The notes under the pieces were generated by a model, which was not told the DNA's origin, searched no databases, and saw only the letters and a program-made list of their open reading frames with translations. Both the position numbers and the translations under genes were made by a program. This document shows, piece after piece, positions 1 to 64,000 of a stretch of DNA of 64,000 nt. The DNA is from Terriglobus aquaticus. GTDB taxonomy: Bacteria > Acidobacteriota > Terriglobia > Terriglobales > Acidobacteriaceae. Location: positions 2,356,001-2,420,000 of the forward strand of contig NZ_JAGSYB010000001.1 of assembly GCF_025685415.1 (NCBI RefSeq), read 5' to 3'. Position 1 is the first letter of the stretch. The number at the start of each line of letters is the position of its first letter.

Positions 1-697
1 GATACCAGGCGGCAAGCGCAAAGCGCGAGTCATCTACGACGCGGTAACTGTTCCAGCCCCCAATGCTGACCAGCAAACCTCTGCACAGCTCCGCAGCGAT
101 CTTGGCATTCCGGAGGGTGCGCCTGTGGTCGGCATGGTCGCCCGCGTCAACCCGCAGAAGGACTACCCGACTCTGGCCCATGCGGCCGCACTCGTGCTGC
201 AGCAACGCCCCGACACACGCTTCCTCATCGTTGGCGACAAGAGTATGGTCGACGTGAATCGCGCGCACTACGAGGAAGTCTCCGCGCTGCTTCACAAGCT
301 CGGCATCGCGAGCAGCTTCGTGTTTGCGGGGCATCGCGAAGACGTCAAGCCGCTCATCGGCATCATGGACTTTTGCGTCCTGTCGACGCATCGCGAGGGC
401 TTCCCTCTCTCGATCCTCGAAACCATGGCACAACGCAAGCCCGTCATCGCTACCGAGGTAGGTGGCATCCCCGAGATCATTCGTCCTGGCGAGAACGGCT
501 ATCTGGTCCCGCACGGCGACGCGCAGGCCCTGGCGGACCGCATCCTCTCGCTGATCAACGAACCCGCACTCGCACAACGCATGGGCCAACAGGCCGCTGC
601 CCTGGTCCAGCGGGATTACTCCCCGGAACACTTCGCCGAAGAGATCATTGCGGTATACCGCAGCTTGGTTCCGCGAGGCGTGCAGACTGCTTCATGA
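1..697 (+). CDS. Glycosyltransferase family 4 (5'-truncated by window)
   Basis: The frame is open from the first bases, so the N-terminal acceptor domain lies outside the window and about 231 residues are visible. The visible part is the GT-B C-terminal domain: a VVGMVARVNPQKDYPTL strand/turn that starts the nucleotide-sugar half, then EGFPLSILE, the usual E-x7-E donor-binding motif, then GGIPEII and GENGYLVP. It should transfer a sugar from a nucleotide donor to a lipid-linked surface glycan in the cytoplasm. Its stop overlaps the next start as ATGA, so the two are translationally coupled. Confidence 0.9.
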   Translation, partial: IPGGKRKARVIYDAVTVPAPNADQQTSAQLRSDLGIPEGAPVVGMVARVNPQKDYPTLAHAAALVLQQRPDTRFLIVGDKSMVDVNRAHYEEVSALLHKLGIASSFVFAGHREDVKPLIGIMDFCVLSTHREGFPLSILETMAQRKPVIATEVGGIPEIIRPGENGYLVPHGDAQALADRILSLINEPALAQRMGQQAAALVQRDYSPEHFAEEIIAVYRSLVPRGVQTAS

Positions 698-2544
698 AGC
701 CGCCCATCGGTTTCGTACTCGTCACGCATACGGCTCCCGCTCAGGCGATTCGACTGTGTCACCGGTTGAATCACATGTTCGGCGATCCGCCGATCGCTAT
801 CCATCATGACTTCGGCAAAGCCGCACTCAATCGGGCAGACTTTCCTGCTAACGTTCGCTTCGTTGACCAGTGGGTCAACAGCGGCTGGGGCACCATCGGC
901 GTCGTCGATTCGCTCATGGCCGCCCTCCGTCTGCTGTACACAGATCGCAACGACGGCTGGGGCGACCCCGACTGGTTCGTCTCACTCAGCGCCGCCGATT
1001 ACCCGATCCAAACCGCGGAGCACATCCTCCACCAGCTTCAGAACAGCAGCGTCGACGGCTACCTCGACAATCGCGAAATCACCTATGCCTCGTCTGCATA
1101 CTCGTCGGAGCGGCCAGGCGGAGCCTTCCCCTTCGCGCAGCCACGCTACCAGCAGCTTGCGTTTCGCCGCTACGTGGCCATCCCGTACCTGCCGTATACC
1201 ATCGCCCGCCGCTTCGACGTGCCTGCGGAACGGTACTGCTTCACGGCGCCCTGGCTGATCCGGCGGTTCACACCCTTCCACGATGGCCTGCGTTGCTTCG
1301 CCGGCGATGCCTGGATGACCATGCGTCGCAAGGTCGCCCACCTTCTGCTGGCGAACGATCCGACGTGGCAGCGATTGCATCGCCATTTCGCATCGCGCCC
1401 CTCCCCAGAGGAGGCGATCTATCACACTTTCCTGCTCAATCGAGCAGACGTGCGCCTCGATGCAAAGAACCTGCGCTACACCGATTGGCGCGGCCAGCAC
1501 GCACATCCGCGCACCTTGGGCGAACACGACGTCCCTCTTCTGCTGCGCTCAGCCGATCACTTTGCCCGCAAATTTCCCGATGACGCGGCGCTACTGCAAC
1601 GGCTCGATCAGCAGGTCGAGCAACACTCCACCTCCAGGGCCTACGGCATGCACCCCAGCGTCTCCGTCATCATTCCCAGCTACAACTGCGCTCGCTACCT
1701 TCCGCGCGCCATCGAAAGTGCTCTCGCGCAAACCTATACCGATCTCGAAGTCATCGTGGTTGACGATGGCTCCACCGACAACACCGCCGAGGTAATACAG
1801 CCCTACCTCGACCGCATTCGCTACATCCGCCAGGCGAACAAGGGCCTGCCCGGCGCTCGCAACACCGGCATCCGCGCGTCGCAGTCGGAGTTCGTCGCTC
1901 TACTGGATGCCGATGACGCCTGGCTTCCGGACAAGCTGGAACGCCAGATGCCGCGTTTTCAGGATCCGGCCGTGACCATCGTCTTCACGGACCTGAGCGT
2001 GGAGTACGCCGATGGCAGCACAAAGCCTTCCTTCCTCGCCGAGCGCCCCCTAACCTGCGAAGGCGACGTCACCGACGCCTACATCCAATCCCGCTTCCTG
2101 TTTCCATCCGCGATGGTGTTTCGCCGCGACGCCATGGAAGCCTGCCGCCTGTTCGACGAGACCATGCTCGCCTGCGAAGACGTGGAGCTGTTCACCAAGA
2201 TGACTTTGCGCGGCAAAGTGGCCTGGGTCAACGAACCGCTCATGATCCGCACCGAAGGCACCGGCCAGAACATCACCGGCAACGGTGAAAAACTGCAGAA
2301 CTACCTGATCCGCGCGTTTCACTCCTTGCTCGGCAACGAGCCCATGCCGCAGAGCACACGTCGCATCATGCACCGCGAAATCGGGCTCAACTACTTCTAC
2401 CGCGGCTACACCCGCTGGAAACAGGGCAAGCCCGGCGCTCGCCACGATCTTCTGCAAGCCATTCGCTTCGGCCCGCAAGTCCGGCTCAAGGCCTTGCGCA
2501 CCCTGCTCGCCACGTATCTAACACGCTCGGGGCGGGCTGCCTGA
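694..2544 (+). CDS. Bifunctional GT14 (Core-2/I-branching) - GT2 glycosyltransferase fusion
   Basis: The protein has 616 residues from the ATG at 694, which overlaps the previous stop. Residues 1-310 resemble the Core-2/I-branching beta-1,6-N-acetylglucosaminyltransferase family, with GFVLVTHTAPAQAIRLCHRL at the N-terminus and an SLSAADYPI stretch. Residues 320-616 form a separate GT2 domain: SVSVIIPSYNCARYLP, the VVDDGSTDNT nucleotide-binding loop, the LLDADD metal motif and a later CEDVEL acidic site. No stop separates the halves. The open frame continues upstream to 373, but that part is a shadow of the previous gene. A fused enzyme could add two successive sugars; this is inference. Confidence 0.88.
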   Translation: MKPPIGFVLVTHTAPAQAIRLCHRLNHMFGDPPIAIHHDFGKAALNRADFPANVRFVDQWVNSGWGTIGVVDSLMAALRLLYTDRNDGWGDPDWFVSLSAADYPIQTAEHILHQLQNSSVDGYLDNREITYASSAYSSERPGGAFPFAQPRYQQLAFRRYVAIPYLPYTIARRFDVPAERYCFTAPWLIRRFTPFHDGLRCFAGDAWMTMRRKVAHLLLANDPTWQRLHRHFASRPSPEEAIYHTFLLNRADVRLDAKNLRYTDWRGQHAHPRTLGEHDVPLLLRSADHFARKFPDDAALLQRLDQQVEQHSTSRAYGMHPSVSVIIPSYNCARYLPRAIESALAQTYTDLEVIVVDDGSTDNTAEVIQPYLDRIRYIRQANKGLPGARNTGIRASQSEFVALLDADDAWLPDKLERQMPRFQDPAVTIVFTDLSVEYADGSTKPSFLAERPLTCEGDVTDAYIQSRFLFPSAMVFRRDAMEACRLFDETMLACEDVELFTKMTLRGKVAWVNEPLMIRTEGTGQNITGNGEKLQNYLIRAFHSLLGNEPMPQSTRRIMHREIGLNYFYRGYTRWKQGKPGARHDLLQAIRFGPQVRLKALRTLLATYLTRSGRAA

Positions 2545-2578
2545 CCCGTTCTGGTACGTCACTTCGCGCGTCTGCCAA

Positions 2579-2587
2579 TGCTAGAAT
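2579..2587 (+). promoter_or_regulatory. Candidate extended -10 promoter before the WbsX gene
   Basis: TGCTAGAAT matches the extended -10 pattern TGn-TAtaaT. It lies in the 121-bp gap before the start at 2666. No convincing -35 box sits 17 bp upstream, as expected for extended -10 promoters, so confidence is modest. Confidence 0.35.
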
Positions 2588-2665
2588 CGCGTTGGTTCAC
2601 CCTAGGAAAGTCCGGCGGCTGCAGGTGGCCATGCGCTGCGAAGGCCCGCTATCCGTGTTCGCCCT

Positions 2666-3799
2666 ATGAGCTCTCTCGCCGCCCGCATCATTGCTTTCTA
2701 CCTGCCGCAGTTCCACCCCATCCCCGAGAACAATCTATGGTGGGGTCCCGGATTCACCGAGTGGACCAACGTCGCAAAAGCCAAGCCGCTCTTTCGCGGA
2801 CATCGGCAGCCGCGTCTGCCGGCTGACCTCGGCTTCTACGACCTTCGCGTCCCCGAAACCCGCGAGCATCAGGCGGAACTTGCCCGCGCCGCCGGCGTTG
2901 AGGCGTTCTGCTACTGGCACTACTGGTTCGGCAACGGCCGCCGCATCATCGAACGCCCCTTTGAAGAGGTTCGCGACAGCGGCAAACCCGATTTTCCGTT
3001 CTGCCTCGCCTGGGCCAATCAGTCCTGGACCGGCATCTGGCACGGCAATCCGAAATCGCTCCTTATGGAGCAGACCTACCCCGGACGCGCCGACGAAGAA
3101 GCCCACTTCCGCTGGGCGCAGAAGGCGTTTGAGGACCCGCGCTACCTCAAGGTCGATGGCAAACCCATGTTTGTCATTTTCGCTCCGCACGACCTGCCTT
3201 CGTCGTCTGCCTTCATCGATCACTGGCGCGAGCTCGCCGCGCAAGCCGGCTACCCGGGCCTCTACTTCGTCGCCATCTCCAACCGCTACAAGCACGGCGT
3301 CGATCCCTGGCAGTCCGACTTGCTCGCTCCTTTCGACGCAGTAACACCGCTTGCTCCCCAGGACTACCTGGAGACCAAGGGCCGTGCCACGCGGGACACG
3401 AACTGGAACCGCCGCTGGAAAGAGCTGAATTTCGGCGAGCGCTTCAATCGCCGCAAGCCGAAATCGTGGCTGCGCCCAACCCGCATTGAGTACCGCGACG
3501 TGGTCGCGCACGCCATGGCTGACATGCCGCAAGGCGAGCGCTTCTTGCCGTGTGTTCTTCCCGGCTGGGACAACACGCCGCGCTCTGCTCACCGCGGCGT
3601 CGTCTATGAAGGCGAAACTCCGGAACTGTTCCGGCAGTACCTGCAAAAGGCTGTGGATCGCGTTGCCGGAAACACCCCGGAACACCGTATCGTCTTCCTC
3701 AAAGCCTGGAACGAGTGGGCCGAGGGCAACTACGTTGAGCCGGATTCGGTCCACGGCCACGCCTACCTCGACGTGATTCGCTCCGTCGTCGGCAACTAA
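2666..3799 (+). CDS. WbsX-like / glycoside hydrolase family 99-like protein
   Basis: The 377-residue protein begins with RIIAFYLPQFHPIPENNLWW followed by GFTEWTNV, and has CYWHYWFGNGRR and FCLAWANQSWT. This is the pattern of the WbsX family in O-antigen loci, which has a TIM-barrel fold related to GH99 endo-mannosidases. The family end motif LKAWNEWAEGNYVEPD is present near the C-terminus. Members have been called both glycosyltransferases and hydrolases, so the reaction is not settled. There is no signal peptide, so it is probably cytoplasmic. It sits 9 bp upstream of the flippase gene, in the same operon. Confidence 0.85.
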   Translation: MSSLAARIIAFYLPQFHPIPENNLWWGPGFTEWTNVAKAKPLFRGHRQPRLPADLGFYDLRVPETREHQAELARAAGVEAFCYWHYWFGNGRRIIERPFEEVRDSGKPDFPFCLAWANQSWTGIWHGNPKSLLMEQTYPGRADEEAHFRWAQKAFEDPRYLKVDGKPMFVIFAPHDLPSSSAFIDHWRELAAQAGYPGLYFVAISNRYKHGVDPWQSDLLAPFDAVTPLAPQDYLETKGRATRDTNWNRRWKELNFGERFNRRKPKSWLRPTRIEYRDVVAHAMADMPQGERFLPCVLPGWDNTPRSAHRGVVYEGETPELFRQYLQKAVDRVAGNTPEHRIVFLKAWNEWAEGNYVEPDSVHGHAYLDVIRSVVGN

Positions 3800-3808
3800 A
3801 GAGGCGCC

Positions 3809-5317
3809 ATGAGTACCAACACCGTGGAAGCGGCGGAAACCTTACCGCCGGATCAGCTCGATTTCGCCTTCGACCAGCAGGACCTGAAGCGTCGCACCGT
3901 GCAGGGCAGCTTCGCCACCATGGGCGCCCAGGCGATCAAGTTCGTCGTCCGCTTCGGCTCCGCCGCTGTCGTAGCGCGCTTTCTCAGCCCCGCCGAGTAT
4001 GGCCTGGTCGCCATGGTCTCACCCATTCTCGGATTCATCAGCACCTTCAACGACATCGGTTTCGGCCAGGCCATTGTCCGCTCGCCCGACATTACGCGGT
4101 CCCAGGTCTCTTCTCTCTTCTGGCGCAACCTTGCCGTCAGCATCGGCCTGGCCCTCCTCATGGCGCTGGGTTCCCCGCTGGTCGGCCGTTTCTATCATGA
4201 GCCGCGCACCGTCGGCATCGTGATCGCGCTGGGCGGCATGCTCGTGCTGAGCACCCTGAACATGGTGCCAAACGCCCTGCTGAAGCGCCGCCTGCAGTAC
4301 TCGGCCCTGGTCATCGGCGATCTGGCAAGCCTCTGCGCCGCTACCACCGTAACCATCACGCTCGCGGTCACCGGTTTCGGTTACTGGTCGCTGGTGCTTG
4401 GCCAGCTTGCCTCGTCGTTCACCATGGTCATCATCACCTTCTCGTTTGCACGATGGTGGCCAACCGCATTCCAGCGCGAGACCTCCGTCACCCAGCACAT
4501 GCGCTTCGGCCGCAATCTGACGGTCGTCAACCTGGCCACCTACTTCAGCATGACGGCCGACAACATGATCGTCGGAGTCGTCGCCGGCAAGACGGAACTC
4601 GGCCTTTACGACCGCAGCTACACGCTCACCGTGCAGCCGCTCAACCAACTCCTGGCACCGATCAACCAGGTGTCTATCCCGCTGCTATCCAAGCTCCACG
4701 ATCAGCCCGAGCTCTTCCGCCGCTCGTACCAGACCATGCTTCGGCTGGCCCTACTGGCCACCATGCCCGCCATGCTGTGGTGCGTTCTGCTGGCACAGCC
4801 CATCATTCGCGCCATGCTTGGCCCTCACTGGACCGGCGCCGCTCCCATCTTTGCCTGGGTCTGTCTGGGGGGCCTGCTTGCGCCGCTGTTCTCCAGCACC
4901 GGTTGGGTCTTCACCACCGAGAATCGCACCGACGAGCAGATGCGCTACTCAGTCGTCTCTTCCCTCATCGGCATCGCTTCGTTTGCCGTCGGGGCGCACT
5001 GGGGTGCTTATGGCGTCGCCAAGTGCTCCGCACTCGCGTTCCTCTTCCTACAAACCCCTCTCATTCTCTACATCATGACCCGTCGCGGTTACATCGGCCG
5101 CGGACATCTGGCCCGCACGATCCTGCCGTTCCTGATCGCCTCGCCACTCGTAGCGGCGGCCCTGTACTGGATGCGCAACGTACACAAGCTCCCCGCAGTG
5201 GCGGGCGTGCTTGTGGTCAGCTATGCTTTGTTCGCTCTCATCCTGTTCCTGCTTCCGGGCGGCCGCGATCTCTTCCAAACCATCCGCAATCTGAAGTCGA
5301 GCTTCCGCCCATCCTGA
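3809..5317 (+). CDS. Polysaccharide flippase, Wzx/MOP family
   Basis: This 502-residue integral membrane protein has regularly spaced hydrophobic segments and the N-terminal signature VARFLSPAEYGLVAMVSPIL of the polysaccharide-synthesis/MATE-like superfamily. Family members flip undecaprenyl-linked oligosaccharide repeat units across the inner membrane. A soluble N-tail of about 30 residues precedes the first helix. An AGAGG-type ribosome-binding site (RBS) lies just before the ATG. It is the last gene of the plus-strand run and ends 15 bp from a convergent gene. Confidence 0.9.
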   Translation: MSTNTVEAAETLPPDQLDFAFDQQDLKRRTVQGSFATMGAQAIKFVVRFGSAAVVARFLSPAEYGLVAMVSPILGFISTFNDIGFGQAIVRSPDITRSQVSSLFWRNLAVSIGLALLMALGSPLVGRFYHEPRTVGIVIALGGMLVLSTLNMVPNALLKRRLQYSALVIGDLASLCAATTVTITLAVTGFGYWSLVLGQLASSFTMVIITFSFARWWPTAFQRETSVTQHMRFGRNLTVVNLATYFSMTADNMIVGVVAGKTELGLYDRSYTLTVQPLNQLLAPINQVSIPLLSKLHDQPELFRRSYQTMLRLALLATMPAMLWCVLLAQPIIRAMLGPHWTGAAPIFAWVCLGGLLAPLFSSTGWVFTTENRTDEQMRYSVVSSLIGIASFAVGAHWGAYGVAKCSALAFLFLQTPLILYIMTRRGYIGRGHLARTILPFLIASPLVAAALYWMRNVHKLPAVAGVLVVSYALFALILFLLPGGRDLFQTIRNLKSSFRPS

Positions 5318-5332
5318 TTGAGAAGCCGTCTC

Positions 5333-6226
5333 CTACCGCTTCCGCAACGAACGCAAGGTAATCGACGCGGTCGTGCGCAGGTTGGCCGTCTGCCACGGCG
5401 CAAGCGTCAGGGCATGCAAGGCGTTCCGAAGGCCAGTTCCAAACTCCTTGCGATCCGCAAAACCTTCCGCCTGCTGGCGATAGATGCGAGCCAACGCTTC
5501 CTGCCTTGGACGCCAGCCGCAACCGGGCTCGCCATAGTGCTTGTCCACGAAGAAGCGCTGCGTTTGCAGCATGCGTAGAGGGTCTGCCGACTGCGAAGAG
5601 GCGGACATGCGATACCGCACGTGCACCTCCGGGACGAAGCCAACCTTGAACCGCTGGGCAATGCGTAGCCATAGGTCCCGGTCTTCGGTTGCGTGCATTG
5701 TCTCGTCAAACATGCCCGCACTCTCCAGGCACTTGCGCCGGATCGTCACCGATGAACAGGGCACTTCCATGCTGCGCGTGTAAATCCGCTCCGCCACGTA
5801 GCCTTCGGCCTTGCCGCTGTTGCCGTAGAAGGTATCCACCGTCACATCCGGCTCGCGAAAACGCGTGATCCCGCCGTAAGTCAGCCCAACCGTCGGTTCG
5901 CGCTCAAAGATCTCGACCGCGCGCGCCAACCGGTCCGGCAACCACACATCGTCCGCGTCCAGCATGGCGATGAGCGGCGAACTGGAAACCCGGATCGCGG
6001 TGTTGCGCGCCGCCGACGGCCCACCATTCTTCTGCCGCACGTAGGTCATGCGATCGCCCAGCCGCTCCTTGTACTCGCGCGCTACGGCCTCCGTGTCATC
6101 CGTCGATCCGTCGTCCACCAGCACCAGGTGCCAATCCGGCTCCGTCTGCGCCAGCACACTCCCAATCGACGTGGGCAAGTATCGGGCGGCATTGTAGGCG
6201 GCCATTACCACATCCACTTTGCTCAA
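5333..6226 (-). CDS. Glycosyltransferase family 2
   Basis: A 297-residue single-domain GT-A enzyme. It has VDVVMAAYNAARYLP at the N-terminus, LVDDGSTDDTEAV, the LDADDVWLPDR metal motif and a downstream ATEDRDLW acidic motif. It probably transfers one sugar to a lipid-linked repeat unit in the cytoplasm. It resembles the GT2 half of the fusion at 694-2544. It is the last gene of a minus-strand operon and its ATG overlaps the upstream stop by 4 bp. Confidence 0.9.
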   Translation of the reverse strand: MSKVDVVMAAYNAARYLPTSIGSVLAQTEPDWHLVLVDDGSTDDTEAVAREYKERLGDRMTYVRQKNGGPSAARNTAIRVSSSPLIAMLDADDVWLPDRLARAVEIFEREPTVGLTYGGITRFREPDVTVDTFYGNSGKAEGYVAERIYTRSMEVPCSSVTIRRKCLESAGMFDETMHATEDRDLWLRIAQRFKVGFVPEVHVRYRMSASSQSADPLRMLQTQRFFVDKHYGEPGCGWRPRQEALARIYRQQAEGFADRKEFGTGLRNALHALTLAPWQTANLRTTASITLRSLRKR

Positions 6227-7440
6227 GCGGCGGACCTCTCTCTGCTACCGGCCGCGCACGCCTTCACGTACACCTGCTCGGTTTGCGCCGCAATGCTCTT
6301 CCACGACTCGGAGCCGAACTCCTTTTGCCGTACCGCGGCGGCCAGCCGCTCTCGCAGACCCGCATCCTGCAGCACGCGCAGCATCGCCCGACCCAGCGCC
6401 TCGACATCGCCGGGCTCGACCAGCAGGGCATCTTCCTCGTTCGTCAGCAACTCGCGAAACACCGGCAGGTCGCTCGCAACGATCGTCTTTCCCAACGCAA
6501 CACCCGTCGCCAGCGCACCACTCGTCGTAATCGCGCGATACGGATACACCACGACCGACGCCGCCCTGTAGAGCGCCACCAGCTCTTCTGTCGACGTAAA
6601 CCTCAAGTCCAGCACCACGCGGTGCAGCCCAAGACGAGTCACTTGGGCCCGTACCGCATCCGTCAGCTCCGTCGACCCTGTTCCCACGACTACCAATGTC
6701 GCTCCCGCAAACTCCGCCTCTACCGCTGCCCACGCCTCCAGCAACAGGTCCAGACCCTTGTACGCCGACAGGATGCCTTGCCAAAGCACCAGTTGCTGGC
6801 CATCGGCGATCCCATACCCCTTGCGCACCCCATCCTCGTCAGCAAGCGGCAGATCGTAAAAGAACGGCCCGTGCGGGATCACGTCAACCTGCTCATTCGC
6901 AATCCCGAACTCCGTCTGCAGTCGCGCGCGGATCGAGTCCGAGTGGCAGATCAGGCGATCCACGCTGCGATACAGATCCTCAAATTTTGCACGGTGCAGA
7001 TCGGCGGTGTTGTGCGGCATCAGGTCATGCACGGTCAGCACCACGCGCGCACCGCGCCGTTGTGCCAGCCGCATCAGCCATAGGTCCATGGGTGCGCGCG
7101 ACAAGAACATCGGCAGAAACTGCACATGCAGCACATCGGGCGGACGCACCAGAAACTTCGCACCCAACGCACCGTGATTCAATGCGGTCTCCGCCACCTT
7201 CAACAGGCGGCGCAGCGTGCGCGGCAACCGCGGGAAGCGCCCCACCACATCCATGCAGCCCGGCTTCAACGTCAGACCGCGGCTGTCGAAGCAGTGCAGG
7301 TCCAGGTAGTACGTGATCGACCCAACGCTTACGTCCACGCCGTGCTGCAGCAGAGCTCGCGACAGGTACGCCGTGTAGTACGGCACCGTCGCTAACAGGT
7401 CCATCATGTACACGCGCAACCTCACCGGGCTGTGACTCAT
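6223..7440 (-). CDS. Glycosyltransferase family 4
   Basis: The 405-residue protein has the GT-B two-domain layout. The N-terminal half contains DVLHVQFLPMF and LTVHDLMPHN. The C-terminal half has LVLWQGILSAYKGLDLLLEAW, VVVGTGS and a donor region around SGALATGVALGKTIVASDLP. The canonical E-x7-E is weakly conserved. It is coupled by ATGA overlaps to the genes on both sides, so one polycistronic unit is likely. The substrate cannot be told from sequence. Confidence 0.87.
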   Translation of the reverse strand: MSHSPVRLRVYMMDLLATVPYYTAYLSRALLQHGVDVSVGSITYYLDLHCFDSRGLTLKPGCMDVVGRFPRLPRTLRRLLKVAETALNHGALGAKFLVRPPDVLHVQFLPMFLSRAPMDLWLMRLAQRRGARVVLTVHDLMPHNTADLHRAKFEDLYRSVDRLICHSDSIRARLQTEFGIANEQVDVIPHGPFFYDLPLADEDGVRKGYGIADGQQLVLWQGILSAYKGLDLLLEAWAAVEAEFAGATLVVVGTGSTELTDAVRAQVTRLGLHRVVLDLRFTSTEELVALYRAASVVVYPYRAITTSGALATGVALGKTIVASDLPVFRELLTNEEDALLVEPGDVEALGRAMLRVLQDAGLRERLAAAVRQKEFGSESWKSIAAQTEQVYVKACAAGSRERSAA

Positions 7441-8540
7441 GCGCGCCGCTCCGAACGCGCGGCTTGCTGGTACACCTCGCGATAGTCCGCACTCATCCGG
7501 TCGGCAGAAAACTCTTGCACGATACGCGCGCGTGCATTGCGGCCAAACGCCAGACGCTCAGTCTCGCTGCTCAGCAGCCGCAGCATGGCAGCCGCCAAGG
7601 CGTGCGCATCTCCGGGAGTCACCAGCAGCCCGGTCTCACCCGGCACCACTAAGGTAGGAATCTCACCCGCAGTGGTCGCCACCAGCGGCAGCCCGCTCGC
7701 CGTGCCCTCGAGCAATGCGACCGGCAAGCCCTCCTGCCGCGACGCCGACACCATCAGGTCCAGCCCTGCATACACCGGCAGCATCGCTTCCTGGTGGCCC
7801 AGCAGGCGCAGCCGGGACTCGATCCTCAGCTTCCGGATCTGTTCCTCAAGCTGAGGCCGGTCTGGTCCCTCGCCCACAACGACAAACTCGATGTCAGGCA
7901 AGGTCTGCAGCACTTCAGCCGCAGCCTCGATAAACACGTCCACACCCTTCTCACGCGAAAGCCGTCCCACCAGTCCCACGCGCAACGACGTGCGGTGCGC
8001 TCCAGCACGGCCGTTCGCCACGTCGCTGAACACTGCAGGATCGATGCCGTTCCGAATGCGCCGCACCCGGTCAGCTCGAACGCCGCTTGTTAGCAGGCGC
8101 TGCTCCACCTCCGCTGAGACCGCCACCACCCTTGCGAACTGCCGCAACACCCACCGGTCTACCGCACCATACACACGCACCGCCAGATCATTGTCGTACC
8201 AGGTGTGGCAAGTGGATACCATCGGCACCTGCCCGCCGCGCAGCGCCGCCCAGCAGTACACATCGGCCTTGTACCCATGGGCATGCACCACATCGATGCC
8301 GTACTTCGACACCAGTTCGCGAATCGCATGCACCGTCGGTACACTCACCTGCCCGCTGCACGGCACAAGCACGGACGTCAGTCCCTCGGCCTGTGCTCGC
8401 TCGTGCATCTGCTGGCTCGCATTGGCAAAGCTGGCGATCACACTCCGGTCGCCTTCGCGTTCCAGCACGTGCGACAGATTCAGGATCACCGCCTCCGCCC
8501 CGTACATGCCTCCGCTGCTGATCAGTTGCAGAACGTTCAC
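7437..8540 (-). CDS. Glycosyltransferase family 4 (GTG start)
   Basis: The family N-terminus is VNVLQLISSGGMYGAEAVIL, a Rossmann strand followed by the GGxxGAE acceptor-site loop. This places the start at the GTG at 8540, although the frame stays open to 9068. The GTG forms a GTGA overlap with the upstream deacetylase stop, which supports the choice. The protein has 367 residues, including VGLVGRLSREKGVD, VVGEGPDRPQLE and the E-x7-E motif EGLPVALLE. It is part of the four-gene coupled operon 9334 to 5333. Confidence 0.88.
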   Translation of the reverse strand: MNVLQLISSGGMYGAEAVILNLSHVLEREGDRSVIASFANASQQMHERAQAEGLTSVLVPCSGQVSVPTVHAIRELVSKYGIDVVHAHGYKADVYCWAALRGGQVPMVSTCHTWYDNDLAVRVYGAVDRWVLRQFARVVAVSAEVEQRLLTSGVRADRVRRIRNGIDPAVFSDVANGRAGAHRTSLRVGLVGRLSREKGVDVFIEAAAEVLQTLPDIEFVVVGEGPDRPQLEEQIRKLRIESRLRLLGHQEAMLPVYAGLDLMVSASRQEGLPVALLEGTASGLPLVATTAGEIPTLVVPGETGLLVTPGDAHALAAAMLRLLSSETERLAFGRNARARIVQEFSADRMSADYREVYQQAARSERRA

Positions 8541-9334
8541 AGCGCCCCGTCCACTCGCTGCGCTCCCGGGTCCGTCGCATCGCCTTCTTTGCGGTTCAGC
8601 AACGCCCACAACCGCGCGTACGCGGCATCGCCCATCACTCGTTGTGCCATGGCCTTCCACCGTCCCACGCGGGCCGCACGCGCCAGTTCCCCGCTCGCGG
8701 GGTCCAGCAAGCGCTGCAGAAACGCGTCGCTGTGTCCTGCCAGGATGTTGAATCGACCGACCGTCGCCTCGCTGGAGCTCTTCACTGCTCCCGGTACCGA
8801 CGTCCACACGGTCGTATACCCCGCCTCGTGGCATGCCTCGATCACCGCCGCATTGCTGCGCCCTCCCGGCAGTGAAAGGCTCGTCACCGGCGCGCCGATC
8901 GCGTCTTCCAGGGCCGATCGCGCATCCACCAGTTCGTGCCGCAGATCCGCTGCGCTGCACTGCGTCAGCAGCGTGTGCGTCCAGCCGTGCGCTCCAATGC
9001 CGTGCCCCGCCGTGTGCAGAGCACGCAACTGCGTCTTGTCCATGTAGTCCGGGCGCACACCCGTCCACCCGGCAGTGATGAAGAAGAAAGCCGAACGGCC
9101 CGATGCTTCGAGAGCCGGCAGCGCATACGTGTAGTTCGAGACGTGCCCATCATCGAACGTGACAATCGGCTCATAGGACGTGGCCGGCAGCTCTGCCATC
9201 ATCCGCAGCTGCTGCTCAAACCGGGCACACGGCAACACGTACGAATAGGCCGACCCCTGGGGCCGCAGCTCGTGGTACAGCAGCGCTACCTTCTTGCGGT
9301 CTCCAGCAGCTGCGGCACCTGACGGTATACTCAT
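8537..9334 (-). CDS. Polysaccharide deacetylase (NodB homology, CE4)
   Basis: The 265-residue protein carries the CE4 motifs: VTFDDGH (catalytic-base and metal Asp) and HGWTH (metal-binding H-x3-H). The later motifs are SLPGGRSN and a degenerate C-terminal His region. The second Asp of the classical TFDDG motif is followed by His. No clear signal peptide is seen, so it may act on lipid-linked sugar in the cytoplasm or be exported in another way. It leads the minus-strand operon with two GT4 genes and a GT2. Confidence 0.85.
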   Translation of the reverse strand: MSIPSGAAAAGDRKKVALLYHELRPQGSAYSYVLPCARFEQQLRMMAELPATSYEPIVTFDDGHVSNYTYALPALEASGRSAFFFITAGWTGVRPDYMDKTQLRALHTAGHGIGAHGWTHTLLTQCSAADLRHELVDARSALEDAIGAPVTSLSLPGGRSNAAVIEACHEAGYTTVWTSVPGAVKSSSEATVGRFNILAGHSDAFLQRLLDPASGELARAARVGRWKAMAQRVMGDAAYARLWALLNRKEGDATDPGAQRVDGAL

Positions 9335-9393
9335 CGGCGACTATCCCCGCAATCTGCCATGACCCTCGCACCTCTCGAACACGGATCCAACCG

Positions 9394-9975
9394 ATGAAGC
9401 TTTGGGAAACGCTGCGCGCGGACGTATACCGCTATCGCGCAAGCACCAGCGCGGGCGCCTTCCTCAGCGCGTGGTGGCACGAACCCGGTTTCCGGTTCAC
9501 ATGGTACCTGCGCAAAGTCACCTTCTACTCCGCTCGCAAGCGCTCGCCTCTCTTGCTCGCCTACCTGTACAACCGCATTCTTCTGAATCACTATCGCTTC
9601 CGCTACGGCTTCGACATCTCGCCGCAGACGCGCATCGGACCCGGCCTGTACCTGGGCCACTTCGGCGGCGTGGTGATCAGTCCCTTTGCCACAATCGGGT
9701 CCAACGTAAACATCAACCAGGGCGCAACCATCGGTGCCACCAGCCGCGGCGCCAACCAGGGCGCGCCCGTGCTCGGGGATCGCGTGTGGGTCGGTGCAGG
9801 CTCCTTCATCGTCGGCAAGGTGCGCGTCGAACACGACTCGCTCATCGCACCGGGAGCCTATGTAAACTTCAACGTTCAACCGTCCTCGCTCATCCTGGGC
9901 AATCCCGGCCAGTGTGTCAGCCAGCGTGGCTCCGAAGGCTATATCAACAACGTGCTTCCCTCTTCGCACACCTAG
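9394..9975 (+). CDS. Hexapeptide-repeat O-acetyltransferase (CysE/WcaB-like)
   Basis: The 193-residue protein has an N-terminal helical part (residues 1-65). A left-handed beta-helix of hexapeptide repeats follows (IGPGLYLGHFGGVVI, ATIGSNVNINQGATIG, VLGDRVWVGAGSFIVG). This serine-acetyltransferase-like fold is also used for polysaccharide O-acetylation. The catalytic His candidate is in YLGHFGG. In this locus, acetylation of the exported glycan is more likely than cysteine synthesis, but that is inference. It is divergent from the deacetylase and shares a CTAG stop with the convergent ligase gene. Confidence 0.82.
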   Translation: MKLWETLRADVYRYRASTSAGAFLSAWWHEPGFRFTWYLRKVTFYSARKRSPLLLAYLYNRILLNHYRFRYGFDISPQTRIGPGLYLGHFGGVVISPFATIGSNVNINQGATIGATSRGANQGAPVLGDRVWVGAGSFIVGKVRVEHDSLIAPGAYVNFNVQPSSLILGNPGQCVSQRGSEGYINNVLPSSHT

Positions 9976-11348
9976 CGCGTCTGCGGGACAAGCCGCGGCG
10001 GACCGGGTACGGCGGTGGCGAATTTGCGCGGCGGTCCTAACTTCTTGCGCTGGCCCGATGGTGCGCCGTTCAACTCGTTCACCAACACCTGTGCCCGCAG
10101 CGTAGCGCCCATCACCACCCACATCAGCCCGTTGATCTCCACGTAGCTCCAGCGATCGCCAAAGCCGTTCAGCACCAGCGCCGAAGTCAGCAGCAGCAGC
10201 ATACCCAGGCCCAGCGCCTCGTAGAGTGGATCCTTGGCCAGCTTCGCCGTACGGAACAGCTTCCAGGACGCGCTAAACATGATGAACAGCATCGCCGCGA
10301 AGATAAGGAACCCGATCAGGCCGGTCTCCACCAGCACCTTCACATAGTAGTTGTGCGTGTCCTTCAGGTTGTCCGTGTGCTCGCCGAACTGGAACGATCC
10401 GAAGCCGATTCCCGTGACCGGATTCTTCATGAACATGTCGCGCGACTGGGTCCACAGGTCCACGCGCTCCTGTGCCGACGCTTCCAGTTGCCCGTTCGCA
10501 TCGTGCGTCATGTTCACGCGTTCGCTTACCGCGGTTGGCACCACGGTTTGCCACGTCACCAGGAACACAACCAGCACAACCAGCAGCTTCCGATCCTTCA
10601 GCAGCGCCAGTGCGCCAATTGCCACCAGCGTTGCAATGTATGCCGCGCGCGAAAAGGCGTACAGCATCGTGATCAGCGTGAAGCCTGTCAAGACGTAGAA
10701 CCAGAACTTCGTCTTGAAGCGTTTCAGCACCCGCGCAAACGCCCAGAAGAACATCGCAAACTGCGTCAGGAACGCGGCCAGCTGATTCGGCCCATAGGCA
10801 ATCGGGCCGCTGGTCCGCTTGTTCTCATCGAACACAGCCCAACTGTGCGATAGGCTCTCCAGCAACGCGCTTCGATCGACCAGCGCCGTGGAGATCGCCA
10901 CCACGATGAGAGCGGTCCGTATCTGCTTGCGGTCTTCCAGCACCATGCTGGCCGCAAACAGGACCATCGGAAGAATCAGATAGTCCTTCCAGGTGACCAG
11001 GTTGGCGTCGTTCAGCCATAGTGGCAATGGAGCGTTGCCCATAATGCCGCCCAGCCACATGGACACATACAGGTAGACCACAAACAGGATCCACACCGGA
11101 TATAACGCCGAAGGCGGAAGCCGTTTGCCTTTGAAGAACGCCCCAAGGATCACGCAGACCACCAGCAACGTCACCGTCTGCGACGCCAGCGGGTAATCCT
11201 CGAAGTGAAATCGCATCGTCCGGTACGGCAGGAACGGCATCACGTAATACATGCCGAGCACCGGCCGCCCGGTAAGCGACACAATGCACATGATCCAGAA
11301 GCCGAGGTAAGCGACGATCGGGATGTAATGTCCTAGACCTGTACCCAT
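9972..11348 (-). CDS. O-antigen ligase / polymerase-like membrane protein
   Basis: A 458-residue protein from the ATG at 11348; a GTG at 11390 would add 14 residues. It has about ten hydrophobic segments and a large periplasmic loop with the Wzy/WaaL-type stretch NPVTGIGFGSFQFGEHTDN, followed by DTHNYYVKVLVETGLIGFL. The H-N-x-Y-x(4)-E-x-G-x-x-G pattern is typical of the O-antigen ligase superfamily. It either polymerises repeat units or ligates glycan to an acceptor; the sequence does not decide which. The C-terminal tail is basic and Pro-rich. Confidence 0.85.
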   Translation of the reverse strand: MGTGLGHYIPIVAYLGFWIMCIVSLTGRPVLGMYYVMPFLPYRTMRFHFEDYPLASQTVTLLVVCVILGAFFKGKRLPPSALYPVWILFVVYLYVSMWLGGIMGNAPLPLWLNDANLVTWKDYLILPMVLFAASMVLEDRKQIRTALIVVAISTALVDRSALLESLSHSWAVFDENKRTSGPIAYGPNQLAAFLTQFAMFFWAFARVLKRFKTKFWFYVLTGFTLITMLYAFSRAAYIATLVAIGALALLKDRKLLVVLVVFLVTWQTVVPTAVSERVNMTHDANGQLEASAQERVDLWTQSRDMFMKNPVTGIGFGSFQFGEHTDNLKDTHNYYVKVLVETGLIGFLIFAAMLFIMFSASWKLFRTAKLAKDPLYEALGLGMLLLLTSALVLNGFGDRWSYVEINGLMWVVMGATLRAQVLVNELNGAPSGQRKKLGPPRKFATAVPGPPRLVPQTR

Positions 11349-11414
11349 ACCCTCACCACTTCGCCAAAGCCGTTGCCGCAGACCCAGCACCGGCTTTCAT
11401 TCGCCTCGGCAAAA

Positions 11415-11451
11415 CAGGCCCGCGCGAACGTTGGACGTTCAAACGGGCCTG
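11415..11451 (-). terminator. Rho-independent terminator downstream of the UDP-sugar dehydrogenase
   Basis: A perfect 8-bp stem CAGGCCCG/CGGGCCTG encloses a second perfect 6-bp stem GAACGT/ACGTTC with a 3-nt loop. Read on the minus strand, it is followed by TTTT. It lies between the dehydrogenase stop (11504) and the ligase start, so it probably separates the two minus-strand units. Confidence 0.75.
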
Positions 11452-11503
11452 ACGTGCTCCTTCTCTCGAAACGGCCGCCCGCCGGCGGGCACTCGCCCCT
11501 GAC

Positions 11504-12865
11504 TTAGCAGCGCACCAGGTTGTCCGCCTGAATGCCCTTCGTCGCGTTGCGCGAGTCCACCACCAACTGGCTTTCCTTCACAATGCGGGCGTAATCGTAG
11601 TCCGTGTGATCCGTCGCGATCAGCACGCAGTCGTACTGACCCAGGTTCTCCAGCGGCGTCGACGTCATGTTCAGGTTGTACTTGCGGCCGCGGCCCACCG
11701 TCGGGTGGTACGGGTCGTTGTACACCACCTCGGCGCCCTCATCGCGCAGGAGCTCAATCAGGGTCAGCGACGGCGATTCGCGCAGATCGTCGATGTCCTT
11801 CTTGTAGCTCATACCCAGCATCAGCACCTTGGCGCCGTTCAGCGGCTTCTTGTGCTTGTTTAGAGCCTTCGCCACCTGCGCCACCACAAACTCCGGCATG
11901 GCCTCGTTCACTTCACCGGCCAGCTCGATAAACCGCGTGTGGAAGCCGAACTCCTTTGCCTTCCAGCTCAGGTAGAACGGGTCGATCGGAATGCAGTGAC
12001 CACCCAAACCGGGGCCCGGATAGAAGGCCTGGAAGCCGAACGGCTTGGTCGCCGCCGCATCGATCACTTCCCAGATGTCGATGCCCATGCGCAGCGCCAG
12101 CACCTTCATCTCGTTCACCAGCGCGATATTCACGCAGCGATAGATGTTTTCCAGCAGCTTCGTCATCTCCGCTGCCTGCGTGGTCGACACGCGAACCGCG
12201 CGGGTAAAGATGCCTTCATACAGCGTTGCCGCCAGTTCCGCCGCAATCGGCTCGTGACCACCGACTACCTTGGGAATGTTGTGGCGCGCCGTGGTCGTGT
12301 TGCCCGGATCTTCGCGCTCCGGCGAGAACGCAACGTAAAACACGCCCGACTCGGCCGGCTCGCCTTCCGGTCCCTGCACCTTCAGGCCCTGCTTGTTGCC
12401 GGCCTCTAGCAGCGGAATCAGAACTTCTTCGGTCGTGCCCGGATAGGTCGTGCTCTCCAGCGCGACCAACTGCCCGGCCTGCAGCCAGGGCGCGATCATC
12501 TTCGCCGTATCCACGATGTACGACATGTCCGGCTCATGGTGCTCGTTCAGCGGCGTCGGCACGCACAGGATGATGGCATCCATGTCGGTCAGCTTGCTGA
12601 AGTCCGCCGTCGCCGTAAAGCCCTTGCTGCGGATGCTCTCGATCTCTTCGGACGGGATGCGGAAGATGTACGACTTCCCCGCCATCAGGCTATCGACCTT
12701 TTTCTGATCGATATCGAAGCCCGTCACCTTGAAGCCCGCCTCCGCGAGCAGCATCGACAGCGGCAATCCGACATAGCCCAATCCGATAATGCCGATTGCG
12801 GCGCTACGGTTCTTCAGGCGTTCCAGGCGAGGGGCAGACAGGGAGGACACACGAGTGGCAGACAT
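11504..12865 (-). CDS. wbpA: UDP-N-acetyl-hexosamine 6-dehydrogenase (WbpA/WecC family)
   Basis: The 453-residue protein has the full UDP-glucose/GDP-mannose dehydrogenase layout. NAD-binding IGIIGLGYVGLPLS is at residues 23-36, and the central domain has the catalytic-Cys motif GPGLGGHCIPIDP. The C-terminal UDP-binding domain carries KVLMLGMSYKKDIDDLRESP. The family makes UDP-HexNAc uronic acid by two NAD-linked oxidations. Whether the substrate is the GlcNAc or the ManNAc nucleotide is not certain. It is divergent from the 4-epimerase, with which it would form a nucleotide-sugar supply pair. Confidence 0.88.
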   Translation of the reverse strand: MSATRVSSLSAPRLERLKNRSAAIGIIGLGYVGLPLSMLLAEAGFKVTGFDIDQKKVDSLMAGKSYIFRIPSEEIESIRSKGFTATADFSKLTDMDAIILCVPTPLNEHHEPDMSYIVDTAKMIAPWLQAGQLVALESTTYPGTTEEVLIPLLEAGNKQGLKVQGPEGEPAESGVFYVAFSPEREDPGNTTTARHNIPKVVGGHEPIAAELAATLYEGIFTRAVRVSTTQAAEMTKLLENIYRCVNIALVNEMKVLALRMGIDIWEVIDAAATKPFGFQAFYPGPGLGGHCIPIDPFYLSWKAKEFGFHTRFIELAGEVNEAMPEFVVAQVAKALNKHKKPLNGAKVLMLGMSYKKDIDDLRESPSLTLIELLRDEGAEVVYNDPYHPTVGRGRKYNLNMTSTPLENLGQYDCVLIATDHTDYDYARIVKESQLVVDSRNATKGIQADNLVRC

Positions 12866-13026
12866 GCTCCGCCCATTATTTCACCAGCCCCACTTTCTCC
12901 AATGATTCATTTCTAGTCAAAAGGTGGGATTGCGATTCCGCTACCATGGAATAGCTTGGTTCCAAATCATCTTGGAAGGCATAGAGCCGTCGTGAATCCC
13001 TGCGCCGTGCTCATCTGAAAACACCC

Positions 13027-13998
13027 ATGGCACGCTATCTCATCACCGGCATCGCAGGCTTCATCGGCTCTTCCCTCGCCCACAAACTTGTTGAGCAGGG
13101 TCACGAAGTGTGCGGCGTAGACAACCTGGTCACCGGCCGGCTTGAAAACCTCGCAGACATTCGCTCCTCGGTCGAGTTCCACCAGGGCGACATCCAGGAC
13201 GGCGCACTCATGCGCGCCGTTTGCGAAGGCGCCGATGTGGTGCTGCACCAGGCCGCCCTCGCCTCCGTTCCCCGCTCTGTGCAGGACCCGCTCACCTCGC
13301 ACAACAACAACATCAACGGCACCGTGCAGGTACTGCTCGCCGCGCGCGATGCCAAGGTCCGCCGCATCGTCTACGCCGCGTCCAGCTCGGCCTACGGCGA
13401 TCAGCCCACGCAGCCCAAGGTCGAGACCATGGCGCCCATGCCGCTCTCGCCCTACGCCGTGCAAAAGCTCACCTGCGAGTACTACATCCAGAGCTTTTGC
13501 AAGGTCTACGGCATGCAGGGCGTCTGCCTGCGCTACTTCAACATCTTCGGACCGCGCCAGGCTGCGGACTCGCCCTACTCCGGCGTCATCGCGCAGTTCA
13601 TCTACAAGATGATGGCCGGCGTGACGCCCACCATCAACGGCGACGGCTCCGTCTCGCGCGACTTCACCTTTGTCGCCAACGCAGTGCAGGCCAACCTGCT
13701 GGCCGCCACCGCGCCCGACTCAGTTGCCACCGGCCGCGTCTTCAACGTCGGCACCGGCCACAGCCACACCTTGAACGACCTGTACCACGGCCTTGCCGAA
13801 ATCCTCGGCTTCCCGCACCCGCCGCAGTACGGCCCCGTCCGCACAGGCGACGTACAGCACTCCCTCGCCGACATCACCCGCGGCCGTGAAGAACTCGGCT
13901 ACAAGCCCATGGAAGACTTCCGCGCCGGCCTAGAACAGACCGTCGCCTGGTACAAGGAAGAGGCCGCCAAGCAGCAGGACCAGCTCGCCTCCGCGTAA
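13027..13998 (+). CDS. UDP-N-acetylglucosamine 4-epimerase-like SDR (WbpP/Gne type)
   Basis: The 323-residue extended SDR has NAD-binding GIAGFIGS near the N-terminus, the D-x-x-D-like GDIQD, and the catalytic triad Ser (AASSSAYG) with Y-x3-K (YAVQK). YFNIFGPRQ follows. The IRS..VEF spacing and the VPRSVQDP stretch are like WbpP epimerases acting on N-acetylated sugars. It should interconvert UDP-GlcNAc and UDP-GalNAc or their uronates in the cytoplasm. It is transcribed away from the dehydrogenase gene across a 161-bp gap. Confidence 0.85.
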   Translation: MARYLITGIAGFIGSSLAHKLVEQGHEVCGVDNLVTGRLENLADIRSSVEFHQGDIQDGALMRAVCEGADVVLHQAALASVPRSVQDPLTSHNNNINGTVQVLLAARDAKVRRIVYAASSSAYGDQPTQPKVETMAPMPLSPYAVQKLTCEYYIQSFCKVYGMQGVCLRYFNIFGPRQAADSPYSGVIAQFIYKMMAGVTPTINGDGSVSRDFTFVANAVQANLLAATAPDSVATGRVFNVGTGHSHTLNDLYHGLAEILGFPHPPQYGPVRTGDVQHSLADITRGREELGYKPMEDFRAGLEQTVAWYKEEAAKQQDQLASA

Positions 13999-14023
13999 GC
14001 CTTTCGCACCCCAGTCAAGACAC

Positions 14024-14059
14024 AACGCCTGCCACTTCCAAGCGGAAGCGGCAGGCGTT
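14024..14059. terminator. Bidirectional terminator hairpin
   Basis: A 16-bp inverted repeat with one mismatch and a 4-nt loop (AACGCCTGCC outer arm, GGCAGGCGTT return arm) sits between the convergent epimerase and secreted-protein genes. A short T run follows on the plus strand. The position suits termination of both genes. Confidence 0.7.
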
Positions 14060-14081
14060 TCACATCTGCGAAAGCAAGCAG

Positions 14082-14654
14082 CTACAACCGGATGCGTGTC
14101 GCTGCGATCGTGCCTTTCACTTCCGTCGGTGTCGCCGTGCCGTCCAGGTTCCACACCTTGAAGTCGAACGTCCCGGTGTAGGTCTTGCCGTTCGGCGCGA
14201 CCGTCACTACCTCGTCCATGGTGAAGTAGTTCGTCGCCGTCGCCGAAGGCGTCGCAGGATTGAACAGCCAGCCCAGGTGGTGCAGCTTTACGCTGCGGCC
14301 GCCAGCCGACTTCCACACGCCCATGCAAACGTTGCCGCCCTCCGGGCTAAGAAACGCACTCTCGACCTCGGTGCCGTCGATGTGCCAGGTCTTGAAGCTG
14401 TCATTGAAGACGGTGTCCGTGCCCTCAATGGTGTAGATCGCGTGCCACATGCCCACGATGCTCGGGTTGATAAACAAGGGTTCCTCATCTGCGCCGAAGA
14501 ACAGCGGCAGTTTCGCCGCGCCTTCCCGGGTGCCCTGGGGAGCACCGCATGCCGCATTGGCCCGAGTGGCGAAAGCAGCGAAGCAGAACAAGACGAGAGT
14601 GGGAATAAGAACGAGACGAACGCGCAGCTTGCGCACGGCCATTTGCAACTTCAT
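14082..14654 (-). CDS. Secreted protein of unknown function
   Basis: 190 residues from the ATG at 14654, chosen because GGAGAG lies about 7 nt upstream; the frame extends to 14699 without an RBS. Residues 1-32 form a signal peptide: a basic start, a hydrophobic VLIPTLVLFCFAAFAT core and an ANA-A cleavage site. The mature part contains GMWHAIYTIEG, WHIDGTEVESAF and GTFDFKVWNLDG, a beta-rich single domain with two Cys. Similar secreted proteins may occur in acidobacteria, but I know no function. It is a single gene facing the epimerase. Confidence 0.7.
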   Translation of the reverse strand: MKLQMAVRKLRVRLVLIPTLVLFCFAAFATRANAACGAPQGTREGAAKLPLFFGADEEPLFINPSIVGMWHAIYTIEGTDTVFNDSFKTWHIDGTEVESAFLSPEGGNVCMGVWKSAGGRSVKLHHLGWLFNPATPSATATNYFTMDEVVTVAPNGKTYTGTFDFKVWNLDGTATPTEVKGTIAATRIRL

Positions 14655-14893
14655 GGGGTGACTCTCCTGTTGTCTTCGGTGCTTCCAACCAATCCGCACC
14701 AGAGAACGTCCGCATCCTGGCGCACCCCACTTAGGGAAGCAATGGCCGGCGGGTAACTTCTAGCTCCCCACGTAACCGCTTCGATCATCTCCACTTACTG
14801 CTTCACCTCCCCGCGGCAATGCGGCTCAAAGTCGTCGGGCACCGCTCAGTTCCGGTGGTACCATTGCGCCCAAAGCCAGCCGGAATCGAGCCT

Positions 14894-16396
14894 ATGCCCG
14901 TACTGCAGCCACAGACGACTATCCGATTCGGCATCTTTGAGCTCGACGTTCAGGCTCGCGAACTCTATCGCAACGGCGTCCGCATCCGTCTTGCTCCACA
15001 ACCGCTGGACCTGCTCATAGCGCTTCTCGAACAGCCCGGTGCCGTGCTCACCCGCGAAGTCCTCCAGCAGCGCCTCTGGCCTCCAGGCACCTTTGTCGAC
15101 TACGAGCACGGCCTCAACAAGTCCGTTCGCAAGCTTCGGGAAGCGCTGGGCGACTCCGCCGATTCTCCCCGCTACATCGAAACCGTCCAGCGCTCCGGCT
15201 ACCGCTTCATCGCTCCCGTGATCCAGCCGGACGCGCCGACGCCCGCAGCGCCGCCCGATCCCTCCCCCACACAAGCGCCACCTTCAACCCCCGCGTCCGC
15301 AGACACCACTGCGAAACCAACCGGAGCCGATCGGCCGACCCGCCGCTACCAGCGCTATGCGGCTTACGCCTTCCTGCTCCTCCTTGCAGTGGCAACCGCT
15401 ACCATCGCCGTCCCGCGGCTTATTGGTTCGCACTCCAGAAACACGGCCGTCCCCGGTCACGACCCCAGGGCACAGGAGGCATACCTGCACGGCCAATATC
15501 TCTGGTTCGGCGGGCACCCCTTCGCAGCCTCGGACTACTTCAAGCGCGCCATTGAGATCGAGCCCGACTACGGCGCAGCTTGGGCAGGCATGTCCATGTA
15601 CTATGGCGCAACGCTCGTCAACGGCCGCATCGATCCCACCGCTGCCCTGGGTCTGCAGCAGGATGCAGCCGCCAAAGCTCTCCGTTTCGCTCCGAATCTT
15701 GCGGAAGTTCACCTCGCGCAGTGTGGCTCTCTCTTCCTGAACACCTGGCAATACCAGGTCGCCAACCCGGAGTGCGAGCGCGCCCGCCAACTCGACCCTG
15801 CGAACGCCGAGATCTATCACTTTCAGTCGAAGATGCTTGCGGCGATTCACCGTGAGCAGGATGCCGTGGAGATGCAACGAACAGCATCGCGCCTCGATTC
15901 GCTCTCAAAGCCGTGGGCCATGAGCCAGGCGCTGCTGCAAGCACGCCGGTATGACGAAGCCTTCGCCGAAGGCAGGGCTCGCCTGGAAGCATTCCCGCAC
16001 GATCCTCGCCTGCTCTACAACCTCGCGCTCATCTCCCTGTATCGCGGAAATCCCACGCAGTACGCCGACTTCCTCGAGCAGTCCTACCGCTCCGATGGAG
16101 ACGAAGCTTCTGCCGCACAGATCAGCGACGCATACCGCAGTTCTGGTGTCTCAGGCATAGCCCGCTGGAAACTGGAGCGCCTGCAGCAGCAGAGTCGCAC
16201 CGGGTACGTATCGGCCTTCCGACTCGCCACCGCCTACATGGCCGTGGGAGACCGCGAGCAGGCCCTCACTCAACTCACCATCGCCGTCCATCAGCATGCA
16301 CCCGATCTGCTCTGGATACGCTGCTACCCGGAGTTCGACGCCCTCGGCTCCGATCCCCGCTACCAGGCAATCGCACGGCAACTGCCGAGCCGTTAG
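14894..16396 (+). CDS. CadC-like membrane-bound transcriptional regulator with TPR-like C-terminus
   Basis: 500 residues from the ATG at 14894; the frame opens at 14819. Residues 10-105 are an OmpR-type winged helix: FELDVQARELYRNGVRIRLA, RLWPPGTFVDYEHGLNKSVR and the closing YIETVQRSGYRFI. A Pro/Ala-rich linker and one membrane segment (AAYAFLLLLAVATATIAVP) follow, then a periplasmic alpha-helical TPR-like region. No phosphoacceptor domain is present. Such one-component regulators are numerous in acidobacteria. Its targets are unknown; the nearest genes are the secreted protein and the esterase. Confidence 0.85.
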   Translation: MPVLQPQTTIRFGIFELDVQARELYRNGVRIRLAPQPLDLLIALLEQPGAVLTREVLQQRLWPPGTFVDYEHGLNKSVRKLREALGDSADSPRYIETVQRSGYRFIAPVIQPDAPTPAAPPDPSPTQAPPSTPASADTTAKPTGADRPTRRYQRYAAYAFLLLLAVATATIAVPRLIGSHSRNTAVPGHDPRAQEAYLHGQYLWFGGHPFAASDYFKRAIEIEPDYGAAWAGMSMYYGATLVNGRIDPTAALGLQQDAAAKALRFAPNLAEVHLAQCGSLFLNTWQYQVANPECERARQLDPANAEIYHFQSKMLAAIHREQDAVEMQRTASRLDSLSKPWAMSQALLQARRYDEAFAEGRARLEAFPHDPRLLYNLALISLYRGNPTQYADFLEQSYRSDGDEASAAQISDAYRSSGVSGIARWKLERLQQQSRTGYVSAFRLATAYMAVGDREQALTQLTIAVHQHAPDLLWIRCYPEFDALGSDPRYQAIARQLPSR

Positions 16397-16449
16397 CCTG
16401 CCACGCTCTGCTGAGCCAGTGCACGACCCGGCCGCTCGCCTGAAGCGGA

Positions 16450-17523
16450 TCAGCGTCCCAGGTGCTTCTCGAAAAACTGCGCCATCGCCTCGTCCGCTTC
16501 CCTCGTCTCGGGCAGCGTTGGGTCGTTCCAGAACGCGTGCGGTAGTGCTTCAAACACGATCAACTCCGCATCATCACCCGCCCGGCGAAACGCCCGGTGC
16601 AGCGTCGCCGTTCCGCTCAACAGCAGATCGCGGGTGCTGGTTATGAACAGCGTCGGCGGCATCCCGCTCAGGTCCGCATAGATGGGTGATAGCACCGGGT
16701 CCTTCAGGTCCGTCGTGCCCGCGTACTCATCGTGCGTGCGTGGCTTCGGCACGTCCAGGTGTCCGGCCAGACCGCGCAGGCCAAACAGGGCCTCGGAGTC
16801 TCCACGGTTCGCCCAGTCGCCAAAGCCCGAAAAGATGCCCAGCGCTCCCGGCTCGGGCAGGTGAAGCTGCTTCAGCCGCACCGCCACTTCACCGGTCAGG
16901 ATGGCTCCCGCCGACGTCCCGAAGATACCCACATCCGCAGGCTTATGGGTCTTCAACACCTCGCGATACACCGCGATCGCATCGTCCAGCGCCGCGGGAA
17001 ACGGATGCTCCGGAGCCAACCGGTAGAGCACCGCAATCGTTCTGGTCCGCGACAACGCCGCCACCGGCACCGACTCCGTTAGCGATCCTGAATCGGAATT
17101 GAATCCACCACCGTGCAGGTTGATCAGCACACGGTTCGCATGCGCCGTCGGCAATTCTTTCGGCGTAATCATCCGCACCGGGACGCCAGCCACCGTAGCG
17201 GCCTCCACCTGCACGGGGTACAGCTTCTCAAACGCCTTCCCGGCCCCGGCCTGCCACACATCCGTACCCTTGCGCCGATCCTCCAGCGACTGCACCGTCG
17301 GGTCGTCCGGCCAGGCCTTCGCCAGGCTGCGTTGCGCCTCCACACTGACGGTGCCCGGCACCGGCACCACCCGGGTCACCTGCGCTGTGCCATCGGTCAG
17401 GATCACACTCGTGTCCGCCGCCGGCGTAGCGCTCGAAGTCTGCGCCACTGCAATTGCCCCACCTGACACCATCCCGGCCAGCAACACCACCGCCCCACAA
17501 CGCAACATCCTCTTCCCCTTCAT
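16450..17523 (-). CDS. Secreted alpha/beta hydrolase, hormone-sensitive-lipase type
   Basis: The 357-residue protein starts with a signal peptide (residues 1-28, hydrophobic VVLLAGMVSGGAIAVAQ). The oxyanion-hole motif NLHGGGF and the nucleophile elbow GTSAG define the HSL/abhydrolase-3 family. TRDLLL supplies the likely acid and LPHAFW the catalytic His. It is probably a periplasmic or extracellular esterase of short-chain esters. An internal Met at residue 6 is a possible alternative start. It is divergent from the exostosin-family gene. Confidence 0.85.
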   Translation of the reverse strand: MKGKRMLRCGAVVLLAGMVSGGAIAVAQTSSATPAADTSVILTDGTAQVTRVVPVPGTVSVEAQRSLAKAWPDDPTVQSLEDRRKGTDVWQAGAGKAFEKLYPVQVEAATVAGVPVRMITPKELPTAHANRVLINLHGGGFNSDSGSLTESVPVAALSRTRTIAVLYRLAPEHPFPAALDDAIAVYREVLKTHKPADVGIFGTSAGAILTGEVAVRLKQLHLPEPGALGIFSGFGDWANRGDSEALFGLRGLAGHLDVPKPRTHDEYAGTTDLKDPVLSPIYADLSGMPPTLFITSTRDLLLSGTATLHRAFRRAGDDAELIVFEALPHAFWNDPTLPETREADEAMAQFFEKHLGR

Positions 17524-17696
17524 CGTCCTGTCACCCTGCCCTGCCTCACAAACAGGCGCTCCAATGCAGGGCTTTCCGAAACTCTAACCCGGGTTGCTAA
17601 GCCTGCTCCCACAATCCATGCATCTGTACAACCCCTAGGCAGCACGTGTCGGCTAGAACACTCGCGCGGCCGCTGGCTTCCGCATACACTGCGCGA

Positions 17697-18704
17697 GTGG
17701 CCACCCCGCATTCCCTTAAAGTCCTGCTCAGTTCCTACCCCGATCCCGAAGCGGAAAAAGTGCGCGCCAACCTGCTGCGCGTCTATGACTTGTCAGATCG
17801 TCGCCACTCGCTTGTTGAGCGACCCGAAGATGCCGATCTTATCCTGATCGGCGGCATCGGAAATGAGTCCAGCCAGGATCGCTACGTGCGAGAAACCCTG
17901 CACCATCCGTTAATCAGCCGCTTTCCCGGCAAATGCTTCACCGTCTCCTACCGCGACAAACCTCTTCTGCTCAATCGCGGTGTGTACGAATCCGCACTGG
18001 AGAGCCGCTGGAATACGGGCCGGTGCGTCACTGGCTCCTATGCCCTCTCCGGTCACTACAATCCTGCGATTCAGTCCGCCGAGAACATCCCGAAAGACCT
18101 TTTGTTCAGCTTTGTCGGTCGCATGTCGCATCCCGTCCGGCGTCAGCTCATGGCGATGCGGTTCCAGCGCGAAGACATCTTCCTGGAAGACACCTCTACC
18201 TTCAACTACTGGGCTTGCTCCGAAGAAGTTCGGCAAGATCGCGAACAACAGTTTTCCAGGGTGCTCGCCCGGTCCCGTTTCTGCCTGTGCCCTCGGGGCG
18301 TTGGCGCTGGCAGCATCCGGCTCTTTGAAGCTATGCGCAGTGGCGTCGCCCCGATTGTCATCGCCGATCGGTGGATCTGGCCCGAAGGTCTGCCATGGGA
18401 GAAGTTCTCGATCCGTGTTGCAGAGAGCCACCTGCATCATCTGGAACGGATCGTCGCCGAGCGCGAAGACGACTTCGCCAGGATGGGAGCCATGGCCCGC
18501 CTCTGCTGGGAAGAAACTTTCGCAGATGACACCTATTTCGAGTACCTGGTTAGCCGCTGCGCCGATCTCCGCAAAAACCAGGTGCTGCCCGAAGCGCTCT
18601 ACTGGTCGCTCCGCCATCTCTACGTGGCGTACACGGAATATTGTCCGCGACTCCGCTCTTACGCCCGCGTCGCTATTGCCCGCGTCTCCGCACGACGGTC
18701 TTGA
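17697..18704 (+). CDS. Exostosin-family (GT47-like) glycosyltransferase
   Basis: 335 residues from the GTG at 17697; a GTG at 17646 would add 17 residues and neither has a clear RBS. The C-terminal half has the exostosin signature: LFSFVGRMSHPVRR, SRFCLCPRGVGAGSIRLFEA and VAPIVIADRWIWPEGLPWE. Bacterial members transfer sugars during surface-polysaccharide assembly. The last 32 bp overlap the convergent sugar-transferase gene, which is unusual here and suggests a compact EPS locus. Confidence 0.8.
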   Translation: MATPHSLKVLLSSYPDPEAEKVRANLLRVYDLSDRRHSLVERPEDADLILIGGIGNESSQDRYVRETLHHPLISRFPGKCFTVSYRDKPLLLNRGVYESALESRWNTGRCVTGSYALSGHYNPAIQSAENIPKDLLFSFVGRMSHPVRRQLMAMRFQREDIFLEDTSTFNYWACSEEVRQDREQQFSRVLARSRFCLCPRGVGAGSIRLFEAMRSGVAPIVIADRWIWPEGLPWEKFSIRVAESHLHHLERIVAEREDDFARMGAMARLCWEETFADDTYFEYLVSRCADLRKNQVLPEALYWSLRHLYVAYTEYCPRLRSYARVAIARVSARRS

Positions 18705-20049
18705 TGGTCTCGAACATGACCAGCAAATCCAGACCCAGCGTCATGTGTTTGATGTAGTACAGGTCGTACTCCAGCTTCTCGCGCGCCTGCTCCAGCGTGG
18801 CTCCGTACCCGTACCGCACCTGTGCCCAGCCGGTCAGGCCCGGACGAATCAGGTGCCGCAGGTTATAGAACGGCAGGTTTTCCGCCAGGTAGGGCACAAA
18901 CTCCGGCCGCTCCGGCCGCGGTCCCACCAGGCCCATATCGCCGCGCAGCACGTTCCACAACTGCGGAACCTCGTCGATGCGCGTCTTCCGGAGAAACGTC
19001 CCGATCGGCGTCACCCGCGGATCGTTCTTCACCGCCCACTTGGCGCCGCTCGCCTCCGCGTCTGTGCGCATAGAGCGAAACTTGTACACATGGAAAGGCT
19101 TGCCACCCATGCCCACACGCGTTTGCCGGAAAAAGATGGGCCCCGGCGAACTGAGTCGAACCGCGAGTACCACCAGCGGAAAGAACGGCAGAAACACCAG
19201 CAGGATGCAACCGGCCACCAGGCCCGAAACCAGCACGCGCGTCAGTTGCACGCCGGTCTTCACGCGGAATCCTTCGCCGTAGAACATGGTGCTCGGCTGC
19301 AGGCCGGACAACTGGATCTTGCCGATCAGTTGTTCCTTCACTTCGCCCACGCGCTCGACCCGCACACCGTGTAACCGGGCCTGCAGCAACTCGTCTACGG
19401 GCATCTGTCCGCGTGCTTCTTCCAGGGCCACAATGATGCGCTGCAGCGGCTTCTTTTCCGCCAGCAGTCGCTTGATCTCGGCACCCCAAACTTCGCGGCG
19501 CCTCGTCGCTTCTTCTTCGGTCAGCGGTCGCCAGTCGAGCACTTCCATGCCCACGTCGCGCCGGGTGCGCAGCAGCTCCACGATCGACTGCGCCTGTTCG
19601 CCATCGCCCAGGACATACACCCGTTCCCGCAAGCCGGGCAAGTTGACCATCCACACATAGGCGCGCCGCCACAGCATCAACGCCGGCGTTAGCAGCAAGA
19701 AACCAAGCGCGTACAGGTTCTGCCGGATCGCGATTTCCGGCCAAAAAAACATGGCCGCCGCGAGCACAAAGCAGGAAAAGCCCAGCACCAGCAGCATGCG
19801 GAAGAAGATCTGAAACGGGACTGAGACCGTCTCTGGCTCGTACAGGTCGAAGTAGTACGACAGCAGCACAATCACCAGCGTCAGGCCAGCCAGCTTCAGC
19901 CAGCCATCCTCGTACACCAGCGCGAGCGCCATGTCTGGCCCCAGCAGTATCTGGCTCGCCAGCAGAAAACACCCCAGCACCACGATGGTTTCGCCCAACA
20001 AGAGCGCTACCACCCGGGTGGGCAGATAGACATTCAAGAAACGGATCAC
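18673..20049 (-). CDS. Exosortase-system sugar transferase (EpsB/WbaP-type initiating enzyme)
   Basis: 458 residues with a GTG start at 20049 and GGAAGGG upstream. The N-terminal half has four hydrophobic segments and a Rossmann-like region (RVYVLGDGEQAQSIVELL). The C-terminal third is the bacterial phosphoglycosyl transferase: KFRSMRTDAE, TRIDEVPQLWNVLRGDMGLV and GPRPERPEF. Family members load the first sugar-phosphate onto undecaprenyl phosphate at the inner membrane. The length fits the PEP-CTERM-associated subfamily. It is the last gene of the five-gene minus-strand EPS operon. Confidence 0.9.
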   Translation of the reverse strand: MIRFLNVYLPTRVVALLLGETIVVLGCFLLASQILLGPDMALALVYEDGWLKLAGLTLVIVLLSYYFDLYEPETVSVPFQIFFRMLLVLGFSCFVLAAAMFFWPEIAIRQNLYALGFLLLTPALMLWRRAYVWMVNLPGLRERVYVLGDGEQAQSIVELLRTRRDVGMEVLDWRPLTEEEATRRREVWGAEIKRLLAEKKPLQRIIVALEEARGQMPVDELLQARLHGVRVERVGEVKEQLIGKIQLSGLQPSTMFYGEGFRVKTGVQLTRVLVSGLVAGCILLVFLPFFPLVVLAVRLSSPGPIFFRQTRVGMGGKPFHVYKFRSMRTDAEASGAKWAVKNDPRVTPIGTFLRKTRIDEVPQLWNVLRGDMGLVGPRPERPEFVPYLAENLPFYNLRHLIRPGLTGWAQVRYGYGATLEQAREKLEYDLYYIKHMTLGLDLLVMFETIKTVVRRRGQ

Positions 20050-20067
20050 GCCCGGTTCACCCTTCCG

Positions 20068-21018
20068 TTATCCGTCGTAGCCGTAGTACCCGCCGACCTG
20101 GGGGGCGTCCTCGACCGCATTCAGCACCACGCCCACAATCTTCGAAGCTCTCAACTCCTGCTGTGCGCGCTGCGCTACCTCATACTTTGTCTGACCGGCC
20201 CGGGTCACCAACACCACTCCGTCACATGCTCGCGCCAGGTTTACGCCATCCGCTACCAGCGTCACCGGCGACGAGTCGATAATGATCCAATCGAAGTGGT
20301 CGTACAGGGATCGCAGCAACCCCTCAAACCGCCCATTGCCGGAAAGATCCGCCGCATTGTCTGCATCCGAACCGCTGGGTAAAAACGATAGGGACGCGAA
20401 ACTCCGATTGAGAGGTCCACTGTCCGGCAGCTGCATCTGTTGCAAAACATCGTCCAGCGATGTTTGGCCGGTAAGGTAATCGGTCAGCCCCGGCCCTTGG
20501 TCCGCACCCAGGATGCTGTGCAGCCGTCCACGCCGCATGTCTCCGTCGATCAGCAGCACGCGCTGGTTGCGGAACCGCGCAAAGCCAAGCGCCAGGTTCG
20601 ACGCAATAAAGCTCTTACCCTCGCCGGGTACACCGCTGGTGATCAGCACCGTCTTCAGCGGGTGGTCCAGCCGCAGTTCGTATAGGCGCGAGCGCAGCAC
20701 GCGAATCTGCTCCACCAGCGCACCGCGAGGCTCCAGAGCTGGCAGCAGCTTTACATCCGGCTCCCACACCAGCTTGCGAACGCGCGGCCCACTTGGGGTA
20801 TCCTCCGCCTTTGCCTCGACCAACTGCGCCGACCGCAGCAACGCGGCCGACAACTCTTCGCGGGACCGGCCGCCGGTCCCGGAGCGGAGCGCCGTTGCGG
20901 CATCTCCCGGCAAAGCCGCCTGGCTTGAGGACTCACCTGCCTCGGGCGTCTTGGTCCGGTTCAGTTCGGCGATCCGGTCCATCTCGGCACGCAGCAGTGC
21001 CTCGTAAATCTTACTCAT
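20068..21018 (-). CDS. Exosortase/EPS-associated tyrosine autokinase (CpsD/CapB-like BY-kinase)
   Basis: 316 residues from the ATG at 21018 (SKIYEALLRAE start); the frame runs to 21063. It has Walker A SGVPGEGKSFIASNLAL, Walker A' VLLIDGDMRRGRL, and a Walker B-like DWIIIDSSP. The C-terminus GGYYGYDG supplies a small tyrosine cluster for autophosphorylation. BY-kinases of this type work with a Wzz-like partner to control EPS polymerisation and chain length. The gene lies between the Wzz-like and sugar-transferase genes, as in exosortase EPS loci of other bacteria. Confidence 0.9.
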   Translation of the reverse strand: MSKIYEALLRAEMDRIAELNRTKTPEAGESSSQAALPGDAATALRSGTGGRSREELSAALLRSAQLVEAKAEDTPSGPRVRKLVWEPDVKLLPALEPRGALVEQIRVLRSRLYELRLDHPLKTVLITSGVPGEGKSFIASNLALGFARFRNQRVLLIDGDMRRGRLHSILGADQGPGLTDYLTGQTSLDDVLQQMQLPDSGPLNRSFASLSFLPSGSDADNAADLSGNGRFEGLLRSLYDHFDWIIIDSSPVTLVADGVNLARACDGVVLVTRAGQTKYEVAQRAQQELRASKIVGVVLNAVEDAPQVGGYYGYDG

Positions 21019-21148
21019 GGGTTGTGCTTGCTCTCTTGGCGGGGCTGGGGGCTGCGCAATCATCGAACACCATCACAGCGAACTCTTATTCTATGAGTAC
21101 GAAGAGTAGGTCAGCGCCCCGGTCGCAGCCATTCCCCTTTTGGGCTAC

Positions 21149-22699
21149 TCAGGCTTTCGCAGGTTCAGCAATGCTCGATCGCCTCACCCTTCGCAGAAAC
21201 ATACGGGAGATCCAGTTCCGGCCGGTTGAAGCTGTTCCCGGAACCTGATCGGAAAGAGGAATGGTCGACAGCACCGGCAATTCCAAAAACGCCCACACGT
21301 CCCGCTCGCTCCTCATCGACGTATCGCGGAACTCCAGCAAGAGCACGATTGCCAAACCCAGCGCCAGCCCACCGGCTGCACCCGCCGCCAGAAACACCGG
21401 CCGCTTTGGCGAAAACGGAGCTTCCGGCAGATTGGCTGCATCCAGCAGACGGAACTGTTCGCCCTGCTGGCGGTTCTGCAGGTCGGTCGCCATCTGCGCG
21501 GTCTGGATTTTGTTCCGGAGGTCGTTGTAGAACGCCTGCGCTGTATCATTATCGCGCGTCAGCTCTTTATACTGCGCCGCAATGGCGGGGCTCGCCATCA
21601 GCTTGGACTGGTACGAGCCAATCTGGCTCTGAATCTGAGCCTCCTGCGCACGTCTCTCGGCGATCTGCAGATTGTCCGACTGGATCTGCGCTTTGAGCTG
21701 CTGAATGGCCGGAGTGTCCGGGACCCGGATGGCCACTTCCGGACTTCCCGGTCGGCTTGCGCTCTGGCGGGGCAGGGACCTGCGAAGCTCTGCAATCTGG
21801 CGGTCTACTGCAATCACATCCGGATAGCTGGCCGTATAGTGCGTCAGCATCTCCGCTTTCACTGCCTGCAGGCGCTGGATCTGCTGAGCAACCGGGCTTT
21901 CCGTCGGCACGTCGGTGCCCGCGCTCATGGCCGTCTGCTTTGCCGCTTCGTTGTTGGCGGCCACCTGTTGCGCCAGCATGGTTTCCGTCAGCGCCTTCTC
22001 GCGCTGCAGGCTCCCCAGAGCCTGCGTGATCGACTCAAGCTGTCCATTCAGGGAAGCGAGCATGTTGCTGTTCGTGCCCTCTTCGCCCGGCAGTCGCCCC
22101 AGATACTGCACTTGGAATTGCGCGAGTTTCGCGTCCTGCTCGTCCATCTTGCGCTTCGCGTCTTCCAGTTGGCTCCGCAGGAAGTCCACCGTGCCCCCCG
22201 CTGCTTCCGAAGACGATTTCAGGCTTTCGTTGATAAACAGCGACGTGATCTCAGTGCAGACCTGCTGCGCCGTGTGCGCGTCACCGGCCTTGAACGAGAT
22301 GAAGAACCCGGGGAGCCCGCGGCCCGTCTCCGAAGCGATCGTCTTTACATCGATATTCTTGCGCGCCATGTCGATGCGGTCATCCATCGACGCCTTCTTG
22401 TCCGCATATAGGTTGTAGCGATCCACGATCGGCTGAAGGCTGGAACGGCTCAGAATCCGTTCCTTCATTGACCCGAGCCGGCTATCCAGATCTGTGGAGA
22501 TGACCGGCTTCACGATGCCTTCCGCAACTCTCTGCCCTTCCACCAGCACCGAGGTCTGCGACAGGTACTGCGGCGGGATCGTGTAGCTGAACGCAACAGC
22601 GATGATCGGCAAAATGACGAGAGGGATCAGAACAATCCAGCCGCGGCGTTTCAAGATGCTGATGTAATCAGCCATTACCAGCGAGCGATGTCCAAGCAT
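21149..22699 (-). CDS. Chain-length determinant, Wzz/GumC type (exosortase-associated)
   Basis: 516 residues from the ATG at 22699, preceded by AGGAAG at 6 nt that lies inside the end of the upstream barrel gene. An N-terminal membrane segment (GWIVLIPLVILPIIAVAFS) is followed by a long periplasmic coiled-coil region (residues 150-400, heptad-rich). A second membrane segment comes near residue 440, preceded by the Pro-rich LPEAPFSPKRP. This is the PCP-2a/GNVR layout without a fused kinase. It partners the separate kinase encoded next to it. Confidence 0.9.
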   Translation of the reverse strand: MLGHRSLVMADYISILKRRGWIVLIPLVILPIIAVAFSYTIPPQYLSQTSVLVEGQRVAEGIVKPVISTDLDSRLGSMKERILSRSSLQPIVDRYNLYADKKASMDDRIDMARKNIDVKTIASETGRGLPGFFISFKAGDAHTAQQVCTEITSLFINESLKSSSEAAGGTVDFLRSQLEDAKRKMDEQDAKLAQFQVQYLGRLPGEEGTNSNMLASLNGQLESITQALGSLQREKALTETMLAQQVAANNEAAKQTAMSAGTDVPTESPVAQQIQRLQAVKAEMLTHYTASYPDVIAVDRQIAELRRSLPRQSASRPGSPEVAIRVPDTPAIQQLKAQIQSDNLQIAERRAQEAQIQSQIGSYQSKLMASPAIAAQYKELTRDNDTAQAFYNDLRNKIQTAQMATDLQNRQQGEQFRLLDAANLPEAPFSPKRPVFLAAGAAGGLALGLAIVLLLEFRDTSMRSERDVWAFLELPVLSTIPLSDQVPGTASTGRNWISRMFLRRVRRSSIAEPAKA

Positions 22700-22702
22700 G
22701 AG

Positions 22703-24022
22703 TTACTTCCTGCCAAAGATAGGTTTCGGAGAATACGTGACGCCGATCGAACCGTACTGCGTCAGGCCGTTGAACGCAATCCCCGAAGGGGCGTATCCCG
22801 AAAAAAGTTGACGTTGAATCGTATACGCGGCAAACGCCGAAACCGAGCGGCTCACCTGCGCTGAGATCTGCCCGCCCGCCACGACACCCTGACCGTTATA
22901 GCCCGGCAGAATCGAGTGGCTCAGTTGCGACGAGTGGTTCCAACCCACCAGCCCGCCCACGTTGTAAATCCGGGCAAACGGCCGCGAGATGTTGCCCACA
23001 ACGGAATCCTGCTCAGACCCCAGCACCACGCCGTTGCCGTTATTTGTGCCGCGCGTGTAGTTCAGCGAAGCGTTGTACTTGGTCGCCTGGTAACTCAGCG
23101 AAGCAGTCGCTGACACGCTCGTCGAAGTCTGCGTGACGATGCTGACATCCCCGGACCGCACCGTCCACTGCGGACCGACGGAAGCCGACAGGCTCAGCCG
23201 CGGACTCAGCACCCGGCTGATTGTTCCCTGCGCGGTATGCGTCTGGAAGCCGTAGTTCGCCGGCCCAAACAGGGACGAGCCAGGAAACGTCGAGTTGCCG
23301 AAGCTGTACAGAGCTCCCACCGACATCCGCTCATTCAAACGGTGCTGCAACGACGCGTTCGCCGACTCCTGGTCGTTGTCCAGCCCTGATCCGCCAACCG
23401 TCGATCCCGTATAGCGCTGGATCGAGTAGTTGCCGCTGACACCCAGGCTGGTGCTCGCGGTCAGGATGCGGCTCGCCGTTCCGCTCACGGTGTTGCTCAC
23501 ACGCGTGCCATACGTGGTCAACACACCCAGCGTCGGCACGGACGTGATTACCACCGGCGGCAGACCCTGGTCGCCCACACCCGGAACGCCCGACAGCGAT
23601 CCCACCGGAGTTTGCGGAAGGTAGCTGATCGAGTCGCCGATCAGGAAATTCCAGTGCTTCTTCTGCAATCCCTGAGACAGGGTGAGCGATTGGTAGTAAT
23701 ACGACGGAAAAGAGGATTCGCCGAACGAGTAGCCGCCAGCGTACACGGCACTGAACTGGTGCCGCGGATTCGCGGAGAGATATGCCAGGTCGCCACCCAG
23801 GCTCGTGAAGCTGCTCACACCTTGGCCGGTGCTGCCGTTGTAGCCGCTTACCAGCGACTCCGATGCCGTCAGGGCATACCGAAGCTCTCCGCCGATGTCG
23901 GGCAGCGCGAACTGGCTATACGGCGCGGGCGCGCTGGCGGTGGGCGTCGCCTGGCCATGCGCCGTAGCGCAAACCGCCGCCGCACACAGGGAGAAGAAAA
24001 ATGGGGTGCGTCGAAACGCCAT
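22703..24022 (-). CDS. Outer-membrane beta-barrel protein of the EPS export operon
   Basis: The 439-residue protein has a cleavable signal (residues 1-23, ending AHGQ). The rest is beta-rich with alternating polar/aromatic strands (for example HQFSAVYAGGYSFGESSF and YKLSLNY-like repeats) and little charge. Many Gly/Ser/Asn turns and short paired strands suggest a barrel of 16-18 strands. It matches the exosortase-associated outer-membrane family only in general features. Its place between the short export protein and the Wzz-like protein suggests that it forms the outer-membrane exit pore. Confidence 0.75.
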   Translation of the reverse strand: MAFRRTPFFFSLCAAAVCATAHGQATPTASAPAPYSQFALPDIGGELRYALTASESLVSGYNGSTGQGVSSFTSLGGDLAYLSANPRHQFSAVYAGGYSFGESSFPSYYYQSLTLSQGLQKKHWNFLIGDSISYLPQTPVGSLSGVPGVGDQGLPPVVITSVPTLGVLTTYGTRVSNTVSGTASRILTASTSLGVSGNYSIQRYTGSTVGGSGLDNDQESANASLQHRLNERMSVGALYSFGNSTFPGSSLFGPANYGFQTHTAQGTISRVLSPRLSLSASVGPQWTVRSGDVSIVTQTSTSVSATASLSYQATKYNASLNYTRGTNNGNGVVLGSEQDSVVGNISRPFARIYNVGGLVGWNHSSQLSHSILPGYNGQGVVAGGQISAQVSRSVSAFAAYTIQRQLFSGYAPSGIAFNGLTQYGSIGVTYSPKPIFGRK

Positions 24023-24089
24023 AACGATCCTTTACAGGCAGAGATAGAAAACTTGGATAGCGCAAGTACAACAGTGCAGCAAGCAACTC

Positions 24090-24800
24090 TTACCGGCTCA
24101 CGATGGTATCGCCCGGCATCAACGTTACGCCTTGCATATCCCCTGTGGTAACGGCTTTCTTGTAATCGAAATTGATCTTCTGCTGACCCTTGTCCGTCTT
24201 GCGAAGCACATACAACTTCTTTTTCGCATACGGGGTCAGCCCGCCGGCAGCGGAGATCACCTGCAGAAAAGTCATACCGGGCGACAGCACCAGCGGTCCT
24301 GGCCGTCCGATCTCACCCAGCAGGAAGATCTCCTTGGGCGCCACGCCGAGCATGGTCACAGTGACCTTTGGATCCGCCACATACTTTTGAAGACGGTTCT
24401 CCACGTCTCGGCCCAGCAGCATCGGCGTCAGGCCCGCGGCTGGCACGTCACCCAAAAGTGGTACGGAGATCCGTCCGTCCGGCCGCACCGGAATGCCGCT
24501 CTGCGAAAGCTTCGGCTCATTCCACACATTCAACTGCAACTGGTCGCCTGGACCGATTACATAGCTGTCCTGCGAGACCACGGATTTTGGATCCGCCGTT
24601 GCCTGCAGCGCAACGCCTGTTCCGGCTGCTGCCGTTCCGCTCGTCACTGCACCGGCGCTCGTGGTCGCCGTTCCCGAAGTTGTTGTGGCTGCAGCAGTTG
24701 GCGTTGGCGGCGGAGCGATTGCCGGACGCGTCTGCGCCCGGGCCGCAAAGCCCGTCCAACACACCAAAACCACACCTACACTACCGATTCCACGCTTCAC
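24090..24800 (-). CDS. Polysaccharide export (OPX/Wza-like) protein, short form
   Basis: 236 residues. A signal peptide (1-22) is followed by a Thr/Ala/Gly-rich linker (residues 25-65). The polysaccharide-export domain comes next (SYVIGPGDQLQLNVW, SVPLLGDVPAAGLTP), then one SLBB domain (GEIGRPGPLVLSPGMTFLQV). No lipobox Cys is seen and the C-terminal membrane helix of Escherichia coli Wza is absent. Length is far below Wza (about 380). It leads the minus-strand EPS operon and is divergent from exosortase. Confidence 0.88.
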   Translation of the reverse strand: MKRGIGSVGVVLVCWTGFAARAQTRPAIAPPPTPTAAATTTSGTATTSAGAVTSGTAAAGTGVALQATADPKSVVSQDSYVIGPGDQLQLNVWNEPKLSQSGIPVRPDGRISVPLLGDVPAAGLTPMLLGRDVENRLQKYVADPKVTVTMLGVAPKEIFLLGEIGRPGPLVLSPGMTFLQVISAAGGLTPYAKKKLYVLRKTDKGQQKINFDYKKAVTTGDMQGVTLMPGDTIVSR

Positions 24801-24869
24801 GTCCTAACCCTCACATCCATCATCGTCTCGGACACCGGTCTATGCCGGCACCGTTCCGCAATCCCGGAC

Positions 24870-25002
24870 AGATTCTCGCAGAGCCACATGGGGCTCACGA
24901 TACCTTTCTCCAGGTCGCGCGTCCTTCTTGAGACGCGGTAGATTCTCGAAACGATTGCTATAGAATAAGCTCCTTGATACAAATCTTCGAGAGAATTTTC
25001 TC
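24870..25002. promoter_or_regulatory. Divergent EPS/exosortase control region with repeats and extended -10
   Basis: This lies within the 284-bp gap between the export gene and exosortase. On the plus strand, TGCTATAGAAT at 24956-24966 is an extended -10 candidate for the exosortase operon. An inverted repeat TCTCGAA (24944-24950) / TTCGAGA (24986-24992) brackets it. The 9-mer AGATTCTCG occurs twice, 70 bp apart (24870 and 24940), and GAGAA-TT-TTCTC follows at 24991-25002. These look like operator half-sites for a shared regulator. Confidence 0.45.
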
Positions 25003-25084
25003 AATCCCAAGGTTCTCTTGCCGGCACTAGCTGTCCAGCCTTGCAGAAACCCGCTGCGTTTCTTGTGAATCGGTCGTGCCTGCC

Positions 25085-25987
25085 ATGAATGAAACTGCTG
25101 TCTTGAATCCAGTCCCTGCAACCGCCCGTTTCGGCCGTTCCATTCCGGCATCCCTGGCGGTCCCGCTCGCCCTCTTGGTGGTCTTCGTTGTTCTGCTGTA
25201 CGCCGGCGTCGCCGCCAAGCTGGTCTATGACTGGTACGACCTGCCTGATTTTTCCCACGGCTTCATCGTTCCGTTGTTTTCGGCCTTTCTCATTTGGGAG
25301 CGCCGCCGCAATATCGCCAGCACGCCTCTGCAGCCCACCTGGTCCGGCATTCCGGTCGTCCTGCTCGGTCTACTCTTTCTGCTGACCGGACGCTTCGGCG
25401 CCGACCTTTTCCTCTCGCGCCTTTCGTTTCTGATCCTGCTGTGCGGCACGATCTGGACCATCGCAGGTCGCCCCATGCTGCGCGCCCTTCTGTTCCCCAT
25501 CGGCGTGCTTCTCTTGGCGATTCCACTGCCTGCCGTCGTCTTCAACCAGCTCACGTTCCCGCTGCAGATGTTGGCTTCGCGCGTCGCCTCCGCCATGCTC
25601 CCCTGGGCGGGTGTCCCCGTCCTGCGCGAGGGCAACGTGATCAATCTGCCAGCCATGCAGCTTGAAGTTGCCGAAGCCTGCAGCGGTATCCGCAGCATGA
25701 TGAGCCTCTTCACCGTGGCAGTCTTCTTCGGCTATCTCTTCGAGAAGGACAACTTCCGCCGCATCCTGCTCGCCCTATCCAGCCTGCCCATCGCGGTTGC
25801 TGCCAACGCGCTCCGCATCTTCGGCACCGGCCTTTGCGTTCAGTACTGGGATCCGGACAAGGCCATGGGCTTCTTCCACGAATTCTCCGGCTGGCTCATG
25901 TTCCTCGTATCGCTCAGCTGCCTCTACTTCATCCACATCGCCACCCGTCGCATCGGCCGCCACGGCGGAACTGCGCAACCCGCATGA
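25085..25987 (+). CDS. xrtA: Exosortase (XrtA-like) membrane transpeptidase
   Basis: 300 residues from the ATG at 25085; a GTG at 25076 is the alternative. About eight membrane segments. The three catalytic positions of the exosortase family are visible: Cys in VAEACSGIRS, Arg in AANALRIFG and His in FFHEFSGW. DFSHGFIVP near residue 55 is also typical. Exosortases recognise PEP-CTERM tails and move the protein to the cell surface, usually together with EPS production. Its stop overlaps the EpsI start (ATGA). Confidence 0.95.
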   Translation: MNETAVLNPVPATARFGRSIPASLAVPLALLVVFVVLLYAGVAAKLVYDWYDLPDFSHGFIVPLFSAFLIWERRRNIASTPLQPTWSGIPVVLLGLLFLLTGRFGADLFLSRLSFLILLCGTIWTIAGRPMLRALLFPIGVLLLAIPLPAVVFNQLTFPLQMLASRVASAMLPWAGVPVLREGNVINLPAMQLEVAEACSGIRSMMSLFTVAVFFGYLFEKDNFRRILLALSSLPIAVAANALRIFGTGLCVQYWDPDKAMGFFHEFSGWLMFLVSLSCLYFIHIATRRIGRHGGTAQPA

Positions 25988-26631
25988 AATCCACCAAGCT
26001 CTGGACCGTCGTCGCCCTTCTCCTGCTCACGCTGGTGCTCATCAAGCTGCGTGGCGACACCGATCGCACGCCGCCCAGCCAGCCGCTCGCCCAATTGCCG
26101 TCCGATCTGAACGGGTGGACGGGTCACGACATCGCCATCCCTCAGGAGCAGTTGGACATCCTCGGAAAGGGCGTCTTCCTCAATCGCCTCTACCAGGGCG
26201 GCAACACACCGGGCCAGTCCGCTACCGTCGGCCTGTTCATCGGCTACTTCCCGACCCAGCGCTCCGGTCAGTCGATCCACTCGCCCCAGAACTGCCTTCC
26301 GGGCGCCGGCTGGAACTTCGACTCCTCCGGCACCACGGAACTCCATGACGTCTCCGGCACGGATCGCGTCGGCGAATACGTCATCTCCAACGGCGCGCTT
26401 CGCCAGGAAGTTCTCTACTGGTACCGGAGCCATGGCAGCAATATCGCAAACGACTATGCCGCCAAGTTCCACATGCTGCGCGACTCCATCCTCTACGGCA
26501 GGACGGACGCCGCTTTGATCCGGGTGATTACCCCCGTGGTCCCCGGCGAACCGCTTTCCGCGGCCCACGACCGGGCTGTTCACTTTACCGAACAGCTGCT
26601 CCCACTCTTGCCGGCCTATATCCCAAATTAG
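25984..26631 (+). CDS. epsI: EpsI, exosortase-associated protein
   Basis: 215 residues from the ATG at 25984, coupled to exosortase by ATGA. One N-terminal membrane segment (LWTVVALLLLTLVLIKL) precedes a periplasmic domain of the EpsI (DUF3485) family. Typical marks are LNGWTGHDI, IGYFPTQRSGQSIHSPQNCL and YWYRSHGSNIANDYAAK. In many genomes EpsI is fused to exosortase; here it is separate but translationally linked. Its molecular role is unknown. Confidence 0.92.
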   Translation: MKSTKLWTVVALLLLTLVLIKLRGDTDRTPPSQPLAQLPSDLNGWTGHDIAIPQEQLDILGKGVFLNRLYQGGNTPGQSATVGLFIGYFPTQRSGQSIHSPQNCLPGAGWNFDSSGTTELHDVSGTDRVGEYVISNGALRQEVLYWYRSHGSNIANDYAAKFHMLRDSILYGRTDAALIRVITPVVPGEPLSAAHDRAVHFTEQLLPLLPAYIPN

Positions 26632-26677
26632 TTGCAGCGTGCCGAACCACCTTTGCGGTACGCTCAGGTTTACTGTT

Positions 26678-28966
26678 ATGACCCAGCGTTTGTTGCCCCC
26701 CTCGGTTGCCCCCGTCCTGCTCGCGTGTAGCCTGCTGCTTTCCGCCACCGCCTGCAAGAAAGATCCCAACGTACAGAAGCAGAAGTACGCGGATAGCGGC
26801 GAGCGCTACATGAAAGAGGGCAAGTTCCGCGAAGCCGGCATCCAGCTCGCAAACGCCATCCGCATCGATAAGAACTACAGCCGGGCGCATTACGACCTCG
26901 CCAAGACCTACCTGTCCATGGGCGTTCCCATCAGCGCCTACCAGGAACTCCTGCGCACCGTCGACCTGGATCCCAACAACAAGGACGCCCGTCTCGATCT
27001 AGGCAAGATGCTCATTGCCGGCGGCCTTCCAGACCGCGCCATGGAGCAGGCCAAGGCCGTGCTCGCGCTGGACCCCAACAACGCCCAGGCGTACGCACTT
27101 CGTGCCGAAGTCGAGCATGCCCACAAGGACAACGACGCCGCCCTCGACGACGCCAAGCATGCCCTGCAGCTTGCCCCCAACGACTCCTCACTTCACGCCC
27201 TGCTTGGCGTTCTTCAGGCCAACAATCCATCCAACCCTGAAGCCAAGTCCGAGCTGGAAAAGGCCGTTAATCTCGATCCCAAGAACGCCTCCGCACGCAT
27301 CGCCCTCGCAGAGGTGCTCAATGCCAGCGGTGACGCGAACGGTGCACAGCAGCAGCTTCGCCAGGCCATCGTTGCGGCGCCCAACGCGCTCCAGCTTCGC
27401 GTCGCCCTCGCAGCACTCCTGCGCAGGAATGGCGATCAGGCCGGCGTCGTTCAGACTTTCCAGAGCGCTGCCAACGATCTCCCGGACAACGAAGCCGCGG
27501 TCGCCATGCTGAAGGACTTCTACCTCACGCAGAACAAGACCGCCGAGGCCAGGGCAGCCTATACCTCGCTCATGCAGGCTCATCCCAAGAGCACGCCGAT
27601 CAAGATCGCCTATGCGCAGATCCTTATGCAGAGCGGCGACACTGCCGGTGCACAAACGGTCGTCAATGATCTTTCCAAGAACGACAGCAAGAACCCGCAG
27701 GTCCAGGTACTCAACTCCCTTCTGCTGCTGAAGCAGGGCAAAATCGATGACGCCTACGCTCTGGAACAGAAGGGCGCACGCAACGCTCCGGAAAACATTC
27801 CGCTCCAGCTTCTGCTCGGCCGCACCGCGCTTGCCAAGAACGACATGACCATGGCGGAAAACGCCTTCCGCGCCGCGGCTCACGTGGATCCGACCAACCT
27901 GGAAGCTCTCAAGGGCCTCGCCTCTGTCGCCATGGTTCGCGGCGATAGCAACACGCTCTCCCAGGTCGCCACCGACACTCTCACCGCGCATCCGGGTACC
28001 GAAGACGCTTTCCTGTGGCGCGCCACTGCCGCTGCCAGCCAGAAGGAGTGGGCCCACGCTCAGGCCGACCTGGACAGTGCGCGCAAGCTGAACCCCAACG
28101 ACGCCCGCGCCCTCTTGCTGCAAGGCCAGATCCTGAACGCCCAGGGCAAGACCGGCGAAGCCCGTTCGTCGTTCGAACAGGCGTATCAGAAGGACCCGCA
28201 CTCGGCGGAAGCACTCAGCGCGCTCACCACCATGGATCTCGCCGCCAAGCAGCCCCAGGCTGCCCTGAGCCGCATCAACGCAGCCCTGCAGCAGTCGCCG
28301 GACAATCCCCAGGTGCTCTACCTGAATGCCATGCTGCAGATGTACATGAAGAACTATCCGGCAGCGAAGGCCTCCGCGGAAAAGGTCGTCCAGGCCAACC
28401 CGGCGAATGAGGCCGCGCTTCAGCTCTACTCGCAAGCACTGGTCGCCACCGGTGGCACCGACCAGGCTCTGACCCTATGGCAGAACTGGTTCAAGAGTCA
28501 TCCGACCGATGCTCGCGCTGCCCTTCTGCTGGGAACGCTCGAAGAGGCCAAGGGCGATACCTCCAAAGCGCAGGACTACTACAAGCAGGCGCTCCAGATC
28601 CACCCCGAAGACGGTGCCGCCAGCAACAACCTGGCTTTCCTCATGGTCGAAACCGGCGGCAACACCGATCTTGCCCTCAGCTACGCCCAGACCGCCCGCA
28701 AGCAACTGCCGAATTCGCCCAGCACCGCAGATACCCTGGGCTGGGTCTACTACCACAAGGCAACTTACTCCATGGCCCGCGATCTTCTTGAGGATGCGGC
28801 CCGTCAGGCTCCACAGGATCCCAACATCCAGTACCACCTGGGCGCCACCTACGCCAAGCTGAACGACAAGGCCAACGCCCTGCAGCACCTTAAGCAGGCC
28901 GTCACCCTTGCACCGGACAGCCGCGCCGGCAAAGCAGCAGCCTCCACCATCTCGCAGCTCGGCTAA
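26678..28966 (+). CDS. prsT: TPR-repeat lipoprotein of the exosortase EPS system (PrsT-like)
   Basis: 762 residues from the ATG at 26678; the frame opens at 26639. An export signal ends LLLSATACKKD, giving a likely lipidated Cys around residue 29 (ATAC is a loose lipobox). About fifteen or more TPR units fill the rest, for example NYSRAHYDLAKTYLSMG, DARALLLQGQILNAQGKTGE and DTLGWVYYHKATYSMARDLL. PrsT-type TPR lipoproteins co-occur with exosortase and may act as periplasmic scaffolds. It closes the three-gene plus-strand operon before a terminator. Confidence 0.88.
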   Translation: MTQRLLPPSVAPVLLACSLLLSATACKKDPNVQKQKYADSGERYMKEGKFREAGIQLANAIRIDKNYSRAHYDLAKTYLSMGVPISAYQELLRTVDLDPNNKDARLDLGKMLIAGGLPDRAMEQAKAVLALDPNNAQAYALRAEVEHAHKDNDAALDDAKHALQLAPNDSSLHALLGVLQANNPSNPEAKSELEKAVNLDPKNASARIALAEVLNASGDANGAQQQLRQAIVAAPNALQLRVALAALLRRNGDQAGVVQTFQSAANDLPDNEAAVAMLKDFYLTQNKTAEARAAYTSLMQAHPKSTPIKIAYAQILMQSGDTAGAQTVVNDLSKNDSKNPQVQVLNSLLLLKQGKIDDAYALEQKGARNAPENIPLQLLLGRTALAKNDMTMAENAFRAAAHVDPTNLEALKGLASVAMVRGDSNTLSQVATDTLTAHPGTEDAFLWRATAAASQKEWAHAQADLDSARKLNPNDARALLLQGQILNAQGKTGEARSSFEQAYQKDPHSAEALSALTTMDLAAKQPQAALSRINAALQQSPDNPQVLYLNAMLQMYMKNYPAAKASAEKVVQANPANEAALQLYSQALVATGGTDQALTLWQNWFKSHPTDARAALLLGTLEEAKGDTSKAQDYYKQALQIHPEDGAASNNLAFLMVETGGNTDLALSYAQTARKQLPNSPSTADTLGWVYYHKATYSMARDLLEDAARQAPQDPNIQYHLGATYAKLNDKANALQHLKQAVTLAPDSRAGKAAASTISQLG

Positions 28967-28987
28967 GCTTCACTCCCTTCCACAACG

Positions 28988-29027
28988 TAAGAACGCCCGC
29001 GATGGCTCACCGTCGCGGGCGCTCTTA
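28988..29027. terminator. Bidirectional terminator between prsT-like and GT4 genes
   Basis: A 12-bp stem (arms starting CGCCCGCGATGG, one mismatch) with loop CTCA extends through TAAGA/TCTTA outer pairs. It lies 21 bp after the TPR gene stop and 17 bp from the convergent GT4 stop, so it can serve both. Confidence 0.75.
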
Positions 29028-29044
29028 TCTCCAGCGCAAACTTC

Positions 29045-30247
29045 TCACCGGCCTTTCGCCTTCGCGAAAGCTGCCTGAAGCTCCCGCAGCATCGCCGCCT
29101 CGCTGAACTTCTCCGCCGCCCGCAGACGACCGGCCTCTCCCATGGCGCGTCCGCGCTCAGGATTCTGCAACACTTCAAGCAGCGCCTCGGCCAGCGCTTC
29201 CGGCTGTTCCGGCGGGACCAGCAAACCGGTCACGCCCTCCTGCACCGCCTCCGCGTTGCCGCCCACGGTGGTCGCCACCACCGGCAGTTCCGCGGCCATG
29301 GCCTCGACGATCGCGTTTGAAAAACCTTCAGACCGGGACGGCAGCACAAACACAGTAGCTTGCCGCAGCACGTCCATCGGCCGCGCCACACCTCCCAGGA
29401 ATCGCACCCGGTCGGCGATGCCCAGCTCCGCCACTCGCCGCTCCAGCCCCGCCACATACTCCGCTTCCAGCGGCTGTCCTGCCAGCCAGAACTCCACCTC
29501 CGGGCGGCTTCGCAGCACCAGCGCCGCCGCTTCCAGCAGCGTGTCCTGCCCCTTCACCGCGCGCAGGTTTCCAACGGTCACCACGACCGGCCGCTCCGGC
29601 CAGGTTCGCGGCTCCTCAGCGGCTGGCAGCGCCACGCCGTTGTACACTACCCCAACGCGTTCCGGCGGCACCCGGTCCACCTCTACCGCGTGCCTCCGCA
29701 CCTCTTCCGACACGGCGATCACAAAATCCGGCAGCCACGGCAACCGCCGGTACGCCGCCCAGTGCTTCGGCTCCCGCAGAATACCCATATCGCGCCGGTT
29801 CCAGATCAGCTTCGCGCGCGACAGCAGCTTCACCGCCAACCCGCCAAACAGGTTGCTGCTCTCAAAAAACGTCATTACCACGCTGACCCGCGCCCGCCGC
29901 AGAAACCGGCCCAACTCCCAGGCGCCCCTCAGCGCTCCCGCAGAAAACACGCTGTGCAGCGGCAGAAGGTACACCGGGCACTCCGCCGCCGCGAGCAGAT
30001 CGGGATCGCACTCCACCTGAAACGTCACGATCGTCACGCGGTATCCGGCTGCCCGCAGCATCCGCACCGTCCGCAGCACCACGCGCTCCCCGCCGCCCAG
30101 CACCGCAGGAAACTGGTCCAGCAGCAGCAGGATGTGTTCCGGATCGCCCGGCCTCCACACCGTCCCGCGCAGCGCCTCGGCCACGGTGATCACGGCACCA
30201 AGACGCGTGCTGGTCCCGGGCAGACCTTCGTCCGCCGCTACCGCCAC
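29045..30247 (-). CDS. Glycosyltransferase family 4
   Basis: 400 residues from the GTG at 30247. That start has AGGGGAGAG at good spacing and overlaps the upstream stop by 10 bp; the open frame to 30538 is a shadow of the GT2 gene. The GT-B domain carries FPAVLGGGERVVLRTVRML (GGxE acceptor loop), VVTVGNLRAVKGQD, PSRSEGFSNAIVEAMA (E-x7-E) and GGNAEAVQEGVTGLLV. It is a retaining cytoplasmic transferase. With the GT2 gene it forms a two-gene unit beside the EPS locus. Confidence 0.88.
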   Translation of the reverse strand: MAVAADEGLPGTSTRLGAVITVAEALRGTVWRPGDPEHILLLLDQFPAVLGGGERVVLRTVRMLRAAGYRVTIVTFQVECDPDLLAAAECPVYLLPLHSVFSAGALRGAWELGRFLRRARVSVVMTFFESSNLFGGLAVKLLSRAKLIWNRRDMGILREPKHWAAYRRLPWLPDFVIAVSEEVRRHAVEVDRVPPERVGVVYNGVALPAAEEPRTWPERPVVVTVGNLRAVKGQDTLLEAAALVLRSRPEVEFWLAGQPLEAEYVAGLERRVAELGIADRVRFLGGVARPMDVLRQATVFVLPSRSEGFSNAIVEAMAAELPVVATTVGGNAEAVQEGVTGLLVPPEQPEALAEALLEVLQNPERGRAMGEAGRLRAAEKFSEAAMLRELQAAFAKAKGR

Positions 30248-31365
30248 ACGCTCTCCCCTGTCAGAAACTTCCAGAACGCCATCGCAGCCGCGACATTCAG
30301 CATGCTGAACGTCGTCGGGATCGCGACCAGCTTCGACCGCCGCAGACCCGGCGCGAACGTGCCGACCAGAGCCAACCCATAGAACAGCACCTGCAGTACC
30401 AGCAGCACATGCATCAGCCTGCTCTCGGACACCGCCGACGCCACCAGCATCACGACCAGCAGAAACGGCACAATCAGCCGCAGCAGTTTGTGACTGATCA
30501 GCCGCCCCAGCAGCGGATTCGACCCGCTCAGCAGCCACGGAGCTAGCCGCAGCATTTGCAGGTTGCCGGTCAGCGTTCGCACCTTGCGACGGAACTCCTT
30601 GCCCGGCTCCACAAACAGCCGGTCCCGCGCCACGGCGGCCGGCTGAAACAGAACCCGGTATCCGCGACGAGCCACCTGCATCGGTACCAGCACGTCATCC
30701 AGCACCAGCCCTGCAGGCAGCGGCTCAAACAACGCCCGCCGCATCAGGTAGATCGCCCCGGTCACACCGACCACGGAACCGCTTTCGCTTTCCATGCGGC
30801 GCACAGCTTTTTCGATCTTCCAATAGATGCCAAGCGCTTCGCTGGACGGCGTACCGTCTTCGTTCTCCAGCAAGAGCTCGCCGCTCACCGCGCCGACCGT
30901 CGGGTCGGCAAAGGGAGGCAGGAGCCGCCGCAGCGCATCGCGATCCACCCGCTGCCGCACGTCCAGCATCAGCAGCACCTCGCCCGTTGCCCGCTGCACG
31001 CCCGCGTTCAGGGCCAGCGCCTTGCCTCCGCTGGCGGGCAGCAGCACCGCTTCCACCTGCGGATAGCGCGCCAACACCTCTGCCGTCTCGTCGGTCGAAC
31101 CGTCCGAAACGACCACGATCTGCAAGAGGTGGCTCGGGTAGTCCAGCTCCGCCAGGTTGGCCAGCTTCGCCGGCAGGTGGTGCGCCTCGTTCCGGGCCGC
31201 CATGACCACGCTCACCGTCGGCTCTGGGGCTCCCGTCTGCACGGGTCGGCGCCTTGCCGCCATCCGCAGGCACAACCAATACCCCGCGTACGCGTAAAAG
31301 ATCACTGCCAGGCAGCAGAAGAAGACCCACTCAGCAATTTCGTGCAACACCATCCCCCTTAGCAT
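30238..31365 (-). CDS. Membrane-anchored GT2 glycosyltransferase (processive-type layout)
   Basis: 375 residues from the ATG at 31365; an ATG at 31353 is possible and the frame opens at 31494. An N-terminal membrane segment is followed by a GT-A domain with TVSVVMAARNEAHHLPAKL, VVSDGSTDETAEV, and VLLMLDVRQRV replacing the usual DADT-type motif. LVLDDVLVPMQVARRGYRV and an RDRLFVE arm follow. Three C-terminal membrane segments complete a hyaluronan-synthase-like layout. QRV in place of the usual Q-x-x-RW is partial. It probably makes or extends a lipid-linked glycan. Confidence 0.85.
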   Translation of the reverse strand: MLRGMVLHEIAEWVFFCCLAVIFYAYAGYWLCLRMAARRRPVQTGAPEPTVSVVMAARNEAHHLPAKLANLAELDYPSHLLQIVVVSDGSTDETAEVLARYPQVEAVLLPASGGKALALNAGVQRATGEVLLMLDVRQRVDRDALRRLLPPFADPTVGAVSGELLLENEDGTPSSEALGIYWKIEKAVRRMESESGSVVGVTGAIYLMRRALFEPLPAGLVLDDVLVPMQVARRGYRVLFQPAAVARDRLFVEPGKEFRRKVRTLTGNLQMLRLAPWLLSGSNPLLGRLISHKLLRLIVPFLLVVMLVASAVSESRLMHVLLVLQVLFYGLALVGTFAPGLRRSKLVAIPTTFSMLNVAAAMAFWKFLTGESVWR

Positions 31366-31406
31366 AGAGTCGGCAGCGCGCCAGCCATGCATCTCACACT
31401 TGTGGT

Positions 31407-32201
31407 GTGCTTCCAGAGCAACGCACCCGGCCATCGGAGACGACGAAACACTTGCGCACCAAACAGAAACTGGCGATCGCTGCCATCGCCGCACTCACCG
31501 CCGGTCTGGCCTGCGCCTCCTGGTGGAGTTACACCACCGTTGGCACTGGCACTCTCGGTTCTGCTTCGGCAGACGCTCTGATCGTCTTCGGCTCGCCCGC
31601 TGAGATCGACGGTTCCCCTTCCGCGATGCAAACCTGGCGGGTGAACGAGGCCGTCGCCGAGTTTCGCCGGGGCGCCGCGCCGCATATCATCTTCGCCGGC
31701 GGTGCGGCCGGCAACAAGTTCGTTGAAGCCGACGTGATGGCGCGAGAGGCCCGCAGCCTCGGCGTTCCCCAGTCCGCGATCGCAACGGAACGCCACTCCC
31801 GCACCACCGTCGAGAACCTCCAGGGCGTCTCCGCCATCATGCAGGCTCATGGCTGGACCTCGGCCGAGCTGATCAGCAGCGCCGACCACCTGCCCCGCAT
31901 CGCCGTGCTCGCCCGCTCTTTGCCGTTCCAGTGGAGGCTCCACACTGCGCCGACACCGGGCCGCGGCCGTCTCTCCACAGCCGTCGCCTACATGGAAGAA
32001 GCTCCCGTCACCCTGATCCTGCGCACCTTTGGATCGTCCGCTGAGCCCATCATCCACACCGCTGCCCTGGTCGAGCACGGCCTTGTCTTCCTGCCCAAGT
32101 GGATCGTCTGGAAAATCCGGCATCACGGGGCACCCTACGTCCCAACCAACGCACCGGACGACCCACCCGGAACCGCCGCTGTTGAGAGCAGCCCACGCTG
32201 A
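31407..32201 (+). CDS. YdcF/DUF218-family membrane-anchored protein
   Basis: 264 residues from a GTG at 31407; a TTG at 31453 (before RTKQKL) is a plausible later start. One membrane segment (KLAIAAIAALTAGLACASWW) leads to the DUF218 domain, with DALIVFGSPAEIDGSP, HIIFAGGAAGN, ATERHSRTTVENL and SSADHLPRIAVLAR. ElyC/SanA-type relatives act in envelope carbon-lipid or peptidoglycan metabolism, but the reaction is unknown. It is divergent from the GT2 gene. Confidence 0.82.
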   Translation: MLPEQRTRPSETTKHLRTKQKLAIAAIAALTAGLACASWWSYTTVGTGTLGSASADALIVFGSPAEIDGSPSAMQTWRVNEAVAEFRRGAAPHIIFAGGAAGNKFVEADVMAREARSLGVPQSAIATERHSRTTVENLQGVSAIMQAHGWTSAELISSADHLPRIAVLARSLPFQWRLHTAPTPGRGRLSTAVAYMEEAPVTLILRTFGSSAEPIIHTAALVEHGLVFLPKWIVWKIRHHGAPYVPTNAPDDPPGTAAVESSPR

Positions 32202-32353
32202 CCGGCAATCAGCACAATGCGCGCTGCCGCGGGCCCGGGGAACGAAGCACACGGCATCACAGAAGTTCAAAGAGATTGATAATTTGGCCGCAACATCGTC
32301 CAGCGAAGCAAAGCGCTTCAGGCCACTCGCAGGCAGAAGTCCAGAACTGCCGG

Positions 32354-32947
32354 TTACAGGACAGAGGGCTTCAGCGACAGAGTCGAAGCGTCCAGCACCA
32401 CGGCCGAACGCTCGCGTCCTAGGTTCCGGCGCAGCACAACCAGGAACCCGACTCCGGTCAGCAGAAACAGCCAGGTTTGCGGTTCAGCCGCTTCGCCCGG
32501 CAACGCCGGCGCTTCCTGGATCGGAACGTTCAGCAGTGCAACAGGCGGGTTGTCCACACTCGCGGTCTCAATCGTGAACGGGCTGGCATCGATAAACTGC
32601 TCTGCCAAGACCTCGTCCGGAGGCGTCTCGAGCATCGCCGTTTCTACCGGTGAATCTTCGATGGCGGGCATGTCGCAGGCAAACGCCACCATGTCTTCCA
32701 CTTCGCGGGTCGACACGATCGGCTTCCGCTTCGGCGGAACATAGTTCGGGTGCTGTTTACCCCAGGCGATCCAGCGCGCGACGGTGGCCTTGCTGTAGTG
32801 TGGCCACTTTACTTCGGTGATCACGCGCTTCACGGCACGCTGACAGGGCTCGACCGCGCTCACACCAACCGTGATCGCGCAGCAGAGGAGGATCCCAAGA
32901 ATGATCCAGGCGGAGAGACGAAGTTTGTACCGTTTCAGAGAGGACAT
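32354..32947 (-). CDS. Membrane protein with degenerate PEP-CTERM-like tail (candidate exosortase substrate)
   Basis: 197 residues from the ATG at 32947; a GTG at 32986 is an alternative. An N-terminal hydrophobic stretch (SAWIILGILLCCAITVGVSA) can be a signal peptide. The middle is acidic and Pro-rich with a basic patch (VPPKRKP). The end reads AEPQTW, then about 14 hydrophobic residues, then LRRNLGRERS: the order motif / helix / basic cluster of PEP-CTERM proteins, with EPQ instead of PEP. A further 16 residues follow, which is atypical. I do not recognise the rest. Confidence 0.6.
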   Translation of the reverse strand: MSSLKRYKLRLSAWIILGILLCCAITVGVSAVEPCQRAVKRVITEVKWPHYSKATVARWIAWGKQHPNYVPPKRKPIVSTREVEDMVAFACDMPAIEDSPVETAMLETPPDEVLAEQFIDASPFTIETASVDNPPVALLNVPIQEAPALPGEAAEPQTWLFLLTGVGFLVVLRRNLGRERSAVVLDASTLSLKPSVL

Positions 32948-33053
32948 AGGCGGCAGCAGATCTGGCAACAAGAGAGTTAGCCCCACACAGCGAACGTGCT
33001 TTCAACTTCTTTAGGGTCTGATGCCCACGCTGATGGAGTTTGTTGTCTTTAGA

Positions 33054-33070
33054 CGACTATAAATTAGTCG
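33054..33070. repeat. Perfect inverted repeat CGACTA-N5-TAGTCG in a 304-bp gap
   Basis: The two 6-bp arms flank TAAAT, so the site contains a TATAAAT stretch. It lies between the PEP-CTERM-like gene and the HemD-GAF-ANTAR gene, about 107 bp upstream of the former. It is a possible operator or a small hairpin. The rest of the gap (32948-33251) shows only the terminator candidate below. Confidence 0.4.
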
Positions 33071-33186
33071 GCGAAGCGACGCAGCGAACGACCTAAGCCG
33101 CGACAAAGAAAAATAGGAAGCAGGGTGTAACTGCGTCAGTATGCCATTGACGACAAGCCCCTGCAAACAGATTTCGCAAGAGCGTC

Positions 33187-33215
33187 AAAAAACTTTTCAC
33201 CTGCCGCCAAGCAGG
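33187..33215 (-). terminator. Probable terminator of the HemD-GAF-ANTAR gene
   Basis: On the minus strand CCTGC, a 6-nt loop and GCAGG are followed within 8 nt by a six-T run. The stem is short and the T run is a little distant, so this is a moderate call. Confidence 0.45.
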
Positions 33216-33251
33216 CTGGCTCAGTCCAGGACAGTCTGCCACCGGAAGCAG

Positions 33252-34931
33252 CTAGGAGCTCGGGCTCTCCCGCGTGCTGTGCAGGTCGGCCGAAAGCAGG
33301 ACCGCCTCCGCAATGTCCCGCATAGAACGGCGCCGGTGACGGCTCTCTGCCTGCAGCCGCTTGTAGGCCTCCGCCTCGCTGATGCCCAAGTCCCGCTGCA
33401 GAATGCCCTTCGCGCGGTCGACGACCTTCCGGCTCTCCAGGCGGTTCGAAAGCTCGTAATTTTCAGTCTCCAGCCGAGCCCGCTCAATCTCGGCGCCCAC
33501 CAGGATCCCTAGCGTCGCAAGCAGACGGCGTTGCAGGTCCGTGTGCTGATACGGTTCACGGTGCTGCACCGTAATCACCCCGATCACGCGATTCGCGCAC
33601 ACGATCGGAGTGCACAGCATGGCCTCGAACCGGTCCTCCGGCAGCGCTGCAAAGAATGAAAAGCGCGGGTCTTCCGACGCCCGTTCAGAAATTGCAACCG
33701 ACTCGCGATGTTGCGCCACCCACCCCGTGATGCCCTGCCCCACGGCCACGTTCAGCTTGTCCACTTCATTGCTGTGCGGGTTCTTGCTGGCACGCAGCAC
33801 CAGGTGATCCTGCTCCAGCGTGTACACAAAGCAGGAGTCACACGGGATGACTGCGCTCACAAACTTCATGATTCGCTCCAGCACCAGGTGCAACGGGTCG
33901 GCAAGCGCGATCCGGCTGCCAATCTCATGCAGGATGTCCAGCGGTGCCAAGCCGTCCTTGAACCCGGCCATGGTCGACGTCATCGACGACACCTGCTGCA
34001 CGCCGGAGTCCTTCGCCGTCGGCACGGCGCGCGCGGGCGCAGCGACTTCCTTCTCGACCGGCGCGCTCAACTCGGCAGGCGGACGCGGCGTGCGTTTGCG
34101 CGCCAGCGTCTTGCTGGAGTACTGCGCCGCCTCGTTGATCATGAATCCCATCTTTGGTCGCGACGGCTCGAAATCCGGTTGTACGCCGTGCTGCTGCAGC
34201 TCTTCCGTGGTGGTCGGCCCCACGGAGATCACCACGGTCGTTTCGAACGCCCGGCGCAGGTCGGCCGCCACGCCAATCTCGTCCGCCACCTGGAACAGGT
34301 GCAGCACCTGCACGGCAGTCATGAAGAGCACCACGTCGATGCTGCCCGCGATGGTCGAGGACACCGCATGCTGTAAGGGCTGCAGATCTTCTGGCAGCGC
34401 CCACTGGTACACGGGCACCTTGGTCACCGAGGCGAAACGGTTCACCAGTTCGGCCAGCAGTTCCGGGTTGCTTGCACCGTATTCCTGCACGGCTAGCCGC
34501 ATGCTCTGCGTGCGCTCACCCAGCGCCGTGTCGATCGCCTCCAGCACCTCGCGCCAGGTTGCGGGCTCCGTGGCCTGCGCCGCAATCGGCACACCTAGTT
34601 CGGTTAGTGGTGCCTGCGGCTTCACGCCTCGCGAGATCACCGTAAGACCGCGCAGCTTGCTTACGATCGCGTCACGCTCAAACGCCGTGTCCAGGATCGC
34701 CATCATCGCGCGAACGCCCACACCAGTGAAGAAAATCATCGCGTCGAACTGGTCGTTCAGCAGGGCGCGGCCAAACTCGATGCATTCCGTGTTGGAGGCC
34801 AGCGGGATCTCGCGCATGGACGGCACCACCAGCGGGTCGCCGTTGTAGGTGCGGATCAGCTTTTCCACTTCACGCGCACGGCGCGACTCCAGCGACAAAA
34901 CGCGGAGTCCATCGAAGCTGGCGTGCGGCAT
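33252..34931 (-). CDS. HemD-like (uroporphyrinogen-III synthase fold) - GAF - ANTAR regulator
   Basis: 559 residues from the ATG at 34931, preceded by a strong AGAAGGAGG at 7 nt; a TTG at 34937 is too close. Residues 1-265 resemble HemD (LRVLSLESRRAREVEKLI, AMIFFTGVGVRAM, TVVISVGPTTTEELQQHG). A basic Pro-rich linker follows. A GAF domain runs from about 325 to 480 (LDILHEIGSRIA, CDSCFVYTLEQDHLV, TPIVCANRVIGVITVQHRE). A coiled coil and an ANTAR domain end the protein (KVVDRAKGILQRDLGISEAEAY). ANTAR proteins bind paired hairpins in leaders. It is divergent from the nitrate operon and probably regulates it. Confidence 0.88.
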   Translation of the reverse strand: MPHASFDGLRVLSLESRRAREVEKLIRTYNGDPLVVPSMREIPLASNTECIEFGRALLNDQFDAMIFFTGVGVRAMMAILDTAFERDAIVSKLRGLTVISRGVKPQAPLTELGVPIAAQATEPATWREVLEAIDTALGERTQSMRLAVQEYGASNPELLAELVNRFASVTKVPVYQWALPEDLQPLQHAVSSTIAGSIDVVLFMTAVQVLHLFQVADEIGVAADLRRAFETTVVISVGPTTTEELQQHGVQPDFEPSRPKMGFMINEAAQYSSKTLARKRTPRPPAELSAPVEKEVAAPARAVPTAKDSGVQQVSSMTSTMAGFKDGLAPLDILHEIGSRIALADPLHLVLERIMKFVSAVIPCDSCFVYTLEQDHLVLRASKNPHSNEVDKLNVAVGQGITGWVAQHRESVAISERASEDPRFSFFAALPEDRFEAMLCTPIVCANRVIGVITVQHREPYQHTDLQRRLLATLGILVGAEIERARLETENYELSNRLESRKVVDRAKGILQRDLGISEAEAYKRLQAESRHRRRSMRDIAEAVLLSADLHSTRESPSS

Positions 34932-35095
34932 GGGCAAACCTCCTTCTGCGCGGGGTGGTGAGCTCTACCAACAAGAGGGCGACCGACCTGAATCACGGGC
35001 CGGCATGCTTCAGATCGCAAGGAAAGGTGAAACGGGTCGTTTTCCTAGACTATCCGTTCGCCTGCTCCGTGGCTATCCGTTCCACAGAGCTTCGG

Positions 35096-35124
35096 TTGAC
35101 GCTCCTCCGGGGATGCCTTATAGT
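35096..35124 (+). promoter_or_regulatory. Sigma-70 type promoter of the nitrate-assimilation operon
   Basis: TTGACG (-35) and TATAGT (-10) are separated by exactly 17 bp. This predicts a start near 35131 and a leader of about 200 nt before the TTG start at 35334. Confidence 0.7.
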
Positions 35125-35130
35125 CCAGTC

Positions 35131-35333
35131 ACCGGAACACCCCGATCGCAACCGCCGCAGGTTTGTGATCCGCCAGCCTCTGTTGCCTGGCACTCGTTCC
35201 CGGTGTTCCACACGCTCCATGACGAGCCTGAGCTTTGCAGGATTTCTGCGCTCGGCCCCCTCATGCCCACGCGTGCCAATCCTTCGACTCTCAGGCTGAA
35301 CCCTTCACGCTTCGCCTTGCTCGGAGAGTCGCC
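35131..35333 (+). ncRNA. Structured 5' leader of the nirA operon (putative ANTAR target)
   Basis: Hairpin A (35144-35170) has loop GCCGCA (35154-35159). Hairpin B (35172-35191) has loop TCTGTT (35179-35184). Both have hexaloops with G at position 4, as ANTAR targets do, but neither has the usual A at position 1. GGAACACC (35134-35141) pairs perfectly with GGTGTTCC (35202-35209) around both hairpins. CGACTCTC (35285-35292) pairs perfectly with GAGAGTCG (35324-35331), covering the GGAGAG ribosome-binding site. No T-rich terminator is seen. Confidence 0.5.
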
Positions 35334-37121
35334 TTGAACGACATCGCATCCATCTCCGCCGGCTTTGACGCTGTGCAGAAGCAGTACCTGCAGGGATTCT
35401 TTGCGGGAGCCATGCAGCGCATGCCCTTCGCGGGGCATACGGCTTCCGGTCTGCTGACACACGACGCGGCAAGCGGCGCAAGCAACCTGGCAGCACCCGC
35501 GCCCGCAGACGAACCCACCTTCTGGGGCACCCCCGTCAGCGATCTGTGCGCGGAAGAGGTGTGGAAGTACGAACGCAATCCCCTGGACTGCTGGGACGAC
35601 CTCTTGCGCCACGCCGCGGAAAACAACGCTCCCGATGCCGAGTTCCGCTATCGCTTCAAGAGCTTCGGCCTCTTCCACGTCGCCCCTGCGCAAGACAGCT
35701 TCATGCTGCGCATGCGCGTGCCCGGTGGCGTCATCACGGCTGCGCAACTGCGTGGTCTGGCCGCCATGGCAGAGCGCTGGGGCAACGGCCGCCTTGACCT
35801 GACCACGCGCGCCAACGTGCAACTGCGCGAGCTAGAACCGCGCAGCATCGTGGACGTGCTCAACACCATTCAAAAGCTCGGCATGACGTCGCGCGGCTCG
35901 GGTGCCGACAACCTGCGCAATCTCACCGCCTCACCCATCAGCGGCCTGGACCCGCACGAGCTGCTGGACGTGCAGCCCTACGCCGACGCTCTGCAGAACT
36001 ACATCTCCAACTCGCGCGACCTCTTCGGTCTGCCCCGCAAATTCAACATCGCCTTTGACAACGGCGGCTGCATCAGTGCCCTGGCAGACACCAACGACAT
36101 CGGCTTCTCCGCCGTGCGCGTTGCCAGTGGCCGCAGCGTTCCGCCGGGCGTTTACTTCCGCGTTCTGCTCTGCGGCATCACGGGTCACAAGCAGTTCGCC
36201 GTCGACAGTGGCTTGCTTCTGCTGCCCGAGCAGGCGGTCGCGGTCGCGGCCGCAATGGTGCGCGTGTTCGCAGAGAATGGCAATCGAACCGACCGCAAGA
36301 AGGCGCGACTCAAATACCTCATCGACGACTGGGGCATCCCCAAGTTTCTTGAGGCGGTGCAGGCAAAGCTCGACTTCCCCGTCATTCACTGCGAGGCCGC
36401 CGAGTGCGAGCCGCGCGGCCCCATTGATCGCGCCGGGCACCTGGGAGCCCACCCACAACGCCAGCCCGGCCACATGTACCTGGGCGTATCCACGCCTGTG
36501 GGTTGGCTCGAAAGCGGCCAGGCACGCGCACTTGCGGACGTAGCTGACCAGTTCGGCTCCGGCGATCTGCGCCTCACCGTATGGCAAAACCTAATCGCGC
36601 CGAACATTCCGTCGGAGCAGTTGCAGTCAGCACAGAATGCGGTCCGCGCCTGCGGTCTGGACTACGAGGCGGGCACCATACTCAGCGGCACCGTTGCATG
36701 CACCGGCAGCCGCGGATGCCGCTTTGCCGCGACAGACACCAAGGGCCATGCGCTTGAAATTGCGCGCACGCTCGATGCGCAGTTTGCAATTCAGCAGCCC
36801 GTCAATCTGCACGTCACCGGCTGCCCAAACTCCTGTGCGCAGCACTACATCGGCGACATCGGCCTGATGGGCGTCAAGATCAACGGCGCCGAGGGCTACC
36901 AGGTCAGCCTGGGCGGCGGCGCCGACAACGATCAGGGCCTGGCACGCGAGCTGTTTCCCGCGCTGCCCTACGCGGAGGTCCTGCCAGCACTGCAGGCGCT
37001 GTTCAGCGCTTTCCAGGCGCAACACACCCCGGGTGAAAGTTTCCTCAGTTTCGCGCGGCGTCACAGCCTGCCCGATCTGCGCGAGATGTGTTCCGCCGCC
37101 CGCATGGAGGTGCACGCGTGA
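35334..37121 (+). CDS. nirA: Siroheme nitrite reductase (NirA family; sulfite reductase relative)
   Basis: 595 residues from a TTG at 35334 with GGAGAG 5 nt upstream; the frame opens at 35235. Two sulfite/nitrite-reductase half-domain repeats are visible (TTRANVQLRELEP near the first; VACTGSRGCRFA and TGCPNSCAQH later). C-x5-C and C-x3-C supply the 4Fe-4S/siroheme ligands. The enzyme reduces nitrite to ammonium with six electrons. Sulfite is an alternative substrate, but NasA and NarK in the same operon favour nitrite. It overlaps the next gene as GTGA. Confidence 0.88.
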   Translation: MNDIASISAGFDAVQKQYLQGFFAGAMQRMPFAGHTASGLLTHDAASGASNLAAPAPADEPTFWGTPVSDLCAEEVWKYERNPLDCWDDLLRHAAENNAPDAEFRYRFKSFGLFHVAPAQDSFMLRMRVPGGVITAAQLRGLAAMAERWGNGRLDLTTRANVQLRELEPRSIVDVLNTIQKLGMTSRGSGADNLRNLTASPISGLDPHELLDVQPYADALQNYISNSRDLFGLPRKFNIAFDNGGCISALADTNDIGFSAVRVASGRSVPPGVYFRVLLCGITGHKQFAVDSGLLLLPEQAVAVAAAMVRVFAENGNRTDRKKARLKYLIDDWGIPKFLEAVQAKLDFPVIHCEAAECEPRGPIDRAGHLGAHPQRQPGHMYLGVSTPVGWLESGQARALADVADQFGSGDLRLTVWQNLIAPNIPSEQLQSAQNAVRACGLDYEAGTILSGTVACTGSRGCRFAATDTKGHALEIARTLDAQFAIQQPVNLHVTGCPNSCAQHYIGDIGLMGVKINGAEGYQVSLGGGADNDQGLARELFPALPYAEVLPALQALFSAFQAQHTPGESFLSFARRHSLPDLREMCSAARMEVHA

Positions 37122-38908
37122 GCACTGTTCCCTACATCCCGGACAACGCGCCCTTCAATCCGGAACAGCGCGCCTGGCTCAACGGCTTTCTCGCCGGCAT
37201 CTTCTCCAATCCGCCCGCTTCCGCAGTCGCTGCTCCTGCTGTCGCCTCGCTCAAGTTCGGTGTCTACTTTGCATCGCAAAGCGGCACTGCGGAACGTCTG
37301 GCGAAGAAGCTCGCAAAAGAGCTCAAGCTGCAGGGTCACATTGCAGAAGTCGCCTCGCTCGCGAAGATCAAGCCCGCCGATCTCGCACAGCAGGAGAACG
37401 CACTTCTGCTGCTCAGCACCTACGGCGAAGGCGATCCGCCGGAGAGTGCTGTTGCCTTCCGCGACGCTCTGTTCAGCGACTCCGCCCCGGAGCTGAAGAC
37501 CCTGCGGTACTCCGTCTTTGCCCTGGGCGATAGCCACTACGAACACTTCTGCAAGTTCGGCATCGACATGGACGAACGCCTTCAGTCCCTGGGTGCTACG
37601 CGTTTCGTCCCAGCGGCTGTAAGCGATGTGGATGTGGACGCGCCGTTTGCACAGTGGGTCGCGGATCTCAAGCCGCATCTCTCGCACAAGCCTGCGGAGT
37701 CCAACGTCGCGATCCAGAACAACGCGACCGGGCACGTCCTCGCAGGAGACACACCGGCCGCACCACCTGCTGCGGAACAGCCTCACCTCTTCACCCGCGA
37801 GAATCCCTACTTCTCCGAATTGCGCGAGCGCCGCGCACTGACGCGTGACGTGTCCAGCAAGCTGACCATGCACCTGAGCCTTGCTCTCGACAACCCGCAG
37901 ATGCACTACCAGCCCGGCGACGCCTGCGGTGTCATCGCGGAGAACGATCCCGCGCTCGTCGACGAAATCCTATCGCTCGTGCCCTTCGCGGATTCCAGCA
38001 GTGTGGATCTGCCGAAGCTCGGCAGCATGGCCGTGCGCGAGGCCTTGTTGCGCCATCTGCAGCCCACGCGCCTCTCGCGCAAGATCGTGCAGCACTTTGC
38101 AGACCGCACCGGTGCCAAGGAGCTCACCACGCTCTTGCTACCTGAGGAAGCCGGGCAGCTCGACCGCTTCATGTGGGACCGCGGCATCATCGATCTGCTT
38201 CATGCGTACCCCGGCGCCATCACGGCTGCAGCCGAGCTCGCGGGCATGCTGCCGCGCCTCGCGCCACGGCTGTACAGCATCTCGTCCAGCCCGGCCGCAC
38301 ACGGCCGCGAGGTGCACTGCACGATCGCAGTGGTCCGCTACCGCTCGCACAATCGTGAGCGCGGCGGCATCGCCAGCACCATGCTTGCCGACCGTGTAGA
38401 CCTCGGTGCAAAGCTGCCCATCTACATCCAGCCCAACAAGAAGTTCCGCCTTCCCGCGGCAGATGTTCCGATGATCATGGTCGGCCCCGGCACAGGCATC
38501 GCTCCTTTCCGCAGCTTCCTGCACGAACGGCAGGCGCTGGGACACAAGGGCCGCAACTGGCTCTTCTTCGGCGAGCGCAGCGCCGCAACCGACTTCCTGT
38601 ACTGCGAAGAGCTGCGATCCATGACCGACAGCGGCCACCTCACCCGGCTGGACACAGCGTTCTCCCGCGACCAGGCGCACAAAATTTACGTGCAAGACCG
38701 CATGATCGAGCACGGCGCCGAGTTGTGGCGCTGGCTGCAGGATGGCGCGCAACTTTACGTGTGCGGCGATGCCAGCCGCATGGCCAAAGACGTCGATGCC
38801 GCGCTGCACACCGTCGTGGAGCAGCATGGCGCCATGGACGCCGAAGCCGCGAAAGACTTCGTCTCTCAACTGCACGACGATCGCCGCTACCACCGCGACG
38901 TCTACTAG
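37118..38908 (+). CDS. CysJ-like diflavin reductase (FMN/FAD, NADPH-dependent type)
   Basis: 596 residues from the GTG at 37118 with GGAGG upstream, coupled to nirA. An N-terminal extension precedes a flavodoxin domain: YFASQSGTAERLAKKLA (FMN phosphate loop), STYGEGDPPE and FALGDSHYEHFCKFG. The FAD/NAD(P) part has RLYSISSSP, VGPGTGIAPFRSFL, FFGERSAATDF, YVCGDASRMAKDVD and a terminal aromatic. CysJ proteins pass NADPH electrons to the siroheme partner, so it should replace ferredoxin as donor for the nitrite reductase. Confidence 0.9.
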   Translation: MSTVPYIPDNAPFNPEQRAWLNGFLAGIFSNPPASAVAAPAVASLKFGVYFASQSGTAERLAKKLAKELKLQGHIAEVASLAKIKPADLAQQENALLLLSTYGEGDPPESAVAFRDALFSDSAPELKTLRYSVFALGDSHYEHFCKFGIDMDERLQSLGATRFVPAAVSDVDVDAPFAQWVADLKPHLSHKPAESNVAIQNNATGHVLAGDTPAAPPAAEQPHLFTRENPYFSELRERRALTRDVSSKLTMHLSLALDNPQMHYQPGDACGVIAENDPALVDEILSLVPFADSSSVDLPKLGSMAVREALLRHLQPTRLSRKIVQHFADRTGAKELTTLLLPEEAGQLDRFMWDRGIIDLLHAYPGAITAAAELAGMLPRLAPRLYSISSSPAAHGREVHCTIAVVRYRSHNRERGGIASTMLADRVDLGAKLPIYIQPNKKFRLPAADVPMIMVGPGTGIAPFRSFLHERQALGHKGRNWLFFGERSAATDFLYCEELRSMTDSGHLTRLDTAFSRDQAHKIYVQDRMIEHGAELWRWLQDGAQLYVCGDASRMAKDVDAALHTVVEQHGAMDAEAAKDFVSQLHDDRRYHRDVY

Positions 38909-38923
38909 CTTTTTAGGACACCC

Positions 38924-40519
38924 ATGTCATTGCCGCTCTACGAACGCGCGATGGAGACCGACAGCACCGACCTGGTGCGCATGACGCTGCTGGAAGGCGG
39001 CGCTGCGCCCGCGCTGGTCGAGGCGCTCATCCCTTCGCGCCCGCTCGATCCGGGTGAGCAGTACCGCTTCCACTTCGACATGACCAAGTGCATCGGCTGC
39101 CGTTCGTGCGAGGTGGCCTGCAACGAGCAGAACGGCAATCCTGCCGACATCAAGTGGCGCCGCGTGGGAGAGCTGGAAGGCGGCGTGTACCCGCACACGC
39201 AGCGCACCTATCTCTCCATGGGCTGCAATCACTGCCTCAGCGCCGATTGCCTGCGCGGCTGCCCCGTGAACGCCTACACCAAGGACCCGGTCACAGGCAT
39301 CGTGCTGCACTCGGCCTCGGCCTGCATCGGCTGCCAGTACTGCGTTTGGAACTGCCCCTATTCCGTGCCGCAGTTCAACCCGGAACGCGGCGTTGTCGGC
39401 AAGTGCGACATGTGCCGGGGTCGCCTCGAGGAAGGGCTGGAACCCGCCTGCGTGAACGCCTGTCCGGAAAACGCCATCCAGATCGAAATCGTGAACAAGG
39501 CCGACTGGCGCGAGAACTACGCCGCCGCTGAATCGCCCGGCATGCCGCCCGCTGGAAACACCATCTCCACGACGCGCATCACGCTTCCGGAAAACTCGTC
39601 GGCGTGGCTCGAGCGCGTGGACAATGGGCAGATCCCGCTGGAGCACGCGCATCCATCGCTGATCGTCATGACCACCACCATGCAGGCCACCTTTGGCGCG
39701 CTCACTGCGCTCACCCTGCTTCGCTCGCTCGATGCAATCCACCTTTCGCTGCTCGTTCTGCTTACGGCGGTGGCGCTCAACGTCTCGGTCTTCCACCTTG
39801 GGCGGCCTGCCTACGCCTGGCGCGCCATGAAAATGTGGCGGCGGTCCTGGCTCAGCCGCGAGGTCCTCTGCTTCAGCATCTTCATGCTCGCCATCGTGGG
39901 CTGCGCCGCCGCGTCCTGGGCAGCGGTCTTCGGCATACGCCACGCCGCGCAACTGGTACGGCCCCTCGCCTTCGCCGGCCTTCTCTCCGGCCTCATGGGC
40001 ACGCTCGCCAGCGCGTACATCTACCTGGTCAAAGCTCGCCCAGCCTGGAACACGCTCCACACTCCCGCAGACTTCCTGCTCTCCGCTGGCCTCATCGGAG
40101 CCACGCTGCCAGCCGTCATGCAGCAGCCCACCGACGCTTTCGCAGGCATGCTCCTTCGCTTCGGCCTGCATGTGCCCACGTTGACCGCAAGGGTGCCACT
40201 CTCTGCCATCGCAACATTGTCGGGGCTCTGGGCACTCAACCTGCTGCTCCGCGTCTATCGCCTGCGCGCCTCGCGCATGTTTGAGGCGCGTGCCTCGTAC
40301 AACCTGCTCCGCGGGGAAGCGCTGTGGTGGCGTGTTGCGCTCGCCGTCCTCGCGTGTGCCGCTACCGTGCTGTTCAGTGTCGCACCGCTGCCGGTGCCTG
40401 CGTTGTTCGTCGCAATCACCGCAGTCGCGCTCGGGCGCTATCTCTTCTTCGTTTCCGTGGTGCCGCTCAGCATGGGGCTCACCTTCATCGGTGGCAAGCC
40501 CGCGGGAGCACACGCATGA
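38924..40519 (+). CDS. Fused DmsB-DmsC-type electron-transfer subunit (4x[4Fe-4S] + membrane anchor)
   Basis: 531 residues. Residues 50-200 hold four ferredoxin Cys clusters: CIGCRSCEVAC, CNHCLSADCLRGCP, CIGCQYCVWNCP and CDMCRGRLEEG..CVNAC. Residues 245-525 hold about eight membrane segments of the DmsC/NrfD-like quinol-oxidising anchor (for example TMQATFGALTALTLL). These are normally two proteins. It lies between the diflavin reductase and the nitrate reductase and would feed quinol electrons to the molybdoenzyme. Its stop overlaps the next start as ATGA. Confidence 0.88.
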   Translation: MSLPLYERAMETDSTDLVRMTLLEGGAAPALVEALIPSRPLDPGEQYRFHFDMTKCIGCRSCEVACNEQNGNPADIKWRRVGELEGGVYPHTQRTYLSMGCNHCLSADCLRGCPVNAYTKDPVTGIVLHSASACIGCQYCVWNCPYSVPQFNPERGVVGKCDMCRGRLEEGLEPACVNACPENAIQIEIVNKADWRENYAAAESPGMPPAGNTISTTRITLPENSSAWLERVDNGQIPLEHAHPSLIVMTTTMQATFGALTALTLLRSLDAIHLSLLVLLTAVALNVSVFHLGRPAYAWRAMKMWRRSWLSREVLCFSIFMLAIVGCAAASWAAVFGIRHAAQLVRPLAFAGLLSGLMGTLASAYIYLVKARPAWNTLHTPADFLLSAGLIGATLPAVMQQPTDAFAGMLLRFGLHVPTLTARVPLSAIATLSGLWALNLLLRVYRLRASRMFEARASYNLLRGEALWWRVALAVLACAATVLFSVAPLPVPALFVAITAVALGRYLFFVSVVPLSMGLTFIGGKPAGAHA

Positions 40520-42771
40520 AGCTCCATCGTGGCCCAAGCTCGGTCGACTCCACGCCCGACGCCTCGCTCGCCGACATCGCCGCAGCAGCAGAGCCCATGC
40601 CGCTCTGGTCGCGCGTCAAGCGGCTGCTCGGCATCGATACCGCGCAGCGGAAGTACGCCTACGGCAACGATCCCCGTTTCGGCTACATCTCGGATTCGCG
40701 CGTTGCGGACACGTGGACCAAGACCACCTGCGGCTACTGCTCCGTGGGTTGCGGCATGCTGGTGGGCACGCGCAACGGCAAACCCGTGGCAGCCCGCGGC
40801 AACCCCGATCACCCGGTGAATCGCGGCAAGCTCTGCCCCAAAGGTCTCAGCGAGCACCACATCCTCAACGCTCCCGGACGCGCCACCACGCCCATGCTGC
40901 GGCGCGGCGGCCGCGGTACGCCGCTCGTCCCCGTGTCGTGGGACGAGGCGCTCGACGTCATGCTCTCGCGCATCGGCGCGCTCCAGCGCGAGAACGGTAA
41001 TGAAACCCTGGGCGTCATCGGCACCGGCCAATTGCTCACTGAAGAGTTCTACACGCTCGGCAAGCTCGTCCAGCTCGGCTTCCGCACCCGCAATTACGAC
41101 GGCAACACCACGCTCTGCATGGCCAGCGCCGTCTCCGGCTACAAGCTCAGCTTCGGCTCTGACGGCCCGCCCGGCGCCTACGCCGACATGGAAACTGCCG
41201 ACGTTGTGCTGCTCGTCGGCTCCAACATCGCGGACAACCACCCCATCCTCTGCAACCGGCTCCGCAAAAAGCCAGGGCAGGTGCTCATCGTCGCCGACCC
41301 GCGCGTCACCAAGACGGCAATGATGGCCGACATCCATCTGCCCTTGAAGCCACGCTCGGACATCGCCCTGCTCAACGGCATCGCGCACATCCTCTTGCGT
41401 GATGGCATGGTCGACCGCGACTACATCGCCACGCACACCGAAGCCTTCGACACCTTCGCCTCCTTTGTCCAGGACTTCACGCCAGAGCACGTGAGCGCGG
41501 TCACCGGCTTGCCCGCGGAAACCATCGAGCGCGTCGCGCACCTGTACGGCACGGCAAAGGCAGCCTTCATCGGCTGGACCATGGGCGTGAATCACTCCAC
41601 CCAGGGTGCCGTGACCGTCGCCGCCATCAACAACCTCGCGCTCATCACTGGCAACATCGGCCGCAGCGGCGCTTCGCCCTTCTCCATCACGGGGCAATGC
41701 AACGCCATGGGCACGCGCGAAAGCGGCTTCACCTCCGCGCTGCCCGGCTATCGCAAATTCGATTCCGTGTCCGACCGCGACGAGCTCGCAGCCATCTGGG
41801 GCATCTCCGCCGATCGCCTGCCCACCGCGCGAGGCCTCGCCTACCCCGACATCATTGAAGCCGCCGTCGCAAAGCGCGTGAAAGCCCTATGGTTCATCGC
41901 AACCAATCCCGTGGTCAGCTTCCCTAACTACAAGCTGCTGGAGCAGGCGCTGACCACAGCCGAGTTCGTCGTCGTGCAGGACGGCTTCTTCCTCACGCCA
42001 ACCTCCGAGTTCGCCGACCTCGTCCTGCCAGCCGCCATCTGGGGCGAGAAGGAAGGAACCTACACCAACAGCGAGCGCCGCATCAGCAAGGTGAACGCCT
42101 TCAGCAAACCGCCCGGCGAAGCGCGGCCAGACTTCGACATCTTCCTGGCACTCGCCGACCGCCTCGGCCTGCGCGAGGAACTCTACCCCGGCTGGCACAC
42201 CACGCATGACGCCTGGCTCGAGTGGCAGCGCGTCTCTGCCGGTCGCCTCTGCGACTACTCACCTTTTACGTGGCAGCAGATCGAAGATTTGGGCGGCATG
42301 CAGTGGGGCGGCGACCGTCTCTACGGCGACGGCAGCTTCCCGCGCGAGGGCGGCCGCGCACTTCTCCACTGCGTTCCCTGCCTGCCCTTCACGGAACAGC
42401 CTGACGCCGAGTACGGCTTCATCCTCAACACCGGTCGCACCGTGGAGCACTGGCACACCCGCACCAAGACCGGCGCAATCCCCATGCTCAACGGCATGGT
42501 GCCCAACGCCTGGCTTGAGATGAACCCGCTCGACGCCAGCCGTCTCGACCTTCGCCAGCACGACCGCGTCGACATCATCAGCCGCCGTAGCACCGTCGCC
42601 AACGTTGAGCTGCGCATCACCGGCATCATCGCTCCCGGCCAGGTCTTCATGCCCTTTCACTTCGCAGAGCAGAACAGCAATCTCGTCACGCTGGGAGCCT
42701 TCGATCCCATCAGCCGTGAACCCAACTTCAAACAATGCGCTGTGCGTGTGGAACACCACAGGAATCGCTAA
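40516..42771 (+). CDS. nasA: Assimilatory nitrate reductase catalytic subunit (NasA/NarB type molybdoenzyme)
   Basis: 751 residues from the ATG at 40516 (coupled). A leader of about 70 residues precedes the 4Fe-4S motif CGYCSVGCGMLVG with the fourth Cys in KLCPKGLSEH. NTTLCMASAVSGYKLSFGSD carries the Cys that ligates Mo in periplasmic and assimilatory nitrate reductases. WTMGVNHSTQG and NIGRSGASPFSITGQCNAMG are typical cofactor-binding stretches. The C-terminal molybdopterin-dinucleotide domain includes NTGRTVEHWHTRTKTG. No twin-Arg signal is seen, so it is cytoplasmic. Formate dehydrogenase is a less likely alternative. Confidence 0.9.
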   Translation: MKLHRGPSSVDSTPDASLADIAAAAEPMPLWSRVKRLLGIDTAQRKYAYGNDPRFGYISDSRVADTWTKTTCGYCSVGCGMLVGTRNGKPVAARGNPDHPVNRGKLCPKGLSEHHILNAPGRATTPMLRRGGRGTPLVPVSWDEALDVMLSRIGALQRENGNETLGVIGTGQLLTEEFYTLGKLVQLGFRTRNYDGNTTLCMASAVSGYKLSFGSDGPPGAYADMETADVVLLVGSNIADNHPILCNRLRKKPGQVLIVADPRVTKTAMMADIHLPLKPRSDIALLNGIAHILLRDGMVDRDYIATHTEAFDTFASFVQDFTPEHVSAVTGLPAETIERVAHLYGTAKAAFIGWTMGVNHSTQGAVTVAAINNLALITGNIGRSGASPFSITGQCNAMGTRESGFTSALPGYRKFDSVSDRDELAAIWGISADRLPTARGLAYPDIIEAAVAKRVKALWFIATNPVVSFPNYKLLEQALTTAEFVVVQDGFFLTPTSEFADLVLPAAIWGEKEGTYTNSERRISKVNAFSKPPGEARPDFDIFLALADRLGLREELYPGWHTTHDAWLEWQRVSAGRLCDYSPFTWQQIEDLGGMQWGGDRLYGDGSFPREGGRALLHCVPCLPFTEQPDAEYGFILNTGRTVEHWHTRTKTGAIPMLNGMVPNAWLEMNPLDASRLDLRQHDRVDIISRRSTVANVELRITGIIAPGQVFMPFHFAEQNSNLVTLGAFDPISREPNFKQCAVRVEHHRNR

Positions 42772-42826
42772 CGCATCCTTCCGCTTTTCCCGCCGCGGCC
42801 ATGACCGCCCTGGCGGCGCTTCACTG

Positions 42827-42867
42827 AAGCGATCCTTCAACCGACCAAGCGACCAATAAAGCGATCC
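42827..42867 (+). repeat. Three direct repeats AAGCGA(T/C)C in the nasA-narK gap
   Basis: AAGCGATCC, AAGCGACCA and AAGCGATCC begin at 42827, 42847 and 42859, in a 184-bp gap between coding regions. They could be regulator sites for narK or chance repeats. Nothing else stands out in this gap except the AGGAGA ribosome-binding site of narK. Confidence 0.3.
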
Positions 42868-42955
42868 ATGACGCTCGCTTTCCTGACCTGCTCCGTTCAG
42901 CTCCGTGCCCCCGCACAGCTGTCCCAATCTCGATCTACCCAGGAGACCTTCTGTC

Positions 42956-44215
42956 ATGGCCAGCAGCAAAGCCTTCCTCAAGTCCGGGCACCCCGCCACG
43001 CTTCTTGCGTCATTTCTCTACTTCGATTTTTCCTTCGCCGTCTGGGTGCTCAACGGCGCCATGGGCCCATTCATCTCGGAGCAGTTTCACCTCACGCCCG
43101 CTCAGGTCGGCCTCATGGTCTCCGTGCCCACGTTTGCGGGCGCGCTCATGCGCTTCCCGCTCGGCGTGCTCAGCCAGTACATCGGTCGCAAGAGCGCCGC
43201 GATTCTTGAGATGAGCTGCATCATCCTTGCTCTGCTCTTCGGCTACTTCTTCGTCAACAGCTTCAACAGCGTGCTCGCCATGGGTGTGCTGCTCGGCATC
43301 GCTGGCGCCAGCTTCGGCGTTGCGCTCTCGCTCGGATCGGGCTGGTTCCCGCAGGAATACAAGGGGCTCGCCATGGGCATCGCGGGCGCGGGCAACAGCG
43401 GCACCGCACTTGCCGCGTTCTTCGCTCCCCGGCTTGCGAAAACCTATGGCTGGCAGCACGTCTACGGTCTGGCCGCGCTTTGCATGCTGCTTCCCCTCGT
43501 CGTCATGATCGTCTTCGCCAAGGAGCCGCCCGACACCGAACACCAGACCCTGCGCCAGCACCTGAAGTGCCTGGTGGAAGCCGACGGCTGGTACTTCAAC
43601 CTGATCTACATCATCACTTTCGGCGGCTTCATCGGCCTGTCCACCTTCCTACCCTCGCTCTACGTGTCGCAGTTCCACATCGCTAAAACACAGGCTGGAA
43701 CGCTCACCATGTTGGCCACGCTTACCGGCTCCGTTACACGTGTCATCGGCGGCTGGTTTGCAGACAAGATCGGCGGCATCACCACGCTCTCTGTCGTGTT
43801 CCTCATCGCAATCGCGGGCCTTTTCGGCCTCACCACGCATCCCACGCTCGGTGTCACCACGGCCCTCCTCATGCTGTGCTTCGCCGCGCTCGGCGCAGGC
43901 AACGGAGCCACCTTCCAGATGGTGCCGCTGCGCTGGCCGGTGACCACCGCCATCGCGGGCGGCATGATCGGCGAAATCGGCGCGCTCGGCGGTTCCGTGC
44001 TGCCTAACGTCCTCGGCCAGTCCAAGCAGCACACCGGATCCTACGGCGCGGGCTTCGCCGCCTACGCCTGCTTTGCCATGCTTGTGCTCGTGGTGCTCCG
44101 CGTCGTCTCTCGCCAATGGACACGCACCTGGGTTGGCAAGGGCGGGCGGGCGCCGGGCACCTATGTCGAGAGCGAAACCGTCGTCACCGGCGAAGGCCTG
44201 CTCGTGCAGTCGTAG
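42956..44215 (+). CDS. narK: NarK-family nitrate/nitrite transporter (MFS)
   Basis: 419 residues from the ATG at 42956, with AGGAGA upstream. About twelve membrane segments. The nitrate-porter signature is visible: a Gly-rich stretch GIAGAGNSGTALAAFFAPR in the N-terminal half and LRWPVTTAIAGGMIGEIGALGG in the C-terminal half. RFPLGVLSQYIGRK is the MFS loop-2 motif. It imports nitrate or exchanges nitrate for nitrite. Its position after nasA completes the assimilation operon. Confidence 0.92.
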   Translation: MASSKAFLKSGHPATLLASFLYFDFSFAVWVLNGAMGPFISEQFHLTPAQVGLMVSVPTFAGALMRFPLGVLSQYIGRKSAAILEMSCIILALLFGYFFVNSFNSVLAMGVLLGIAGASFGVALSLGSGWFPQEYKGLAMGIAGAGNSGTALAAFFAPRLAKTYGWQHVYGLAALCMLLPLVVMIVFAKEPPDTEHQTLRQHLKCLVEADGWYFNLIYIITFGGFIGLSTFLPSLYVSQFHIAKTQAGTLTMLATLTGSVTRVIGGWFADKIGGITTLSVVFLIAIAGLFGLTTHPTLGVTTALLMLCFAALGAGNGATFQMVPLRWPVTTAIAGGMIGEIGALGGSVLPNVLGQSKQHTGSYGAGFAAYACFAMLVLVVLRVVSRQWTRTWVGKGGRAPGTYVESETVVTGEGLLVQS

Positions 44216-44240
44216 CCTCTTTCCTTGGACGTTCCATCGC

Positions 44241-44277
44241 GACACCACATCAGGCACACCGTGCCTGATGCGGTGTC
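44241..44277 (+). terminator. Long hairpin after narK
   Basis: A 17-bp stem with one mismatch (first arm GACACCACATCAGGCAC, return arm GTGCCTGATGCGGTGTC) and a 3-nt loop starts 26 bp after narK. No T run follows, so it may be an attenuator or RNA-stability element rather than a simple terminator. Confidence 0.6.
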
Positions 44278-44294
44278 GGCTACGCCGCTGCACT

Positions 44295-45818
44295 ATGCTC
44301 AACGGAAAGGCCAACGGCACAATGACTCTGCTTCGCTCTCTTCTGCTGGCGTGCATTCCGGCAGCCATCTCTGCCGCGCAGTCCCCGGTTCCAGACACAC
44401 GGCCACAGACTCCGGTGCTGCCCGCGAACGCGCCCGCGGGAAAGCCCGTAGTCAATGTGCTGCTGCGCGAACGCGGCAACGCCACGCAGTGGTTCGGCGC
44501 CTTGCCTAACCCTGAGACGTACGGTCACGGCGACTCGCTCCTGCGTCTCTCCCTGGCCCAGCGCCTCCAGCGACTCGACTGGCAACTTGAGATGAGCAAC
44601 AGCGCGGAGCTTGCATTGCCCACCGACGCGGTCTCTCCCGTGTCCGCGCAAGGCCAACTCGGCCTCGGTGGAACGTACTTCGCCAGCAACAGCAACAACA
44701 ATTTTCCCGCGGCCGTTTCGTTCAAGACAGGCTTCGCCCGCTTCCACTTCCACAACGACAAGGGCCTCTTCCGGCTGGGTCGATTCGAGTTCTTAGACGG
44801 TGCCGAAACCACTCCCAAAAACACAGCGCTCAACTGGGTCCAAACCAATCGCATCGCGCAACGCCTCATCGGCAACTTCGGATTTTCCAATGGCCAACGA
44901 TCGCTCGATGGCGTCGACCTGAAGATCGGTGGAACGAACTGGGACGTGACCGCGATGGGTGCGCGTGCGGACCAGGGCGTATTTAAGATGAACGCCAATG
45001 AAGAGCTGAACGTCGACGTTCAATACCTTGCCTACACGCGCTATCTAGCAAAGCAGCGCGTGCAGTTCCGCACCTTCGGTCTCGGCTATCACGATGGCCG
45101 CACCGGCCTGACCAAGACTGACAACCGCACTGCCGCCGCACGCGCTCTCGATCACAAGAACATCCGCATCGGCAGCTTCGGCGGAGACCTGATCGCCGCT
45201 CTGCCCGTTGGTCGTCAAACCTTCGATCTGCTCGCGTGGGGCGTGGGGCAAACCGGCCGCTGGGGCCTGCTGGACCACAAAGCCGGTGCCGTCGCCGTGG
45301 AGGGCGGACTGCGGCTTGAAACCGTCAGGACGAAGCCATGGTTGCGCGGTGGCTTCCTGCGCTCCACCGGCGACAACAACAACACCGACGGCACACACAA
45401 CACCTTCTTCCAGGTGCTACCCACTCCCCGCAACTACGCCCGCTATCCCTTCTTCAACATGATGAACAGCAAGGACGAGTTCGTACAGCTCATCGACAAA
45501 CCCGCAGCCAGGTTGGACCTGCGCACCGACCTGCATTTCCTGCAACTCACCGCCCCGTCGGACTTCTGGTACCAGGGCGGAGGCGCCTACGACAACAAGG
45601 CCTTCGGATACATCGGCCGACCCGGCAACAATCACGGCAGCTTCACTTCGCTGTACGACATCAGCGCCGACGTCGCCCTCACTAAGCAGTTCACATTCAC
45701 CACGTACTACGCCCACGCGTTCGGAAAAACCGTAATCAAAAGCATCTACCCGATCCAAACCGGATCCAACTACGGGTACATCGAACTGCTCTACCACGGG
45801 TCGCATTCCCTCCGCTAA
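44295..45818 (+). CDS. Alginate-export-family outer-membrane porin
   Basis: 507 residues from the ATG at 44295 (an ATG at 44322 is possible; the frame opens far upstream inside narK). The signal peptide is LLRSLLLACIPAAISAAQ. The body has beta-hairpin repeats with WQLEMSNSAEL, GLFRLGRFEFLDGAE and QFTFTTYYAHAFGK, and the terminal strand YGYIELLYHG, matching the alginate-export porin family used for many small solutes. Being downstream of narK, it could be an outer-membrane nitrate channel; that is inference. Confidence 0.75.
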   Translation: MLNGKANGTMTLLRSLLLACIPAAISAAQSPVPDTRPQTPVLPANAPAGKPVVNVLLRERGNATQWFGALPNPETYGHGDSLLRLSLAQRLQRLDWQLEMSNSAELALPTDAVSPVSAQGQLGLGGTYFASNSNNNFPAAVSFKTGFARFHFHNDKGLFRLGRFEFLDGAETTPKNTALNWVQTNRIAQRLIGNFGFSNGQRSLDGVDLKIGGTNWDVTAMGARADQGVFKMNANEELNVDVQYLAYTRYLAKQRVQFRTFGLGYHDGRTGLTKTDNRTAAARALDHKNIRIGSFGGDLIAALPVGRQTFDLLAWGVGQTGRWGLLDHKAGAVAVEGGLRLETVRTKPWLRGGFLRSTGDNNNTDGTHNTFFQVLPTPRNYARYPFFNMMNSKDEFVQLIDKPAARLDLRTDLHFLQLTAPSDFWYQGGGAYDNKAFGYIGRPGNNHGSFTSLYDISADVALTKQFTFTTYYAHAFGKTVIKSIYPIQTGSNYGYIELLYHGSHSLR

Positions 45819-45861
45819 ACCGGCGAGTGCCAACTGGAGAATGCGCTCACTGCTGCTGCCG

Positions 45862-46140
45862 TTACGGAACCGGCGTAAGCTCCTCCAGCAGCTCGGCCTT
45901 GTGCTCGGCAGCCGCAATCAGCGCCCATGTCTCTGCGCGCAGCCGAGTGCCTTGGCTTGTCGTTCCCTGAGGGAGAAATGCAGGCCCGCTAGGATTTGCT
46001 CCCGGCCCCGTTCCCCCCTTGCGGAGAAGGCCGAACAGCCTGGCCTAGGATCCGCTCTCTTTTCCGCCGACCACGGTGGCGACAAGGGACGGCAAAAGAA
46101 GCATTGCGAGAAACGTCAGAGCGGCGATGACACTGTGCAT
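45862..46140 (-). pseudogene. Small frame interrupted by one in-frame TAG
   Basis: From the ATG at 46140 the frame encodes 31 residues (MHSVIAALTFLAMLLLPSLV core, one membrane segment) and stops at the TAG at 46045-46047. The same frame then continues for 60 more codons to a TAA at 45862, with coding-like residues such as RAETWALIAAAEHKAELLEE. Either half may be real; the simplest reading is a small membrane gene with a nonsense mutation. Chance open frame in GC-rich DNA is the main alternative. Confidence 0.3.
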
Positions 46141-46426
46141 GGGATCCCCATCATGATCACGGCCTGGCGATACATCGCCATGGCCTTGGAATGAGCACTC
46201 GATCCGGGGAAGATGATGCGCTTATCTAAGGAACGTGTCGGGCGCGAAATCGGATTTCCTAATTCCGAACAAATCGCAAACTGCTCCAGCGCCTGTCACC
46301 TTGCACGCGCCGTCCGCACTTTTTCGATCTACAGGCCTGAGTTCGGCACCATCGAAGCTGGTGGTGGATCAAACGAAACTAAGCTCGTTTCGAAGATCCT
46401 GTTGCTCAGGTGAACCGGACTCCATG

Positions 46427-46555
46427 TCAGGAGTCGCGACGTTCGGGTTGCCACTGATCTTCAAAACCGGGTTCGACCGCGTCACGATGATCTTCACGCT
46501 CGCGCTGCTGGCGTTCACGCTCTTTCTGTTCGCGTTCTTCGTGTCCGTCACTCAT
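46427..46555 (-). CDS. Highly charged small protein, 42 residues
   Basis: ATG at 46555, stop TGA at 46427-46429, with an in-frame TGA two codons before the ATG. The N-terminal half is a Glu/Arg/Gln repeat (EEREQKERERQQRERED); the rest is HRDAVEPGFEDQWQPERRDS. The plus-strand frame over it is antisense. The composition suggests a single charged helix or disordered segment. Function unknown. No strong ribosome-binding site is seen, which lowers confidence. Confidence 0.55.
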   Translation of the reverse strand: MSDGHEEREQKERERQQREREDHRDAVEPGFEDQWQPERRDS

Positions 46556-46721
46556 GGCTCAATTTTACCGTTGGTGACTATCTGCAGGCTCTGCTTGTGC
46601 AGCGAAGCGCGCCTTCCAAGCCACCGCGAAACGTGAAAACAGCAAGGGCGACGGAAGAGTGGAGAAACTTGAAAGATACTTGACGACCCACCTTCGATTG
46701 CTGATCCAGCTAGCACGCTAT

Positions 46722-46773
46722 GTTAGCTGCTAACAAACTGATACATAAGTGCGTTGTTAACTACAACAGTTGT
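46722..46773. promoter_or_regulatory. Tandem palindromes upstream of the secreted-protein operon
   Basis: GTTAG-CTG-CTAAC (46722-46734) is a perfect inverted repeat. GTTGT-TAACT-ACAAC-A-GTTGT (46753-46773) gives two interlocking ones. They lie in unusually AT-rich DNA about 170-220 bp before the start at 46941 and look like regulator-binding sites. No convincing -35/-10 pair was found with them. The rest of 45819-46940 holds the two small minus-strand frames listed above. Confidence 0.45.
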
Positions 46774-46940
46774 GGCAAGCAATCCCACCAAAGCCTTGAA
46801 AGGCAGTGTTTAAGATCGAATCTTCAAATTAGGTCATTAGTTTTGGTTACCCCGCAAAACACATGCATGAGCATCACGCCGAACCAGGATCGTGGCTCTC
46901 ACGCACACGCTTGAGTTACTGGAACTAAACAGGAGAATTG

Positions 46941-47468
46941 ATGAAAGGCACACTCAGGAAGAAGCTATTCTTCTCGGCTTCTCTCATAGGTATGCTCTGC
47001 TGCACCGTCCGACCTTCGGACGCTCAGAGCACGACACCTCATGCGCTCACATTAAGCAACAGTGTGGAGACCATCGACAAGAATGGCCGCCGTGTCCTGG
47101 TTGCCGATGTGAAAGGTGACCTGAGTGGAGTGCTGACACTCGCGCTTGTTACGGCTCCCAACGGCGTCGTCTCGGATGGAGAGTGGGCACTCAACGTGTC
47201 GTACCTAGAGTACGGGCCGCCAGACGATGATGCGGACGGTGACGCCAGTCAGAAGCTCGTGCAGCGCGGCGTGATCAAAGGCAAGGTAAAGAGCGGTTCC
47301 GTCGTTCTCTCCCCTGCTGGCCTGCCGACAGATATGACTTCCATTCAGTTGGATATCACCGGGGCAACTCTTGAATTCGCTGCGATCAAAAGCGGCAGCG
47401 GCGCTGTAACCGGCAACTCGATGGATCAGCAGAATGCGTCCAGCGGAACTCTCACCATCAGCTACTAA
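46941..47468 (+). CDS. Secreted protein of unknown function (operon gene 1)
   Basis: 175 residues from the ATG at 46941, with AGGAGA at good spacing; a TTG just before it is in frame. Signal peptide (LFFSASLIGMLCCTVRPSDAQ) then a beta-rich domain with DVKGDLSGVLTLALVT, SYLEYGPPDDDADGDASQ and TSIQLDITGATLEF. The acidic DDDADGD loop could bind calcium; this is a guess. It is 13 bp upstream of the Ig-like gene and probably cotranscribed. I do not recognise the family. Confidence 0.75.
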   Translation: MKGTLRKKLFFSASLIGMLCCTVRPSDAQSTTPHALTLSNSVETIDKNGRRVLVADVKGDLSGVLTLALVTAPNGVVSDGEWALNVSYLEYGPPDDDADGDASQKLVQRGVIKGKVKSGSVVLSPAGLPTDMTSIQLDITGATLEFAAIKSGSGAVTGNSMDQQNASSGTLTISY

Positions 47469-47481
47469 AGGCTTGACCGAC

Positions 47482-50382
47482 ATGCAATCCAAACTTCGGA
47501 CCCTTCGAAATCTTCTGCTTTTCTGCCTGATCGCAAGCTGTTTCATCACGCCTGCGCGAGCGTCTCACCTGCGCGGAACGAGCGTGGGCTGGCAACCTAC
47601 CGGAACCCCCGGGACCGTTCAGTTCACCGTGCTCTATTCCCAGGCTGGATCTGGAACCCTCGGCGGTTCGGTCGGTCTGCAATTCAATTTTGGAGACGGT
47701 AGTAGCGCGAACGTTACAGCGACGATCACTTCCGTGAACTCGGCGGAAAGTTACTTCACTGCTTCGGCGACATTCACGCACACCTACACTTCCGTCGGAC
47801 CGTTCACGGCTTACTACGAGAATTGTTGCCGCGTGAGTACCACGACGACAGGCTCGGGTTTAAGTCTCCGTATGGAAACGCTTGTCAGCCCATTTGCCAG
47901 CCCGGCGAACCACCCGCCCGTTGCGGTATCGCCCGCAATTGTGACGGTCCCAATTCAGTCGTTGGCAACGTTCACCATCTTCGCGACAGATCAGGACAAC
48001 GATACGATTCACTACCGGCTTGCGACGCCGCAGGAACAGTTCGATGAAACCGCGACAAACTGCTCGACCCAATCACCGCCGGGGCTGACCATCAGCAACA
48101 GTGGTGTGGGCACATGGGATACCAGCAGGATCACTGCCGCCGGTTGCAACTACCCCGCGCCCGTAGCGGGGCAGATTTGGCCCGTGCAGTTCATGATCGA
48201 AGATCTGGACAGCAACGGACAGGTCAAGTCGAAGGTCCCGGTTGATGTGCTGCTCAAATTCGTTAACGTCACCCAGCCCGCTCCAACGCTCACCTTCAGC
48301 ACGCCCACCACAGTCGTGGCAAGCCCGGGTAACCCCCTCACGTTCACGGCGACAGCCATAAACACCACGCCAGGTTCCCGCATCACGCTCAACGCAGTCG
48401 GTCTTCCAACCGGCGCCACGGCGACCAACATCAATCAAACTTTGACTCAGCCGGTCAGCAGTGTCTTTAGTTGGACCCCGACCCTGGCGCAGGAAGGTAC
48501 CTACGTCATCGTTTACACCGCGACGAATGACACTTACGAACAGACAGTCGGTTCCGTAAGCGTCAAAGTACTGAGCTCGCAGCCGCCCTCCCTCACCTGC
48601 TCTACAGGCCTGACTGCGCAATACAACGCGCTTGCTTCGTTTCCACTGACCGTTCTGGACCCGCAAGGCGACGCCGTAACCGTAACGTGGTCCGTCGATG
48701 GCAACGTCAGTCACACCGACACCGTGGCCGCTTCGTCCAACGCAACCACGCTTTCGCTGAACCAGGCGTTCACTACACTTGGCGCGCACACCGTAAGCGT
48801 CTCGGCCACCAACACAGACAACCAGACGAGCACCTGCTCTACGCCGGTTACGGTAACTACCGCTGACCAGACGATCGCCTTCGGGGCGCTTCCGAATCTG
48901 ACCTATGGCGATGCCGGCATCAATCTCGCGGCGACAGCCACGTCAAACCTGCCGATCAGCTACGTAGCGACGGGGGCTTGCTCCGTTTCCGGAAACACTC
49001 TTTCGGTTCAGGGTGTCGGCACCTGCTCGGTTACAGCGAACCAGGCCGGCGATGCCTCCTACAACCCAGCCACATCTGTTACCCAGACCACGTCGATCGC
49101 ACCTCGTGCTCTGCACGTGACGGCGGCTAATGCAACACGCGTCTACGGCTCGGCGAATCCGACGCTGACCGGCAATGTCACCGGCACGGTGAACGGTGAC
49201 GTGATCACGGCAACCTACTCCACCTCCGCAAACGCAACTTCACCCGTCGGAACCTACCCGATCACACCTGCTCTGGCCGGCACTAACCTGTCGAACTACA
49301 GCGTTGTTGCGAACAATGCAACCCTGATGGTGACGCAAGCCACCATCACTGTCAGCGCAAACAATGTCACTCGTAACTACGGCACCAGCAATCCAACGCT
49401 CACGGGAACAGTCTCCGGCGTGGTGAATGGCGACCAGATCACCGCGACCTACTCCACACCCGCAACCGTGTCCTCGCCTGTCGGTACTTACCCCATCACG
49501 CCCGCACTGACCGGTCCGGCCCTTTCGAACTACAACGTCGTCACAAACAACGGAAGCCTCACAATCAACAAAGGCGTGATCGCCGGGGTGCAGATCACCT
49601 CGTCGGCACCCACGGTCTTCCTGCAAACCAGGCTGACCTTCCAGGCCGCGGTAACGGGCACGGGAGGCACGCCTACCGGATCCATCTCGTTCGTCGATGG
49701 GACGACTCCGCTGGGTTCGGCACAATTAGTGAACGGCATCGCTCAGCTGACTTACTCGGACCTTACGACCGGATCTCACCAGATCACCGCCGTGTATTCG
49801 GGCGACTCGAACTACATCGGCGCTGCCAGCGCTCCAATCTCTCAGCAAATTGCCGACGTGGACCTTCGCCTGCAACTCAACGCTGCCGGATCCACCACCC
49901 AGACAGTCATGCCTGGCGGTTCGACCACTGTGGGCTTTACGGTCGCGCCCTTGGGTATGAGCGCCTTCCCGTCTGACGTAGCCCTGTCCGTCACAGGTCT
50001 GCCGCCAGGTGCAACGTACACCACCTCTACTACCAACGTGACCAAGGGAAGCTCTGCCACGCAGGTGACCTTGACCATCAAGGTGCCGGCCGCGACTGCG
50101 TCCGTGCGCAGCAACGAGGTCGGCGGCAAGGTAACTGCCATTGCAGTCGCTCTGATCGTTCTGCCGTTCTCCGCAGCCATGCGACGTCGCGCCCGGAGTC
50201 TTGGTCGCCTCACCGCGATGCTGTTGCTGGTACTCGGTAGCGCAACGGTGCTCCTCGGCCTAACGGGCTGCGGCACCAGCAATGGATTCCTTGCGCAACC
50301 GGAGAAGTCCTACACCGTTACAGTGACCGCATCCACCGCTGCGGTGAGCCGTAGCACAACCATGCAGCTCATCGTGCAGTAA
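47482..50382 (+). CDS. Large secreted Ig-like/MBG-repeat surface protein
   Basis: 966 residues from the ATG at 47482; the ribosome-binding site is weak. A signal peptide precedes a PKD-like domain (LQFNFGDGSS, FTHTYTSVGPF, paired Cys in ENCCR), then Ig-like domains. Two tandem MBG-type repeats of about 76 residues follow (RVYGSANPTLTG, RNYGTSNPTLTG; 49111-49337 and 49338-49568), then a Big_3-like domain. The C-terminus has two hydrophobic segments separated by MRRRARSLGR, then LLGLTGCGTS and a beta tail ending QLIVQ. It probably acts as an adhesin or surface-layer protein. Confidence 0.78.
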   Translation: MQSKLRTLRNLLLFCLIASCFITPARASHLRGTSVGWQPTGTPGTVQFTVLYSQAGSGTLGGSVGLQFNFGDGSSANVTATITSVNSAESYFTASATFTHTYTSVGPFTAYYENCCRVSTTTTGSGLSLRMETLVSPFASPANHPPVAVSPAIVTVPIQSLATFTIFATDQDNDTIHYRLATPQEQFDETATNCSTQSPPGLTISNSGVGTWDTSRITAAGCNYPAPVAGQIWPVQFMIEDLDSNGQVKSKVPVDVLLKFVNVTQPAPTLTFSTPTTVVASPGNPLTFTATAINTTPGSRITLNAVGLPTGATATNINQTLTQPVSSVFSWTPTLAQEGTYVIVYTATNDTYEQTVGSVSVKVLSSQPPSLTCSTGLTAQYNALASFPLTVLDPQGDAVTVTWSVDGNVSHTDTVAASSNATTLSLNQAFTTLGAHTVSVSATNTDNQTSTCSTPVTVTTADQTIAFGALPNLTYGDAGINLAATATSNLPISYVATGACSVSGNTLSVQGVGTCSVTANQAGDASYNPATSVTQTTSIAPRALHVTAANATRVYGSANPTLTGNVTGTVNGDVITATYSTSANATSPVGTYPITPALAGTNLSNYSVVANNATLMVTQATITVSANNVTRNYGTSNPTLTGTVSGVVNGDQITATYSTPATVSSPVGTYPITPALTGPALSNYNVVTNNGSLTINKGVIAGVQITSSAPTVFLQTRLTFQAAVTGTGGTPTGSISFVDGTTPLGSAQLVNGIAQLTYSDLTTGSHQITAVYSGDSNYIGAASAPISQQIADVDLRLQLNAAGSTTQTVMPGGSTTVGFTVAPLGMSAFPSDVALSVTGLPPGATYTTSTTNVTKGSSATQVTLTIKVPAATASVRSNEVGGKVTAIAVALIVLPFSAAMRRRARSLGRLTAMLLLVLGSATVLLGLTGCGTSNGFLAQPEKSYTVTVTASTAAVSRSTTMQLIVQ

Positions 50383-50393
50383 GGACGGAGACC

Positions 50394-51014
50394 GTGAGAA
50401 AGAATCAGACGTACATCAAAAAGCTGCGCACCCAGGCCTTCGGACTGGGTGCGTGCGCCACCATGCTTCTCGCTGCCCTGGGAACCTGCCAGGCGCAGGC
50501 GGGAAGTCAGTCCAAGGCTACGGTGAGCGATCTCGCCATCACCTTTGCGGCGGATCGCACCAACCCCGTGAACGGTGCGAACACCTGGCTGCTGGGAGGC
50601 AGCGCAGAGTTAGGTGCCGTGGCGTGGAAGGGCTTGGGCCCTGTTGTGAAGGTGACCGGCCTGACCAGCGATGCGCTTGCAAGCCAGCGCACACCGTTGA
50701 ATCTGGTCGTCACCGTCTTCGGTCCTCGTTACCGGTTTCAGCCGCGTCATGCCAGCGGGAAGCTCTCCGTATTTGGAGAAGGCATGCTTGGCATTGCAAA
50801 CGGATTCCGTGGCTTGTTCCCGAGTCCATCGGGGTCGACCACCAGTTCGAATTCCATGGCTCTGGAAGTGGGTGGCGGGGTCGATTGGCAGCTGGCCAGG
50901 CATGTAGCGGTTCGACCGGTCGAGGCAAGTTGGCTCAGAACACAATTCAACAACTCCACCACGAACGTCCAAAACCACCTGATTCTCGAGGGTGGACTTG
51001 CGCTACGGTTTTGA
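50394..51014 (+). CDS. Small outer-membrane beta-barrel protein (operon gene 3)
   Basis: 206 residues from a GTG at 50394, with GGACGGAG upstream, 11 bp after the Ig-like gene. A signal peptide ends CQAQAG. The rest is an OmpA/OmpW-like eight-strand pattern: TVFGPRYRFQPRH, KLSVFGEGMLGIANGF, MALEVGGGVDWQLARHVAVRPVEASWLRTQF and a terminal GGLALRF. The final Phe fits barrel insertion. With the two genes before it, it may form a surface module; the function is unknown. Confidence 0.78.
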   Translation: MRKNQTYIKKLRTQAFGLGACATMLLAALGTCQAQAGSQSKATVSDLAITFAADRTNPVNGANTWLLGGSAELGAVAWKGLGPVVKVTGLTSDALASQRTPLNLVVTVFGPRYRFQPRHASGKLSVFGEGMLGIANGFRGLFPSPSGSTTSSNSMALEVGGGVDWQLARHVAVRPVEASWLRTQFNNSTTNVQNHLILEGGLALRF

Positions 51015-51253
51015 CCTGTACGAGTGACTAGCTTACGGCCGCGGTCGCGGAAGGCGATGACCTTGGGTCCCTTCCGCTTCTGCACCCTAAGCCGCATCTT
51101 CAGTTGAGAGCCAGGTACCTTCCGCCGGCCTTCTGCCGCTTTCCCTTTTCCAAGCTTGGTAAGCTAGGGCGCATAGCGTCCCAGTACTGCTGCGTCTACG
51201 TGGATTCCACTTCGCTGGAAGGTCCGCGCAGTCAGAAGCAAGTAACGGCAAGT

Positions 51254-51318
51254 CCCGAGCCCACGGGCACATCGTGGGTAAGGGAGCACTTCGGTATGCA
51301 CACGTTGCACCACCGAAG
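51254..51318 (+). promoter_or_regulatory. Candidate structured leader of the PLP-enzyme gene
   Basis: In the 352-bp gap 51015-51366, CCCACG/CGTGGG (51260-51265 / 51273-51278) competes with CCCG/CGGG (51254-51257 / 51264-51267). A nested hairpin CTTCGGT-A-TGCA / TGCA-CC-ACCGAAG (51289-51318) follows. It does not match SAM-I, SAM-II or SAH riboswitch cores that I know. The remainder of the gap shows nothing clear. Confidence 0.3.
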
Positions 51319-51366
51319 CAAAGACCACGGTCAACAGATCAGTCAGCAGCAGGGCAGGTGATGTAA

Positions 51367-52542
51367 ATGGAGAAGAGCTTGGGTCGAGCCACAGAAGCGT
51401 TGTGGGCAGGCGAGAGAAGTGGACATCCCTTTGGCGCCGCGCAGATGCCGCTGGTGCCGGCGATCAGCTTCGGCTACGACACGGTGGAGTCCTGGAGCGA
51501 CGTGGCGCTGAACCGTGCACCGGGACACATCTACTCGCGCAACACAAACCCGACACTGGCAGTGCTGGAAGAGAAGATGCGCGTGCTGGAAGGCGCGGCA
51601 GCCGCGGTGAGTTTCTCTTCGGGCATGGCGGCCATCAGCAACACGCTGTACACCCTGCTGCGGCCGGGTGACCGCATCGTCAGTGTGACCGACACCTATG
51701 GAGGAACGAACCGCATCTTCACGGAGTTCCTGCCGCGCATGGGCGTGGAGGTCGCGCTTGCCCGAACGCATGACGAGGAAGAGATCCTTCAGGAGATTGC
51801 GAAGGGGTGCCACGTGCTGTACCTGGAGACGCCGACGAATCCCACGCTTAAGGTGCTGGATCTGCGCAAGCTATGCGCGGCGGGCCGGGCTGTGGGCGCA
51901 GTGGTCGTCACCGACAACACGGTGGCCACACCCGTGAATCAGAATCCGCTGGCGCTGGGCAGCCATCTGGTAGTGCACTCGGCCAGCAAGTTCCTGTGCG
52001 GCCACGGCGATGCGCTGGGTGGCATCCTGTGCGGCAGCGAGGAGCTGGTGCATCAGGTCTTCGCATACCGCGAGATCAACGGTGCGGTGCTCGATCCTTT
52101 CGCCGCATACCTGATCGCCCGCGGTTTGAAGACGTTGGTGCTCAGGGTAGAGCGCCACAACAGCAATGCCATGACGGTTGCGCGCTTCCTGCAGGAGCAC
52201 CCTGCAGTGGAAGACGTCTTCTACCCCGGCCTGGAGAGCCACGCCATGCACGCCGTAGCCGCCAGTCAAATGCGCGGTTTTGGCGGCATGCTCAGCTTTT
52301 CGTTGCGCGAGGGCTACTCGGTGAGCGGGGTGCTCGAGCGCTTGCACCTGGCCTACCGCGCGGCGTCGCTCGGGCACGTGGAGACGTTCGCCGGCATTCC
52401 AGCGACTACGAGCCATGTGGAATGCACCGCGGAGCAGCGCGCTGCAATGGGCATTCCCGAAAGGCTGATTCGCTACTCCGTGGGGATCGAAGACGTGAAC
52501 GACCTGACTGCGGATCTGGCGCAGGCGCTCGAGCGGCCCTGA
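51367..52542 (+). CDS. Cys/Met-metabolism PLP enzyme (cystathionine gamma-synthase/lyase family)
   Basis: 391 residues. PLP fold type I with HIYSRNTNPTLAVLEEKMRVLE, FSSGMAAISNTLYTLL (phosphate-binding), LETPTNPTLKVLDL, VVTDNTVATPVNQNPLALG, and the Schiff-base Lys in VHSASKFLCGHGD. It could be cystathionine gamma-synthase, gamma-lyase, methionine gamma-lyase or an O-acetylhomoserine enzyme; sequence alone does not decide. It is cytoplasmic. Its stop overlaps the next start by one base (TGATG). Confidence 0.88.
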   Translation: MEKSLGRATEALWAGERSGHPFGAAQMPLVPAISFGYDTVESWSDVALNRAPGHIYSRNTNPTLAVLEEKMRVLEGAAAAVSFSSGMAAISNTLYTLLRPGDRIVSVTDTYGGTNRIFTEFLPRMGVEVALARTHDEEEILQEIAKGCHVLYLETPTNPTLKVLDLRKLCAAGRAVGAVVVTDNTVATPVNQNPLALGSHLVVHSASKFLCGHGDALGGILCGSEELVHQVFAYREINGAVLDPFAAYLIARGLKTLVLRVERHNSNAMTVARFLQEHPAVEDVFYPGLESHAMHAVAASQMRGFGGMLSFSLREGYSVSGVLERLHLAYRAASLGHVETFAGIPATTSHVECTAEQRAAMGIPERLIRYSVGIEDVNDLTADLAQALERP

Positions 52543-53996
52543 TGAACCGCAGGAGATTTCTGCAGGTCGCGGGGGCGTCGGCACCGCTGTTCGGCGCTGC
52601 CATGGCAAACGCTGCAGGCCCGTCCGCCGTGCAGCGCTCGGCCATCGCGCCCGCTCTCAAGGCGACGCTCGACGAGCAGATCGCACGCTACATGCAGCAG
52701 AACAACGCTCCCGGCATGCAGTTCGCCCTGGTGGATCTCCGCGGCACCGAGTACCTGGCGAGCTATGGCTTCGAGGATCTGCGGACGCGGAAACCTCTGA
52801 CCCCGGATCGGCTCTTCCAGATCGGCTCCATCTCCAAGTCGATGGCCGCCATCGCCGTGCTGCAGTTGGTAGAGGAAGGCAAGCTGGACCTGCAGCGGCC
52901 CGTGCTCGATACCCTGCCCTTTCTGCCGTGGAGCACGCCTCTGGGGTCAGTAACATTGCAACACGTGCTGACGCACACGACGGGTCTGCCCGGAGATGGA
53001 TCGCTCTACTTCCCCGGCAACTTCTGGACCCACCGGCAACGGTATGCTCCAGGCGAGCGTTACTTCTACTCGAACATGGCCTTCAACACATTGGGCCTGC
53101 TGGTCTCCACCGTGGATGGCCGTTCGTACCAGGAGTCGCTCACGTCACGCGTGTTGCATCCGGCCGGAATGAACGGGACCGTACCGTCGCTTGGCGGAGC
53201 GGAATGGGCAAGGCAGGCGACCAGCTATGTGCCGGCAAGCGTGGACGTTCCGTTTCACCGATTCGACGCGCTGCGTGAAGCGCCTCCATTTCACGAGGAC
53301 ACGAGCGCGGGCTGCGTCGCTTCTACACCGCTGGACATGGCCTGCTATTTGCGCTGCCTGCTGCGCGGCGGTGTTGCCGATAGCGGCGCACGCATCCTGA
53401 GCCCCGCCAGCTTCAAGAGCATGACCACCTCGCACGTGAAGGCAAACGAATGGGGCCCGCATGCCGGGTATGGATTCGGCATCGGCGTCGACCACCAGAG
53501 TGAGGACACCATCCTGATGCACACGGGTGGCATGGTGAGTTTTATGTCTGCGATCTACCTGAACCTGACCCGCGGCATTGCAGCATTCGCCTCCATCAAC
53601 GCACAACAGGGATACCGTCCCATGCCGGTGGTGCGTTATGCGGTTGAGGCGCTGGCTGCGGAAGGGACCTCCTCCCCGCCGGCGTCGATTGCCGCGCCTG
53701 CACCTGAAACCTCGCCAAAGGCAAACGACGCGGGGCCCGTAACCAGGCCGGACCTGGTAGGCACCTTTGTCAACGACGATCCCTGGCAGGGGACATGCAG
53801 GGTGGAGGAACGGGCCGGCAAGCTGACGTTGAACGGCACCCCGTTGCAATCGACGGGCGACGGTTCCTACTGGGTTGAATCGGAACCCGGCGCGCCAGAC
53901 CGCGCGGCCTTTGTATGTGTTGCCGGTGGCCAAGCTCAGATACTACTGGTGAACGGCACGCCCTTTAGAAGGTGGCATGCTCCGCCGATCTCCTAG
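52542..53996 (+). CDS. Tat-exported serine hydrolase, beta-lactamase/PBP4* type
   Basis: 484 residues from the ATG at 52542. A twin-arginine signal (NRRRFLQVAGASAPLFGAA) leads to the class C-like domain with S-x-x-K in IGSISKSMAA, Y-x-N in YFYSNMAFN and HTGG near residue 325. A Pro/Ala linker and a small C-terminal beta domain follow. Family members are esterases or D-amino-acid peptidases; the substrate is unknown. Export as a folded protein would be to the periplasm. Coupling to a cytoplasmic PLP enzyme is unusual. Confidence 0.85.
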   Translation: MNRRRFLQVAGASAPLFGAAMANAAGPSAVQRSAIAPALKATLDEQIARYMQQNNAPGMQFALVDLRGTEYLASYGFEDLRTRKPLTPDRLFQIGSISKSMAAIAVLQLVEEGKLDLQRPVLDTLPFLPWSTPLGSVTLQHVLTHTTGLPGDGSLYFPGNFWTHRQRYAPGERYFYSNMAFNTLGLLVSTVDGRSYQESLTSRVLHPAGMNGTVPSLGGAEWARQATSYVPASVDVPFHRFDALREAPPFHEDTSAGCVASTPLDMACYLRCLLRGGVADSGARILSPASFKSMTTSHVKANEWGPHAGYGFGIGVDHQSEDTILMHTGGMVSFMSAIYLNLTRGIAAFASINAQQGYRPMPVVRYAVEALAAEGTSSPPASIAAPAPETSPKANDAGPVTRPDLVGTFVNDDPWQGTCRVEERAGKLTLNGTPLQSTGDGSYWVESEPGAPDRAAFVCVAGGQAQILLVNGTPFRRWHAPPIS

Positions 53997-54233
53997 TCGC
54001 GCAGTCAAAGAGTGATAACAGTCACCATCTGAAGCGAAGCGATCAGTTGCTCCCCCCTGAGCGTTCTGGCGATTTGCAAAAGGATTGATCCCGCCGAAGT
54101 CTGCCCTACTTAGCCGGCTCCGAACGCAGAGTTGCTGAAGAGAGTTCAACGAAACAGTGTGTGCATGTGACTGCCGAGCGGTAACTCCTACAAACGCCGT
54201 TGTGAGAAATAAAGCCCGCTCCCACTACTTACC

Positions 54234-54264
54234 TTGCTAACCCGCGCACCGCACAAGCTATCCT
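54234..54264 (+). promoter_or_regulatory. Candidate promoter giving a leaderless mRNA
   Basis: TTGCTA and TATCCT are 19 bp apart. The TATCCT ends 7 bp before the ATG at 54272, so transcription would begin at or next to the start codon. No ribosome-binding site precedes that ATG. The 275-bp gap 53997-54271 shows no other feature. Confidence 0.35.
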
Positions 54265-54271
54265 GTGGACT

Positions 54272-54610
54272 ATGCCACGTGACTTCGCCCAAGTTTCTTC
54301 CCAGTTCCTTGCCTCGATCGATGCCGAGATCGAGCGACTCCAGAGTTTGCGTAAGCAAGTAGCCACTGCGGTCGATGCAGACCAGGCGATCACCAAGACA
54401 GCAAAGACCGCTCGCAGAGGAATGAGCGAAGAAGGTCGTCGCAAAATCGCCGAAGCGCAGAAGGCCCGCTGGGCCAAGCAGAAGAAGGCCGACAACACCG
54501 CGACGAAAGCATCGTCCCGGAAGACCTCTCTGAAGCAGACTGCAAAGAAAGCCGCCACGAAGAAGCCTTCGAAGAAAGCTGCTGCGGCCAAGACGATCGA
54601 ACAGGCTTAG
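54272..54610 (+). CDS. Lys/Ala-rich histone-H1-like small basic protein
   Basis: 112 residues. Residues 1-45 are a predicted helix/coiled coil (FLASIDAEIERLQSLRKQV). The middle has GMSEEGRRKIAEAQKARWAK, a short motif seen in small acidobacterial and other DNA-associated proteins. The C-terminal 40 residues are a K/A/T/S tail (KKAATKKPSKKAAAAK), as in bacterial H1-like nucleoid proteins. DNA binding is inferred from composition. No signal peptide. It is a single gene with a possible leaderless start. Confidence 0.75.
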   Translation: MPRDFAQVSSQFLASIDAEIERLQSLRKQVATAVDADQAITKTAKTARRGMSEEGRRKIAEAQKARWAKQKKADNTATKASSRKTSLKQTAKKAATKKPSKKAAAAKTIEQA

Positions 54611-54779
54611 CCAGACCGTACCGCTCCGGAACTCGAGCGCGGTTTCCTCATTCCCCTCTCGGTGCTTCTCTTTCCAGAGTTCCAGCGTCGTGAGCGCGGC
54701 TCGCTGCCTCGCTCTATCTGCTTCCTATATCCTTGCTGCGTAGTTGCCAGACCAAACCCATCTACTTACGGGGGCTGAA

Positions 54780-56624
54780 ATGTCCGCTCCGATCTCTAGA
54801 AGAGCTCTGGTCAAGACGGGAACGCTCAGTGCTGGTTGGGCTTTGCTTCGTCCTCGCTCTTTCGCGGCCATCTCACCCGTTGTTGGTAAGACCCGCCTCG
54901 AGCAGTTCGACTACGGTCAGGTGGAGTTGCTGGACGGCCCCATGCTCGACCAGTTCAGACAGAACCATACCTTCTTCCTGAACCTGAGCGATGACATGAT
55001 GCTCAAGCCATTCCGTGTAGCCGCTGGGCAGCCAGCACCGGGCGAGGACATGGGCGGCTGGTATACGGCGTCACCGAACTTCGACCCACCCAGGAACATG
55101 ACCGGCTACATCCCTGGGCATACCTTCGGGCAGTACCTCTCTGCCTTGGCGAGAGCGTACGCGGTCACGGGCGACAAGAACACACAAGCCAAGGTGGACC
55201 GGCTCGTAAAGGGCTATGCGGCGACCATCTCTCCAAAGTTCTGGAACGATTACTGCCTCCCCGCCTACACGTCGGACAAGACAACCTGCGGTTTGATCGA
55301 CGCTCACCAATTTGCAGGCCAACGCGACGCCTTGGCTGTGCTGAATCACGCAACAGACGTGGTACTTCCCTTCCTTCCACCGAAGGCCCTGAACCGTGCC
55401 GAGATGGCGGAGCGACCGCACCCGAACGTCGCATGGACGTGGGATGAGAGCTACACACTTCCTGAGAACTTCTTCCTTGCCTATCAGCGGAGTGGAGATG
55501 TGCGCTACCGCGAGTTAGCGATCCGATTCCTTCAGGACGACACCTACTTCAATCCCCTAAGCGAAGGAAAGAATGTGCTGCCTGGCGAGCATGCATACAG
55601 CCATCTCAATGCGCTCTGCTCCGCAGTGCAGGCCTACCTGGTGACAGGAAGCGAAAAGCACTTGCGAGCCGCAACGAATGGCTTCAACTTCGTTCTCTCC
55701 ACGCAGAGCTTTGCGACTGGCGGCTGGGGCCCCAACGAATCGTTCCGCAAACCCGATACCGACGCCCTGGCGAAGAGCCTTGAGGACACCCACGCGAGCT
55801 TCGAGACGCCGTGTGGCGCGTACGGGCACTTCAAGATGGCGCGATACCTCATGCGCATCACTGGCGATAGCACCTATGGGGACAGCATGGAGGCCATTCT
55901 CTACAACACGGTGCTCGGTTCCCTGCCGATCCAGGAAGACGGCCAGAGTTTCTACTACTCCGACTACAACAACGATGCTGTGAAGGGCTTTCACCCGGAT
56001 AAGTGGCCCTGCTGCTCCGGCACTCTGCCGCAGATCACAGCCGACTACGGTATTTCGAGCTACTTCCGCGCACCGGGAGCCGTCTATGTCAACCTGTTCG
56101 TGCCGTCGCGCGTCTCGTGGCAGCAGAGCGGTGCACGATACGCGCTGGAACAGCGTACACAATACCCCCTTGTGCCAGTGACCACGCTTCGTGTCCTCGC
56201 GCCCAGGCCTGCGACCTTTGCTGTGCATCTTCGTGTGCCGGCTTGGGCGGGTCCCAAGACGGCTGTCCGCGTGAACGGGAAGCCATTCGCATCGTCGCTC
56301 CGGCCTGGCACCTTCCTTGCGATCCAGCGTGAGTGGAAGAACAGCGACACCATCGAGTACACCCTGGACATGCCGATTGCGCTCAAGGCGGTCGACTCCA
56401 AGAACCCGGACAATGTCGCGCTTATGCAGGGTCCCCTCACTCTTTTCGCGGTGAACGACGTACACGCCCGGTTCAGTCGCGCGCAGCTACTCGGAGCCTC
56501 GCAGAAAAGCCAAGGCTCCAACGAGTGGTTAGTCGCCTCGCAGCGGAATGGGAACATCACATTCAAGCCATTCTTCGCGATTCAGCGGGAGCACTACCGT
56601 TTGTATCACCAGCTAGCTTCCTAA
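54780..56624 (+). CDS. Secreted GH127-like beta-L-arabinofuranosidase
   Basis: 614 residues from the ATG at 54780, with a G-rich ribosome-binding site; the frame opens at 54744. A Tat-like signal is present (ISRRALVKTG). The domain has GHTFGQYLSALARAYAVTGD, HAYSHLNALCSAVQAYL, SFETPCGAYGHFKMA and WPCCSGTLPQ. The Glu/Cys and Cys-Cys positions match the zinc-Cys nucleophile site of GH127 enzymes. It should release L-arabinose from plant-type glycans in the periplasm or outside. It is followed by a convergent peptidase gene. Confidence 0.85.
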   Translation: MSAPISRRALVKTGTLSAGWALLRPRSFAAISPVVGKTRLEQFDYGQVELLDGPMLDQFRQNHTFFLNLSDDMMLKPFRVAAGQPAPGEDMGGWYTASPNFDPPRNMTGYIPGHTFGQYLSALARAYAVTGDKNTQAKVDRLVKGYAATISPKFWNDYCLPAYTSDKTTCGLIDAHQFAGQRDALAVLNHATDVVLPFLPPKALNRAEMAERPHPNVAWTWDESYTLPENFFLAYQRSGDVRYRELAIRFLQDDTYFNPLSEGKNVLPGEHAYSHLNALCSAVQAYLVTGSEKHLRAATNGFNFVLSTQSFATGGWGPNESFRKPDTDALAKSLEDTHASFETPCGAYGHFKMARYLMRITGDSTYGDSMEAILYNTVLGSLPIQEDGQSFYYSDYNNDAVKGFHPDKWPCCSGTLPQITADYGISSYFRAPGAVYVNLFVPSRVSWQQSGARYALEQRTQYPLVPVTTLRVLAPRPATFAVHLRVPAWAGPKTAVRVNGKPFASSLRPGTFLAIQREWKNSDTIEYTLDMPIALKAVDSKNPDNVALMQGPLTLFAVNDVHARFSRAQLLGASQKSQGSNEWLVASQRNGNITFKPFFAIQREHYRLYHQLAS

Positions 56625-56667
56625 CCTGTTCCGCCGATCGAACGTCGAGGACGTCTTCTCCGCTTCG

Positions 56668-58677
56668 CTACGGGAGCGCAACGCCTTCCACGGTACTTGG
56701 GGAGGCGCCTTTCACACCGGATCCCGGAAAGAGCACCTCTTCTGTGGATGTGCTCGTTAGCCCCTGCTTGGGAGATAGATAGTGGTCGAAAAATGCCTTC
56801 TGCTTTTCCCACGCGTCCAGCCTGTGGGCCGGTTGCGCAAAGCCGTGGAGTTCCCCAGCGTAGGTGAAGTAGAACACCGTCTTGTGCGCTGCGTGCAGGG
56901 CTTCCACGAAGCGTGCCGACTCCGCGGGCGGTACCTGCGGATCGTTCTGCCCGTGCATGACCAGGAGCGGCGTGTGCACCTTATCGATCGAGAGCAGAAC
57001 ATTCGCGCGCCGATAGTTCTCCGGTTTTTCCGACGGGCTGCCGCCCATCTTCATGCTCCAGCGGATCGCGGACGGGCCATTGGTTCTCTCCAGAAACAGC
57101 GCCCGGTCGACCACACCGTACAGCTCGATAGCCGCTGCAAACAGGTCGGGATAGCGCGTGACCATGTAAGCCACCATGGTGCCGCCGTGGCTGCCACCGC
57201 CAATGCCGAGCCGGGCCGGGTCTGCACCCTTCTGCGTGACAAGGAACTCGGCGCCCGCTGCAACGTCATCCACCTCGCCGCCGTTCGAGTCCTCCACGTT
57301 GGCGTTGCGGAATGCCTCGCCGTAGCCGGTGCTGCCGCGGTAGTTCGGCTCAAGCACCAGGTACCCCTCTTGTGCGAGGTACTGCGCCCAGCCATCTGCG
57401 CGGTACACGTCCTGTCCCTCAGGGCCACCGTGAATCCATAGCACCGCAGGCAGCTTTGCACCTGGCCTGGCGCTCTGCGGTTTGTACAGAAGACCGCTGA
57501 TCTCACGGCCGTCCTTGCTCTTCCACGTAACGCGTTCGGGTGTTTGGAACGCTCGGGCGATCGTGACCGGCGTCGTGCTGGACAGGGACCGCGCCTTGTC
57601 GGCTGCATCGCTCGGCACCGTGTACACATCGCCTGTTGTGGTCGCGGTCTGCCGATGAAAGTAGATTTGCTTGCCGTCGTCGGACCAGCGCGGGCTTGAG
57701 CTCACGCCCGCCGCCTGAAATTTTGCCGCGGCATGAGCTTCCCCGCCTGAGGCTGGAACGACCCAGATGGCCGATGCCTCCGCGAGGTCACGATTGGAGA
57801 CGAAGACAATGTTTTTCCCATCCGGCGAGAACTCCGGATCGCTATCTTCAAAGTGGCCTTCGGTAAGCTGCTTGGGAGCTCCACCACTTACCGGCACCAC
57901 GTAGATGTGCTCCCACCCCGAGTTCTGCAGGGCGGTTGCGATCTGCCGATCGTCATGCGACCAGCTCAACGATCGAATGGACCAACCGCCGCCCCGATCG
58001 ACCGGCGCAGTGTAGAGCGTGCGAATCGCCTTGGCATCGAACTCCGCGGCGCCGGGCGCAAAGCGCAGCAGTCGAATGCTTCCGCTGAAGCTGTCCTTCG
58101 TGCGAGAGACGTAAGCGATCGACCTGCCGTCGTGCGACCACTCGGCCGCGCTTGCCTCTTCCGTGGGTGGCGTCAGAAACGATGTTGTCGTGCCGTCCGC
58201 GCTCACCGCCAGCAAGCTGCTGTTTCCGCGTCGTCCGCTGGCGAACACGATCCATTTCCCATCGGGCGACCAGTGCGGGTCACGGTCTCCCGCCTGGCGT
58301 GGGTCGCCCGCTCCAGCCGGTGCGTTGGTAAGCCGCCTCGGCGCACCACCATCCACGGCAACCGACCAGATGCTGCCCTGGCTGGCGTAGGCCAGGTGCC
58401 TGCCATCCGGCGACCACTGCACACCGGACTTGCCACCGGGCGTGGTGGTAAGAACCACGGGCCAGCCACCGTCCGCAGGCATCATGCCAATCTGCCCACC
58501 ACGCACCAACGCAAACGTCTTGCCATCGGGCGACAGCGCAGCCTCACCCAGGGGCTCCACTGCCAGCAGGTCCTGCAGCGTAAACTTCGCCGGGGTCTCC
58601 GCAGCCGGCAACTGCATCCACGAGGCGCCGGCCATAAGTGCAGCGGCCGCAAAAAGCTTGTAAGAGAGCATCGACAT
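56668..58677 (-). CDS. S9 prolyl-oligopeptidase family peptidase with beta-propeller
   Basis: 669 residues with a signal peptide (LFAAAALMAGASWMQLPAAE). Residues 30-390 hold TolB/WD40-like propeller repeats (AALSPDGKTFAL, VQWSPDGRHLAYAS, PHWSPDGKWIVFAS, PEFSPDGKNIVFVS). The C-terminal hydrolase has the WIHGGPEG oxyanion region, the GGGSHGG nucleophile elbow, the Asp in HGQNDPQVPP and the His in GELHGFAQP. It is a dipeptidyl-peptidase or acylaminoacyl-peptidase type enzyme in the periplasm. It lies 21 bp downstream of the TonB receptor gene, so peptide uptake and cleavage may be linked. Confidence 0.88.
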   Translation of the reverse strand: MSMLSYKLFAAAALMAGASWMQLPAAETPAKFTLQDLLAVEPLGEAALSPDGKTFALVRGGQIGMMPADGGWPVVLTTTPGGKSGVQWSPDGRHLAYASQGSIWSVAVDGGAPRRLTNAPAGAGDPRQAGDRDPHWSPDGKWIVFASGRRGNSSLLAVSADGTTTSFLTPPTEEASAAEWSHDGRSIAYVSRTKDSFSGSIRLLRFAPGAAEFDAKAIRTLYTAPVDRGGGWSIRSLSWSHDDRQIATALQNSGWEHIYVVPVSGGAPKQLTEGHFEDSDPEFSPDGKNIVFVSNRDLAEASAIWVVPASGGEAHAAAKFQAAGVSSSPRWSDDGKQIYFHRQTATTTGDVYTVPSDAADKARSLSSTTPVTIARAFQTPERVTWKSKDGREISGLLYKPQSARPGAKLPAVLWIHGGPEGQDVYRADGWAQYLAQEGYLVLEPNYRGSTGYGEAFRNANVEDSNGGEVDDVAAGAEFLVTQKGADPARLGIGGGSHGGTMVAYMVTRYPDLFAAAIELYGVVDRALFLERTNGPSAIRWSMKMGGSPSEKPENYRRANVLLSIDKVHTPLLVMHGQNDPQVPPAESARFVEALHAAHKTVFYFTYAGELHGFAQPAHRLDAWEKQKAFFDHYLSPKQGLTSTSTEEVLFPGSGVKGASPSTVEGVALP

Positions 58678-58698
58678 GCAAGTTCTCCGAAGGGTGCC

Positions 58699-61632
58699 TT
58701 AGAAGCGGTAACGTGCGCTAATCTGAGCGGACCGGGGCTGCTGAACGTTCTGTAGTTGGCCAAAGGTGCTGGACGCGATGTTGTAGCCGTTCACGAACTG
58801 CTGGCCCGCACCGTTATTGGTCACGTTGTACAGGTTCAAATCGGCTTGGATGGACTGCCGATCTGTTATGTGGAACTCGCGGCCGGCGGACAGGTTCCAC
58901 TGCAGCAGCCATGGGCAATAGATCTGCCCGGTACCGCGATCGTCGTAGCGAAAGCGGTACGTGGTTGCCAGCGGGTTTGTGACCGTGCGGCCGCTGATGC
59001 GCAGCGTCGCCGGGCCGTACTGGCCGGCATAGGGCGTTCCAAGCGCCGTCAGCGTCGTCACCACAGGACCGCCTGCACTGCCCGACTGCGCCGTGAGCAA
59101 CGTGCCCAGACGGATGTTCCACGGCGCCTTGTACGTCACACCGGTGCGCGACTCGTGCCGCTGCCACATGCGGTCCCGGGTGTCGCCCGTGTAGCTGTTT
59201 GTTACATAACCACGCACCGATCCGATGCCGTTGTTGTTCGCGAACTTCTGCGGCTCTATGAACGACGCCGGGTCGTTGGGCTGCCAGGTGCCGGCAATAT
59301 GGTCCGGCGAGTAGGTGTAAGTGCTGAACACCTGCAGCGCCTTAGTCTGGCGGCTTACCGTGAATTCGACACCGTCGGCGACCAGCCAGTTCCATTTGTT
59401 GTTGGTGATCAAGTAGGTGTTGTTCAGCGCGGGGTTCACCAGGCCGCCCCACACCGTACCCCCCGCGGTCGTGTTGTAGATCTGATTGGTGTCGTACGCC
59501 GCCGGGCGGTCGCGGTACTCGCGATGGATGTAGCTGACGTCGACCGTCACTTCCTTCGGCAACTGGCCGCGATAGCCGACAAGCCACTCTCGGACGAAGC
59601 CCTGGTGACGATTCGGGTCGAAGCTGCGGCCGGATGCTGCGGCGCTGGTAGCCGGCGTAGTGACAGTGTTGAGGACCGATCCGTTCGGGTTGAAGTAAGT
59701 AGTAGTGGTCGCCGCCGTGTTCGTGCCGCCCACAGCATTCGCGCCCAGGTAGCTCGCATTCGTGATGTCGGTGATCTTGGTCCAGCTGGCGCGGATCACA
59801 TGGCGCTGATCGTGCGTGAGCACGAACGCACCCGCGACGCGCGGCGCCCAGTTCCAGGAGTGCTGAATCGTCTGCTTCGCGATGCGATCGCTGGCGGAAA
59901 TCCAGTCAGGCCGCAGACCACCCGTGATGCTGAGCCGCGAGAAGGGACGCCAGCGGTCCTGGATGTACCACGCCGCGTCCTTAGCGCTGATGTAGTTGGT
60001 CAGCAGGCTTGTCGCGGCCACACTCTGCTGGCTGAAGATGCGATAGCCCTGCGACGGATCGTTCGGGTTGTTCAGCACGGCATTCTGCAGCACAACCGAT
60101 CCGTTATTCGCGTAGTACGTCGTTGCCTTGCTCAGTTCATGCGGGATCACATAGAAGCCGGCTTGCAGCAGGTGCTCACCCCACTTGGATGGAATCACGT
60201 AATCCACGTCGCCCGAGAAGGTAGGTTTGCTGGCCGGGTTCGTCCCCACCGACGAAAGATTGTTCAACGTGACGAGCGTGGAACCTTGGCCGATGTAGGT
60301 TCCGCTCGAGAGTGCATAGCTCTGGTACACATCCACTTCAGGCTGGCTGCCGACACCACCAATGGCCGACAGACTCGAATTGCTGCCCTTGTTGTTGTAG
60401 GAGACCAGGAAGCGTGTCGTAAGCCGCGGGTTCCACTGCGAGACCAGGCGCGCACCATAGGCGCCGCCACCGTACTGCGAATGTGCAATGTTGGCCGCGT
60501 ACCACTGGTAATTCGCATCCTGCTTGCGGCTGTCGTACTGCACCAGGCCGATCAGCCGATGCTTGTCCGAAAGCTGGAATGTGACGTCACCCAGAAAGAC
60601 AAAACCGCGCGACTGATTCGAGAAGTTCTGAAAGCCGGGTGCGAGCGAAGTCAGGTAGCCGGTCTGCGTGCTCGTCTGGCTGATGCTGTCGTTGCGGTTG
60701 ATATAGCGGCCAGAAGCAAAGAACCACGCCCGCTGCCGCTTAATGGGACCACCCACGGCGAAGTCCGGCTGCTCTACCGCTGTGCTTGCCGACGCACCTC
60801 CCGGAACGTTGTTTCCGTTCAGCGCGCTTGGCCCGGCAAGATAGAACAACGAGCCGTGGAACTGGTCGCTCCCCGCCGGACTCGCCAGGTTGATCACCAT
60901 GCCCATGGCCGCCGGCGAGGTGGCGTCGTTGCCGCCGGTCACGATCTGCACATCGCCCAGCGATTCGTTTGAGATGCTGATGCCGTTCGACGGCCAGTTC
61001 TGCTGAAAGCTGCCGATATCCATGCCGTCGTACAGCGTCACATGGTTCTCGTTTTCAGACCCGCGCAGAAAGTACGTTTGACCACCCTGCGCGTCGGACG
61101 AAGCGCTAACAATGCCGGGGGTCAGTTGCAGCGAATCGGACCAGTCGTGACGGCCTGTGATGGGCACACTACGCAGCAGTTCGCCGCTCAGGTTTACCGA
61201 CTGCTCGGCGTTCTGCGTGTCGATGAGCGGTGTATCGCCTGTGACCTCAACCACCTGCTGCTCCGACCCAAGGGTGAGTGGCACATCCACGGCGATGTCC
61301 AGCCCCGCGCGCACCAGCAGGTTGCCGCGCACAAACTTCTGAAAGCCGGAGGCGACCACCTCCACGCTGTAGTTGCCGGCCTCTGGCAGATCGCCAAGCC
61401 GGTAGTTTCCAGCCTGGTCGCTGGTGGCTTTGAACGTGCCGCCGACCGCCGGGCTGCGCACCACGATCTCGGCACCAGGAACGATCGCGCCTGTCACATC
61501 GGTCACCTGGCCGTGAATAATGCCGTTCGAGGTCTGCGCTGCAACGGTGCCGCTGAGTACCACGGCAGACAGGGCCAGCACCTGCGGCATAAGGATGGAA
61601 CTGGAACGGTGAAAGCTCTTCAACGACAGCAC
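58699..61632 (-). CDS. TonB-dependent receptor with carboxypeptidase-regulatory N-domain (Oar-like)
   Basis: 977 residues from the GTG at 61632, with AGGAG 5 nt upstream; the frame opens at 61680. After the signal peptide (PQVLALSAVVLSGTVAAQ), residues 35-115 form a carboxypeptidase-regulatory domain (IIHGQVTDVTGAIVPGAEIV). A plug region follows (DTQNAEQSVNLSGELLRSVP, TYFLRGSENENHVTLYDGMD). The barrel ends SARYRF. No clear TonB box is seen. Ligands of such acidobacterial receptors are mostly unknown; the peptidase and carboxypeptidase next to it suggest peptides. Confidence 0.88.
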   Translation of the reverse strand: MLSLKSFHRSSSILMPQVLALSAVVLSGTVAAQTSNGIIHGQVTDVTGAIVPGAEIVVRSPAVGGTFKATSDQAGNYRLGDLPEAGNYSVEVVASGFQKFVRGNLLVRAGLDIAVDVPLTLGSEQQVVEVTGDTPLIDTQNAEQSVNLSGELLRSVPITGRHDWSDSLQLTPGIVSASSDAQGGQTYFLRGSENENHVTLYDGMDIGSFQQNWPSNGISISNESLGDVQIVTGGNDATSPAAMGMVINLASPAGSDQFHGSLFYLAGPSALNGNNVPGGASASTAVEQPDFAVGGPIKRQRAWFFASGRYINRNDSISQTSTQTGYLTSLAPGFQNFSNQSRGFVFLGDVTFQLSDKHRLIGLVQYDSRKQDANYQWYAANIAHSQYGGGAYGARLVSQWNPRLTTRFLVSYNNKGSNSSLSAIGGVGSQPEVDVYQSYALSSGTYIGQGSTLVTLNNLSSVGTNPASKPTFSGDVDYVIPSKWGEHLLQAGFYVIPHELSKATTYYANNGSVVLQNAVLNNPNDPSQGYRIFSQQSVAATSLLTNYISAKDAAWYIQDRWRPFSRLSITGGLRPDWISASDRIAKQTIQHSWNWAPRVAGAFVLTHDQRHVIRASWTKITDITNASYLGANAVGGTNTAATTTTYFNPNGSVLNTVTTPATSAAASGRSFDPNRHQGFVREWLVGYRGQLPKEVTVDVSYIHREYRDRPAAYDTNQIYNTTAGGTVWGGLVNPALNNTYLITNNKWNWLVADGVEFTVSRQTKALQVFSTYTYSPDHIAGTWQPNDPASFIEPQKFANNNGIGSVRGYVTNSYTGDTRDRMWQRHESRTGVTYKAPWNIRLGTLLTAQSGSAGGPVVTTLTALGTPYAGQYGPATLRISGRTVTNPLATTYRFRYDDRGTGQIYCPWLLQWNLSAGREFHITDRQSIQADLNLYNVTNNGAGQQFVNGYNIASSTFGQLQNVQQPRSAQISARYRF

Positions 61633-61754
61633 TGTCTCTCCTGAAGTTTTGGGACAACGGGGTCTGTGCGGCAGCCACACGAGTGCGGTACCGAGGCAGA
61701 GATCAAATTTCCGTTGGGGTCAACAGCGAGCGAGCGAAGATGGAAAGGGCAGGT

Positions 61755-64000
61755 TCATGGCCGCTCCCCTTTGCGCTTTGTCACGTGTGCCGGCCCGTGT
61801 TCCGCGGCCAGCGTTGCTGGAACAGATGTGCCGTAGAGCAGAGCGTTGTAGAAGAGCCGATAGGTGCCCTCTGCCTGCGCCCGGTACTGCGGCTGGAAGC
61901 CGAACAGGATGACGTGCCCCTTGCCGACGGGCTCGTCGGCCAGGGCGGACGTTCCCTGCAGATATTGGCCGCCCAGAATCCAACCGCTCAGCAGAGGCTT
62001 GCTGCTGGTGTAGTTTGCCGCGGACCGTGCATTGCCGCTCAAGCGAAACGCGGGCCCCTGCTGAAAGAAGATGGGCAGCGTCGGCTTGGAGCCGAGGGCG
62101 AGCGGGCTCGACGTATCCAGCGACACCTCAAGGATCGAGCCGGGGATGTAGAAGTCCTTTGCTGCGACGCTTTCCAATGCATTCGACACGGGCGAGTCCT
62201 TCGCCGTGTAGACCTGCGACGCACGATTCAGAGCCACAATCGTGCCGCCGCCTTCGGCAAAGGCGCGAAGACTGGCGAGACCGGATTCACCTAAGCCCCC
62301 GCGAAACTCCGGCGGCGGCTGCGGTGCGTCGCCATCTTCCCTGCCCAGTCGTCCGCTGGTGATGGCGGACGGTGAATTGTCAGGCAGAATGACCACATCG
62401 AAGCGGCGGTTCAGATCGCCTTTCCGAATGTCCGCATCGACCACCGAAGTGTAGGGAATCCCGTTTTGGTCGAAGATCCACCGCGTCCATCCCTCGTCGA
62501 TAGCTGCGGTCCAGCTCTGATAAAGCGCGATGCGTGGCAAGCTCACCTGCAGAGCCGCGCCCTGCGGTGCAGCCTGTGCCGGCAAGATGGTGATAGGCAA
62601 GTGCTTGGCCGCATCTTCCAGCGCCGACTCAAGCCCGTTCTGCTGCGGCACATACAACGAGTCCGGCTCCTGCCCCGGCCCGGGGACGCGGTACACGCGC
62701 AGGCCGCGCTTCAGCAGGGCAAACAGCGCATACAGGCTGCTGTTCGAATCGTCGCGGATCAGGTACCCCGGCGCGGAACGCTGCGCCGTAAAACTGCCGG
62801 TGGGCGGCTCGGCGTGGGAGACGTTCTCAGTCTCCACCTGGAACGCCTTCTTGACCGGAACAGCCTTCACGCCAAAGAGCAACGGCAGCGTCTGCGCCGT
62901 CACATCGTAGGGCCGTTGCAGTGGCCCACCTGGGTACTCCGGGATGTTCGGATAATCCTGTATCTCAAGCAGGGACTTGGCAAACGCGCCATAGGGCTGC
63001 GCCAGCTTCACGATGTAACTGCCCGCCGCGTACTGCTTTCCATCCGCAGAGAAAGAAGCCCTGGCCTGCTGCACTTCGTTTGCGCCGGTGATCAGAATAT
63101 TTACAAGGCGCGCCGCCGCAGCGGATTCGGTCTGCTCGGCGGGAATGACGTAAGCAAAGGGAGCGTCTTTCGGATGCAGCGCGTGCTGGCCGAGTGTGTA
63201 GTAGTCGCTCAGGTAGTGTTCCCGATTAATCGCGGCATTCCGAGCGATTGAGAAAAACGCGTCCTGCTGGTAAGCAACGATGTCGCCCAGCGTCCAGCGG
63301 CCACCCTTCCATGGATCGGGAAAGTTCCAGGTAGCAAGCTTCGCGTCGAAGCCGATTCCTTTGCCCAGCCGGCTGAACGGGATGTTGATGGGTGAGGCAA
63401 TGTTCACGCTGGCCGACTCCGTCAGCACCCGCAAACCGTTGTGCAACGCGATGTAGTCGCGCAGCGGAGACCAGAAGTCGTACACACCATGGATCAGCAC
63501 ACCCTGCTTGCCCGTGCGCGCGATGTCGAACGCGGTCTGTGTGCCGAGCGCATTCATGGACTGCACGAGCAGCGGATCGACGTTGGGATCGATCGGGTCA
63601 ACCCACGGCGGCAGATAGATGCGCGGTCCATTGGACTGCATCTGGTGAATGTCGTACAGGATCTGCGGGTGCCAGGGATTGATGACTTTCTGCACCGCGA
63701 GTCTGGTTTCGATCTGCGTGAACGAACTCCAGTCGCGGTTATCATCGTGGCCGACATAGTGGTGGTAGAGCACCACCGGGTTCGACCCCTCGTACGGCGT
63801 GCCGAGATACTTCTTGTACCAGTCCACAACCAACTGCTCGCCATCGGGATTCAGCGAAGGAACGAGCACGATGATCACGTTTTGCAGGATGGCGCGGACC
63901 TCCGGGCTGTCTTCTGAAGCGAGGCGGTAGGCGAACTCAGCCGAGCTTTGCGCGCTTGCGATCTCCGTGGAATGGATGTTGCAGGTCACCACCAACACCG
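61755..64000 (-). CDS. M14-family zinc carboxypeptidase (5'-truncated by window end)
   Basis: The frame is open to the window edge, so the N-terminus is missing; about 748 residues are visible. The first zinc motif NIHSTEIAS gives H-x2-E, and the third ligand is the His in ILYDIHQMQ. VPSLNPDGEQ is the usual substrate-pocket stretch. The long C-terminal part (residues 300-747) contains an FEGGGTIVALN-like glutamine-amidotransferase-type segment and beta-rich parts. It probably trims peptides or peptidoglycan outside the cytoplasm. It lies 122 bp upstream of the TonB receptor gene on the same strand. Confidence 0.85.
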   Translation of the reverse strand, partial: VLVVTCNIHSTEIASAQSSAEFAYRLASEDSPEVRAILQNVIIVLVPSLNPDGEQLVVDWYKKYLGTPYEGSNPVVLYHHYVGHDDNRDWSSFTQIETRLAVQKVINPWHPQILYDIHQMQSNGPRIYLPPWVDPIDPNVDPLLVQSMNALGTQTAFDIARTGKQGVLIHGVYDFWSPLRDYIALHNGLRVLTESASVNIASPINIPFSRLGKGIGFDAKLATWNFPDPWKGGRWTLGDIVAYQQDAFFSIARNAAINREHYLSDYYTLGQHALHPKDAPFAYVIPAEQTESAAAARLVNILITGANEVQQARASFSADGKQYAAGSYIVKLAQPYGAFAKSLLEIQDYPNIPEYPGGPLQRPYDVTAQTLPLLFGVKAVPVKKAFQVETENVSHAEPPTGSFTAQRSAPGYLIRDDSNSSLYALFALLKRGLRVYRVPGPGQEPDSLYVPQQNGLESALEDAAKHLPITILPAQAAPQGAALQVSLPRIALYQSWTAAIDEGWTRWIFDQNGIPYTSVVDADIRKGDLNRRFDVVILPDNSPSAITSGRLGREDGDAPQPPPEFRGGLGESGLASLRAFAEGGGTIVALNRASQVYTAKDSPVSNALESVAAKDFYIPGSILEVSLDTSSPLALGSKPTLPIFFQQGPAFRLSGNARSAANYTSSKPLLSGWILGGQYLQGTSALADEPVGKGHVILFGFQPQYRAQAEGTYRLFYNALLYGTSVPATLAAEHGPAHVTKRKGERP

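Follow-up and report, generated by a model that had tools for sequence, protein, structure and literature searches.

A HemD-like, GAF and ANTAR fusion protein in Acidobacteriaceae and a conserved tandem hairpin element in nirA leaders as its candidate RNA target

Several described regulators provide points of comparison for the system analyzed here, and their properties are given as they appear in the accessible parts of the cited reports. NnaR of Streptomyces and mycobacteria is a DNA-binding regulator of nitrate and nitrite assimilation that has a HemD-like N-terminal domain, reported to be without HemD activity, and that is found in genomes encoding a separate HemD (PMC6277429). The NasR protein of Klebsiella oxytoca, a NIT-ANTAR one-component regulator of nitrate assimilation, promotes expression by antitermination, and its leader RNA contains tandem hairpins with C:G-closed hexaloops that have an A at loop position 1 (A1) and a G at loop position 4 (G4) (PMC7496416). 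In the structure of Enterococcus faecalis EutV, a REC-ANTAR protein, with its RNA, the protein reads no base other than G4, using Tyr164, Arg142, Lys149 and Glu160; Met172 plugs the loop and is essential, and A1 is untouched by the protein and thought to hold the loop open (PMC8934654). The described signature of an ANTAR target consists of a C:G closing pair, G4 and tandem hexaloops (PMC7496416, PMC3369931), and the ANTAR-target RNAs of actinobacteria are dual hexaloop stem-loops, more than half of them with A1 and only a few with terminators (PMC8164766).

The window analyzed here, a 64,000-nucleotide stretch of the Terriglobus aquaticus genome, encodes a 559-residue protein whose gene is divergent from a set of nitrate assimilation genes (Table 1). 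A first-pass annotation made from the sequence had read a HemD-like, a GAF and an ANTAR domain in this one frame, preceded by a strong ribosome-binding site, and both readings hold: a Pfam profile search places each domain above its curated cut-off, searches across the genome locate the HEM4 and ANTAR domains identically, and the minus strand upstream of the gene reads AAGGAGG-TTTGCCC-ATG. The protein shares with NnaR the N-terminal HemD-like domain, the presence of a separate HemD in the genome and, as proposed below, nitrate and nitrite assimilation targets. Where NnaR ends in a DNA-binding domain, the fusion ends in a GAF domain and an RNA-binding ANTAR domain, with a pair of RNA hairpins as candidate target; the Pfam search detected no C-terminal DNA-binding domain in it and matched neither a NIT nor a receiver domain. 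PRK07239.1 aligns to the HemD part only, at 113.5 bits (cut-off 273). Relative to NasR, the HemD-like and GAF domains replace NIT, and relative to EutV, there is no receiver domain and no kinase partner is implied. By its ANTAR domain, the sole ANTAR match in this genome in a profile search, and by its predicted G4-contact residues the fusion is assigned to the ANTAR regulators. An AlphaFold2 model predicts an alpha/beta N-terminal part, a low-confidence stretch (residues 286-333), the GAF part and a long helix of ~50 residues (465-515) that would lead from the GAF end to the ANTAR helices; the mean pLDDT is 80.7, and the pTM of 0.46 means that the mutual placing of the domains is not reliable. 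The best Foldseek matches of this model are the uroporphyrinogen-III synthase of T. thermophilus and PtsP GAF domains.

Table 1. Features of the fusion gene, the intergenic leader and the divergent genes (positions in the window).
Feature	Position	Strand	Remarks
HemD-GAF-ANTAR fusion gene, 559 aa	33252..34931	-	stop codon included; ATG at 34931
ANTAR domain, aa 494-545	33297..33452	-	Pfam 68 bits, cut-off 27.3, E 6.1e-19
GAF domain, aa 347-482	33486..33893	-	Pfam 58.2 bits, cut-off 22.4, E 1.6e-15
HEM4 (HemD-like) domain, aa 22-265	34137..34868	-	Pfam 97.7 bits, cut-off 27.5, E 7.1e-28
Sigma-70-like promoter, TTGACG-17-TATAGT	35096..35124	+	10/12 consensus bases; 1 found, 0.2 expected
Tandem hexaloop RNA element (R1 model match)	35168..35233	+	38.2 bits; window sequence among 25 training leaders
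Hairpin P1	35172..35191	+	arms gccagcc and gcctggc; loop TCTGTT, 35179-35184
Hairpin P2	35214..35227	+	arms gctc and gagc; loop CATGAC, 35218-35223
CTCAGGCT, possible competing partner of P2 3' arm	35290..35297	+	tentative; 8 bp, shuffle p 0.06 in window
Likely nirA ribosome-binding site, GGAG	35323..35326	+	read from sequence
nirA, NirA family nitrite reductase	35334..37121	+	start TTG at 35334; 767 bits, cut-off 523
CysJ-like flavoprotein reductase	37118..38908	+	start uncertain; profile matches
DmsB-like 4Fe-4S protein, long C-terminal part	38924..40519	+	profile matches
Molybdopterin oxidoreductase, nitrate reductase by context	40507..42771	+	Pfam Molybdopterin; start uncertain
NarK-like MFS transporter	42965..44215	+	MFS_1; TIGR00886 239 bits, below cut-off 311.7
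Porin-like outer-membrane protein (Alginate_exp), final gene of likely operon	44289..45818	+	profile match

The three-domain architecture is genuine and widespread in Acidobacteriaceae. Among the matches listed, the fusion is present in 34 of 200 sampled genomes of the family (G211 and G285, in each of which it is split over two frames, are counted), and orthologs with all three domains from 29 other aligned loci are 50-75% identical to the protein of the window. The best named relative is that of Terriglobus roseus (75%), with strain DSM 18391 (L063) sharing the gene arrangement of the window, and other named hosts include Granulicella, Edaphobacter, Acidipila and Acidicapsa; the recurrence of the same three domains in several genera argues that the fusion is no assembly artifact. 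Stand-alone GAF-ANTAR proteins of Acidobacteriota, which have no HemD part, are 38-63% identical to its C-terminal half. In the literature searched, which included few subscription journals, no functional description of these stand-alone proteins was found, nor one of the HemD-GAF-ANTAR order, including in connection with ANTAR in Acidobacteria or nitrate control there.

The association with nitrate assimilation genes recurs in relatives. For the operon of the window itself, no nitrate-reductase equivalog reaches its cut-off in a profile search of the molybdopterin oxidoreductase. A nir or nas gene lies in the sequence stretch around the fusion at 34 of 45 named loci (L063-L107, some stretches being short), and none was found within the stretch examined at the other 11, with the same reservation about length; several nir/nas-free loci belong to another syntenic group, found in Edaphobacter and its relatives. 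NirA matches of at least 58% identity occur in 24 of the 200 genomes (one a fragment, G232), all 24 with the fusion, these and the fusion counts being among the matches listed, where the remaining E-values are far weaker than those counted. Five near-complete fusion genomes (G083, G040, G349, G361 and G328) yielded no ortholog of NirA, NirB or NasA; the G083 fusion is 69% identical to that of the window. Such loci and genomes speak against an exclusively nitrate-related role, and in them, as at loci without matches to the RNA element described below, the fusion must have other targets or none.

The leader between positions 35131 and 35333 had been named as the likely site of RNA binding, and it does contain a candidate target, an ANTAR-type tandem hexaloop that is conserved and covaries. 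When 21 nirA leaders were scanned for hexaloop pairs with A1 and G4, the window gave none and only L072 had such a pair, at a spacing of 22; a loop variant with C or U at position 1 became visible only through the alignment of 31 nirA leaders, from which five duplicates had been removed. Rfam gave no match at gathering score for the window and none at E up to 1 for four loci with the element. Across the 31 leaders there is one sharply conserved block, GCTC-CNNGAN-GAGC, which in one clade reads GCAC-CATGCC-GTGC, a paired change of GCTC/GAGC to GCAC/GTGC in the hairpin termed P2, and P2 is present in all 31. A second hairpin, P1, lies upstream at a loop-to-loop distance of 30-57 nt in leaders with a scored P1, and its stems vary (GGCAC/GTGCC, AAACTC/GAGTTT, GAGAC/GTCTC and GGGTGC/GCACCC) around constant loop features, namely C or U at position 1, G at position 4 and a C:G closing pair; some leaders have P1 loops of 7 or 8 bases instead of hexaloops. 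As P1 had been selected on stem score, shuffled stretches were put through the same selection; 0.8 qualifying hairpins were expected on that basis, against 24 found in the 31 leaders. In the 29 distinct leaders, position 1 of the loop is C in 22 and T in 7 for P1 and C in all 29 for P2, where C1 belonged to the pattern used for placement after the alignment had shown it, and position 6 of the P1 loop, which had no part in the choice of P1, is a pyrimidine in 29 of 29. Five NirA genes without the anchor motif (L098, L101, L165, L173 and L180) are each preceded by a P2-like hairpin. A possible leader peptide was also noted in the alignment.

Base changes in the two stems are compensated across leaders. 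A second alignment, a covariance model termed R1 and a first covariation count used 25 of the 31 leaders, leaving out L070, L073 (8-base loop), L076 (weak stem), L100 (P2 deletion) and, as copies or near-copies, L168 and L171; the position of P1 was assigned manually in L064, L070, L073 and L076, and elsewhere from the stem score on condition that G4 was present. For the 25 leaders, pairing is kept in 84% of cells, with both sides changed in 40 of them (14.9 in shuffled data), and pairing falls to 28-42% when partners are shifted by 1-3 columns. Over the full set of 31 leaders, of which 29 are distinct, pairing holds in 236 of 261 core cells, with 31 both-side changes against a shuffled mean of 8.4 and maximum of 18, these counts not being independent events since the leaders are related by descent. 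Two hairpins, C:G-closed hexaloops and G4 are traits that the nirA leaders share with the NasR leader (PMC7496416) and, as dual hexaloop stem-loops, with the actinobacterial targets (PMC8164766). The RNA departs from the described ANTAR target at loop position 1 and in having no terminator: C or U replaces the A1 of NasR, and in contrast to the actinobacterial RNAs, qualifying hairpins with A1 were found at P1 in 0 of 31 leaders.

The distribution of the element was followed with R1, which was built from the 25 nirA leaders only. The genome of the window has one strong match (38.2 bits), and its next best scores 15.8. In the 200 family genomes, searched with stricter filters that lose weak matches, matches of at least 28 bits occur in 22, all 22 of which have the fusion, and in 0 of 166 fusion-free genomes; this limit was set after the results had been seen, and the best match in a fusion-free genome scores 24.6 bits. 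In three genomes with the fusion and no NirA (G248, G255 and G317), the match lies upstream of nirB, which encodes a nitrite reductase of a different family that had no part in R1 training. The tracking of the fusion by an ANTAR-like element lends support to the first-pass proposal that the protein may be the counterpart of NnaR at the RNA level, with a link to nitrate assimilation.

At 62 fusion loci, R1 has 58 matches at E up to 1. Those of at least 28 bits lie 74-188 nt upstream of a NirA match in 33 of 34 cases, and the remaining one (L102) is cut off at a contig edge. The 24 weaker matches include eight that precede, by 142-203 nt, the iron-sulfur gene at the head of a separate nas operon (three of P2 only), five upstream of NirA, two before a porin, two within a coding region and seven elsewhere, of which five (L065, L066, L072, L082 and L175) precede a Phenol_MetA_deg-like outer-membrane-type gene on the other strand, one (L078) precedes the fusion gene itself and one (L077) has no clear gene. 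Several nas copies have a seven-base P1 loop in which position 1 is still C or U and position 4 still G, and second copies of the element on the other strand have a porin downstream only in L068 and L180. No R1 match was found at fusion loci L083-L089, L106, L107, L162, L177 and L178. In 12 of the 34 fusion genomes no match reaches 28 bits. Two of these, G227 and G336, combine a normal P2 with a seven-base P1 ahead of nirA, the hairpins being 62 and 52 nt apart, and in G231 a match of 22.5 bits precedes nirA. G232 and G309 have no convincing hairpin pair, G266 and G303 are incomplete genomes with NasA, and the other five are the near-complete genomes named above, in which no NirA, NirB or NasA ortholog was found.

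The 52 fusion-free loci gave three weak R1 matches. At L146, a 14.6-bit match (loops ATTGTC and CCTGAC) lies just upstream of a nirB gene that neighbors a stand-alone GAF-ANTAR gene. Five fusion-free GAF-ANTAR genomes have nirB: G284 has two C:G-closed hexaloops with G4 before it and a different P2 stem, G233 has one strong and one weak hairpin there, G265 and G278, with nirB within the nas operon, have a leader with one good hairpin, a doubtful partner and no convincing pair, and G280 is truncated by a contig end.

On the protein side, the fusion shares the G4-holding residues of EutV: R142, K149, E160 and Y164 correspond to R501, K508, E519 and Y523, which are invariant in 59 of 59 fusions. 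Because these residues and G4 are both kept, the reading of G4 would be conserved on the protein and RNA sides alike. The fusion system differs from EutV in its C/U-first loops and at the plug, where the Met172 position is Arg531 in 59 of 59 fusions and all 13 stand-alone GAF-ANTARs compared have Arg too. Of 21 ANTARs sampled from the class, some GAF-ANTARs included, 12 have Arg and 9 Met, so this residue is no strict family mark. We infer that the plug change from Met to Arg and the change at loop position 1 belong together, in a link that is not strict, since L146 combines an Arg plug with one A1 loop.

In our judgment the fusion probably controls nitrate and nitrite assimilation as a one-component, RNA-binding regulator that acts through its ANTAR domain on tandem leader hairpins. 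The ANTAR domain would bind P1 and P2 in the nirA operon's 5' leader and, among relatives, also the leaders of separately transcribed nas and nirB genes, recognizing a C:G-closed stem with a usually six-base loop that has C or U at position 1 and a G at position 4 held by the residues matching those that EutV uses. Helix 465-515 probably forms a coiled coil and a dimer, whose binding would be set by the HemD-like domain, most likely through a tetrapyrrole of the siroheme route, and by the GAF domain, most likely through nitrogen status. Binding would stabilize P1 and P2 and most likely switch the operon on; activation is favored, NasR being the precedent, and would overcome a block that is either Rho-type or structural; the step acted on may be Rho, another termination event, translation or stability. 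Points against this reading are the C or U in place of A at loop position 1, the Arg at the plug position, the missing terminator enrichment, the modest predicted folding of the element and leader, and the fusion genomes in which a strong R1 match or the nitrate genes are absent.

The architecture of the leader bears on the direction and mode of this predicted control. Relatives have a promoter-like site at a similar place, scoring 7.8 on average where shuffles give 6.6, and in the window the site ends ~46 nt before P1, with the nirA start ~107 nt after P2; given its position upstream of P1, the hairpins should be transcribed first, before nirA. No intrinsic terminator was found between the hairpins and nirA in the window, and terminator-like hairpins (-8 kcal/mol or lower) occur in 9 of 31 leaders against 10.6 expected from shuffles, which is no enrichment; terminator candidates in several leaders were dropped as no commoner than in shuffles. 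The textbook ANTAR switch, in which P2 competes with an intrinsic terminator, is thus not supported for nirA leaders, nor so far is the first-pass suggestion of antitermination. A segment lying 78-131 nt downstream could compete for the 3' arm of P2 in leaders of the Terriglobus-type group alone, through a helix that occurs in two compensating versions (GAGCCTGAG/CTCAGGCTC and GAGCCCAGA/TCTGGGCTC) and has single p values from <0.005 to 0.38 in nine leaders; the proposal is tentative for this group, and the mean z of 0.7 over 31 leaders indicates that the helix is not general. In the predicted minimum-energy fold of the 66-nt element alone, P1 forms and P2 does not, so P2 would need protein or another context; the predicted fold of the complete leader is just a little more stable than that of shuffled sequences (z -1.4).

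These features also leave some room for repression, in which the fusion would bind the hairpins and block translation or shorten message life when nitrogen is plentiful, a reading we regard as unlikely but deserving of weight. The absence of terminator enrichment in nirA leaders fits it, as do the actinobacterial ANTAR targets, which are often without terminators, and a report of translation repression in mycobacteria (PMC8164766). However, P2 ends ~95 nt before the likely nirA ribosome-binding site of the window and cannot cover that site directly, and NasR of Klebsiella promotes expression via antitermination (PMC7496416).

For the sensor domains of the proposed regulator, candidate signals can be suggested by analogy, the first-pass annotation having put forward nitrate, nitrite or tetrapyrrole status. 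The reportedly inactive HemD-like domain of NnaR and the presence of a precorrin-2-dehydrogenase-like gene near 9 of 35 stand-alone HemD-like loci (Pfam checked for one) lead us to guess that the HemD-like domain reads a tetrapyrrole of the siroheme route. The GAF domain resembles that of EI-Ntr in profile and Foldseek comparisons, and since the EI-Ntr GAF domain binds glutamine (PMC4848567), nitrogen status is our guess for its signal; conserved cysteines (C364 and C367 invariant in 59 of 59 fusions, C445 kept in 56) mean that a redox or metal signal is also possible at this domain.

The tetrapyrrole connection could also be taken to mean that the fusion is mainly a working uroporphyrinogen-III synthase for siroheme, with GAF-ANTAR as an accessory, which we think quite improbable. 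The HEM4 domain scores above its Pfam cut-off, at L265 the fusion gene is overlapped at its end by a gene for a tetrapyrrole methylase, the long HemD protein of the L134 relative is by its profile matches a HemD-HemE enzyme fusion and not a regulator, and the precorrin-2-dehydrogenase-like neighbors point the same way. Against this, another HemD gene elsewhere in the genome scores far better (177.8 bits against 100.3 for the HemD-like part of the fusion), and the HemD-like domain of NnaR is reported to be inactive (PMC6277429). The fusion (127.8 bits) and a stand-alone relative (147.8 bits) both stay below the uroporphyrinogen-III synthase equivalog cut-off of 233. HemD-like proteins are poor in fixed catalytic residues.

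It is very unlikely that a different nitrate regulator uses the inverted repeats as DNA operators, with the fusion as a mere neighbor. Short inverted repeats near promoters are typical operator sites. NnaR itself is DNA-binding (PMC6277429), but the element lies downstream of the promoter-like site and tracks the fusion in 22 of 22 genomes, including before nirB. Furthermore, the P1 arms change with compensation while the pyrimidine at position 1, G4 and the C:G closing pair are kept, the behavior of an RNA hairpin and not of an operator. Least likely of all, that a different RNA-binding factor reads the hairpins, or that they belong to another leader RNA, with the ANTAR domain acting elsewhere, gains something from the 11 of 45 named fusion loci without nir or nas genes nearby, where the fusion must have an element-independent role, and is opposed by the C:G closing pair, G4 and tandem hexaloops of the described ANTAR signature (PMC7496416, PMC3369931) and by the fusion being the only ANTAR match in this genome.

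If the regulatory reading is correct, the window offers a candidate nitrate-use switch for Acidobacteriaceae, in which an apparently undescribed regulator architecture is paired with a precise, synthesizable candidate RNA target. The replacement across this clade of both the essential Met172 of EutV and the conserved A1 would provide a natural experiment on ANTAR specificity. The comparison with NnaR also suggests that nitrate regulators of both the DNA-binding and the RNA-binding type have acquired HemD-like domains, so that the ligand of these domains becomes a testable question.

A bolder reading, which we hold only tentatively, combines a second ANTAR recognition code (Arg plug, loops with a pyrimidine at position 1 and G4) with a HemD-derived sensor of siroheme precursors and a GAF nitrogen sensor. 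If it were true, production of the siroheme-dependent nitrite reductase would be limited to times of nitrogen demand at which the route to its cofactor is also supplied, and related genomes would carry the same regulator as separate HemD-like and GAF-ANTAR genes. Separate genes of this kind do occur: among the matches listed, 17 of 166 fusion-free family genomes have a HemD-like gene, 40 a GAF-ANTAR gene and 11 both (Fisher p 2e-4, uncorrected for kinship). This co-occurrence suggests that the parts joined in the fusion act together, and at L143 and L144 the separate HemD-like and GAF-ANTAR genes lie ~2 kb apart.

Hairpins resembling P1, one of the tandem hairpins P1 and P2 in the nirA leader, have the stem GACAC/GTGTC and the loop CNNGAY in five loci of relatives, and their position ahead of a divergent outer-membrane-type gene hints that this gene is under the same control. 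The gene product matched Phenol_MetA_deg in two of the four cases tested.

In the GAF domain of the HemD-like-GAF-ANTAR fusion, alignment of 59 fusion sequences revealed a CxxC pair, C364 and C367 (residue numbers of the window's fusion protein), that is present in all of them, plus a third conserved cysteine, C445 (56/59). These residues could fit a redox, iron or NO signal. The neighbourhood of a stand-alone GAF-ANTAR gene offers a further nitrogen link for this ANTAR group, with the adjoining transporter genes judged UrtB-UrtE-like by eye.

Several fusion copies distant from nitrate genes, found in Edaphobacter and relatives, have common neighbours (clusters 10, 11, 22, 23 and 24). Two named strains, KBS 146 and Edaphobacter sp. 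Chal_Metagen_Bin11, each carry both a nitrate-linked copy and a nitrate-distant one. Within the window, the C-terminal end of a 210-residue frame, AEPQTWLFLLTGVGFLVVLRR, resembles a PEP-CTERM sorting signal.

Features in the window and in loci of relatives (L handles; coordinates internal to each locus)
Feature	Location	Strand	Remark
P1-like hairpins	L065 2744-2779; L066 8730-8792; L072 8769-8838; L082 1417-1485; L175 8312-8344	+	ahead of divergent outer-membrane-type gene
Stand-alone GAF-ANTAR gene	L145 7671-8417		adjoins putative urea or branched-chain ABC transporter genes
Fusion copy not near nitrate genes	L083-L089, L106; ~10000-11670 in each		
HemD-HemE fusion (uroporphyrinogen-III synthase + decarboxylase)	L134 9980-11917		Methylomirabilis-type contig
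210-residue frame	window 32354-32986	-	PEP-CTERM-like end, by eye only
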